Of a stretch of DNA of 35,710 nt, positions 1-35,710 are shown piece by piece. The notes under the pieces were generated by a model. The model had not been told where the DNA came from, searched no databases, and was given only the letters and a program-made list of their open reading frames with translations. Location: NCBI GenBank assembly GCA_017398685.1, contig JAFQFH010000026.1:1-35710 (forward strand). The letters are read 5' to 3'. Position 1 is the stretch's first letter. Each line of letters opens with the position of its first letter. Source of the stretch: Oscillospiraceae bacterium (GTDB lineage Bacteria; Bacillota; Clostridia; Oscillospirales; Oscillospiraceae). A program made the position numbers and the translations under genes.

Positions 1-1081
1 GACGTGCAAACGCAGCAGCGTCAATACGGCCGGCAGCGATTTCCTCAGCAGCCTTGACGGGATCCATACGGCCTGCGCAGACCACGGGCTTGTCGGTGAA
101 CTTCTTGATGTGCTGAACATCTGCCAGGTTGCAGTTCTGGGGCATGTACTGAGGGGGATGAGCCCAGTACCATGCGTCGTAAGTACCGTTGTCGCAGTTG
201 AACATGTCGTAGCCCATGTCACCAAGGTACTTGATGGCCTTCTCGGACTCTTCCATGTCGCGGCCCCATTCCTCAAAGTCGGTCTCATAAGGCATTGCGC
301 CCTTGCCCCAACCCTTGGTCTTGGAGACTACGGAGTAACGCAGGGAGACGGGGAAGTCAGCGCCGGCTTCCTTCTTGATCTCCTGAACTATCTCAACGGG
401 GAAGCGGTAGCGGTTCTCGAAGGAGCCGCCGTACTGGTCGGTACGCTTGTTCCAGTTTTTCATGGTGAACTGGTCAAGCAGGTAGCCTTCGTGGACAGCG
501 TGGATCTCAACGCCGTCAACACCGGCCTCGCGCAGCTTCTTGGCGGTCTGGCCGAAGGCGTAGACCATCTCCTTGATTTCCTCAACGGTCAGGGCGCGGG
601 AGGTAACATCCTCTGCCCAGCGGTTGGGGACCTCGGAGGGAGCGGCGCAGCAGTACTTAACGTCAACGATGGGGCTGGCGATCTTGTTGAGCAGGTCGTT
701 CTTATGCAGAACGGTCATCCAGCCGTTGATAGCCATGGAGCGGCCCATACCGGCAGCCAGCTGAACAAACAGCTTTGCACCGGTCTTGTGGAACTCAACC
801 ATGTACTCCTTGAGCTGCTTGAACATAAGGTCGTTCTTATACAGCCACTTTCTGCCGGGGATACCAAGCTGGTCTTTGACACACTGCATACCGGGCAGGA
901 TAAGGCCAACGCCGTCCTGTGCGCGGTTAAGCAGGAAGTGAGCAGCCTCCTTGTCGAAATGGTTGGGCTCCAGCCAACCGAAAAGGGAGGTGCCGCCCAT
1001 GGAGGTCTGGACTAAGCGGTTTTTGATTTCCACATTGCCGATTTTCCACGGGGTAAACAAGGCATTATACTTTTCGTTCAA
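1..1081 (-). CDS. NADH:flavin oxidoreductase, old yellow enzyme family (3' end outside window)
   Basis: The first 360 residues are visible and form the FMN-binding TIM barrel of the old yellow enzyme family. The N-terminus has the typical LFTPWKIGNVEIKNR signature (residues 8-22). A catalytic-type HAVH segment is followed by GYLLDQF, RTDQYGGSFENRYRF and a late AGRMDP phosphate-binding turn. Family members reduce activated C=C bonds (enoates, dienoyl-CoA, bile-acid intermediates) using NAD(P)H and FMN. Clostridial forms of about 650-670 residues add a 4Fe-4S and an FAD domain. Whether those are present lies beyond the window. The start is TTG at 1081 with AAAGGAAG eight bases upstream; no ATG fits the family N-terminus. 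Expression is probably from the promoter at 1163-1191. The substrate is not deducible. The family call is firm. Confidence 0.93.
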   Translation of the reverse strand, partial: MNEKYNALFTPWKIGNVEIKNRLVQTSMGGTSLFGWLEPNHFDKEAAHFLLNRAQDGVGLILPGMQCVKDQLGIPGRKWLYKNDLMFKQLKEYMVEFHKTGAKLFVQLAAGMGRSMAINGWMTVLHKNDLLNKIASPIVDVKYCCAAPSEVPNRWAEDVTSRALTVEEIKEMVYAFGQTAKKLREAGVDGVEIHAVHEGYLLDQFTMKNWNKRTDQYGGSFENRYRFPVEIVQEIKKEAGADFPVSLRYSVVSKTKGWGKGAMPYETDFEEWGRDMEESEKAIKYLGDMGYDMFNCDNGTYDAWYWAHPPQYMPQNCNLADVQHIKKFTDKPVVCAGRMDPVKAAEEIAAGRIDAAAFAR

Positions 1082-1162
1082 ATACTTCGCTTCCTTTCTT
1101 TTTTCTGAATAGAGACGAAATCTTATTTCTTCCCTGTTTCTGATTTACAGAATGCTAAGGCT

Positions 1163-1191
1163 ATTATAAACGATTGAAGACAATAAATCAA
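1163..1191 (-). promoter_or_regulatory. sigma-A promoter of the OYE reductase gene
   Basis: On the minus strand TTGATT (1186-1191) and a perfect TATAAT (1163-1168) are separated by 17 bases. This places the transcript start near 1156, about 75 bases upstream of the TTG start codon. Confidence 0.75.
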
Positions 1192-1194
1192 TCG

Positions 1195-1208
1195 AAATGT
1201 TAACATTT
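1195..1208. promoter_or_regulatory. candidate operator: 14-bp palindrome upstream of the OYE promoter
   Basis: AAATGTTAACATTT is a perfect 14-bp palindrome lying immediately upstream of the -35 box of the minus-strand promoter. It sits inside a wider inverted repeat, AGACAA (1178-1183) and TTGTCT (1208-1213). The position, around -40 to -53, would suit an activator. The regulator is unknown. The rest of the gap, 1214-1384, holds nothing I could recognise. Confidence 0.4.
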
Positions 1209-1384
1209 TGTCTCATTTATATGCGTATATTTGTTATACATTTTTTCGGGACTTGTCTAATCTCGTTCACTTTTAGACGAAGTTCTTCAATTTTTTTAAG
1301 TATCCTCCGATTTTGCTGCCCGGTCTGTTTTCAAATCGGTGGGCTGGGCCTGAAACTTTTCTTAACGAAATTTTAACACCGAGC

Positions 1385-1413
1385 TTGTAAAGTGTTCAGA
1401 CATAGGGTAAACT
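1385..1413 (+). promoter_or_regulatory. probable sigma-A promoter of the YhhN-family gene
   Basis: TTGTAA (1385-1390), a 17-base spacer and TAAACT (1408-1413) precede the gene at 1454. Each box matches consensus at four of six positions, so this is plausible but not strong. Confidence 0.5.
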
Positions 1414-1453
1414 GGTACGGACTAATACGGCAATATTTCAAAAGGAGGCTGTT

Positions 1454-2151
1454 ATGATTATTTGTTCGGTTTTATGCCTTATTGGTGTTATAAGCCTTAT
1501 TTTCTATGTGAGGGAAAAGCTGCGCGCCTGCTCTGTAAAGGCGCTGATAATCAAGGCCTTTGTGTCTGTGCTTTTTATTGCAGTAGGCTTTTGCGCCCTC
1601 TGGGCCAATGTCAGCCGGGCGGGATTTTTTGTGCTGGGCGGTCTTGTGTGCGGTATTCTGGGTGATATCTGGCTGGACCTTAAGTATATCTACCCGGATG
1701 ACGATACGCCCTTCACCTTCTCCGGCTTTGTGTCCTTTGCGGTGGGACACGTGCTTTTCATATCCGGAATGCTTCTGGACTTCAAAGCTTTTGTCACACC
1801 CTCCGCGCTCTGGATAACTGCCGGGCTGAGCCTTGCCCTGGGCTTTGCCACGGTGCTCTCCGGCCCTTTGATGAAGCTCAACTACGGTAAATTCAAGGGC
1901 ATCTCCATGCTCTACGGGCCGCTGCTTTTCGGCACGGCGCTCATCGCCTTCGTTCTTGGCCGTGCAGCCGGCTTTGAAAATACCGGCCTTACAATGATGT
2001 GCGTTGGCGGGCTGCTTTTTGCCCTTTCCGACCTTGTGCTCTCCGGCACATACTTTGGCGTGGGACGTGACCGGCCTGTGGACATCATTGCCAACTACGC
2101 CTTTACTACGGCGCCCAGTTTACCATCGCCATGGCTATTCTCTTTTTCTGA
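1454..2151 (+). CDS. YhhN/TMEM86-family membrane protein (lysoplasmalogenase-like), frameshifted near the 3' end
   Basis: This is a polytopic membrane protein of the YhhN/TMEM86 family, whose characterised members hydrolyse the vinyl-ether bond of lysoplasmalogens. About seven or eight hydrophobic helices are visible. Family-type polar motifs are GDIWLDL (around residue 76), GHVLFI (around 98) and SDLVL near the C-terminus. The start ATG at 1454 has AAAGGAGG six bases upstream. The open frame runs on to 2239, but its last 45 residues are polar and unlike the family. Adding one T to the TTT at 2102-2104 restores a hydrophobic tail (YYGAQFTIAMAILFF) that stops at TGA 2149-2151, just before the terminator. 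I therefore annotate the end at 2151. The one-base loss is either a sequencing error or a genuine C-terminal disruption. Confidence 0.75.
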
Positions 2152-2159
2152 AAAAACGC

Positions 2160-2200
2160 AAAAAGCCCGGGCAGCATCTTCAGCTGCCCGGGCTTTTGCT
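2160..2200. terminator. bidirectional intrinsic terminator
   Basis: A 15-bp perfect stem (2161-2175 with 2183-2197) has a 7-base loop. An A run lies on its left and a T run on its right, so it can terminate both the YhhN-family gene and the converging repeat-protein gene. Confidence 0.9.
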
Positions 2201-2204
2201 GTAT

Positions 2205-3467
2205 TTACTTTCTCACTTCAAATTCCACTTCTTCTATGAGAAGATCGCCGGTGTCCAGAGTAAACACCAGATTGGCCTCGTATTCCCCGGCCTTAAGGCC
2301 GTCGGCGGGGCGGATGCTCCAGCTTGTGCTGTCTATCTGCCCGGAGGCCACGCTGCCGCCCTTGGTGGTGTTGAGCACAAAGCAGTCCTTGCCCAGACCG
2401 TGGAGGGATACGCTCTTGACCTTCACCGTACCCGCGCCGGTGTTTATAAGGCGGATGGGCCTGAAGCCCATGCTGTCATAGCCTTCTCTCTCATCCTCAA
2501 ACTCCGGCTCCTCAAGCTCGGGGAAGAGATAGTTCAGCTCCAGTATATCACACTTTACAGAGCCCTCCACATCCAGCACCGCCTTTACAGTCAGGCTTCG
2601 CTCAAGCTCGATGGGCTTTTTGTATTCCCTGCCGTTTTCAAGGGGAGAGGTGCCGTCGGTGGTGTAGAGTATCCTTGACCCTTCTATGGGCGAGGCCAGA
2701 CTCAGCCGCTGCTCGCTGCCGTAGCTGCCGGAGGGCAGATTGTGATAGGGCGGCTCCGCCTTGAACTTGAGGGTGAGTCTGCCGCTTCGGTCCACATCGG
2801 AGAGCACCACCTCGCCGTTGCTGCCCATGGTGCAGCGGCCTGCGGTGGTTATGGCGTCGGTCAGCTCAAGGCCCTCGTTTACACGGATCACAGCTCTGCC
2901 GTCGGGGGGCAAGGCATAAGTGCCGTCCGGCTGGAGCAGGAGCCCGTCTATCCGGGCAAGCTTGCTGTAATCTCCGGTCAGCTCTATGTGATAAAGCTCA
3001 GGCTTATCCTCTTCCTGTTCAGGCAGGGCTTCGGCCTCGGCGGGGTCTTCGCTCTGCCCGGCCATGGCGGGGGCGGCCTCTCCCTCATCGGCGGAGGGCT
3101 CGACAGGCTCATGGTCACAGGGTTCGTGGACGATGCCGTCTCCGTTATTATGGACGATACCGCCGTTATTGTAGACCTCGGCGCCGTTGTTGTGGACGAT
3201 GCCGCCATTGTTGTAGACGGTGCCGCCGTTGTTGTAGACGGTGCCGCCGTTATTATAGACGGTGCCGCCGTTGTTGTAGACGGTACCGAAGTTATTTATT
3301 ACGGTTTCGCCGTCGTTGTAATAGGTGCTGTCAAAGTCGTTGATTATCACGTTTTCCATTGAAAGGGGGCTTTTTTCCCCGTCGGGGGCTGCAAAGGCGC
3401 TGACGGAGAGCAGCGACAGCAGCAAAGCCAGAATGAGAACGGTGCACTCAAGATTTCTTCTTTTCAT
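2205..3467 (-). CDS. secreted protein with Asn-Gly heptad repeats and a chitobiase-C-terminal-like domain
   Basis: The predicted product is an exported protein of 420 residues. Residues 1-27 form a signal peptide ending AFA. Residues 50-114 consist of a seven-residue repeat (YNNGGTV and variants with I, H and A), regular enough to suggest a small beta-solenoid. Residues about 115-160 are an acidic Pro/Glu/Ala linker. The segment around SRILYTTDGTSP followed by PIELERSLTVKAV resembles the chitobiase/beta-hexosaminidase C-terminal beta domain common in Gram-positive surface proteins. The last 90 residues form another all-beta domain. ATG 3467 is chosen because GGA lies nine bases upstream and the signal peptide starts there; the open frame extends to 3674 without such support. 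No catalytic motif or sortase signal is seen. A surface adhesin or envelope protein is an inference. Confidence 0.8.
   Translation of the reverse strand: MKRRNLECTVLILALLLSLLSVSAFAAPDGEKSPLSMENVIINDFDSTYYNDGETVINNFGTVYNNGGTVYNNGGTVYNNGGTVYNNGGIVHNNGAEVYNNGGIVHNNGDGIVHEPCDHEPVEPSADEGEAAPAMAGQSEDPAEAEALPEQEEDKPELYHIELTGDYSKLARIDGLLLQPDGTYALPPDGRAVIRVNEGLELTDAITTAGRCTMGSNGEVVLSDVDRSGRLTLKFKAEPPYHNLPSGSYGSEQRLSLASPIEGSRILYTTDGTSPLENGREYKKPIELERSLTVKAVLDVEGSVKCDILELNYLFPELEEPEFEDEREGYDSMGFRPIRLINTGAGTVKVKSVSLHGLGKDCFVLNTTKGGSVASGQIDSTSWSIRPADGLKAGEYEANLVFTLDTGDLLIEEVEFEVRK
3126..3320 (-). repeat. 21-bp in-frame tandem repeat coding for the NNGGTVY heptads
   Basis: About nine copies of a 21-base unit (plus-strand form GTTGTTGTAGACGGTGCCGCC) run head to tail inside the coding region. 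Central copies are nearly identical and the outer ones diverged. Such arrays change copy number readily by slippage, so repeat length may vary between strains. Confidence 0.85.
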
Positions 3468-3540
3468 CGCGGTCATTCCTTTCATTTGTGTATTAATGTC
3501 CTTATGACGGGCTGCGGCGGACTTTGTTCCGCCCACAGGA

Positions 3541-3569
3541 TTGTCAAAGGAAAATTTTTCTGTTAAGAT
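3541..3569 (+). promoter_or_regulatory. sigma-A promoter of the acyltransferase gene
   Basis: TTGTCA (3541-3546), a 17-base spacer and TAAGAT (3564-3569) give a transcript start near 3576, about 25 bases before the TTG start codon. Confidence 0.65.
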
Positions 3570-3599
3570 GGTAAAAGTTTTGAAAGGCGGTGGTCCTGC

Positions 3600-4709
3600 T
3601 TGGAGCAGAAAAAGCGCCAGCACTATCTGGATCTGGTAAAATTCCTGGCTGTAATAAATCTCTGCGCGCTGCACTATTCATGGGCGGGAGACATAGAGTT
3701 TGCGGTGAACATCAGTTTTGCCACGGCTTTCCGCCGCTTTGTCTACGGTTTTTACGCCTGCACGGTGCCTCTTTTCGTGATGGTCAACGGTGCGCTGCTG
3801 TTCAACCGCCCTTTGAACCTGAAAAAGCATTACAAAAGCCTTCTCACCATTTCCCTCCAGTATATTTTCTGGCGGGCGGTGTCCATAGTGCTGATAGGGC
3901 TTTATAATGGCGTGGACTTTGCCTCATGGAACCTGACGAAGATGGTGAACGTTTTCCTTCTTTTGCAGGAGGCGGAGGGTGCGGTCATACACCATCTGTG
4001 GTTTATCCCCATGCTCATCTGCCTTTACGTTTGGTTCCCGCTTCTGAAGGCGGCCTTCGACCAGTGTGAGCACAGCAGCTACGGCGTAAAGCTGCTGCTG
4101 CCCTTTATGGGGATGCTTCTGGTATTCTGCTTTCTGCTGGACGATGTGATGCTCTTCCAGCCGGCCATCCCTGTGCTCAACGCCGCAAATCTGGGAGCCT
4201 TCCGTATGTTCCAGCCCATGTCCAGCCCGCTTTATTCCTGTATGCTGTTTTATTTCATACTGGGCGGGCTTATGCACAAATACAAGGACAAGCTTAATAG
4301 GATCTCAACGCCCCTGTGCCTGGCTGTGGCGCTGCTGTCGGGGCTTGGGCTGTATCTTGAGTGGTGGGTCAACTCCGAACTTATGGGCGCCACCTACGAC
4401 AATATCTTCGCAAGCCACGAAAATCTCCCTGCGGCCTTTCTGGCAGCGGCTGTGTTTATCCTCTGCCAGCGGCTGGAGGCATGGCTTTCCGGGCGCAGAA
4501 AGCTCTGCCGGGTAATGAACACCGTCAGTCAGGAGAGCCTTTCCGTGTACTATTTCCACTGGATACTGCTGTCCACTGTGTTTGAATACCTCCATGTGGC
4601 CGACGGATATATTTTCAACGTTTTCCGCTCGCTTATTCTCTGTGCGGTCTGCGTGCTTCTGAGCCTTCTTTTTAAGAAAATACCCCTGCTTCGCAGGCTT
4701 GTCCACTGA
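3600..4709 (+). CDS. acyltransferase 3 family integral membrane protein
   Basis: This is a membrane O-acyltransferase of the acyltransferase 3 family, which transfers acyl groups (often acetyl) to sugars of envelope polymers or exported glycans. The protein has 369 residues and about ten hydrophobic helices. The N-terminal helix carries the family arrangement LDLVKFLAVINLCALHYSW, whose His (about residue 22) matches the catalytic His at the end of helix 1. HHLWFIPMLI in the middle is the second typical signature. The start is TTG at 3600, with AGGCGG nine bases upstream and the promoter just before it. It is divergent from the heptad-repeat surface protein. The acceptor is unknown. Confidence 0.88.
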   Translation: MEQKKRQHYLDLVKFLAVINLCALHYSWAGDIEFAVNISFATAFRRFVYGFYACTVPLFVMVNGALLFNRPLNLKKHYKSLLTISLQYIFWRAVSIVLIGLYNGVDFASWNLTKMVNVFLLLQEAEGAVIHHLWFIPMLICLYVWFPLLKAAFDQCEHSSYGVKLLLPFMGMLLVFCFLLDDVMLFQPAIPVLNAANLGAFRMFQPMSSPLYSCMLFYFILGGLMHKYKDKLNRISTPLCLAVALLSGLGLYLEWWVNSELMGATYDNIFASHENLPAAFLAAAVFILCQRLEAWLSGRRKLCRVMNTVSQESLSVYYFHWILLSTVFEYLHVADGYIFNVFRSLILCAVCVLLSLLFKKIPLLRRLVH

Positions 4710-4727
4710 CAGTATAAGTTTAATATC

Positions 4728-4758
4728 AAAAAGGGTGCTTGTAAAGGCACCCTTTTTT
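4728..4758. terminator. bidirectional intrinsic terminator
   Basis: AAAAAGGGTGC (4728-4738) pairs with GCACCCTTTTTT (4747-4758). It lies between the converging acyltransferase and dpaB genes and serves both. Confidence 0.9.
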
Positions 4759-4773
4759 CTGTTTGCAAAAAGT

Positions 4774-5346
4774 TTACTTCAAAATGGGCTGAAGCTGCTC
4801 TCCCCGGAGGGCAGCCTCCGCGGTCTCTGCGAGAAGACTAAAGTCCGCCTGCAAGGAGCGGGGCTTATTTACCGCATCGTCCTGCCCGAAGGGCACAAAG
4901 TACACGTTTTTCCGGTTCAGGAGCCGGCCTATGTTCTCAGCCGAGCCGGAGAGGCCGTCGTTGGTGGAAAAAGCGATGACAAGGGGTCTGCCGTTTCTCA
5001 GATGCGCCTTTGCCGCCATGGTGACGGCGCTGTCAGTAATGCCGTGGGCCAGTTTTGCAAGGGTGTTGCCGGTACAGGGGGCTATTATAAGCGCATCCAG
5101 CTTAAGCTTCGGACCCAGCGGTTCAGCCTCCCGGATGCTTTTTATCACGGCCCTGCCGCACAGCGCTTCCAGTCTATCCATGTGCTCCGCTGCCGTACCG
5201 AAACGGCTGTCGGTGGCGGCGGCAGTCTCGCTCATGATGGGAACAAGCTCATAGCTCTCCCTGAGCTTTTCAGCCGCTTCAAAAAGCTTTTCGTATGTAC
5301 AGTAGGAACCGCAAAGCGCCAGCCCCAGTATTCTCTTCTCCTTCAT
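4774..5346 (-). CDS. dpaB: dipicolinate synthase subunit B
   Basis: This is subunit B of dipicolinate synthase (SpoVFB), a flavoprotein-fold subunit. With DpaA it oxidises dihydrodipicolinate (or its hydroxylated precursor) to dipicolinic acid in the mother cell during sporulation. The 190-residue length is normal for the family. Visible signatures are the N-terminal GLALCGSYCTYEK, the central IIAPCTGNTLAKLAHGITDS and the C-terminal NVYFVPFGQDD segment. The start codon overlaps the end of dpaA by four bases (ATGA), so the two are translationally coupled. A terminator follows 15 bases after the stop. This gene is one of the two strongest indications that the organism forms endospores. Confidence 0.95.
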   Translation of the reverse strand: MKEKRILGLALCGSYCTYEKLFEAAEKLRESYELVPIMSETAAATDSRFGTAAEHMDRLEALCGRAVIKSIREAEPLGPKLKLDALIIAPCTGNTLAKLAHGITDSAVTMAAKAHLRNGRPLVIAFSTNDGLSGSAENIGRLLNRKNVYFVPFGQDDAVNKPRSLQADFSLLAETAEAALRGEQLQPILK

Positions 5347-6209
5347 CCCCGTTCCTCCTGCTCATTTATTATTTTGTATATGATCTCTTTCATCAGCATG
5401 GCCGCGCTCAAAGGCGCGCTCTTTCCGGGCAGACCCGGTGCGGCCACCGCGCTCAGCCCGATATTTTCCGCAAGCTTTGCGTCAAAGCCACCGGGGGCGG
5501 AGGCCAGCTCCAGAAGCAGCGTATCATCCCCCATCATGCAAAGGGCAGCGTCGGAAATGACCCGGCCGGGCACCGTATTCACCACCCAGTCAAAGCCGCC
5601 TGCCTCCGCTTCAAGCCTTGAAAACTCCAAAGCCCCAAGTCCGAAGGCCCGTGCCATAGCCAGATCCTCCGCCTTGCGCACCGCCACTGTCACATAAGCC
5701 CCCAGAGCCCTCAGCTTTGCCGCCAGTAGCTTGCCTATCCGCCCCCAGCCGCATATAAGAACATTTGCGCCCTGAGCCGTGCGCCGGCTGTTTTCAAGCA
5801 GCAGACCCAGAGCCCCCTCCGCAGTTATGGCCGCGTTCCCTGCCACAAAGTCGCTGCGGCGCAGCAGATCCTCCGCCTTTACTCCCGCGCGCTGTATGAG
5901 CGCCGCGCTCTCGTCGGAAAACTTTCCCCCGCACAAAAGCTGATGGGGCCAGAGGGCCGAAATGACCTCCTGAGTTCTCAGCACATTGTCGGAAAAGGGC
6001 GTGCTGACAAGGCCCGCACTCTCCGTCGGACAGGGCAGCACCACACAGTCCGCCCCGTATATACAGCTTTGCAGACAGCCCGAGCGCACAAGGCTTGCCG
6101 GAAGACTCAGTTTTTCAAGGGCAAAGCAAAGCACCCGGTGTCCGTCTTCGCTGAGGAGTCTGCCCAGTTCCGCCGCGCGCATATCGCCTCCCACAAGGGC
6201 AAATTTCAC
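5343..6209 (-). CDS. dpaA: dipicolinate synthase subunit A
   Basis: This is subunit A of dipicolinate synthase (SpoVFA), the NAD(P)-dependent dehydrogenase-like partner of DpaB. The N-terminus VKFALVGGDMRAAELGRLL is characteristic. A second Rossmann motif, ICGWGRIGK (residues 152-160), binds the nucleotide. The product has 288 residues. I choose GTG 6209 because GGAGG (6218-6222) lies eight bases upstream and the protein then begins directly with the family N-terminus; a GTG at 6224 would add five residues with no binding site. The gene starts an operon with dpaB. A sporulation sigma-factor promoter is expected upstream, but no convincing one was found by eye in 6223-6300. Confidence 0.94.
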   Translation of the reverse strand: MKFALVGGDMRAAELGRLLSEDGHRVLCFALEKLSLPASLVRSGCLQSCIYGADCVVLPCPTESAGLVSTPFSDNVLRTQEVISALWPHQLLCGGKFSDESAALIQRAGVKAEDLLRRSDFVAGNAAITAEGALGLLLENSRRTAQGANVLICGWGRIGKLLAAKLRALGAYVTVAVRKAEDLAMARAFGLGALEFSRLEAEAGGFDWVVNTVPGRVISDAALCMMGDDTLLLELASAPGGFDAKLAENIGLSAVAAPGLPGKSAPLSAAMLMKEIIYKIINEQEERG

Positions 6210-6241
6210 CTGCACCACCTCCACAAATTCATATTATTCGG

Positions 6242-6271
6242 TTGCTTTTCCCCTTGTTCCTGTGCTATACT
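6242..6271 (+). promoter_or_regulatory. probable sigma-A promoter of the dihydrofolate reductase gene
   Basis: TTGCTT (6242-6247), an 18-base spacer and TATACT (6266-6271) lie about 95 bases upstream of the start codon. The -10 box is good and the -35 box fair. Confidence 0.55.
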
Positions 6272-6365
6272 GTCACGAACTTGAAAAAGGCGAATGTCCT
6301 GAGTTTTCAGGCGAAATTCCGGCCCCTGCACGGCAGCGGGGCTTTGGGAACGAAAGGATGTTTAT

Positions 6366-6863
6366 ATGGAAGCAATAGTCGCGGTATATTCCGATTGGGG
6401 CATTGGCGCAGAGGGTACGCAGCCTCTGGTGCTGCATGCGGACAGGGCATTTTTCCGACAGAAGACCGAGGGCGCGGCAATAATCGTGGGCCGCAGCACC
6501 CTTGCGGACTTTCCCGGCGGCAAGCCCCTGAAAGGCCGCTTCAATATCGTTATGACCCGCCGTCCGGTGGAAATCGAGGGCGCCTTTGTGGCAAAGGATG
6601 TGCCTACGGCCTTAGAAAAGGCAAAGGAGCACGAAAAGGTCTTCGTGGTGGGTGGCGCCACTGTGTATATGCAGTTTTTCCCCCATCTTGAGCGGGTATA
6701 TATTACCCAGATAGACGCCCAGCCCGAGTGCACGGCCTTCTTCCCCAATCTGGACAGAAATCCGGACTGGCGCTGCACAGAGGAAGGCCCCTGGCAGGAT
6801 GAGAACGGCGTGCGCTATCGGTTTTGCGTTTACGAAAAGTGCAAAAGCGAGGTTCCGGGATAA
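6366..6863 (+). CDS. folA: dihydrofolate reductase
   Basis: Dihydrofolate reductase reduces dihydrofolate to tetrahydrofolate with NADPH in the cytoplasm. The 165 residues match the usual length. Visible motifs are WGIGAEGTQP (Met20-loop region, 11-20), the catalytic acid in HADRAFF (D26), IIVGRSTLADFP for the adenine side of NADPH, and VVGGATVY (94-101). The start ATG 6366 follows GAAAGGATG at a suitable distance. No thyA lies next to it. The gene stands between the sporulation genes dpaAB and spoIID, and its last 34 bases overlap the end of spoIID tail-to-tail. No terminator separates the two, so antisense read-through is possible. The sequence is somewhat divergent (the usual Pro-Trp after the Met20 loop is absent), so a related pyrimidine reductase-like enzyme is a minor alternative. 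Confidence 0.85.
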   Translation: MEAIVAVYSDWGIGAEGTQPLVLHADRAFFRQKTEGAAIIVGRSTLADFPGGKPLKGRFNIVMTRRPVEIEGAFVAKDVPTALEKAKEHEKVFVVGGATVYMQFFPHLERVYITQIDAQPECTAFFPNLDRNPDWRCTEEGPWQDENGVRYRFCVYEKCKSEVPG

Positions 6864-7792
6864 TAGTGGGATAAAATGCTCTCATAACCGGCGCCCGCCT
6901 CCGCCATGAGCTTGGCTCCGTACTGGCTCATGCCCACGCCGTGACCGTAACCGGCTACGGTGAAGACGAAGTCTGTGCCGTCATAGGAAAGCTGAAAATC
7001 CGTAGAGCGCAGGGAGAAGAGCTGGCGAAGCCTTGTCCCCGCCACGCTCACACCGCCTATGTCAAGGCTGTCCACCCGGCCGGAAGCGCTTTCCCTTGTC
7101 CGGCCCAGCCAGCTCTCCGGCGCACCGCTGAGATCCGCCTGCGGGTATTCCGAGAGTATGGCATCACGCAGATCCAGAGCGGCCACCCGGACCTGGCTTA
7201 TGAGCTGGGGCAGGTTTTCCGCAGTCTCGGGGCTGGGTACGGAGATGAGGTATGGGGTCGGGTTCCATATCTGGGAGCTGTTCTCGGTGGCCCCGGCAGA
7301 GGAGGAGTGGAAGGCAGCCAGCACCGGCTGCCCCTGATAGCTCAGATACTCCCCGGCGCTGGCTGTGACGGCGGCGCTGACCATGGCGCGGTATTTTCCG
7401 TAGTCTGCGCCCCAGCGTTCTTTGAGCGCCTCGTCGCTCATCCAGGCCTGACAGCAGCCGCTGTATGAGCAGATGTCGGCATTTTCGTGCCGGCTGAGCC
7501 CGGTGCAGTACATGGCATAGGTCCTTGCGGCTACGGCCTGGGCCTTCAGTGCCTCGGCGGGAAAAAGGGCTGGCATCTCCGCCGCCACCACGCCCACAAG
7601 ATAGCTGTGCATGTCCATGTCCGTAACATTGTCCCCGTCCTTAAGGCGGATGTACCGGGTCTGCTCCGTTTGCACAAGGGCCTCTTCCGGCTCCGACTTT
7701 GCCTGGAGCGAGCGGACAAGCGAGAATGCAAAGGGCGCGGTAAAGGCCAGAAACAGCACAGCATACGAGATTATCAGCGTTTTTCTCAGCAT
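6830..7792 (-). CDS. spoIID: stage II sporulation protein D, septal peptidoglycan lytic transglycosylase
   Basis: SpoIID is a membrane-anchored lytic transglycosylase which, with SpoIIM and SpoIIP, thins septal peptidoglycan to drive forespore engulfment. Residues 7-28 form the N-terminal anchor. The catalytic Glu is in VVAAEMP (E72), followed by FPAEALKAQAVAARTYA. The cysteine-rich HENADICSYSGCCQAW segment (102-117) corresponds to the zinc-binding loop of clostridial SpoIID. AFHSSSAGATE and the C-terminal GYGHGVGMSQYGA box complete the signature. The 320-residue length is normal. spoIIM and spoIIP are not nearby. The 3' end overlaps the dihydrofolate reductase gene by 34 bases. Confidence 0.93.
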   Translation of the reverse strand: MLRKTLIISYAVLFLAFTAPFAFSLVRSLQAKSEPEEALVQTEQTRYIRLKDGDNVTDMDMHSYLVGVVAAEMPALFPAEALKAQAVAARTYAMYCTGLSRHENADICSYSGCCQAWMSDEALKERWGADYGKYRAMVSAAVTASAGEYLSYQGQPVLAAFHSSSAGATENSSQIWNPTPYLISVPSPETAENLPQLISQVRVAALDLRDAILSEYPQADLSGAPESWLGRTRESASGRVDSLDIGGVSVAGTRLRQLFSLRSTDFQLSYDGTDFVFTVAGYGHGVGMSQYGAKLMAEAGAGYESILSHYYPGTSLLHFS

Positions 7793-7805
7793 ATTTCCTC
7801 CATAC

Positions 7806-7834
7806 TTGACGGGATATGGTTTTAAGTTTAAAAT
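7806..7834 (+). promoter_or_regulatory. sigma-A promoter of the membrane-protein gene at 7902
   Basis: TTGACG (7806-7811), exactly 17 bases and TAAAAT (7829-7834) predict a start near 7841. The 60-base leader contains a small hairpin, TCTGCC with GGCAGA (7845-7861). Confidence 0.75.
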
Positions 7835-7901
7835 ACTAAGAGCGTCTGCCTTTCCGGCAGAGAACTTCTTGCTAATATTTTAATGAAACGGGATAGAAAT
7901 T

Positions 7902-8762
7902 ATGCCTGAAAAAGATCTTACAATGGAAAAATATCTCATGCGTAAAAGAGCGCTTGAGATCTGCTGCTATGTGGCGGGCGCAGGCGCCTTCGGCGTATTT
8001 ATGCGCTGGCTGCAGGTAATGATGGCCTTCAACGAGGAAGGGCTGGTGGACAAAAGCTTCTTCAACTTTGCCCTGCCCCTGTTCTGCCTTGCTGCGGCTT
8101 TTATGTTTTTGCGCTTTGTGGACAAGCTGAGGCTGGAGCGCTACTATCTGCCGGGGAATTTTTACGAGGCTTTGCGCAACGAGCATGTTATCTACACGGT
8201 TTTGCGCTGGCTTATCGGTTTTGTGATGAGCGTGGGCGGCGTGATGCTGCTCATCTCCGCAGAAACGGATAAAAATGCCGAGTTTTTGCAGATACTGGCA
8301 GGTATGGCTATAATAAACGGCCTTTTGTTCCCGCTGCATCTCACCTCCGCCAACAAGCCCCATGCCGCCGTGCCCAAGCTCTCCTGCTTCTGCGCGTTCT
8401 GGCCCATCCTTATGCTCTGCATGTGGCTTGTGACTACCTACAAGATAAACGCCATCAACAGCGTCCTCTGGGCCTACGCTCCCGAGATCATTACCCACAT
8501 TATCGCCATCAACGCCTTTTATCACATTGCAGGCTTCTCCTTCGGCAGCCCCAATCCCTGGCGCAGCCTTTTCTTCTGCATGATGGGCTGTGCAATGTGC
8601 ATCCTTGTCATTGCCGATGAGCGCTACATGGGTATGCAGCTTATGTACGGCGCTTCCGCCGCCATGCTTTTGATGTACACCTGGATCATGGTCGCAAATC
8701 TCCTTCGCCGCGAAAAGGAGGAGGAAGAAACTCCTCAGGACGGCTTTGAAAGACTGAGATAA
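7902..8762 (+). CDS. integral membrane protein of unknown function
   Basis: I do not recognise a family. The 286 residues contain about seven or eight hydrophobic segments joined by short polar loops. The N-terminus (MPEKDLTMEKYLMRKRALEI) is basic and cytoplasmic in style, and the tail (RREKEEEETPQDGFERLR) is highly charged. No enzyme motif, binding cassette or transporter signature was found. It has its own promoter and is closed by a strong terminator, so it is monocistronic and divergent from spoIID. A second in-frame ATG at 7923 lacks a ribosome binding site; ATG 7902 has only a weak one (GGGATAG). Confidence 0.75.
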   Translation: MPEKDLTMEKYLMRKRALEICCYVAGAGAFGVFMRWLQVMMAFNEEGLVDKSFFNFALPLFCLAAAFMFLRFVDKLRLERYYLPGNFYEALRNEHVIYTVLRWLIGFVMSVGGVMLLISAETDKNAEFLQILAGMAIINGLLFPLHLTSANKPHAAVPKLSCFCAFWPILMLCMWLVTTYKINAINSVLWAYAPEIITHIIAINAFYHIAGFSFGSPNPWRSLFFCMMGCAMCILVIADERYMGMQLMYGASAAMLLMYTWIMVANLLRREKEEEETPQDGFERLR

Positions 8763-8779
8763 AATTAATTGAATATGCA

Positions 8780-8816
8780 AAAAAGCTCTCTTTTCTTTGA
8801 GAAAAGAGAGCTTTTT
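8780..8816. terminator. bidirectional intrinsic terminator
   Basis: A 16-bp perfect stem (8780-8795 with 8801-8816) and a 5-base loop, with an A tract on the left and a T tract on the right, lie between the membrane-protein gene and the Na/Pi cotransporter gene. Confidence 0.93.
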
Positions 8817-8829
8817 GCTGGTAATTTCC

Positions 8830-10584
8830 TTATTTTGTTTCCGGAAGAGAGTATTTTTTGCTGTAGGCCTCGTAGCCTCTGCGGAACTCCACGCCGTCGC
8901 TGCGGTTTGCACGCAAAAGCTCGTGGTAGTTCATGTCCGCATGGCCGGCCTCGATGACGCTGCCTGCAATATTGGAGCAGTGGTCGGAGACACGCTCAAG
9001 GTTTGTGAGAAGGTCAGACCAGACAAAGCCTGCGCCGATGCTGCACTTGCCCTGCTGGAGACGGAGGATGTGATTGTTTCGCATCCTGTCCTTAAGGTCA
9101 TCCACTACCTGCTCGAGAGGCTCAACCTGCATGGCAAGGGCAATGTCGTTTTTCAAAAATGCGTTCTGGGCCAGATCCATAATCTCGCTTACAGCGTCAA
9201 GAAGAACACGGAGCTCTTCTCTGGCGTCCTCGCTGAACACTATCTCCTTCTCGCGAAGCTCCTCGGCAGACTCCACTATGTTCACCGCATGGTCGGACAC
9301 ACGCTCAAAGTCGCCTATGAGCTTGAGAAGCTTTGCAGCCTCTATACTGTCAGCCCCGCTTATGCGCTTGGTGCTCAGCTCCACAAGGAAGGAGCCCAGC
9401 GCGTCCTCATAGCGGTCTGCGGTGCTTTCGCTCTTGCGCACATCTTCGGCAAGCTCGTCGCTGAAATCGGTCAGGGCGGAGATGGCCTTTCTGATAGCGT
9501 CAAAGGCGCAGACAGCCATGTCGTAGGCCACATTGTGGCAGCGCTCCAGCGCAAGGGGAGGCGTGGCCAGAAGGCGCTCGTCCAGCATGACAAACTCTTC
9601 CTTGACCTGGTCGTCGGGGATGAGCCTGACCACAAGCTTTTCAAGCAGACCGGACATGGGGAAGAGCATGGCGGTACAAAGCACGTTGAATACGGAGTGG
9701 CTCACGGCGATGCCAAGCATGGTGGCGCTTTCGTTCAGAAAAGCGGGCTGTACCATAGCGCGCACTATGTAGAAGAGCACAAGGCAGATAATAGTGCCGA
9801 TAACGTTGAAGGCCAGATGCACGGAGGCGGCACGGCGGGCGTTTTTGGTGGTGCCCACGGAGGAGATAAGCGCCGTGACACAGGTACCCACGTTCTGACC
9901 CATGATTATTGGGATGGCGGCACCGTAGCTGACCTGCCCGGTGACGGCCAGAGCCTGCAAAATACCTACGGAAGCGGAGCTGGACTGAATAACGGCAGTG
10001 AGTACAGCGCCGGCTATAACACCCAGCACAGGCTCCTTGAAAAGCACGAACATCTGCGTGAATGCGGGCACATCCTTAAGCCCGGACACAGAGTCGCTCA
10101 TGGCGTCCATACCGAACATCAGTGTGGCAAAGCCCAGAAGCACCAGGGCCGTGTCCTTCTTTTTGGAGTTTTTGCTGAACATCAGGTACACAACGCCCCA
10201 CAGCGCCAGAAGGGGCGTAAAGGAGCTGGGCTTGAAAAGCTTTACGAAGAAAGAGCCGCTGTCAATGCCGGAAAGGCTCAGAATCCAGGCGGTGACAGTG
10301 GTGCCCACGTTTGCGCCCATAATAACGTTTATGGCCTGCTTGAGGCTCATGATGCCGGAGTTTACAAAGCCCACCACCATGACCGTGGTAGCAGAGGAAC
10401 TCTGGATAATGGCGGTGATGCCCATACCGGTGAGAAAGCCCGCCAGCTTGCTGCCGGTCATTTTGCCAAGGAGAGAGCGCAGACTGCTGCCGGCCCTTCT
10501 CTCCAGCGCCTCGCCCATGACGGTCATACCGAAGAGGAAAAGGCTGAGACCCCATATCATACTCAGAACACTGAAAATGTCCAT
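8830..10584 (-). CDS. Na+/phosphate cotransporter family protein with C-terminal PhoU-like domain
   Basis: This is a sodium-coupled phosphate transporter of the NptA/PNaS family. The two inverted family repeats each carry the QSSS motif: ITAIIQSSSATT near residue 60 and LTAVIQSSSASVG near residue 200. GANVGTTVTAW and GQNVGTCVTAL follow the two repeats. Hydrophobic helices fill residues 1-320. Residues about 350-560 are a helical PhoU-like domain, often found fused to bacterial members and thought to tie transport to phosphate state. The 584-residue length is typical. RBS AAAGGA precedes ATG 10584. It forms an operon with the upstream HD-domain gene (31-base gap). Confidence 0.93.
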   Translation of the reverse strand: MDIFSVLSMIWGLSLFLFGMTVMGEALERRAGSSLRSLLGKMTGSKLAGFLTGMGITAIIQSSSATTVMVVGFVNSGIMSLKQAINVIMGANVGTTVTAWILSLSGIDSGSFFVKLFKPSSFTPLLALWGVVYLMFSKNSKKKDTALVLLGFATLMFGMDAMSDSVSGLKDVPAFTQMFVLFKEPVLGVIAGAVLTAVIQSSSASVGILQALAVTGQVSYGAAIPIIMGQNVGTCVTALISSVGTTKNARRAASVHLAFNVIGTIICLVLFYIVRAMVQPAFLNESATMLGIAVSHSVFNVLCTAMLFPMSGLLEKLVVRLIPDDQVKEEFVMLDERLLATPPLALERCHNVAYDMAVCAFDAIRKAISALTDFSDELAEDVRKSESTADRYEDALGSFLVELSTKRISGADSIEAAKLLKLIGDFERVSDHAVNIVESAEELREKEIVFSEDAREELRVLLDAVSEIMDLAQNAFLKNDIALAMQVEPLEQVVDDLKDRMRNNHILRLQQGKCSIGAGFVWSDLLTNLERVSDHCSNIAGSVIEAGHADMNYHELLRANRSDGVEFRRGYEAYSKKYSLPETK

Positions 10585-10615
10585 ATACTGTTTCCTTTCA
10601 CCTTATTGGCGGGTT

Positions 10616-11272
10616 TTACATTATCTCCTGTCCGTTGACCACCAGTGCAAATTTCAGCCCCAGACGGTGGGCGGCCTTCCGGCACATGAGCATGCGGCCC
10701 ATGAAAATCTCAAAATAGTCCATAATGGCGCAGACCTGAGTGTCTATACTCAGCTCCAGCAGGGCGGTGGAGCTGTCCTTGTCTATGCTGAGGCTGGAGG
10801 CTGTAACGGAGTAGTTTACCCTGTCGTGGATGTCGAAGGTGGCAAAGTCCTTTGATCTGACGCGGCTGCGGCGCACATCGCACTTATCCGCAAGGATAAG
10901 GGCTGCCGCCACATCGTTGACGGGTACGCCGGTGCCCTCATCGTGGTTGCCGATGGCGGTAGCTACAATGGCCACCTCGTCCGGCTCAAAGCCCCGCTCG
11001 TCCAGAAGCCTGAAGGCCATGATGGCGCCGGTCTGGCTGTGTTCCACCCGGTTTACAAGATTGCCGATGTCGTGAAGGTAGCCTGCGATTTTGGCAAGCT
11101 CCACGGTGCGGGCAGGAAAACTCAGCGTTTCAAGGATCCGGCCTGCCGTCTCCGCGCAGAAGCCTACATGAGCAAAGCTGTGCTCGGTATAGCCCAGTGC
11201 CGTGAGAGAAGCGTCCGCATGGCGGATATAGGCTTTTATGGCCTCATCCTGCCGTATCTTTTCGTATGTCAT
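10616..11272 (-). CDS. HD-domain phosphohydrolase-like protein
   Basis: This is a small HD-superfamily protein of 218 residues, probably a metal-dependent phosphohydrolase acting on nucleotides or a signalling nucleotide. The metal-binding pattern is visible: H35 in SFAHVGFCAE, the H67-D68 doublet in GYLHDIGN, a downstream H in NHDEG, and D in LADKCDVRRSR. The N-terminus (MTYEKIRQDEAIKAYIRHAD) starts directly after a GGGAG site eight bases away. It is the first gene of a two-gene operon with the Na/Pi cotransporter, which suggests a link with phosphate metabolism. The substrate is unknown. Confidence 0.85.
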   Translation of the reverse strand: MTYEKIRQDEAIKAYIRHADASLTALGYTEHSFAHVGFCAETAGRILETLSFPARTVELAKIAGYLHDIGNLVNRVEHSQTGAIMAFRLLDERGFEPDEVAIVATAIGNHDEGTGVPVNDVAAALILADKCDVRRSRVRSKDFATFDIHDRVNYSVTASSLSIDKDSSTALLELSIDTQVCAIMDYFEIFMGRMLMCRKAAHRLGLKFALVVNGQEIM

Positions 11273-11341
11273 AGATTTCTCTCCCTTTGAAATTTCTCAG
11301 TGAAACAAGGGGCGTTTGTGCTTGTTTCCTATATCCCCTCA

Positions 11342-11347
11342 ATTATA
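11342..11347 (-). promoter_or_regulatory. possible -10 box for the HD/Na-Pi operon
   Basis: A perfect TATAAT on the minus strand lies about 70 bases upstream of the HD gene. No good -35 box is present at 16-18 bases, so the promoter may need an activator or the call may be wrong. Confidence 0.35.
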
Positions 11348-11457
11348 TCATACTATAATATTCCTGAAACTTAAAGTGTTTTTTCTGTGAAATTTTTTCT
11401 ATCCGGGTTGGAATTGATTTTACCTGCGGCTCTTTGTGACAAAGTTACCATGCCTTG

Positions 11458-11487
11458 TTGACTCAGACAGTAAAATCGTGATATCCT
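11458..11487 (+). promoter_or_regulatory. promoter of nagA with an adjacent inverted repeat
   Basis: TTGACT (11458-11463), 18 bases and TATCCT (11482-11487) precede nagA. CTTTGTGACAAAG (11432-11444), a 6-bp inverted repeat around one base, lies just upstream of the -35 box and could be a regulator site. Confidence 0.5.
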
Positions 11488-11531
11488 ACAGTTGCAAAAC
11501 AAAACACTTATATTTCCAAGGAGGCAATCCT

Positions 11532-12644
11532 ATGCTTATAAAGAATGCAAAAATCTACCGCAACGGTAAGTTTGAAGAAGGCTCTCTCAGCTTCGGAAAG
11601 AAGATAGAGGCTTTTGGCGCTGAGGGCGAGGGCCTTGACGCAAAGGGCATGTACCTTGTGCCCGGCTTTATCGATGTACACACCCACGGTGCACTGGGCT
11701 ATGACGGCACTGACGTGGAAGCCAAGGATATCCCCGCCATGGCTGCCCACTACGCATCCCACGGCGTTACCAGCTTCCTTTTCACCACCATGACCGCCGC
11801 AAGGGACACCCTGAAAAAGGCCATGGCCAATGTGAGCGGCTATGAGCGTGAAGGCGCACAGGCCAAGATCGCAGGCGTGCATCTGGAAGGGCCTTTCCTC
11901 TCCTACAAAAAGCGCGGCGCACAGGCTGCCTTCAATCTTCAGGCCCCCAATATCGAAATGTTCCGCGAGCTTAACGAGATAAGCGGCGGGAAAGTACGCA
12001 TCATCACTGTCGCCCCCGAAATCGAGGGCGCACTGGACTTTATCCGCGAGGCCTCCAAGGTCTGCACCGTCTCCCTGGGTCACAGCACCGCCTCTTACGA
12101 GGAGGCCATGGCCGGCTTTGAGGCGGGCGCCACCCATGTCACCCACCTTTTCAACGGCATGGAGCCTCTCCACCACAGAAAGCCCGGCCTTGTGGGCGCA
12201 GCCTTGACTGCCGGCGCCAATGTGGAGCTTATCTGCGACGGTCTGCACATCCACCCGGCAGTCATCATGGGTATGCACAGAATGTTTGGCGATAAGCTTG
12301 TTATAATAAGCGACTCTCTCCGCTGCGCCGGGCTCTCCGACGGACATTACGATCTGGCCGGTCAGGAGATCGTGGTCACCGACGGCAAGGCCACTCTTCT
12401 GGACGGCACCATCGCAGGCTCCTCCAGCAATCTCCATGAGGAGCTTAAAAATGTGGTCAGCTACGGCATGAGTCTGGAGAGCGCCATAAAGGCCATGACC
12501 GAGGCCCCCGCCAAGGCCATCGGCGAGTTTGACAGCATCGGCTCTCTGGATATCGGCAAGGCTGCCGACATGCTGCTTCTGGATGAAAATCTTGAGATAA
12601 AGGCCGTCATCATCGACGGCGAAGTGGTCATCGGCCAGATCTGA
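11532..12644 (+). CDS. nagA: N-acetylglucosamine-6-phosphate deacetylase
   Basis: NagA removes acetate from N-acetylglucosamine 6-phosphate to give glucosamine 6-phosphate, feeding amino-sugar catabolism and cell-wall recycling. The 370 residues carry the amidohydrolase-fold signatures in order: FIDVHTHGALGYD (about 47-58), VHLEGPFLSYKKRGAQ, SLGHSTASYEEA, THLFNGMEPLHHRKPGLVGAAL, ELICDGLHIHP and IISDSLRCAG. The open frame begins earlier (11436), but ATG 11532 has AAGGAGG eight bases upstream and begins at the conserved MLIKNAKIY. No nagB, GntR-type nagR or PTS gene is adjacent, so it is a stand-alone unit with its own promoter and terminator. Confidence 0.95.
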   Translation: MLIKNAKIYRNGKFEEGSLSFGKKIEAFGAEGEGLDAKGMYLVPGFIDVHTHGALGYDGTDVEAKDIPAMAAHYASHGVTSFLFTTMTAARDTLKKAMANVSGYEREGAQAKIAGVHLEGPFLSYKKRGAQAAFNLQAPNIEMFRELNEISGGKVRIITVAPEIEGALDFIREASKVCTVSLGHSTASYEEAMAGFEAGATHVTHLFNGMEPLHHRKPGLVGAALTAGANVELICDGLHIHPAVIMGMHRMFGDKLVIISDSLRCAGLSDGHYDLAGQEIVVTDGKATLLDGTIAGSSSNLHEELKNVVSYGMSLESAIKAMTEAPAKAIGEFDSIGSLDIGKAADMLLLDENLEIKAVIIDGEVVIGQI

Positions 12645-12671
12645 GGCGGAAACGATAACATGTAAAATATC

Positions 12672-12705
12672 AAAGGAGCTGTTCCAAAGAACAGCTCCTT
12701 TTTTT
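12672..12705. terminator. bidirectional intrinsic terminator
   Basis: AAAGGAGCTGTTC (12672-12684) pairs perfectly with 12689-12701 across a CAAA loop, followed by a T run. It lies between nagA and the converging GDPD gene. Confidence 0.92.
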
Positions 12706-13526
12706 CACTTATATCTGACGGATGGGGTGTAAAACTCGAATATGACGCAGTGGCGGCCTCTTTCGCTTTTTTTGTCGTGTGAGGTCCAGCCCACCTTCAT
12801 TGCGCCCATAAGCTCGGCAAAACGGATGCTTAAGGGGCGGGGGCCTATCTTGTAGGCGATGAAGTGGGGTCTGGCGATAAGGTTTGTAAAGCCGTGGGCC
12901 AGAAGGAATTTCAGCACGGGGCTGAGACTTTCGGCATAGTCCTCTTCGGGCATGGCCAATTGGCCGCGCAGATAGTCGGGCGCGTGCTTTTTAAACCAGC
13001 GGACTATACCCGGATGAAAGCTTTCCACGCAGAAAATGCCGTCATAGTAGTCCAGAATGTTCCTCACTTTTTCGCAAAGCTCATCGTTGCGGCGGCCGCC
13101 CTTGAGCTCAACTATAAGGTTTGACCTGCCGTCAATGAGTTTCAGAACCTGGGTAAAGAGGGGGATGCGATGCTCTGTGCCGCAGAGGGAGAGCTTTTCA
13201 AGCTCATCATAGTCCAGCTCGTCCACCCTTGCGTCCACGCCGCAGACGCGCTTGAGGGTATCGTCGTGGAATACCACCACCTGACCGTCCCTTGAAAGCT
13301 GAACGTCCAGCTCTATGCCGTAGCCGGTGTCGGCGGCCCGGCGGAAGGCCTCAAGAGAGTTTTCAGGCACGGACTTATCTCTGCTGTGCAGGCCGCGATG
13401 GGCGCAGTTAAGGCCGATGAAGGGAGCTTTCTGGCTGCGGGGCGCTCTGCCGGGAGCAAGCATCACAGCGGGTATGGCAAGGGCGGCAGCGGCAGCGCCC
13501 AGAGCAAGAACAGTACACTTTTTCAC
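12705..13526 (-). CDS. glycerophosphodiester phosphodiesterase, membrane-anchored
   Basis: GDPD-family enzymes hydrolyse glycerophosphodiesters from lipid or teichoic-acid turnover to glycerol 3-phosphate and an alcohol. The catalytic set is visible: HRG (residues 43-45) with VPENSLEAF, IELDVQLSRDG (71-81) and VFHDDTLKRV (86-94). The C-terminal half (GWTSHDKK) completes the barrel. Residues 1-27 are a basic and then hydrophobic anchor or signal, so the domain acts outside the membrane. GTG 13526 is the start: GGAGG lies eight bases upstream. The ATG at 13565 overlaps the promoter's -10 box (13564-13569), so it cannot be translated from that promoter. It is divergent from the MFS gene. Confidence 0.92.
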   Translation of the reverse strand: MKKCTVLALGAAAAALAIPAVMLAPGRAPRSQKAPFIGLNCAHRGLHSRDKSVPENSLEAFRRAADTGYGIELDVQLSRDGQVVVFHDDTLKRVCGVDARVDELDYDELEKLSLCGTEHRIPLFTQVLKLIDGRSNLIVELKGGRRNDELCEKVRNILDYYDGIFCVESFHPGIVRWFKKHAPDYLRGQLAMPEEDYAESLSPVLKFLLAHGFTNLIARPHFIAYKIGPRPLSIRFAELMGAMKVGWTSHDKKSERGRHCVIFEFYTPSVRYK

Positions 13527-13563
13527 TTTTTTATCCTCCGGAAGCGGAAAACGATTTTGCATC

Positions 13564-13593
13564 ATTTTAACACCATATAAGGCTCCGCGTCAA
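13564..13593 (-). promoter_or_regulatory. sigma-A promoter of the GDPD gene
   Basis: TTGACG (13588-13593, minus strand), an 18-base spacer and TAAAAT (13564-13569) predict a start near 13556. This supports the GTG 13526 start codon. Confidence 0.7.
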
Positions 13594-13601
13594 TTTATCC
13601 C

Positions 13602-13630
13602 TTGTAAAAATATGCTGTGCATAGTAAAAT
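13602..13630 (+). promoter_or_regulatory. sigma-A promoter of the MFS transporter gene
   Basis: TTGTAA (13602-13607), 17 bases and TAAAAT (13625-13630) lie back-to-back with the GDPD promoter, only eight bases apart. The two genes may therefore be co-regulated. Confidence 0.7.
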
Positions 13631-13661
13631 CATCTGGATGCAAAAACACGGAGGTAAGAAA

Positions 13662-14996
13662 ATGAAGCTCAACAACAAGCGCACGGTCCTGGTGGGCCTT
13701 GCCTTTCTCTCCATCAGCGCTTTCTGGCAGATGTACGACAGCATTGTCCCTCTGCTTCTGACAAACACCTTCCACCTCAACGAGACTATATCCGGCGCCA
13801 TCATGGCGGCTGACAATATTCTGGCGCTGTTCCTGCTGCCCCTTTTCGGCGGCATCTCCGACAAAACCAACACCAGAATAGGCAAGCGCATGCCCTTCGT
13901 GCTCTTTGGCACAGGCTGCGCGGTTATCCTTATAAATATCCTGCCCATTATTGACAACAGCTATGCCAACGACCCCTCGCCCTTCAAGCTGGCCTCCTTT
14001 GTTATCGTTCTGGGCCTTCTGCTCATCGCCATGGGTACCTACCGCTCTCCCGCCGTGGCACTCATGCCCGACGTTACCCCCAAGCCCCTGCGCTCCAAGG
14101 GCAACGCCATCATAAACCTGATGGGCGCTGTAGGCGGCATCATCTATCTGGGCGTGGCCGCTGTCATGTACCCCACCTCCAAGGTGGAAGGCCTTGCCCA
14201 TGTAAACTACCAGCCCCTGTTCATCGTGGTCAGCTCCATCATGTTCGTGGCGGTTGCCGTGCTCTTCATCACCATCAAGGAACCCAAGCTCACCGCTGAG
14301 AACAAGGCCCTTGAGGCCGAGCACCCGGAGTGGAATCTTTCAAAGGACGACGGCACAGGCAACGAAGTGCTGCCCAAGCCCGTAAAGAAGTCCCTGGCCT
14401 TCCTGCTTTTGTCCATAGCCTTCTGGTTTGCAGGCTACAACGGCGTCACCACATGGTTTACAACCTACGTGAGCGTTGTTATGGGCGAGGGTCTTGGCGG
14501 CGCATCCACCTGCCTTCTGGTGGGCACTGCCGGTGCAATCGTCTCCTACATCCCCATCGGCTCCCTGGCTTCAAAGTTCGGCCGCAAGAGCATGATACGC
14601 TTTGGCGTGTGCCTGCTGACAGCCTGCTTTGTGGTGGGTTTCCTGCTCACCCACGGCAAGAGCGAGATCCAGCCTGTTCTCTACGTGGTCTTTGCTCTGG
14701 TGGGCCTTGCATGGGCCTCCATCAACGTAAACTCCCTGCCCATGGTGGTCGAAATGTGCAAGGGCAGCGACATCGGCAAGTTTACCGGCTACTACTACAC
14801 CGCCTCCATGACCGCTCAGGTGCTCACCCCCATGCTGGCCGGTACCCTCATGCGCCATATAAGCTATCAGGTTTTGTTCCCCTACGGCGCTTTCTTTGTG
14901 GCTTGCAGCTTTGTGACCATGCTCTTTGTCCGCCACGGCGACGTGAAGGCCGAAAAGAAAAAGGGCCTTGCCGCATTTGAGGAAATGGACGACTGA
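13662..14996 (+). CDS. MFS transporter, sugar-cation symporter-like
   Basis: This is a twelve-helix major facilitator superfamily permease of 444 residues. The layout resembles the GPH/SLC45 branch: an early YDSIVPLLL helix, then DNILALFLLPLFGGISDKTNTRIGKRMPF (loop 2-3 signature GxxSDxxxxRxGrR), a cytoplasmic central loop (about residues 213-245), and the pseudo-repeat SLASKFGRKSMIRFG in the second half. ATG 13662 has GGAGG seven bases upstream; the open frame upstream of it contains the promoter. The substrate is unknown. Sharing a divergent promoter region with a glycerophosphodiesterase hints at uptake of a related product, which is only an inference. Confidence 0.87.
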   Translation: MKLNNKRTVLVGLAFLSISAFWQMYDSIVPLLLTNTFHLNETISGAIMAADNILALFLLPLFGGISDKTNTRIGKRMPFVLFGTGCAVILINILPIIDNSYANDPSPFKLASFVIVLGLLLIAMGTYRSPAVALMPDVTPKPLRSKGNAIINLMGAVGGIIYLGVAAVMYPTSKVEGLAHVNYQPLFIVVSSIMFVAVAVLFITIKEPKLTAENKALEAEHPEWNLSKDDGTGNEVLPKPVKKSLAFLLLSIAFWFAGYNGVTTWFTTYVSVVMGEGLGGASTCLLVGTAGAIVSYIPIGSLASKFGRKSMIRFGVCLLTACFVVGFLLTHGKSEIQPVLYVVFALVGLAWASINVNSLPMVVEMCKGSDIGKFTGYYYTASMTAQVLTPMLAGTLMRHISYQVLFPYGAFFVACSFVTMLFVRHGDVKAEKKKGLAAFEEMDD

Positions 14997-15022
14997 TCTT
15001 GCGGGAGAAAAATGAATAAAAG

Positions 15023-15059
15023 AAACATGCTGCTTGCCTTGGGCTTGCAGCATGTTTTT
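15023..15059 (+). terminator. intrinsic terminator after the MFS gene
   Basis: AAACATGCTGC (15023-15033) pairs with GCAGCATGTTT (15047-15057) and is followed by further Ts. Confidence 0.88.
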
Positions 15060-15083
15060 GCGTTTTCCGTATATGCAAGATTA

Positions 15084-15112
15084 TTGAAATTTTGCTGAAG
15101 CAATAGTATACT
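15084..15112 (+). promoter_or_regulatory. sigma-A promoter of the MBOAT-SGNH operon
   Basis: TTGAAA (15084-15089), exactly 17 bases and TATACT (15107-15112) lie 40 bases upstream of the MBOAT start codon. Confidence 0.8.
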
Positions 15113-15151
15113 GTTGCGCAGAAATCTGCATAAAAATCAAGGAGCACTGAA

Positions 15152-16639
15152 ATGCTTTTTAACTCCATAGACTTCATTGTGTTTTTTCCCATTGTAAGTC
15201 TGGTATATTTTCTCATTCCGCACAAAGTAAGATATCTTTGGCTGCTTGCGGCCAGCTACTACTTCTATATGTGCTGGAACCCCCAGTATGCCCTTCTTAT
15301 GCTCACATCCACCTGTATCACCTTCGCCTCCGGCTATATGATATCCCGAGCCGCAAGCAAGGGAAAAGAGGGGCGGAAAAAGCTCTGGGTGGCGCTGAGC
15401 TTCATAAGCAATCTGGCCATCCTCTTTATGTTCAAATACTATTACTTTGCTGTTATCAATATAAACAGGGTTCTGGAGGCGGTGGGCCTTCAGCTTATCA
15501 CCCCGCGTCTGGGCATACTTTTGCCGGTGGGCATATCCTTCTACACCTTTCAGGCCCTCAGCTACACCATGGATGTTTACAGAAACCATGTGAAGGTGGA
15601 GCGGAATTTTCTCAAATACGCCCTTTTCGTCTCCTTCTTCCCCCAGCTTGTGGCAGGGCCTATCGAGCGCTCCTCAAACCTTCTCAGCCAGGTACATGAA
15701 AAACACAGCTTTGACGGCAAGCGGGTGGTCCGGGGCCTGCAGCTTATGCTCTGGGGATATTTCCAGAAGATGGTGATTGCGGACCGGGCGGCCTATGTGG
15801 TGAACGCGGTGTACAATTCACCGGAGGCGGCCTCCAGCAGCGGCCTTGTGGTGGTGCTGGCAACCGTGCTCTTTGCTTTCCAGATATACTGCGACTTTGC
15901 CAGCTATTCAAACATTGCCATAGGCGCAGCGGAGGTCATGGGCTTCCGGCTGATGAAAAACTTCGATACGCCCTACTTTTCCCGCTCCGTTTCGGAGTTC
16001 TGGCGCAGATGGCATATTTCTTTGTCCACATGGTTCAGGGACTATCTGTATATACCTCTGGGCGGCAACCGCAAGGGCAGAGTGCGAAAGTACATAAACC
16101 TGATGATAGTGTTTCTTGTCAGCGGACTCTGGCACGGCGCCAGCTGGAATTTTGTGATATGGGGCGGGCTGAACGGCCTTTATCAGGTCGTCGGCGAGAT
16201 AACAGCCCCTGTACGCACAAAGCTGCGCGCAAGGCTTTCCGGCGGGCGGGAGACTTTCAGCTCAAAGCTTCTGAGTGTGCTTACCACTTTTGCGCTCACC
16301 TGCTTTTCATGGATCTTTTTCCGGGCAAACGGTACAGGAGAAGCCCTTATCCTTATACGCAGGATGTTCTCCGAGTTCAACCCCTGGATATTTACCGACG
16401 GCACCCTCTTTGCCCTGGGGCTGGATGCAGCGGATATGTTCGTGCTTTTTGCGTCCTTGCTTGTGCTGCTGCTTGTAAGCGTGGCAAAATACAAGGGTAT
16501 GCAGCTGCGACAGTGGTTTTCCGGGCAAGGGCTCTGGTTCCGCTATACCGTTTATCTGGCGGCGATATTTTCGGTGCTGATTTTCGGCGTTTACGGCGCA
16601 CTGTTTGACGCAGCGCAGTTTATATATTTCCAGTTCTGA
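15152..16639 (+). CDS. MBOAT-family membrane O-acyltransferase (AlgI/DltB-like)
   Basis: This is a polytopic membrane-bound O-acyltransferase of the AlgI/PatA/DltB group, which moves acyl groups across the membrane for esterification of extracellular polysaccharide or teichoic acid. The 495 residues show the MBOAT core: LLPVGISFYTFQALSYTMDVYR, FFPQLVAGPIERS, FWRRWHISLSTWFRDYLYIPLGGN, then GLWHGASWNFVIWG with the catalytic His at residue 328. AAGGAG precedes ATG 15152. The next gene, 16 bases downstream, encodes a membrane-tethered SGNH-like protein, the partner arrangement known from DltB/DltD, AlgI/AlgJ and PatA/PatB. The polymer acylated is unknown; no dltA or dltC is present, so D-alanylation is less likely. 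Confidence 0.93.
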   Translation: MLFNSIDFIVFFPIVSLVYFLIPHKVRYLWLLAASYYFYMCWNPQYALLMLTSTCITFASGYMISRAASKGKEGRKKLWVALSFISNLAILFMFKYYYFAVININRVLEAVGLQLITPRLGILLPVGISFYTFQALSYTMDVYRNHVKVERNFLKYALFVSFFPQLVAGPIERSSNLLSQVHEKHSFDGKRVVRGLQLMLWGYFQKMVIADRAAYVVNAVYNSPEAASSSGLVVVLATVLFAFQIYCDFASYSNIAIGAAEVMGFRLMKNFDTPYFSRSVSEFWRRWHISLSTWFRDYLYIPLGGNRKGRVRKYINLMIVFLVSGLWHGASWNFVIWGGLNGLYQVVGEITAPVRTKLRARLSGGRETFSSKLLSVLTTFALTCFSWIFFRANGTGEALILIRRMFSEFNPWIFTDGTLFALGLDAADMFVLFASLLVLLLVSVAKYKGMQLRQWFSGQGLWFRYTVYLAAIFSVLIFGVYGALFDAAQFIYFQF

Positions 16640-16655
16640 GCGGGAGGATAAGACT

Positions 16656-17714
16656 ATGAGCAAAATCAAAAAAATCATCCCTTCCGCAGCGAAAATATTG
16701 CTTTTTGTGCTGCTGTTTCTTTGCATTTACGATTACACGGGCGATGCCCTGCGTGGCAGCAGCCTGAGCAATGCGGTGCCCATTCTGGCAGAGCAGCCGG
16801 ATGAAAGCTATGATGTTATTTTTGCAGGCTCCAGCCATATGCAGCTGGCCGTTCACCCTGCCCAGCTCTTTGCCCAGTACGGTATCGCCTCCTGCAACAC
16901 TGCCAGCGCATCCCAGTCCGTCCCCACGAGCTATTACGTGATAAAGGAAATGATCAAAAGACATAGCCCGGAGCTTGTGGTTCTGGATCTTTTTGCCATA
17001 AACGGGGGAGAGAAATATTTTGCGGAGTCCTGGGTCCATGAGGCGCTGGACGGCCTCCCCCTTTCCCCGACAAAAGTCGAGGCCATAAATTCCCTGCTGG
17101 AAGAGGGGCGGGAGGCCTTCTATCTGCCCTATACCTTTTACCATGGCAGATGGAAGCAGCTGGAGGAGAAGGACTACAATTACAGCCTCAAGGTAAACGA
17201 AAAGTACCAGTTTTCAGCAGACCTCATAAGCTCCCAGCCGGAACCGTTCACACCGCTGGAGCCGGAAAAGCTTTCGGAGCTTCCGCCTGTTGTGGAGGAA
17301 TATCTGGAAAAACTGATAGACCTTTGTGAAGATACGCAGACAAAGCTCCTGCTTACAGTTGCACCCTACCGGGCAGATGCGGACATACACGAAAATGTCT
17401 CTGCTGCTGAGCTTCAGGGCAGATACAATTCCGTTGCCAGACTTGCAGAGGAACACGGCGTGGACTATCTGAACACTCTGTGGTATCTGGAGGAAATGGA
17501 CTTTGACTTTACGGAGGATCTGGCCGACCGGGTGCACCTGAACGCCCTCGGTTCGGAAAAGGTCAGCGAATTTTACGGCAAATACCTTTCGGAAAACTAT
17601 GAACTGCCGGACAGATCCCGGGACAGTCGCTTTGAGGACTGGCACGAGGATTGCCGGGAGTATATGCAGGCGCTGGAGGAGCACAAGGCACTGTGCCTTC
17701 AGGCAAAAAAATAA
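16656..17714 (+). CDS. membrane-anchored SGNH/GDSL-like protein, partner of the MBOAT acyltransferase
   Basis: The 352-residue product has an N-terminal membrane anchor (about residues 9-27) and an extracytoplasmic SGNH-hydrolase-like domain. Block I is FAGSSHMQL, with the candidate nucleophile Ser in GSSH at 58-61. The C-terminal catalytic Asp-His pair is D291-R-V-H294 followed by LN, the expected block V. Related DltD/AlgJ/AlgX-type proteins complete the acyl transfer to the extracellular polymer. ATG 16656 has GGGAGGA upstream and follows the MBOAT stop by 16 bases, so the two are co-transcribed. An open frame reading back to 16605 lies inside MBOAT and has no binding site. Confidence 0.87.
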   Translation: MSKIKKIIPSAAKILLFVLLFLCIYDYTGDALRGSSLSNAVPILAEQPDESYDVIFAGSSHMQLAVHPAQLFAQYGIASCNTASASQSVPTSYYVIKEMIKRHSPELVVLDLFAINGGEKYFAESWVHEALDGLPLSPTKVEAINSLLEEGREAFYLPYTFYHGRWKQLEEKDYNYSLKVNEKYQFSADLISSQPEPFTPLEPEKLSELPPVVEEYLEKLIDLCEDTQTKLLLTVAPYRADADIHENVSAAELQGRYNSVARLAEEHGVDYLNTLWYLEEMDFDFTEDLADRVHLNALGSEKVSEFYGKYLSENYELPDRSRDSRFEDWHEDCREYMQALEEHKALCLQAKK

Positions 17715-17716
17715 TC

Positions 17717-17756
17717 AAGCGGGACAGAGAGGAATAAATCCATCTGTCCCGCTTTT
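17717..17756 (+). terminator. intrinsic terminator of the MBOAT-SGNH operon
   Basis: AAGCGGGACAGA (17717-17728) pairs with 17743-17754 across a 14-base loop, followed by TT. An A/T-rich flank on the left means it may also stop the converging gene at 17780. Confidence 0.82.
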
Positions 17757-17779
17757 CCTTTTCAGAAAAAAGGTAAGAC

Positions 17780-19747
17780 TCAGTTTTTTGTGAAGTAATA
17801 GAAACTGCCGGTGAAAGCATTGCCCTCGGTAAGGGTCAGCATCAAGGGAGCAAGGCGGTCTTCCCCATTGTCCTCAGAGAGACTGAGCTCCATGGCGCTG
17901 CCATCATCCAGCGTAAGCGCTACCTTTACGGATACAAAGTCGTCAAGTCCGTAGGCTGCAAGGTCGAGGCCAAGGCTGTCAGGCAAATCATCATGGATGA
18001 CAGTCCATGTGCCGCAAAAGCTTTTGCCGCCGTTTTCCGCATACTCAAAGCTGCCGTCGGCGCTGAATACAAAATGCCTGTACTCAAACTCGGAAAGCTT
18101 GACTTCTTCCATAGCAATGAGGGCATCCCTTGCAGTCCAGCTGCCGATGAGCTTTTCCTCAAGAGGAATATCCTCACCGCTCCCGGCCTGCTCAGCGCCG
18201 CCGTCATCGGTCGCGGCCTCTGAGGGAGCTGCGGCCTGAGCAAACTCAAAGCCCTCGGGGGCCTCGCCCTTTTCAAAATACACGCTTATGCTCCTGCCGT
18301 CCTTGTCGTACCAGCCTATCAGGGTCTCGCCGTCAAGGACAAAGCTGCTGGCTATACCGTTTTCCGCAGTCAGACTGTACAGATAGTGAGAATGGCTGTT
18401 TGTGCCGTCATAGGACCATGTGCCGGTGAAAGGCAGGGGGAAATTGGCCCTGAAAGTACCGTTCTCACAGGCATCAACATACATGTCGGCGTCAAAGTCC
18501 TGGGGTTCAAACTCCTTTGCGGCATCGTTGTACCACAGCGCTTTCTCCGGCTTCCAGTAGCCCGCTATCTGGGCTCCGTCGGCGGAAGCAGTGTCGTCAG
18601 ACTGACTAAAGACGTATATGGTTTCCACAGTGCCGTCCGCAGATGACGTACTTACATACAGCTTACCCCGGCCGCTGTTCTCAGTAGCAAGGTAACAATA
18701 GAAGGGAGTGTCCTCGGCTACGCCATCAAACTGCAGGTCGTAGGAATACTGTACAAGATCGTTGGATTGCCTGCTTATCCGCAATGGGGCCCATGTGCCG
18801 GTATATTCTCTGTCCAGCAGGGCGTGGACGGTTCCGTCCTCATTGAAGGTGATGGAGAAGACATCTGTGCGTGTCTCCTTGGATACTGCCTCGTAGGAGG
18901 AAAAATCTGTTGTGTTCATGCTGATGGAGGGCCAATGACCCAAGGGGGCGCTGCTGTGCATTTCTATGGACCTATTAAATTCAGCCATGGCCTGTTCATC
19001 CATTTGCAGCATTGTATAGCTGTAATCGCCCGTATGGAGAAGCACCGTGTCATGCAGCATCTGGAAATGGAAGGCCGGGTTGGAACTGCCGGTGTAAACA
19101 TCATAGAGGACGTTGGCATAGCCCATGTCCATAACTACCTCACTCAGCTCCCATCTGCCGGTGATTTCCCCGTCCATCAGCACAGCGTGGACGCTGTTAC
19201 CCTCACCAAAGCTGACGGAGTAGTCCGTAGTGGGCGTGGAATGCTCCTCGCCGGTATACCAGTTGGAGTAGTCCAGATTGCTGGATATCCACTCTCCGCT
19301 GAGGGCAAGAGCATCTTCCACGGCTGCGTAGTAGCCGCTGCTGCAGAAAGAGAAGTGAAGCTCCTTCTGCCGGTCGTCAAGCTCAAACACCAGGAGGGAG
19401 GTTTGCTCAATGATGCTTTTTTCAGGATCAAGACCTTCCGCGAGAGCAAGGATACTGTCCTTATCACCCGGCTCATCAAAACTGAGATGCAGAGGAAGCG
19501 TGCAGGTTTTGCCGTCCGGATAAGGAGACTCCAGCTGCCACTGACCGCTCACCGCTTCTCCGTCAAAGTAGCCGGTGAAGCTTTGGTCGGGATTCAGATC
19601 AAGCACATAGTCGCCCTCTTCAATACAGCCCCAGCAGCCCGCCACTATTGCAGGATCCACATCCTGCCGTTCGACGGCCAGAGCCTCGCCCGGGGATACA
19701 GTGCAAAGACACAAAAATGCGGCTATATACATCAGAAATTTTTTCAT
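17780..19747 (-). CDS. secreted protein with about five lipocalin-like repeats
   Basis: This is a 655-residue exported protein of unrecognised family. Residues 1-24 are a signal peptide ending EALA. The rest consists of about five similar all-beta units. Each begins with G-x-W (GCWGC, SGEW, LGHW, AGYW, IGSW) and runs through a pattern 'aspartate-glycine-(S/T)-F ... G-x-W' (GQWQLE, GRWELS, GTWAPL, GTWSYD, GTWTVI), as in lipocalin-like surface domains. No catalytic residues or anchoring motif are visible; a Glu/Ala/Gly-rich linker (about residues 535-560) separates the last unit. ATG 19747 has AAGGAG nine bases upstream and starts the signal peptide. It lies 38 bases after the GT-C-like gene, so the two form an operon. 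Ligand binding is an inference. Confidence 0.75.
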   Translation of the reverse strand: MKKFLMYIAAFLCLCTVSPGEALAVERQDVDPAIVAGCWGCIEEGDYVLDLNPDQSFTGYFDGEAVSGQWQLESPYPDGKTCTLPLHLSFDEPGDKDSILALAEGLDPEKSIIEQTSLLVFELDDRQKELHFSFCSSGYYAAVEDALALSGEWISSNLDYSNWYTGEEHSTPTTDYSVSFGEGNSVHAVLMDGEITGRWELSEVVMDMGYANVLYDVYTGSSNPAFHFQMLHDTVLLHTGDYSYTMLQMDEQAMAEFNRSIEMHSSAPLGHWPSISMNTTDFSSYEAVSKETRTDVFSITFNEDGTVHALLDREYTGTWAPLRISRQSNDLVQYSYDLQFDGVAEDTPFYCYLATENSGRGKLYVSTSSADGTVETIYVFSQSDDTASADGAQIAGYWKPEKALWYNDAAKEFEPQDFDADMYVDACENGTFRANFPLPFTGTWSYDGTNSHSHYLYSLTAENGIASSFVLDGETLIGWYDKDGRSISVYFEKGEAPEGFEFAQAAAPSEAATDDGGAEQAGSGEDIPLEEKLIGSWTARDALIAMEEVKLSEFEYRHFVFSADGSFEYAENGGKSFCGTWTVIHDDLPDSLGLDLAAYGLDDFVSVKVALTLDDGSAMELSLSEDNGEDRLAPLMLTLTEGNAFTGSFYYFTKN

Positions 19748-19785
19748 TACGGCCCTCTCCTTCCGGCAAATTGGGGCTATGCAGC

Positions 19786-21321
19786 TCACTGAGACTTCTG
19801 TAACCGTGTGCTCAGGGCCTGAAGCCCCAGCACCGCCATAAGAATGTAGATGGGTGCATATATGTACACGTAGCGGCCTCTGGATTCAAAGAGCATAAAG
19901 TACAGCACCAGTCCCAGAAGGGCAAGGGCGGGCACGGAAAACTTCCGGCCCTTGCCTGACATGGCGGCAAAACCGGACAAAAGGAAAACCGCAAGCCACA
20001 AAGCATGCTCAAAATTCAGAAACAGACGGTTGAAGCGGCCGTTTCCATGGTAAATGCTCCTTATAAGCGGCGAGAATATCTGATCCGGCGGCTCGGGGAT
20101 ACGCACAACGAAAAATCCCTCCCGGGCCCAGGAAAAGGTGCCGTCATTATAGGTGGAAAGCATTTTTCTGGAAAGGTGCAGTATAAGACCGCTCAGCCCC
20201 ATATCCTCAAGGCGGGCTTTTGCCGATTCAAGATTTGCTTTGCTGCGCTCCTCGGCGGTGGCGAAGGATTCGGAAAAATGGACATCGTCTTCGCTGTATA
20301 CGCCCATTGTCTCCTCGTTGAGTGCCATATTCAGAAAATGGGACGCGCCATAGGTTTGTTCCTCATCTATCACGATGCCGGAAGAGGAGATTATGCCCGA
20401 GTACGTCAGCATCCCCAGAGCCAGACCCAAAGCGCAGGAGAGCACAAGGCCCAGGGTGGGCAGAAGCTTTTTGCAGCGTAAAAGGTCAAGAAGCTCGTAA
20501 ATGCAGATGGCAATGAAAACTATCATTACCGTGGGCTTTATATTATAGCCCATGTAGGCAACAAAGCCCATGAGCGCAAACAAAGGCAGGCAGCTTCTGC
20601 GCCGGTGCCATAGATACAAAACCAGTATGAGAATGGGAAAGGGCAGAGTCAGGGCGTCGGAGTAGGGGATGGACACCCATGGGGAAAGGCCGATGAGCAG
20701 CTGAAACACCGCGTATGCCAGAAGGGCGAGCCTGTTGTCCTCTGTGATCATCTTTGCCCCATAGAAGGTGAGCTGGGCAGTGGCGAAGGACAGAAAACAC
20801 TGGAAGGCCAGAATGTATTTGTAAGCGGTCCATTCACCAAGGCCGTATTTGAGCGCAAGCTCATAAAACTGGCAGTAGAAAACGGTTATCAGGCTGTTGT
20901 TTGGATAGCGGGAAATGGGATAGGCCTCCAGCGGCAGGCCCAGAGCCAGCTCCTTGGCAAGATATATAATCGCACCCGAGTCCCAGCCGGTCTGGAACCA
21001 ATAGGCCATGACCATGCATATCTGAAGGCCGAGGAACAAAAGCCCGGACACCAGAACAAAACTGCGCACAGGAAAGGCGGGGCCTATACGCCGCAGCAGA
21101 AGGTATATCAGAATAATCAGCAGCAATCCTGAAAAAATAAGCGCCCACTGATTGTAAAAGTCGCCTTTGGAGGCATAGTTTGCATGATTAAAAAACATGA
21201 TGAGCAGCATAAGTGCGCTGCAGCAAAGTCCCCACAGCAGCGTGAGCGCCCTGTCCATAAAGGAAACGCCGATGCGTTCGTCCCTGATATCTATCCCTCC
21301 CCCAAAATACAGTCTGAGCAT
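19786..21321 (-). CDS. GT-C-like membrane glycosyltransferase family protein
   Basis: A polytopic membrane protein with about twelve hydrophobic helices, resembling the ArnT/PMT (GT39) type of lipid-linked sugar transferases. After helix 3 an extracytoplasmic loop carries GWDSGAIIYLAKELALG, then SRYPNNSLITVF, matching the acidic first loop of GT-C enzymes. A C-terminal GRYVYIYAPIYILMAVLGL helix is also typical. The start is uncertain. ATG 21321 is the outermost candidate just downstream of the promoter, but it lacks a binding site, as does ATG 21258. The only strong site (GGGAGG, 21295-21300) stands six bases before an ATC codon at 21288. It is first in an operon with the lipocalin-repeat protein and divergent from the DUF6056-like gene. 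Confidence 0.78.
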   Translation of the reverse strand: MLRLYFGGGIDIRDERIGVSFMDRALTLLWGLCCSALMLLIMFFNHANYASKGDFYNQWALIFSGLLLIILIYLLLRRIGPAFPVRSFVLVSGLLFLGLQICMVMAYWFQTGWDSGAIIYLAKELALGLPLEAYPISRYPNNSLITVFYCQFYELALKYGLGEWTAYKYILAFQCFLSFATAQLTFYGAKMITEDNRLALLAYAVFQLLIGLSPWVSIPYSDALTLPFPILILVLYLWHRRRSCLPLFALMGFVAYMGYNIKPTVMIVFIAICIYELLDLLRCKKLLPTLGLVLSCALGLALGMLTYSGIISSSGIVIDEEQTYGASHFLNMALNEETMGVYSEDDVHFSESFATAEERSKANLESAKARLEDMGLSGLILHLSRKMLSTYNDGTFSWAREGFFVVRIPEPPDQIFSPLIRSIYHGNGRFNRLFLNFEHALWLAVFLLSGFAAMSGKGRKFSVPALALLGLVLYFMLFESRGRYVYIYAPIYILMAVLGLQALSTRLQKSQ

Positions 21322-21345
21322 AAAAAGCCGGGTGTATTTTCAGGT

Positions 21346-21374
21346 ATTTTACCATGCAGGACAGTAAAATACAA
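21346..21374 (-). promoter_or_regulatory. sigma-A promoter of the GT-C/lipocalin-repeat operon
   Basis: On the minus strand TTGTAT (21369-21374), 17 bases and TAAAAT (21346-21351) predict a start near 21338. Confidence 0.65.
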
Positions 21375-21415
21375 GGCTGCCCTGTCCGGCGCAAGGGTAC
21401 ATAAACTCCGGAAGC

Positions 21416-21444
21416 TTGCCTTTTGTCACAGGAGGTAGTATATT
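21416..21444 (+). promoter_or_regulatory. sigma-A promoter of the DUF6056-like gene
   Basis: TTGCCT (21416-21421), 17 bases and TATATT (21439-21444) lie 30 bases upstream of ATG 21475. Confidence 0.6.
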
Positions 21445-21474
21445 GTAGCTGACACAGCAAATGGAGGACTCGGT

Positions 21475-22983
21475 ATGAACACTCTGGAAAAAAGCAAGAA
21501 ACAGCGGCTTGTTACTGCGGGACTTTTTCTGGCCTGCACCGCTTTCTTCTTTATAATAATGCTTTGTGCACCTTTGTGCTCAGATGACCTTGAGCATGCC
21601 CGCAGGGTCTATACCGGCCCGGGCGAGCTTCTGCGCTACTGCCTTGCCTACGGCAACGGACGGCTGCTGGGAAACCTGAGCATGGTCACACTGGCGGGAA
21701 AGCCCCTTGCTGCGGCTGCGGTGAAGGCGCTTTTGATATCCGGCCTGGTTTTTATGCTGCCTGCGCTGCTGGGACTGAAAAGTGCGGGAGCATTTCTCCT
21801 GTCCTTCCTGCTTTTTGTTTTGATACGGCCTTCAATGTTTGCTCAGGTCTACGCGTGGAGCAGCGGCTTTGGCAACTATGTGCCGCCGGTCTGGCTGGGT
21901 CTGGCAGTGCTTTTACTGGCCAGACGCTGTGATGGGCAGATATCTGCGGCGGGAAAGCTTTTTTGCTGTGGGCTGATCTTCGTTTTAGGGCTGATGGCCC
22001 AGCTTTTTGTGGAACATGCTTCCGTGGTGGCTGTGCTTTTGGCGGGGGGACTGCTGATGTACAGCGTGAAAAACAAAAAGACAGCGGCGCCCTATGCCTG
22101 CTGGCTTCTGGCGGCAATTACGGGCCTTGCGCTCATGCTGCTTATTCCCAGGCTTTTTGCTATGCCCGGAAACAGGGCGGAGGGCTACAGGGGGGTGATA
22201 AACGGCAGTTTGCTGGTGTGGATAGAGGGCATGATAAGAGGATTTGCCTCGGCGGTGTCGGCCTTCCCGCCTGTGGGCAGCATTGTGATATCCGCATTTG
22301 CGCTTGTGACGCTCCGCTTTATCCCAGCCCAGCGCTCAAAAAAAGCCGGGAACCTTATCTTTGCCGGGTCGGTGCTCTGCTTTTCCTACATGCTGCTCAA
22401 TGAGCTTTTGCCCCATAATGAGTGGACAGGCAGAATGCTGGTGGCCAAAAATTTTATTACCGCGGTTTTTGCCATATTGCCACATGTACTTTGGGCGTGG
22501 GCGCTGTGGACTTTTGAGGATAAGGGGCTGAGAAACCGTATCTATGCCCTTTTGCTTTTGTCCGCAGTATCTCTGGCACCTTTCATCCTTGTGTACCCCG
22601 CACCGGAAAGGGTCGCCTTCCTCTCCTATGTTTTTGCTATGGCCGCCATAATGCTCTTTGCCCATTGGCTTTCCGGCAAGGCCTCCCCAGGGATACGGAA
22701 GCAGGGTGTCAAAGCCCTTGTGTGCGGTACGCTGGCGGCGGCGCTTGTGCTGGGGCTGACTTTTGTGAATATTTTCTGGCTTTCAAATCTGAGGGAGAAA
22801 TATATCCTCAGGGAAATGGCCGAGGGTGCCACAGAGATCACCATTTTCCAGATACCCCACGACTATGTTTTCTGGGACGGGGCCTTCCTTTTCGAGCGCA
22901 GCTACTATTACGAAAAATGGCACGACATTTCCTTTAGCGAAACCTCCTTTGACGACTGGTATGTCAATCACTGGCTGAAGTAA
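21475..22983 (+). CDS. DUF6056-like polytopic membrane protein
   Basis: This is a 502-residue membrane protein with about eleven or twelve hydrophobic helices. The first extracytoplasmic loop has SDDLEHARR (about 37-45) and then YGNGRLLGNL, which fits the DUF6056 family: GT-C-like proteins of unknown function with an acidic loop after helix 1. The C-terminus is a soluble tail rich in aromatic residues (FLFERSYYYEKWHDISF). GGAGG lies seven bases before ATG 21475. It is monocistronic, with its own promoter and the terminator at 23043. Proximity to the divergent GT-C-like gene suggests work on the same surface glycan, an inference only. Confidence 0.75.
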   Translation: MNTLEKSKKQRLVTAGLFLACTAFFFIIMLCAPLCSDDLEHARRVYTGPGELLRYCLAYGNGRLLGNLSMVTLAGKPLAAAAVKALLISGLVFMLPALLGLKSAGAFLLSFLLFVLIRPSMFAQVYAWSSGFGNYVPPVWLGLAVLLLARRCDGQISAAGKLFCCGLIFVLGLMAQLFVEHASVVAVLLAGGLLMYSVKNKKTAAPYACWLLAAITGLALMLLIPRLFAMPGNRAEGYRGVINGSLLVWIEGMIRGFASAVSAFPPVGSIVISAFALVTLRFIPAQRSKKAGNLIFAGSVLCFSYMLLNELLPHNEWTGRMLVAKNFITAVFAILPHVLWAWALWTFEDKGLRNRIYALLLLSAVSLAPFILVYPAPERVAFLSYVFAMAAIMLFAHWLSGKASPGIRKQGVKALVCGTLAAALVLGLTFVNIFWLSNLREKYILREMAEGATEITIFQIPHDYVFWDGAFLFERSYYYEKWHDISFSETSFDDWYVNHWLK

Positions 22984-23042
22984 GCGGAGGGGATTTACAA
23001 CAGACTTACTGTAAACTAAAAGCAACTTATATATTCACCAAC

Positions 23043-23086
23043 AAAAATCGCACGCTTGTATTGAAAAATACAGGCGTGCGGTTTTT
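23043..23086 (+). terminator. intrinsic terminator of the DUF6056-like gene
   Basis: CGCACGC (23049-23055) pairs with GCGTGCG (23074-23080), extended through a mostly A/T inner stem, then GTTTTT. Between here and 23188 only one further hairpin without a T tract is seen (23144-23172). Confidence 0.82.
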
Positions 23087-23187
23087 ATGTATGTAGTTAA
23101 GCAGGAAGGTTACCGTAGCTCGTGCTAAATACAGGCTCTTTTTCCTGCGCTGCCTGTGGCAGAAGCAGCAGGCAAATCATATTATAT

Positions 23188-23227
23188 AAAAGGCTTACCG
23201 GATTTTTTCAAAACGGTAAGCCTTTTT
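23188..23227. terminator. terminator of the LacI-family gene (bidirectional shape)
   Basis: AAAAGGCTTACCG (23188-23200) pairs perfectly with CGGTAAGCCTTTT (23214-23226), with T runs on both strands. It lies 55 bases after the stop of the minus-strand regulator gene. Confidence 0.88.
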
Positions 23228-23282
23228 CTGGGTAAAAATTTTGAGTTGATTTTATTATAAGCTGCTGCGGAATAAATGCTTG

Positions 23283-24308
23283 CTAAATAAAATTAGCTCT
23301 GACACGAATTTCGGGTTCTGAAAAGTAGCGTTGTATGACGGGTGCGTTATTCATGCCCAGGTAGTCCACCAGAATGTCCACCGCAACCTGCACCTGATAC
23401 TCCGGCTGCTGACCGATGGCGGCGGTAATCACTTTGTCGGTGACCATATTTATATTGTGCTGATACAGGTCAAAGCAAACAACTTTGATCTTATGGGCGT
23501 ATCCAAGATCTTTGATTGCCTGACACCCGCCTCTGACGCCGCCTGCCGCAAAGAAAATGGAGTTAAGCTTATACTTGCTTAGCATGTCACTCACACACTC
23601 ATAGCTCTCTTTTTCCCGGTCGTAGTTCATATATGTAGTCAGAATGGATGATTTGGGGAAATTTGATAACAGATAGTCGGTAAAACCCGCTATTCTTTGC
23701 TGATGGTTATAGCTGTATTCAGAACCGGCCACAATACCAACATCCGCTTTTCCGTCAGTAAACAGGCCCATAAGGTTTCCTGCGATTGCGCCGAATTTAT
23801 AGCTGTTGCTCCCCACATAGGCCAACCGCTTTGACTCCGGCAGATCGGTGGAAAAAGTAATGACCGGTATGTTGAGGGAATGAAGCTCATCAATCTTTTT
23901 GATAATTTCCGGTGTGTTAATCGCAGAAAGGATCAGGCCGTTTATCCCCATTTTGATAAACTCATCCAGCTTTGCAATAATATCCTGGGGGCGATCCATC
24001 TTGGTATTGCCAATGACATACTTAATCCCGTATTCGTCCAGACTCTCGAGCCGCTGTTCCATGGCAGCCATAACCTGCCCAAAATAGGGGCTATCCTCGG
24101 CGTAGCCGTGAAATAAAACCCCGATAAACAGGTTTTTCTTGGTTATTGCAAGCTGTTTTCCCAGCTTGTTTGGCTTATACGAGGTTTCTGCAATCAAGCG
24201 CAGAACTTTTTGCCGGGTTTCATCACTGACACCGGGGCGGTTGTTTATGACCCTGTCAATGGTTCCTCTGGAAACACCGGCCATTTCTGATAGCTGTTTT
24301 ATCGTCAT
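23283..24308 (-). CDS. LacI-family transcriptional regulator
   Basis: A DNA-binding repressor of 341 residues. Residues 1-24 are the LacI helix-turn-helix (MTIKQLSEMAGVSRGTIDRV), followed by the hinge helix and then a periplasmic-binding-protein-like sensor domain (LFIGVLFHGYAEDSPYFG onward). RGTIDRV in the recognition helix replaces the more usual SxxTVSRV. AAGGAACGAAC precedes the ATG. The gene has its own promoter, downstream of the TauABC-type importer and the MBL-fold hydrolase, so it probably controls them through the palindrome at 28278-28291. The inducer would be the island's substrate or a breakdown product. Base composition here is more A/T-rich than on either side. Confidence 0.93.
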   Translation of the reverse strand: MTIKQLSEMAGVSRGTIDRVINNRPGVSDETRQKVLRLIAETSYKPNKLGKQLAITKKNLFIGVLFHGYAEDSPYFGQVMAAMEQRLESLDEYGIKYVIGNTKMDRPQDIIAKLDEFIKMGINGLILSAINTPEIIKKIDELHSLNIPVITFSTDLPESKRLAYVGSNSYKFGAIAGNLMGLFTDGKADVGIVAGSEYSYNHQQRIAGFTDYLLSNFPKSSILTTYMNYDREKESYECVSDMLSKYKLNSIFFAAGGVRGGCQAIKDLGYAHKIKVVCFDLYQHNINMVTDKVITAAIGQQPEYQVQVAVDILVDYLGMNNAPVIQRYFSEPEIRVRANFI

Positions 24309-24433
24309 GTTCGTTCCTTTTTGGGACTTTCAGGGCGTAAATGCAGCTGACTTGCAGTATAAACTATCCTGATACACCTGATTGTTATATCCCGTTTATT
24401 TCAGGGCATAGCACTCTTTGCCCGTTTTCCAGA

Positions 24434-24462
24434 ATTATGCAATAAAATTACAGCTTTGTCAA
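24434..24462 (-). promoter_or_regulatory. sigma-A promoter of the LacI-family gene
   Basis: A perfect TTGACA (24457-24462, minus strand), 17 bases and CATAAT (24434-24439) predict a start near 24427 and an approximately 118-base leader. Confidence 0.8.
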
Positions 24463-24502
24463 ATATTTACAAATATAGCTGAAAGCATTAATAGCAGTGA
24501 GT

Positions 24503-25357
24503 CTATTTATTGCGCACAACGGGATGTATGAGCACCTTTTCGCCGGGATGAGGCTCAAGGAAACGGTCAAGGTTCTCGATTTTATCGCGAACCATGGCAG
24601 GATCCGCAGCATACCAGCATTTGTCTGGGTCATAGTATGTACCCCAGTGGAACATGATAACTTCGCTGTCTTTCAGGGTGTTTACGATTTTCAGCGCCAG
24701 CTCTGTGCCAAAGTGATGTATGGGCTTGTTATCCTCAAAGTCCATGAACATAAGGTCCACATCTTCGTTGTCAAGATGTTCGGGAAGGTACTTGCTGTCG
24801 CCGGGGTGCCAGACCACGCCGTCTCTTGTGTAGAACTTAAAACCGCAGCAGTCCTCCAGCTTGTGAACGTAGGGCTGGGTTTCGGGATAATCGAGCTGCC
24901 AGGGATGGTCCGCCAGAGTCATTTTGACGTGCACATCGCCTATATCAAATTCGTCAAGAAGACCGTGAGCCACTATCTGCTCCTCCGGTACACCCAGTTC
25001 CATAAGCTTCATCTTGACATAGGGTGTACCGTGAAACTTAAGGTCCAGCTTTTTAAGCTCGTTGACAGTCAGTGTACCCATGTGGTCAGTATCTGCGTGG
25101 GTGTAAAGAACGGCATCCAGTTTTTTTACATCCTTGGCGAGAATAGGGGGCATGCAATACTGGGGCGCTTCCTCAACCTCACTGATGGGCGGGTTTTCGG
25201 AGGCGAGACTGATTACCGGATCGACCATAATGGTGGTCCCGTGAGAGTTCAACATGATCCCTGCGCCGGTGAGCCAGTATACAGCGGTATCGTGGCTGTT
25301 TTCAAAAGCGGCATCGGTCATGGGAATAGGGTCCGGAGCTTTTGCCTGATATTTCAT
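24503..25357 (-). CDS. metallo-beta-lactamase-fold hydrolase, UlaG-like
   Basis: A 284-residue MBL-fold metal hydrolase, closest in layout to the UlaG (L-ascorbate-6-phosphate lactonase)/UPF0173 branch. The metal site is THADTDHMG (H87, D89, D91, H92). The second His of the usual HxHxDH is Asp, giving HxDxDH as in ComEC-type enzymes. Further ligands are in LADHPWQLD (H151) and VWHPGDSKY (D187), with a C-terminal IHPVVRNK. There is no signal peptide, so it is cytoplasmic. GAGGAGATAAA precedes the ATG. It is the last gene of the importer operon, 97 bases after the binding protein and separated from it by a long palindrome. Lactone or amide opening of the imported compound is an inference. Confidence 0.85.
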   Translation of the reverse strand: MKYQAKAPDPIPMTDAAFENSHDTAVYWLTGAGIMLNSHGTTIMVDPVISLASENPPISEVEEAPQYCMPPILAKDVKKLDAVLYTHADTDHMGTLTVNELKKLDLKFHGTPYVKMKLMELGVPEEQIVAHGLLDEFDIGDVHVKMTLADHPWQLDYPETQPYVHKLEDCCGFKFYTRDGVVWHPGDSKYLPEHLDNEDVDLMFMDFEDNKPIHHFGTELALKIVNTLKDSEVIMFHWGTYYDPDKCWYAADPAMVRDKIENLDRFLEPHPGEKVLIHPVVRNK

Positions 25358-25398
25358 TTTATCTCCTCAATTAAAAATGATAATAAATTTTCCTTAAT

Positions 25399-25438
25399 AG
25401 GCAATTATGGTGGGGCATATGCCTCACCATAATTGCCT
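25399..25438. repeat. 40-bp near-perfect palindrome between binding-protein and MBL genes
   Basis: Twenty bases on each side mirror each other with a single mismatch (25413/25424), centred on GGCATATGCC. It lacks a proper T tract in the transcribed (minus) direction. It more likely stabilises the upstream binding-protein mRNA or attenuates partially than acts as a full terminator. Confidence 0.85.
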
Positions 25439-25454
25439 TTAAAACTGTGTTTGC

Positions 25455-26585
25455 TTAGCCTTCGGCTATGATCTGCATCAGATCTTCTCTCTCAAGAAGC
25501 TCGTAGTAAAGCTTCTCTGCTTCGCCAAAGTACTTGTCTGCGGTGTAGCTTTCGTCCAGAGTACCGACCTTGATTGCGTTGTTGATGCAGTACTCAACGG
25601 GCTTACGCCAGTAGTAGTCGCTGTCGGGGTTGTAAACGTTCTTTTCGCACTCTTCCAGAGTCTGGAAAATGTCGTAAATGGTCTGCATCTCGAGGTACTC
25701 ATCAACGGAGAACTCAGCGCCGGAGATCTTGCTGAGGCCGGCTGCAGCCACCTCTGCGAACTTCTCAGGATCCTCGTTGAACTTCTTCTCTGCCAGATAG
25801 CAGCAGGCGAGAGTTCTCAGAGCAGCCTCGCGATTGTTGATCATGAACTCGTCAGTGCTGGAGAAGGTGTCGTACCATGCACCGGCAGGGCCGAGGATTT
25901 CGTAACCGCCTGCGTCAATAAAGGCGCCGTTACCCTGATTGAGGAGGTAGGTCTGCTGGGGAATGCCGCCGATGTAGAAGTCACCGTTGCCGGCGAGGAA
26001 TGCGGTGGCGGCCTTTGCGTCATCTGCAAATTCCATGAAGTTTACATCGTCTGCGCCCAGACCGACCTGCTCAAGCATATCGATTATCAGCGGCTCTTTC
26101 TGGGGGATGATGCAGATGGTCTTGCCCTTGAACTCGTTTCTTCTGTACTCTCTTGCAGCCTCAAGGCCCATCTCTGCCTTCAGATCCTCCCAAGGCTTGA
26201 TATCCTCGGCGCGGCCGACAAAGAAGAAGCCCTTATAAAAGCCCAGAGGAATAAAGTGCCTGATGTCGGGGCAGCCCTTCATAACGGCGACCTGTTCATC
26301 AACACAGCCGTAGGATACGTCAATGTCACCGCGGACATTTGCCTGGTAGCCAGGGGCGGAGTTGGTAAAGGGCACGATGGTGATATCAATGCCGCAAAGC
26401 TTGTCCAGACCCCACTCTTTGGCAACGTTGAATACCTGATACATGGGGTAGGGGCCAATGCCTATCTTGACGGGATAGACCTCGTCAAAGGTGGGGAGCT
26501 CGCTGTCTGCCGATGCTGCAACGCCGCCCATCAGGAGCGTGGCAAACATCAGAGTCGCCAATAGGACTGAGATCAATTTCTTCAT
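25455..26585 (-). CDS. ABC transporter substrate-binding protein, TauA/SsuA/NitT-like
   Basis: A 376-residue secreted binding protein of the taurine/nitrate/sulfonate type. Residues 1-26 are a signal peptide (MKKLISVLLATLMFATLLMGG ...). The mature part starts with VKIGIGPYPMYQVF and the typical IDITIVPF and DIDVSYGCVDEQV ligand-cleft segments. There is no lipobox Cys at the cleavage site, unusual for a Gram-positive binding protein, so anchoring may be by an uncleaved signal or by association with the permease. AAGGAGG precedes ATG 26585. The operon order is ATPase, permease, this gene, MBL hydrolase. The ligand is unknown; anionic or amine-containing small molecules are usual for the class. 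Confidence 0.9.
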   Translation of the reverse strand: MKKLISVLLATLMFATLLMGGVAASADSELPTFDEVYPVKIGIGPYPMYQVFNVAKEWGLDKLCGIDITIVPFTNSAPGYQANVRGDIDVSYGCVDEQVAVMKGCPDIRHFIPLGFYKGFFFVGRAEDIKPWEDLKAEMGLEAAREYRRNEFKGKTICIIPQKEPLIIDMLEQVGLGADDVNFMEFADDAKAATAFLAGNGDFYIGGIPQQTYLLNQGNGAFIDAGGYEILGPAGAWYDTFSSTDEFMINNREAALRTLACCYLAEKKFNEDPEKFAEVAAAGLSKISGAEFSVDEYLEMQTIYDIFQTLEECEKNVYNPDSDYYWRKPVEYCINNAIKVGTLDESYTADKYFGEAEKLYYELLEREDLMQIIAEG

Positions 26586-26634
26586 TTCTACTGTTCCTCC
26601 TTATGTGTTTTTATTTTTACATGCTGTGCATGTA

Positions 26635-27417
26635 CTATTTTATCCCTTCAAAGGTGACGACGGCTCTGTCGGTCCAGACGGTGAGGCGTCTTTCAATTGC
26701 TGCGATGATCTTATCGAGAATAATTGCAAAGCAGCAATATATGAGAACAATGACCATAATGCCCGGTGTATTCAGATACATCTGCTGGACTATCATGTTG
26801 TAGCCAAGACCGATCTGTACGCCCATGAACTCAGCGGCAACGTCCAGTCCCCAGGAGGTGGCGGCGGCCACGCGGATAGCACCGACAAGGTGGGGGATGA
26901 TGTAGGGGATAACCACGGTTTTGAATATGGTCTTTTTGTTTGCGCCAAGGTTCTGGGATGCCCGGATATAGATCAGAGGCATATTTTTAATTGCTTCATA
27001 GGTCTGAACGCCGATGATACCCATAACACCCAGTGCAACCAGAAAAACCTGAGGCAGGATACCAAGACCGAACCAGATCATGAAAAGGGGAATGAGAGCG
27101 AATACGGGAATGGGCCTTGTGAACTCCATAAAGGGACCCACAGTATCCATAAAAGCCTTGGAATAGGCCATGAGCAGGCCCATCAGAAGACCCACGGTGA
27201 GGCCGATGAGGAAGCCGGACATGGTGATACGAAGGCTGGCCAGACATGCAGACAGAAGATTTTTTCTCATGCTCCACAGCGCTTCGGCCAGATCTACGGG
27301 ACTGGGCAGGAAGGTATAGGTTACGACCTTGAAAACCATCGTTGCCAGAACCCAGGCGACCATTAAGACCAGAAATGCCAGAAGGCTGGGCGGAATTCTA
27401 TTTTTTGTTTTAATCAT
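26635..27417 (-). CDS. ABC transporter permease, SsuC/TauC-like
   Basis: A 260-residue inner-membrane permease with six hydrophobic helices. The N-terminal helix is followed by TFLPSPVDLAEALWSM, typical of the taurine/sulfonate group, and RITMSGFLIGLTVGLLMGLLMAYS marks the binding-protein-dependent transport domain. The cytoplasmic coupling loop is SWGLDVAAEFMGVQIGLGYNMIVQQ. The start ATG 27417 follows GAGGTAGCGGT. It lies 13 bases downstream of the ATPase gene and 49 bases upstream of the binding-protein gene. Confidence 0.93.
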   Translation of the reverse strand: MIKTKNRIPPSLLAFLVLMVAWVLATMVFKVVTYTFLPSPVDLAEALWSMRKNLLSACLASLRITMSGFLIGLTVGLLMGLLMAYSKAFMDTVGPFMEFTRPIPVFALIPLFMIWFGLGILPQVFLVALGVMGIIGVQTYEAIKNMPLIYIRASQNLGANKKTIFKTVVIPYIIPHLVGAIRVAAATSWGLDVAAEFMGVQIGLGYNMIVQQMYLNTPGIMVIVLIYCCFAIILDKIIAAIERRLTVWTDRAVVTFEGIK

Positions 27418-27430
27418 ACCGCTACCTCAA

Positions 27431-28201
27431 TCAAAAACTTTCATATTCTTTCAGTTCGTCTATCATTTGTCTGCGCATTTTTTGGAACTGAGGATTTTCC
27501 TTTATTGCCAGTGATCTGGGGCGCTCGAAGGGGATGTCGTAAACATGAAGCTCACCGCCGAAGCTTATAGGCTGCATGATTGCCACGCGGTCGCCAAGGA
27601 AAATAGCCTCTTCAATGTCGTGGGTAACGAAAATGATGGTCTTTTTTGTCTTCTCCCAGATCTGAAGCAGCTGCTCCTGAAGCTTTTCCTTCGTCATGGC
27701 ATCCAGCGCACCGAAAGGCTCGTCCATGAGCATTATCCTTGGGTTGTTGCTCAGCACACGGGCAAGGTCAACGCGCTTTTTCATACCGCCGGACAGCTCC
27801 TTGGGATACTGGTTTTCCACTCCGCTGAGACCCACCAGAGAGATGAAATGGTTTGCGATTTCATCCCGTTCGGCTTTCTCAATACCTCTGGCTTTCAGAC
27901 CGTACTCTACATTCTGGTACACTCTCATCCAGGGGAAGACCGCATCTTCCTGAAAGACCATGGCTCTTTCATAGGATACATCGTTTATTTCCTCGCCGTT
28001 GTCAAGGATTACACCTTTTTCGGCCTTTTCAAAGCCGGCGATTATTTTCAGTATAGTGGATTTACCGCAGCCGGAAGGGCCGAGCAGGCAAAGAAATTCA
28101 TTGTCCTTTACGGTGAGATTAAGATTATGCACGATTTCTTTGCGTTCTTTTGCTTTTTTTCTGTTCTGATACGAAAAGCAGAGATCCTTTATTTCAATCA
28201 T
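27431..28201 (-). CDS. ABC transporter ATP-binding protein, SsuB/TauB-like
   Basis: The 256-residue ATPase of the importer. Walker A is GPSGCGKST (41-49), the signature is ELSGGMKKRVDLARVL, Walker B is IMLMDEPFGALD, and the switch His is in IFVTHDIEEA. It is the first gene of the operon, about 92 bases downstream of the predicted transcript start. The ATG is preceded by AAAGG nine bases away. A small hairpin in the leader (28216-28233) lies just before that binding site. Confidence 0.95.
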   Translation of the reverse strand: MIEIKDLCFSYQNRKKAKERKEIVHNLNLTVKDNEFLCLLGPSGCGKSTILKIIAGFEKAEKGVILDNGEEINDVSYERAMVFQEDAVFPWMRVYQNVEYGLKARGIEKAERDEIANHFISLVGLSGVENQYPKELSGGMKKRVDLARVLSNNPRIMLMDEPFGALDAMTKEKLQEQLLQIWEKTKKTIIFVTHDIEEAIFLGDRVAIMQPISFGGELHVYDIPFERPRSLAIKENPQFQKMRRQMIDELKEYESF

Positions 28202-28277
28202 CTACCGCAACCTTTGCTTATTGAAAAATAAGCTTTCCTTTCAATGAATTGTGAAGATATTACGAGTAAAACGGTTT

Positions 28278-28291
28278 CGTGCTCGAGCACG
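28278..28291. promoter_or_regulatory. candidate LacI-type operator at the importer promoter
   Basis: CGTGCTCGAGCACG is a perfect 14-bp palindrome with the central CG usual for LacI-family sites. It begins about two or three bases downstream of the predicted transcription start of the importer operon, a classical repressor position. The LacI-family gene at the end of the same cluster is the natural candidate to bind it. I saw no second copy in the other gaps of the window. Confidence 0.7.
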
Positions 28292-28299
28292 GTAACTAT

Positions 28300-28327
28300 A
28301 GTATAACTATTTTTTGAATGTTGTCAA
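28300..28327 (-). promoter_or_regulatory. sigma-A promoter of the TauABC-type importer operon
   Basis: A perfect TTGACA (28322-28327, minus strand), 16 bases and TATACT (28300-28305) make one of the strongest promoters in the window, with the palindrome overlapping its start region. Confidence 0.82.
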
Positions 28328-28390
28328 TTGTCGTTTTGAGCATAGTAAAGGGGATTTTTTTGTGCAAAATAACTGAGCAAATACAAAAGG

Positions 28391-28560
28391 TATAATAGTG
28401 TGAGCAAAAAGGCGCCTGACAGAAAGCTGAAAAAGGCGCCGTAATACAAAAGCTTATTAAAGGAGAGAGTGGTGTCGCCTTAAATTGCAGTAAGGCAGAT
28501 TGTTGGCCCAAGGGAAGAGAATTTTGCGGCGGCGACACAGGAAATATGAAGAAAAAGGGT
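28391..28560. other. non-coding region with inverted repeats, possible small RNA
   Basis: No convincing gene is found between the importer promoter and the HTH gene. A TATAAT at 28391-28396 faces right but has no -35 box. GGCGCC repeats at 28411 and 28435 form a hairpin with a T tract on the minus strand, terminator-like. GTGTCGCC (28472-28479) and GGCGACAC (28531-28538) pair around 51 bases. AAAGGAGAGAG followed by GTG opens only a four-codon frame. The direction of any transcript is undecided. Confidence 0.35.
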
Positions 28561-28568
28561 GTATTTTT

Positions 28569-28605
28569 AAAACAAGGAGCCCAGCCGCGAGGGATGGACT
28601 CCTTG
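28569..28605 (-). terminator. intrinsic terminator of the amidohydrolase-HTH operon
   Basis: On the minus strand a 10-bp stem (28596-28605 with 28573-28582, one wobble) is followed by TTTT. It lies 45 bases after the HTH stop codon. Confidence 0.8.
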
Positions 28606-28649
28606 CCAAAAAAAGAAGGAAAATGAGTTTGTCTGAAAAAAGAATAATT

Positions 28650-28877
28650 TTATTCTTTCACAAAGTCGATTTTGAGCTTGTAACCCATCCCTTTTGCGAG
28701 ACGATAAAGCGTGTAAAGGTCCGGGTCATCGCCATGGTTCATCCTGTTGAAAATGGTGGACAAATTCTGGCGGGTTTTTCCGAGAACATTGCATATATCC
28801 TGTTCAAGGATGCCGTTCTCCTTCATAAAGCTTTTTATTTCGTCATGCAGCTGCTTGTTGTCACCGGAATAGATCAT
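28650..28877 (-). CDS. small helix-turn-helix protein, XRE-like
   Basis: A 75-residue protein made almost entirely of one Cro/C1-type helix-turn-helix. DIKSFMKENGILEQDICNVL-like spacing is present at residues about 12-31, then GKTRQNLSTIFNR as the recognition region and LYTLYRLAKGMGYKLKIDF as the closing helices. There is no sensor domain. It is the last gene of the operon, 39 bases after the amidohydrolase, with GGTGA before the ATG and a terminator behind. It could be a local regulator or a leftover of another module. The DNA target is unknown. Confidence 0.75.
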   Translation of the reverse strand: MIYSGDNKQLHDEIKSFMKENGILEQDICNVLGKTRQNLSTIFNRMNHGDDPDLYTLYRLAKGMGYKLKIDFVKE

Positions 28878-28916
28878 TTATTCACCAACTTTTCCTGAAT
28901 AGTGTTTTAGCTTATA

Positions 28917-29819
28917 TTACTTGACTTCGATGTTATACAGCTTGGAAGCGCAGCCGAACATGATGCTGTCGATCTCGCTCTGGGTCAGTTCGGGCCAGCC
29001 GCAGCGTCTGTTGATCTCGTTCAGGCCGACCTGGACAAGGTGGATCCAGTTCTTGAGGTCCTCGGTGGGGTTGGGGCCGAACACATCGTAGTTATATGCA
29101 ACGTAGTCGGTGGCGAACATGACGCGGTCGAGAACGCCGTACTCTCTTGCAAGAACAAGCTGCCATGCGGTCCACATGGGACGGCCGTAAGTCATGGCAA
29201 GGTCGGTGTACAGGTTCTTGTCGTTGGTCATGAGCACGAACAGGTACTCGGACCAGGGGTAGCCCAGATGCTCCACGACGACTTTCATGTTGGGGAAGTC
29301 GATGAGAACATCATTGAGCAGGTCCATGTGTGCGTACTGGGTGGGGGCGAGGATGGCGGGGCCCATCTGTGCGGAGTGGTGGTACTGCACAACGATATCG
29401 TTTTTCTGTGCCAGCTGATAGAAGGGGTAGACAGTCTTGTCGTTGGACTTGTACTGGCCATAGGGAGGAGTCATGAGGACGCCGCGGATGCCGTCTTCCT
29501 TAATTGCGCGCTCAAACTCGTCGTAGGCTTCCTGATAGAAGCGGTTTGCCTTGTCAATGGGCTCAAGGCTTGCGAAGGGGATAAAGAAATCGGGGTACTT
29601 CTTGTAGGCTTCACGGACGTAGTCCTCGCCAAAGGTGGAGTTCCAGATTCTGGACATGTCCTGACCCATGCAAACGCACTTGTCGATGCCGGCGGCCTTG
29701 TACCAGGATACGAGGGTATCAATGTCGGTATCTTCGGGGACCTTCATACCCAGTCTGTCATAGGTGGGCTTGTCAAAATTTGCCTTTCTGATCAAATGCA
29801 TATGGGAATCAATAATCAT
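28917..29819 (-). CDS. amidohydrolase family 2 (TIM-barrel) hydrolase or decarboxylase
   Basis: A 300-residue amidohydrolase-superfamily protein of the 'amidohydrolase 2' group, which includes metal-dependent hydrolases, lactonases and non-oxidative decarboxylases. The metal site starts with DSHMHL (H6, H8) at the very N-terminus. QYHHSAQMG, VEHLGYPW and the late VMFATDYVAY (metal/catalytic Asp) follow in family order. ATG 29819 is chosen since AAAGGAG lies eight bases upstream and the conserved MIIDSHMHL begins there. It is third in the operon after the creatinase-like and TIGR04076 genes. No signal peptide is present. The substrate is unknown. Confidence 0.88.
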   Translation of the reverse strand: MIIDSHMHLIRKANFDKPTYDRLGMKVPEDTDIDTLVSWYKAAGIDKCVCMGQDMSRIWNSTFGEDYVREAYKKYPDFFIPFASLEPIDKANRFYQEAYDEFERAIKEDGIRGVLMTPPYGQYKSNDKTVYPFYQLAQKNDIVVQYHHSAQMGPAILAPTQYAHMDLLNDVLIDFPNMKVVVEHLGYPWSEYLFVLMTNDKNLYTDLAMTYGRPMWTAWQLVLAREYGVLDRVMFATDYVAYNYDVFGPNPTEDLKNWIHLVQVGLNEINRRCGWPELTQSEIDSIMFGCASKLYNIEVK

Positions 29820-29885
29820 GATGTTTTCTCCTTTCAAAATTATATAAGCAAAGAATTGTTTCAGACCCGCAGTAAAAAATGAGAA

Positions 29886-30221
29886 TTACTTGGTGTCAGC
29901 GGCGTTGTCCCAGGCTTCGTCCAGACGCTCTATCTTAAAGACAACGGGACGGATACCGTCGTTGCAGCAGTTGACAGCAATACCGGGACGGTTTACCCAG
30001 TCGCTGTAAATCTGCTCACTGCCCATGGACAGGGCAAAAACATAGTACTGTATTGCCTGCCAGGCATCCTCACAGAAATTTTCGGGCTTGCAGTAGTCGG
30101 TAATAAAAGTATCGCCCTCTCTGAAGAAGGGGCAGGGAGTTATACCCTCTGCACCATACTCTGCAGCCAGCTCTTCGTTAAAACATCTCTTCAAAACTGT
30201 TATTTTGCATTTGTAATTCAT
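29886..30221 (-). CDS. TIGR04076 family protein
   Basis: A 111-residue protein matching the TIGR04076 pattern: N-terminal YKCKITVLKR, GITPCPFFREGDTF with a conserved Cys (C30), EDAWQAIQYYVFAL and the closing GIRPVVFKIERLD. Family members are small, of unknown function, and often lie beside oxidoreductases or amidohydrolases in anaerobes. The start has AAGGAGG seven bases upstream. It sits 36 bases after the creatinase-like gene and 66 bases before the amidohydrolase, so it belongs to the same operon. Confidence 0.85.
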   Translation of the reverse strand: MNYKCKITVLKRCFNEELAAEYGAEGITPCPFFREGDTFITDYCKPENFCEDAWQAIQYYVFALSMGSEQIYSDWVNRPGIAVNCCNDGIRPVVFKIERLDEAWDNAADTK

Positions 30222-30257
30222 GTGCGGCCTCCTTGGTAAATAGAACTGAAGAAAAGT

Positions 30258-31637
30258 TTATTTCTGGACAGTGTATGCCAGATTAAGATTGAAGTAATAA
30301 GGGGCGTACCAGCTGGCAAGATTGGACATGGGCAGCACCTCGTCCGGCACGTCAATATTAAGCTCGTTGCGCATATAGTCGCGGCGCATTATCATGCGCT
30401 CGTATACTTCGGGATACTTCTCCTTCAGCTTCTGCTGCAAAGCTTCGTCGGCAATGCAGAAGCCGTCCTCGCAGTTGGGGGAAATGTAGCCGTCAATGGA
30501 AGGAATAATATCCATCTGGATGAGCATACCGCTGACGATTTTATCCGTGCAGCCGGGAGCAAAGGGAGAACTGAGCCATTCTTCGTCGGAGATAAGATGT
30601 CCGGGGTTGAGGACCCAACCGAACTTCTCCTTGGGGATTATGCTGTTTACAAGGTCGAAGATCTCTCCGCCGGTGACGCCGATCTTCATGTTTTCGACCC
30701 AGGCGACAACTGCCTTGAAATAGGTAAGGCAGATATTGTCTGCAAATTCCTTGGCAGCTTCGGGTACACTGTTGACGCCGTCAACAAGGTAGCCGTTTCT
30801 CACGCTCAGACCGCCGCGCATACCCAGACTGTTGGTTACGGGATCGCCGTATTTTGCGCGGTATACATTGGCGCTTATAAGGCCCTTCTTTGTGTTTTCA
30901 GCGGCAGCAATGGTGGGGTGGCAGGACAGGGGCTGGCCATAAACTGCAAACTTATTTGCAATGTCCAGTTCGCGCTCACCCAGCCATTTGGAGTTGATTG
31001 CGTTCCACACGGAGTTTGAAGCCAGGGTGGCACCGTGCTCATAATAGGCAATTTCATCCTCGGTGTTGGTAACTCTTATGCCGTAACCGGGAGCGATGAA
31101 AAGATGTGTCACATTGCGGATCGTTTCAGGAGCCACGATCTTGGCAATTGCCTGATAAATAAAGGTGGGGATGCAGAACTGATCTTCTGCGAGCAGCTTC
31201 CAGCCCACCACGCCGACCTTGGACTCGCTGCTGATACCTGCGGCCTTCAGCAGCTCATCGAGAGGCTCTTTCACACTGTCAGGCTGGCTGGGCAGGGATA
31301 TGGTGGGATACAGCTGAGCGCTGACGGGAATGCGTGCGGTCTTGTGCATGGGGAAGCACTCGTTGCCAAGGAACAGTCTGCATTTGCCGTCAGAATGCAG
31401 TACGGCAAGACCCTCTTCAAAACGGGGTTCAAATCCGATTATGTAGTTGAAGTTTGCAAAATGCTCTCTGTCGGCGTAGATGATAATAACGTCAAGGTCC
31501 GACTTTTTCATAAGGTCAAGAACCTTTGCCAGACGGAGCTGATACACTTCGTCCGGGAGCTGAGGGAAGACCTCGGGAATGGGGAACTTGGGCAGCTTTA
31601 CATCGCTGAGCACAATATTCTTGGGCTGATAATTCAT
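30258..31637 (-). CDS. creatinase/M24-fold protein lacking most canonical metal ligands
   Basis: A 459-residue protein with the two-domain layout of creatinases and Xaa-Pro peptidases: an N-terminal creatinase-like domain (about 30-185) and a C-terminal pita-bread fold (about 190-430). The M24 metal set is Asp-Asp-His-Glu-Glu. Here the usual double-Asp strand reads GDPVTNSLGMRGG (264-276) with no ligand pair, the His is kept in NPGHLISDEEW (H347), the first Glu is replaced in QMDIIP (D376) and the last Glu is kept in CEDGF (E390). This resembles metal-independent C-N hydrolases such as creatinase more than a peptidase. GGAGG precedes ATG 31637. It is first in its operon and divergent from an arginase-fold gene. 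The substrate is not known. Confidence 0.85.
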   Translation of the reverse strand: MNYQPKNIVLSDVKLPKFPIPEVFPQLPDEVYQLRLAKVLDLMKKSDLDVIIIYADREHFANFNYIIGFEPRFEEGLAVLHSDGKCRLFLGNECFPMHKTARIPVSAQLYPTISLPSQPDSVKEPLDELLKAAGISSESKVGVVGWKLLAEDQFCIPTFIYQAIAKIVAPETIRNVTHLFIAPGYGIRVTNTEDEIAYYEHGATLASNSVWNAINSKWLGERELDIANKFAVYGQPLSCHPTIAAAENTKKGLISANVYRAKYGDPVTNSLGMRGGLSVRNGYLVDGVNSVPEAAKEFADNICLTYFKAVVAWVENMKIGVTGGEIFDLVNSIIPKEKFGWVLNPGHLISDEEWLSSPFAPGCTDKIVSGMLIQMDIIPSIDGYISPNCEDGFCIADEALQQKLKEKYPEVYERMIMRRDYMRNELNIDVPDEVLPMSNLASWYAPYYFNLNLAYTVQK

Positions 31638-31736
31638 AAAAACCTCCGTACTGTGGAAATAATGTTTCTCCCTGTTTTGTAGGTTGGCAAGGCGCTGCGC
31701 ACGGGAATGCCGGATTACAAGTAAAAACCTTTTGTA

Positions 31737-31765
31737 TTGACAGAAAACGAAAAGATGGATATTTT
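31737..31765 (+). promoter_or_regulatory. promoter of the arginase-family gene
   Basis: A perfect TTGACA (31737-31742), exactly 17 bases and TATTTT (31760-31765) lie 27 bases upstream of the start codon. No clear promoter for the divergent creatinase-like operon was found in 31638-31736. Confidence 0.65.
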
Positions 31766-31791
31766 AAAAGAAAAAGCGAAAGGACTATCAA

Positions 31792-32745
31792 ATGAAAAAG
31801 AAAAAGCTTTCTAAGTTGGCTGTTATAGAAATACCCTACGGGGATATCGGCTGGGGAACGAGTCCCGGGCATGAATGGGAAGGCGTGCGCTCTGATATCC
31901 AGCACTGGAAAAAGTACAGAGAGCTGGATGACTACAGGCTGTGCGGGGTATACACAAGGGCAGAAGTGCCCTATTGTGTTGATGAGCTGGTGCTGGAGCA
32001 ACCGGTTGACAACGAAGTATATCTTGCTCTGGCAAAAAAAGTATCAGACATTGTGTCAACACACCTTGAAAAGGGAGAAGCAGTTCTCGCCGTTGGTGGG
32101 TACTGCAGGGATGCAGTGGGGATATGCGGCGGTATCCAGCGGGCATTCGGTAAAGATACCAGAATAGGAATTGTATATCTTGATGCCCACAGCGATATGG
32201 CAAGTCCCGAGATAACAAAATCCGGAATTCTGGGAGGAATGGACCTTAACTGTGTACTGGGGCTGAGCCTCCCTGAATGGAGAGAAGCCGCATACCTGGA
32301 GAAACCTGTGGAAGCCGGAAATGTAATACTGGGGGATTTCAGGAATATCCTGCCAAATGAAGATGACGGCACCTCAGAACTGGTCCGCAAGCTGGATATT
32401 GTGCTCATGGGCCCCGATATATTCTGCGATGAGCAAGCCTTCCGGGCACAGGTCGAATCCCTGGCGGAACGGGTGGATATAATATATCTTCACATAGATG
32501 AGGACGTCCTGGACAAAAAGTATGCCCCCAACGCCTGGTGTCTGTCCGAAATTCCCGGTCCATCGGTGGAGCTTGTCAATAAACACATCAAAACAGTGAT
32601 GAATACGGGAAAAGTCGCGGTATTCAGCGTGTTGGATGTCTACTTTGAGCTTGACGAGAACGGACAGGAAGCAGCTACCCTGAATGCCATGAGAATGATT
32701 TCCTCAGGGCTTGAAGCCTGGAAAGAGCAGCCGGAAATCGGATAA
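31792..32745 (+). CDS. arginase/agmatinase superfamily protein with variant active site
   Basis: A 317-residue ureohydrolase-fold protein. Most binuclear metal ligands are present: DAHSD (D131, H133, D135) and HIDEDVLD (D236, D238). The first ligand motif, normally GGxHS, reads GGYCR, so His is replaced by Cys (C105). The substrate-guanidinium Glu of the VEVNP motif is replaced by Asp in SVLDVYF (D282), and the Ser and Pro flanking the last Asp box (SxDxDxxDP) are His and Lys. Substrate and chemistry may therefore differ from arginase or agmatinase. It is monocistronic with its own promoter, divergent from the creatinase-like operon. The start is preceded by GAAAGGA. Confidence 0.85.
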   Translation: MKKKKLSKLAVIEIPYGDIGWGTSPGHEWEGVRSDIQHWKKYRELDDYRLCGVYTRAEVPYCVDELVLEQPVDNEVYLALAKKVSDIVSTHLEKGEAVLAVGGYCRDAVGICGGIQRAFGKDTRIGIVYLDAHSDMASPEITKSGILGGMDLNCVLGLSLPEWREAAYLEKPVEAGNVILGDFRNILPNEDDGTSELVRKLDIVLMGPDIFCDEQAFRAQVESLAERVDIIYLHIDEDVLDKKYAPNAWCLSEIPGPSVELVNKHIKTVMNTGKVAVFSVLDVYFELDENGQEAATLNAMRMISSGLEAWKEQPEIG

Positions 32746-32775
32746 AAAACAAACTGCGCAAAATTTCAGTCTATA

Positions 32776-32825
32776 CAAACCGACTCCCAGTCAAACCAAA
32801 AGTTTGGCTGGGAGTCTTTCGGTTC
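32776..32825. terminator. terminator-like hairpin between converging genes
   Basis: GACTCCCAG (32782-32790) pairs with CTGGGAGTC (32808-32816), plus inner CAAAC/GTTTG pairs. The stem is strong but the T tracts on both sides are short. Confidence 0.65.
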
Positions 32826-32857
32826 GCTCAAGACATTTAGTTTGTTTGTTTATTAAA

Positions 32858-33847
32858 TCAGCTCAAATCCTTTGCGTAGATGATGCTGGGCTCGAACTCG
32901 AAAATGTCATCGGGACCCTGACGGGTGTACTCGCCGGCGAAGATCTGCTCCATAAGCTCAATGCAGCTGGTGCCGAAGAACTCGGGGTACATGGTTACAA
33001 CTGCGTACATGGAGCAGTCGGGACCGCCGTCTGTCATAAGCTGGATCTGCTCGTCAGTACCGTCGTAGGTGACGACAATAACATCCTCTGCACCGATCTC
33101 CTGCAGGCCGTGCCAACCGGCAACGCCGCAGTCACCAACGTATGCGAAGATACCGTCGGTCTCGGGGTAGGTGGTGACCATGTCAACTGCCCATGCACGG
33201 AGAGTGTCGCGGTTGAGGTCCATGGTACGTCTCTTGGTCCAGGTAACGCTGGGGTGATTTTCCTTCAGATAATCGGTGAAACCATCGTTGCGGCGCCAGG
33301 AAGAAGCAACGGAGGGATCCTCTTCATAGATAACGATGTGAGCATCTTCCATGCCGTTGAGAGCTTCCATCATGGCCTTTGCTGCCAGCTGACCACCCAT
33401 GTAGTCATCGCATCTGACGGCGGCAGTCTCGTTGCCGGCAACGGCAAGACAGTCATAGCCGATAATGGGCAGGCCGGCATCTACGACCTTCTGAACCATG
33501 TCACCTGCGGCATCGCAGTCAATTGCGGTGTAGATAATGCCGTCGGGACGCTGAACGATCAGGTTTTCAAGGTACTCAACAGCCTTGTTCCAGTCGCCGG
33601 TGGGGTCAAGAACCTGAAGGTTCCAGCCGCGTGCATCGCATTCCTTCTGGACCTGGTTGACGACGTCAGTTGCAAACTGCTCGCCCATATCCCAGGGGAT
33701 TATTGCAATGTTTTTTGCTTCGACAGCGGGTTCGGCGGGAGCTGCTGCGCTCTCCTCTGCGGGAGCAGCCTCTTCTGCCTTCTGGCCGCATGCAGTCAGG
33801 CTGAAGAGCATGACACATGCCAGGATGAGTGCTAAGAATTTTTTCAT
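32858..33847 (-). CDS. ABC transporter substrate-binding lipoprotein, RbsB-like
   Basis: A 329-residue sugar-type binding protein (periplasmic-binding-protein 4 family). The lipoprotein signal is MKKFLALILACVMLFSLTAC with the lipidated Cys at residue 20, then an Ala/Glu/Pro-rich tether (22-43). The core shows IAIIPWDMGEQFATDVVNQVQ, NLIVQRPDGIIYTAIDCDAAG and VVTYDGTDEQ. ATG 33847 has AGGAGG five bases upstream. It is the last gene of the rbs-type operon. The ligand need not be a sugar: the cleft segment has DWNKAVEYLENLI but no recognisable ribose or galactose fingerprint. Confidence 0.92.
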   Translation of the reverse strand: MKKFLALILACVMLFSLTACGQKAEEAAPAEESAAAPAEPAVEAKNIAIIPWDMGEQFATDVVNQVQKECDARGWNLQVLDPTGDWNKAVEYLENLIVQRPDGIIYTAIDCDAAGDMVQKVVDAGLPIIGYDCLAVAGNETAAVRCDDYMGGQLAAKAMMEALNGMEDAHIVIYEEDPSVASSWRRNDGFTDYLKENHPSVTWTKRRTMDLNRDTLRAWAVDMVTTYPETDGIFAYVGDCGVAGWHGLQEIGAEDVIVVTYDGTDEQIQLMTDGGPDCSMYAVVTMYPEFFGTSCIELMEQIFAGEYTRQGPDDIFEFEPSIIYAKDLS

Positions 33848-33890
33848 TGTTGCCTCCTGATAATTATTTTTTATTTTAAGAGCAGTAATT

Positions 33891-34964
33891 CTACTCTTGT
33901 TTCTTTTCGGTGGTGGCTTTGGCAGCCTCAGGGGCCTGCGGGAGCTTCTTTGCCACTGCCTTCCGGAACTTTCCGGAACCACCCATGGATATGGCCATGG
34001 AATAATACACTGCAGCGATCATGATGACACCGCGGACAACCATCTGCCAGTTGGAAGTAATGAACATCAGGTTCATGCCGTTGCTGATCATGCCTATCAT
34101 TACGGAGCCAAGGAATATACCGAGAGCAGAGCCTGCACCGCCGCCAAGGGGAACGCCGCCCATAGCGCAGGCGGATATGGCGTAGGTGGCATAGTTGTTG
34201 CCGGCGTTGGGTGTGGCAGAGCCGACGCGGGCGGTCATGAGAATTCCTGCAAAGCCTGCAAGTGCAGCGCTGATGACGTAGGTCATCATGCGGATGCGCT
34301 TGGTGTTGACGCCGGAGAAGTATGCTGCCTGATAGTTGCCGCCGTTTGCGTAGATCTTACGGCCGAAGGAAGTGCCTTTGAGGACAAAGCCCACAATAAA
34401 GAACACAAGGAACATCAGTATGACGTTCAGAGGAACTCCAAAGAAATGCGCGGAACCGAGGAACTTGAATTCTTCAGGCAGGTTGCTTACAGGGGAGTTG
34501 TTGCAGACGATGTAAATAATTCCGCGAATGGCGGTATCGGTACCGAGTGTAACGATGAAGGGGGGTATTTCTGTCCGGGAGACTATGAAGCCGTTGATTG
34601 CACCGAAGACGCAGCAAATCAGGATTGCCACGACTACAGCCAGCCACATGGGAAGATGCAGACCGTAAAGCCCGGTTGTAACCATAAGGGCACAGCACGC
34701 GCCGCCAAGACCGCAGATGGCACTGCAGGAAAGGTCGAAGGTGCCGTTTATCATGGGGAATGCGACGGCGCAGGCGAGAATTCCGTAGACTACTATCTGC
34801 TGAAGGAGATTTTTAATATTCTGCAACGATAAGAACGCAGGGTTCCTCAGGTAGACAATAAACCCAAACGTAATTATAAGCAGAATAACACCGGCTAATT
34901 CTCTGACGCTGGAATTGCTGAGGCGTGAAATTAAACTGCCCTCTTTTTCTTTCAAAGATTTCAT
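33891..34964 (-). CDS. ABC transporter permease, RbsC-like
   Basis: A 357-residue membrane permease of the BPD_transp_2 family with about ten helices. The family segments INGTFDLSCSAICGLGGACCAL, FIVTLGTDTAIRGIIYIVCN and GVNTKRIRMMTYVISAALAGFAGIL are visible. The C-terminal tail (AVAKKLPQAPEAAKATTEKKQE) is charged. ATG 34964 is preferred over ATG 34973: GGGAG lies nine bases upstream of the former but directly abuts the latter. It is the middle gene of the operon, 43 bases before the binding protein. Confidence 0.93.
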   Translation of the reverse strand: MKSLKEKEGSLISRLSNSSVRELAGVILLIITFGFIVYLRNPAFLSLQNIKNLLQQIVVYGILACAVAFPMINGTFDLSCSAICGLGGACCALMVTTGLYGLHLPMWLAVVVAILICCVFGAINGFIVSRTEIPPFIVTLGTDTAIRGIIYIVCNNSPVSNLPEEFKFLGSAHFFGVPLNVILMFLVFFIVGFVLKGTSFGRKIYANGGNYQAAYFSGVNTKRIRMMTYVISAALAGFAGILMTARVGSATPNAGNNYATYAISACAMGGVPLGGGAGSALGIFLGSVMIGMISNGMNLMFITSNWQMVVRGVIMIAAVYYSMAISMGGSGKFRKAVAKKLPQAPEAAKATTEKKQE

Positions 34965-34996
34965 TTTTGCCATCTCCCTTGTTGTGTGTATATTAC

Positions 34997-35710
34997 TCAG
35001 ATTGCCATTTCCATAATGGACTGTTCTGTAGCGGTTTTTGCATCGACCGTGCCGGAAACCTTACCCTCGTGCATTACAACGATACGGTCACTTACAGCCA
35101 GAAGCTCGGGCAGCTCGGAGGAAACCATCAGTATTGCAAAGCCCTTACATGCCAGGTCGTTGATAATTTTGTATATTTCGGATTTTGCGCCGACGTCCAC
35201 GCCTCGTGTGGGCTCGTCAAGCAGGATTATTCCGGGGTTTGAAGCCAAAGCCTTGGCAAGAACTATCTTTTGCTGATTTCCGCCCGAGAGCATTTTTGCT
35301 TTCGTTGACAGGCTTGCAGTTTTGATGCTCAGCTCAGATACGTACTTTTTGCCGACGGCAACTTCTTTTCTGTGGCTTGCCACGCCGAATCTGGAGAGCA
35401 CATCCAGAATGCTCAGAACCGTATTCTGAAGAACCGAGTGCTCGAGAATAAGGCCCTGATCCTTTCTGTCCTCCGGCACAAAAGAGAAGCCCCGTTTTAT
35501 TGCTTCTTCGGGAGTCTTGTTGTGTATCACCTGGCCGTTGAGCAAGACTTCTCCCTCGTAGGGGTCAATGCCGAAGATTGCCCTGAGGACCTCCGTGCGT
35601 CCTGAGCCTATCAGACCGCCGAAGCCCAGAACCTCACCGCGTCTGAGCTCAAAGCTCACATCCTCAACACTGGCGTTGTTGAGATGCCGCACCTCAAGGA
35701 TGGTTTCTCC
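34997..35710 (-). CDS. sugar-type ABC transporter ATP-binding protein, RbsA/MglA-like (5' part outside window)
   Basis: The last 237 residues of a two-domain importer ATPase are visible. The segment is the second ATPase domain of RbsA/MglA proteins: a degenerate Walker A (GLIGSGRTE), FSFVPEDRKDQGLI, signature LSGGNQQKIVLAKAL and Walker B IILLDEPTRGVDVGAKSEIY. It is open to the right window edge, so start, first domain and promoter cannot be seen. It is 32 bases before the permease gene. Confidence 0.93.
   Translation of the reverse strand, partial: GETILEVRHLNNASVEDVSFELRRGEVLGFGGLIGSGRTEVLRAIFGIDPYEGEVLLNGQVIHNKTPEEAIKRGFSFVPEDRKDQGLILEHSVLQNTVLSILDVLSRFGVASHRKEVAVGKKYVSELSIKTASLSTKAKMLSGGNQQKIVLAKALASNPGIILLDEPTRGVDVGAKSEIYKIINDLACKGFAILMVSSELPELLAVSDRIVVMHEGKVSGTVDAKTATEQSIMEMAI

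Follow-up and report, generated by a model that had tools for sequence, protein, structure and literature searches.

Creatinase-fold and arginase-fold proteins with altered active sites, encoded divergently in an Oscillospiraceae contig, are probably not partners in guanidine-type breakdown

Do two neighbouring genes, each encoding a protein of a fold in which guanidino enzymes exist, belong to a single degradation route? The question is raised by a 35,710-nucleotide stretch of Oscillospiraceae DNA (contig JAFQFH010000026.1; hereafter the window), which encodes an M24-like protein of 459 residues (30258..31637, - strand) and an arginase-like protein of 317 residues (31792..32745, + strand). 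The open reading frame list of the window confirmed that the genes diverge, as had been described in an earlier interpretation made from the letters alone (the sequence-only reading), and placed them 154 bases apart. That reading had grouped the two altered proteins with an amidohydrolase, a metallo-beta-lactamase-fold hydrolase and two importers, and had proposed a degradation route, possibly for a guanidino- or ureido-type compound.

The M24-like protein was assigned to the creatinase/prolidase (pita-bread) fold, with an N-terminal domain, by a Creatinase_N match and by a predicted model with its fold matches. M24 metallopeptidases bind their metals through Asp, Asp, His, Glu and Glu, and have an active-site His, in a PH motif, next to the metals; creatinase has the same fold and works without metal, using a catalytic His232 and a pair of Glu residues that bind guanidinium. 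Ligand mapping bore out the motif reading made previously, in which the Asp pair and one Glu were lost and His347 and Glu390 were kept, with the correction that the lost Glu is replaced by a fixed Asp (Asp376). The metal-adjacent His of prolidase has also gone, as the family profile carries no His where 1pv9 has its PH motif, and consequently none of the known M24 catalytic sets is present in full in the M24-like protein.

These changes are shared across the family. His347, Glu353, Asp376 and Glu390, the fixed residues of the pita-bread domain, were identical in 101 of the 101 distinct M24-like proteins aligned, and Tyr54, Asp56, Glu58, Arg72, Glu74 and Glu75 are fixed in the N-domain. Across positions 266-285, Asp was nowhere one of the four most frequent residues in an alignment of 128 rows. 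Ten further M24-like proteins from this order have the same His-Asp-Glu positions, and the Asp pair was absent in the one that was aligned out. A loss of the active site specific to this locus was therefore rejected. The remaining residues could be those of a one-metal enzyme, in which one ion is bound by His347, Asp376 and Glu390 and the activity is that of a peptidase-like hydrolase or a DddP-like lyase; this is an improbable arrangement, because the bridging Asp is absent and the pattern in the other proteins of the order suggests a metal-free solution. Loss of both the metal Asp pair and the prolidase active-site His is also compatible with a pseudo-enzyme in a binding or regulatory role, one that would sense a sugar or peptide in concert with neighbouring ROK, DeoR, LacI or RpiR regulators. 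However, four residues invariant throughout the family are more typical of catalysis, and creatinase shows that the fold can operate metal-free.

The arginase-like protein matched PF00491 at 54.4 bits (cut-off 22). Arginase binds its metals through His, Asp, His, Asp, Asp and Asp; in the arginase-like protein GGYC stands in place of the arginase GGDH, putting Cys105 at the position of the first His ligand, while DAHSD and HIDED are kept, so that five of the six ligands are retained. In human arginase, Glu277 holds the guanidinium group (PMC9224512); the arginase-like protein has Asp282 at this position, and five relatives have Ser or Cys. Both substitutions had been recognized correctly in the sequence-only reading. 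All six family members aligned have Cys at the first ligand and lack the guanidinium-binding Glu; of the 58 rows aligned, 51 have His and Glu and one has Cys and Glu (the 58-row alignment includes L041, L049, L055 and L059, which were left out of an earlier comparison). In these alignments Cys is the trait that the family shares, and Asp at the Glu277 position is peculiar to the window's copy. The six members grouped in a tree with support 100/93, where the program warned of long branches meeting, and within the six, four grouped at 100/100 with two others beside them, possibly forming two groups. A single-sequence model of the protein had a pLDDT of 35.6 and was not used. Because all six aligned members lack the guanidinium-binding Glu, a guanidino substrate is less likely, and the family's Cys, together with the missing Glu, would likewise argue against such substrates.

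Each of the two proteins comes from its own little-studied family, and the distributions of these families were compared. The arginase-like family, a small one (E < 1e-20), was present in four of 398 genomes besides the window's own (G170, G290, G496 and G534); no arginase homologues were found on plasmids at E 1e-12, and viral contigs contained one arginase member (L173), of the ordinary His/Glu type. The M24-like family was found in 11 genomes other than the window's own in the 398-genome survey, and is widespread: one scan gave at least 569 relatives among the at least 596 pattern matches listed. The 80 closest loci kept were mainly from Bacillota and Enterobacterales, and plasmid-borne copies occur in Rhizobiaceae and one haloarchaeon. 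One Enterobacter copy had no near match in E. coli genomes. Public annotations mostly name these proteins metallopeptidase, aminopeptidase P or Xaa-Pro aminopeptidase, although most of the metal site is missing from them.

The pairing of the two altered proteins was not borne out by these surveys. No other genome appeared in both 398-genome family lists, and the two genes as a co-occurring module were accordingly rejected; one genome (G565) carries an M24-like gene on one contig and, on another, an arginase of the ordinary His/Glu type. Searches of 100 other genomes of the genus (E 1e-8) recovered neither of the window's two genes. Neighbourhoods were examined within 5 ORFs of 96 M24-like genes (16 widely sampled loci and the 80 closest relatives) and of 20 control M24 proteins drawn from 27 weaker M24 places; one locus, L176, was absent from a first reading of 95 loci and entered the 96-locus set through another choice of ORF. 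An arginase-like gene was near none of the 96, and none was seen in the separate reading of 95 loci. TIGR04076, which had been put forward together with the pair, was found at 0/96 M24-like loci and 1/20 controls, and was rejected as a conserved partner of the M24-like gene; in the literature searched, TIGR04076 appears in one paper, in a row of a table. These observations suggest that the M24-like and arginase-like proteins are probably not partners in guanidine-type breakdown.

The other genes named in the sequence-only reading are present at the locus, but by strand and spacing they belong to several transcription units. Thirty-six bases after the M24-like gene lies a gene for a TIGR04076 family protein of 111 residues (29886..30221, -; 93.1 bits, cut-off 33), then one for an Amidohydro_2 family hydrolase (28917..29837, -; 86 bits), which has an HxH motif visible in its translation and whose nearest solved relative, 3irs, is itself named uncharacterized. 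Directly after the amidohydrolase gene is a 75-residue ORF (28650..28877, -) that appears helix-turn-helix-like by eye and has no Pfam match. A NitT/TauT-like importer follows, comprised of an ATPase (27431..28201, -; PF00005, 112 bits) assigned to this type from its operon context, a permease (26635..27417, -; PF00528, 83.6 bits) and an SsuA-like substrate-binding protein (25455..26585, -) with Pfam and NCBIfam scores below the curated cut-offs. Beyond it lie the metallo-beta-lactamase-fold hydrolase (24503..25357, -; PF12706) and a LacI-type regulator (23283..24308, -) identified by Pfam/NCBIfam-type profile matches. The second importer, on the far side of the arginase-like gene, is sugar-type: a CUT2, RbsB-like substrate-binding protein (32858..33850, -; PF13407, 130.4 bits; best NCBIfam match RbsB, 82.8 bits, below the cut-off of 337), an RbsC-like permease (33891..34973, -; PF02653, 143.3 bits) and an RbsA-like ATPase (34997..35710, -; PF00005, 79.5 bits) truncated by the contig end. 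A promoter-like site (TTGACA-17-TATTTT; 31737..31765, +) lies upstream of the arginase-like gene, in a scan that was near chance overall (6 found, 5.0 expected), and a terminator-like stem of 15 pairs (32782..32816) separates the arginase-like gene from the RbsB-like gene convergent with it, in a scan likewise near chance (6 found, 4.9 expected).

Judged from the region 28.9-33.9 kb, the 3' part of the contig is a block extra to the genus: among 20 other genomes of the genus, positions 28900-33900 matched in 8, and in these only as fragments no longer than about 140 bases. Positions 5300-15100 had matches in 20/20 of these genomes (weak in G651 and G670), which makes it unlikely that the contig was mis-binned as a whole. 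GC content is lower in the 3' part (about 0.45-0.53 versus 0.51-0.58), and there may be a chimeric join ahead of it.

The uptake-and-degradation character that had been proposed for the locus was supported, and elsewhere too the M24-like family can adjoin importers and a C-N or peptide hydrolase. At least two of RbsA, RbsB and RbsC were found within 5 ORFs at 6/16 widely sampled loci, 3/80 closest relatives and 0/20 controls. Carbohydrate-uptake operons hold a minority of the M24-like copies, and some of these copies adjoin a gene for an M20, M81 or amidohydrolase protein. In a genome of the same family (G585) the gene order is sugar-binding protein, RbsA, RbsC, M20, M24-like, xylulokinase and xylose isomerase, the last two scoring over curated cut-offs, and the L083/L084 loci contain XylB, a sugar-isomerase-like protein, an M20 protein of ArgE/DapE type, the M24-like protein, RbsA and RbsC. 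On Agrobacterium pAt the M24-like gene is accompanied by sugar ABC genes, ROK, UgpC, a TIM barrel, M20 and an alpha-glucosidase; in Pantoea vagans by sugar ABC genes, ROK, M81 and UgpC; and in Rhizobium by sugar ABC genes, an aldose epimerase and ROK. In Pantoea At-9b it is flanked by two PTS/GH1 systems. At L085 a purine nucleoside phosphorylase and a deaminase-type amidohydrolase are among the proteins encoded nearby, and nucleosides are therefore as possible as sugars for the M24-like substrate. No paper in the literature searched mentions peptidase M24 together with xylulokinase and an ABC transporter, or the M24 family together with xylose isomerase and the ROK family.

Most close relatives are outside carbohydrate-uptake operons: among the 80, only the three mentioned have a CUT2 importer within 5 ORFs, and only nine have a C-N or peptide hydrolase. 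A hydrolase directly adjoins the M24-like gene at 4/16 widely sampled loci and 7/80 closest relatives against 2/20 controls, and is consequently a weak sign. Part of the neighbourhood association may be fortuitous, and related loci do not count as independent observations. The commonest reference neighbour of the closest relatives is a DeoR regulator (14/80; directly adjacent in 10/80), the M24-like gene directly follows ROK in Rhizobium and Agrobacterium and LacI in Pantoea At-9b, and other reference genes are often absent nearby. The adjacent regulators and the frequent lack of other reference genes favour the pseudo-enzyme; set against the invariant residues, they leave a sensing role doubtful.

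The neighbourhoods also bear on a sequential scheme for guanidino or ureido compounds, in which the M24-like protein would be an amidinohydrolase resembling creatinase and the arginase-like protein a ureohydrolase resembling arginase. Three loci lean toward it: in G125 the M24-like gene has as its direct neighbour an amidase of the hydantoinase/carbamoylase family (TIGR01879, 310.7 bits, cut-off 204), in Shinella an arginine-deiminase-fold protein is encoded two genes from it, and on Agrobacterium pAt a citrulline hydrolase, CtlX, is annotated seven genes upstream. Nevertheless, the pair is unconserved, the arginase-like family has lost its guanidinium-binding Glu, and several M24-like genes are found among carbohydrate genes. 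The uptake and degradation elements of the earlier proposal stood, but its guanidino substrate became less likely, and the sequential scheme is the least probable of the explanations considered here.

We infer enzyme activity, substrate class and order of steps from the observed fold, residue patterns, family distribution and neighbourhoods. The tentatively preferred explanation (probability roughly 0.43) is that the locus is an accessory block that handles the import and hydrolysis of a sugar-like, amide-bearing compound, with the M24-like protein as a hydrolase that would carry little or no metal and the arginase-like protein as a separate amidohydrolase. The two importers would take up small molecules, on which several hydrolases would then act intracellularly. 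With the two-metal peptidase site exchanged for a fixed residue set, the M24-like protein would most likely cleave a C-N bond of the imported sugar-like compound, by analogy with creatinase or the ectoine hydrolase EutD, after which an acyl or amino-acid moiety would be removed by a second enzyme, a metallo-amidase of M20, M81 or amidohydrolase type (in this locus perhaps the Amidohydro_2 protein). The arginase-like protein would most likely be a metal-dependent amidohydrolase with a non-guanidino substrate, recruited locally. It is a considerably bolder and rather unlikely extension that the M24-like proteins represent a novel class of hydrolases that dispense with metal and open sugar-nitrogen compounds (glycosylamines, Amadori compounds or N-acyl amino sugars), used by bacteria and archaea with sugar-uptake operons and an M20, M81 or amidohydrolase deacylase, and that the protein recruited here to the same route is an amidohydrolase of arginase fold with a Cys ligand rather than a ureohydrolase.

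If the M24-like family is a sugar-linked hydrolase, its common annotation is mistaken, and operon context, including that of the xylose operon with its isomerase and kinase, offers a way to test a step in the utilization of nitrogen-bearing sugars. The arginase-like family is a natural test of a His-to-Cys ligand swap and of the loss of guanidinium binding in the arginase fold.

Among known systems, the arginase-like protein has the PF00491 domain and five of six metal ligands in common with the arginase/ureohydrolase superfamily (profile match to arginase 1cev, E 1.6e-37), but differs in its Cys for the first His and in the loss of the guanidinium-binding Glu, and it scored 60.6 bits against the arginase equivalog TIGR01229, below the cut-off of 227.6. 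DcsB, an N-omega-hydroxy-L-arginine amidinohydrolase (PDB 6lug), probably has Cys replacing the same His metal ligand; its match to the arginase-like protein was weak (E 2.1e-6), scoring below several ordinary arginases. With prolidase and aminopeptidase P (M24B) the M24-like protein has the pita-bread fold and N-terminal domain in common, but not the two metal Asp residues, the metal Glu that is now Asp or the active-site His. Creatinase (creatine amidinohydrolase), metal-free and of the M24 fold, has this fold in common with the M24-like protein, but the two were only 11-13% identical in structure tables, with no significant sequence match, and no creatine genes were annotated in the M24-like neighbourhoods read. 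The fold is also that of the ectoine hydrolase EutD/DoeA (14% identity), whose gene accompanies those for the deacetylase EutE/DoeB and for EutBC. EutD is an M24-family ectoine hydrolase whose action is followed by that of the deacetylase (PMC3187862), and this provides a precedent for the two-step scheme.

The 35.7-kb contig (C20) belongs to a 2.1-Mb genome and carries two divergent open reading frames (ORFs), both real, as the sequence-only reading had observed. One encodes the M24-like protein (30258-31637, minus strand), which has a creatinase fold without the metal Asp pair, and the other the arginase-like protein (31792-32745, plus strand). The M24-like gene is followed on its own strand by genes for a TIGR04076 protein (gap of 36 bases; 93.1 bits, cut-off 33) and then an Amidohydro_2 protein (gap of 48 bases; 86 bits). 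Directly 3' of the latter is a 75-aa ORF (28650-28877, minus strand), with no Pfam match and, by eye, a helix-turn-helix look, followed by an ABC importer (its binding protein SsuA-like) and by genes for an MBL-fold hydrolase and a LacI-type regulator. On the other flank the arginase-like gene converges on a CUT2 (ribose-type) importer that is truncated by the contig end. Between the two is a terminator-like stem of 15 pairs, from a scan that as a whole was near chance. An Amidohydro_1 protein is encoded outside the catabolic block (11436-12644, plus strand).

Neither protein was found in 100 other genomes of the genus (E 1e-8). Window DNA from 5300-15100 matched 20/20 genus genomes, whereas 28900-33900 gave only fragments of ~140 bases or less, in 8/20; this places the contig in the genus and marks the tested part of the catabolic block (28900-33900) as an addition to it. 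A chimeric join may lie within the contig. GC content is ~0.45-0.51 at 22000-30000 versus 0.51-0.58 over the 22 kb before it, as would fit an acquired block.

The M24-like protein has at least 569 relatives in named genomes among 596 pattern matches (tblastn, E up to 1e-3). Relatives are also present on 64 plasmid records, where annotated copies are mostly labelled M24 family metallopeptidase, aminopeptidase P or Xaa-Pro aminopeptidase; the family is probably mis-annotated in public records. Neighbours within 5 ORFs were compared for 16 widely sampled loci, the best 80 of the at least 569 relatives, and 20 controls taken from 27 weaker matches (further M24-like proteins of this order). At least two of RbsA, RbsB and RbsC were near in 6/16, 3/80 and 0/20, respectively. 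An M20, M81 or amidohydrolase gene lay within 5 ORFs in 6/16, 9/80 and 2/20, and directly adjoined in 4/16, 7/80 and 2/20; all counts in this comparison are descriptive only, as loci that share ancestry cannot be treated as independent and some lie on short contigs. A DeoR-type regulator was near in 14 of the best 80 loci. The suggested pairing with the arginase-like gene, and the co-occurrence with TIGR04076 that was to be surveyed, found no support: each gene was within 5 ORFs of 0/96 M24-like relatives. A second M24-like group of the same order (L006-L031) has a His-Asp-Glu pattern in 10/10 aligned proteins; the metal Asp pair is absent from the one member that was aligned out.

Several of the operons hold carbohydrate genes. 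In G585, a genome from the window's own taxonomic family, the order is sugar-binding protein, RbsA, RbsC, M20, M24-like protein, xylulokinase (TIGR01312, 547.9 versus cut-off 380.25) and xylose isomerase (TIGR02630, 669.7 versus 533.25). Two other loci (L083 and L084; family scores from L083) hold xylulokinase, a sugar-isomerase-like protein, M20 ArgE/DapE, the M24-like protein and an importer, and L104 reads M20, M24-like protein, RbsB, RbsA, RbsC. M81 directly precedes the M24-like gene in L094, L098 and L109, the last with two tandem M24-like genes (9908-12747) behind the M81 gene and a ribose-type importer. In another genome (G125) the M24-like gene adjoins one for a hydantoinase/carbamoylase-family amidase, and L085 has a purine nucleoside phosphorylase gene and, also nearby, one for a deaminase-type amidohydrolase. 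Twelve plasmid regions were examined with incomplete gene tables, two carrying no annotation around the M24-like gene. Two, on Agrobacterium pAt, contain sugar ABC, ROK, M24-like, UgpC, TIM barrel, M20 and alpha-glucosidase genes. Nearby are sugar ABC, aldose epimerase and ROK genes in Rhizobium; sugar ABC, ROK and M81 in Pantoea vagans; PTS and GH1 in Pantoea At-9b; and sulfatases and GH97 in Halomontanus. No annotated sugar importer was near the gene in the Enterococcus faecium, E. faecalis and Rahnella regions. On a Shinella plasmid (L244), an arginine-deiminase-fold protein (5840-6853) lies inside an ABC importer operon ending with the M24-like gene. More broadly, these data point to a widespread family with the creatinase fold, whose non-peptidase site is fixed and whose members recur in carbohydrate operons.

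The arginase-like family is small, with relatives at 42, 39, 30, 24 and 24% identity to the window protein. At two key positions His and Glu occur in 51/58 aligned superfamily members; the six family members, the window protein included, all carry Cys at the first (6/6), never Glu at the second (0/6), and keep five of six metal ligands. DcsB uses a Cys ligand, probably at the corresponding position. These six group in the tree with support 100/93 (four of the six at 100/100), at a point where the program flags long branches meeting and the join may be false. They form a separate arginase-fold family with a Cys ligand and without the guanidinium-binding Glu. A single protein among the 58 (L237, from G1104; ORF 1267-2094) has Cys at the first ligand and keeps the substrate Glu; judged by sequence, it is a second, different Cys variant of the fold. 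Neighbours vary by locus, with no fixed partner: Amidohydro_1 and M17 aminopeptidase genes (L064), a chemotaxis receptor (L063) and, in G170, gamma-glutamyltranspeptidase on a contig that seems to continue the arginase-like gene (L068).

A degradative role for the locus is supported; the guanidino or ureido route proposed for the two proteins acting in sequence is not, as stated. In human arginase Glu277 touches the guanidinium group (PMC9224512), and the loss of Glu at this position in 6/6 members argues against a guanidino substrate. CtlX, annotated seven genes upstream of the M24-like gene on Agrobacterium pAt, counts toward such a route, which we nevertheless consider unlikely. Because of CtlX, and because rows had been selected by motif, slightly less weight was placed on the reading preferred here and slightly more on the guanidino/ureido route.

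The preferred reading, with a probability of about 0.43, is an uptake-and-hydrolysis block for a sugar-like, amide-bearing compound. From the observed folds, residues and gene order, we infer that the importers would bring in this compound, that the M24-like protein would hydrolyse a C-N bond, needing little metal or none, in the manner of creatinase and EutD, and that a metallo-amidase would then complete the breakdown, the arginase-like protein being a putative added amidohydrolase. DoeA/EutD is described as a creatinase-like member of the M24 family required for growth on ectoine (PMC3187862). EutD and its deacetylase are the nearest worked-out precedent for the two-step scheme proposed for the M24-like protein.
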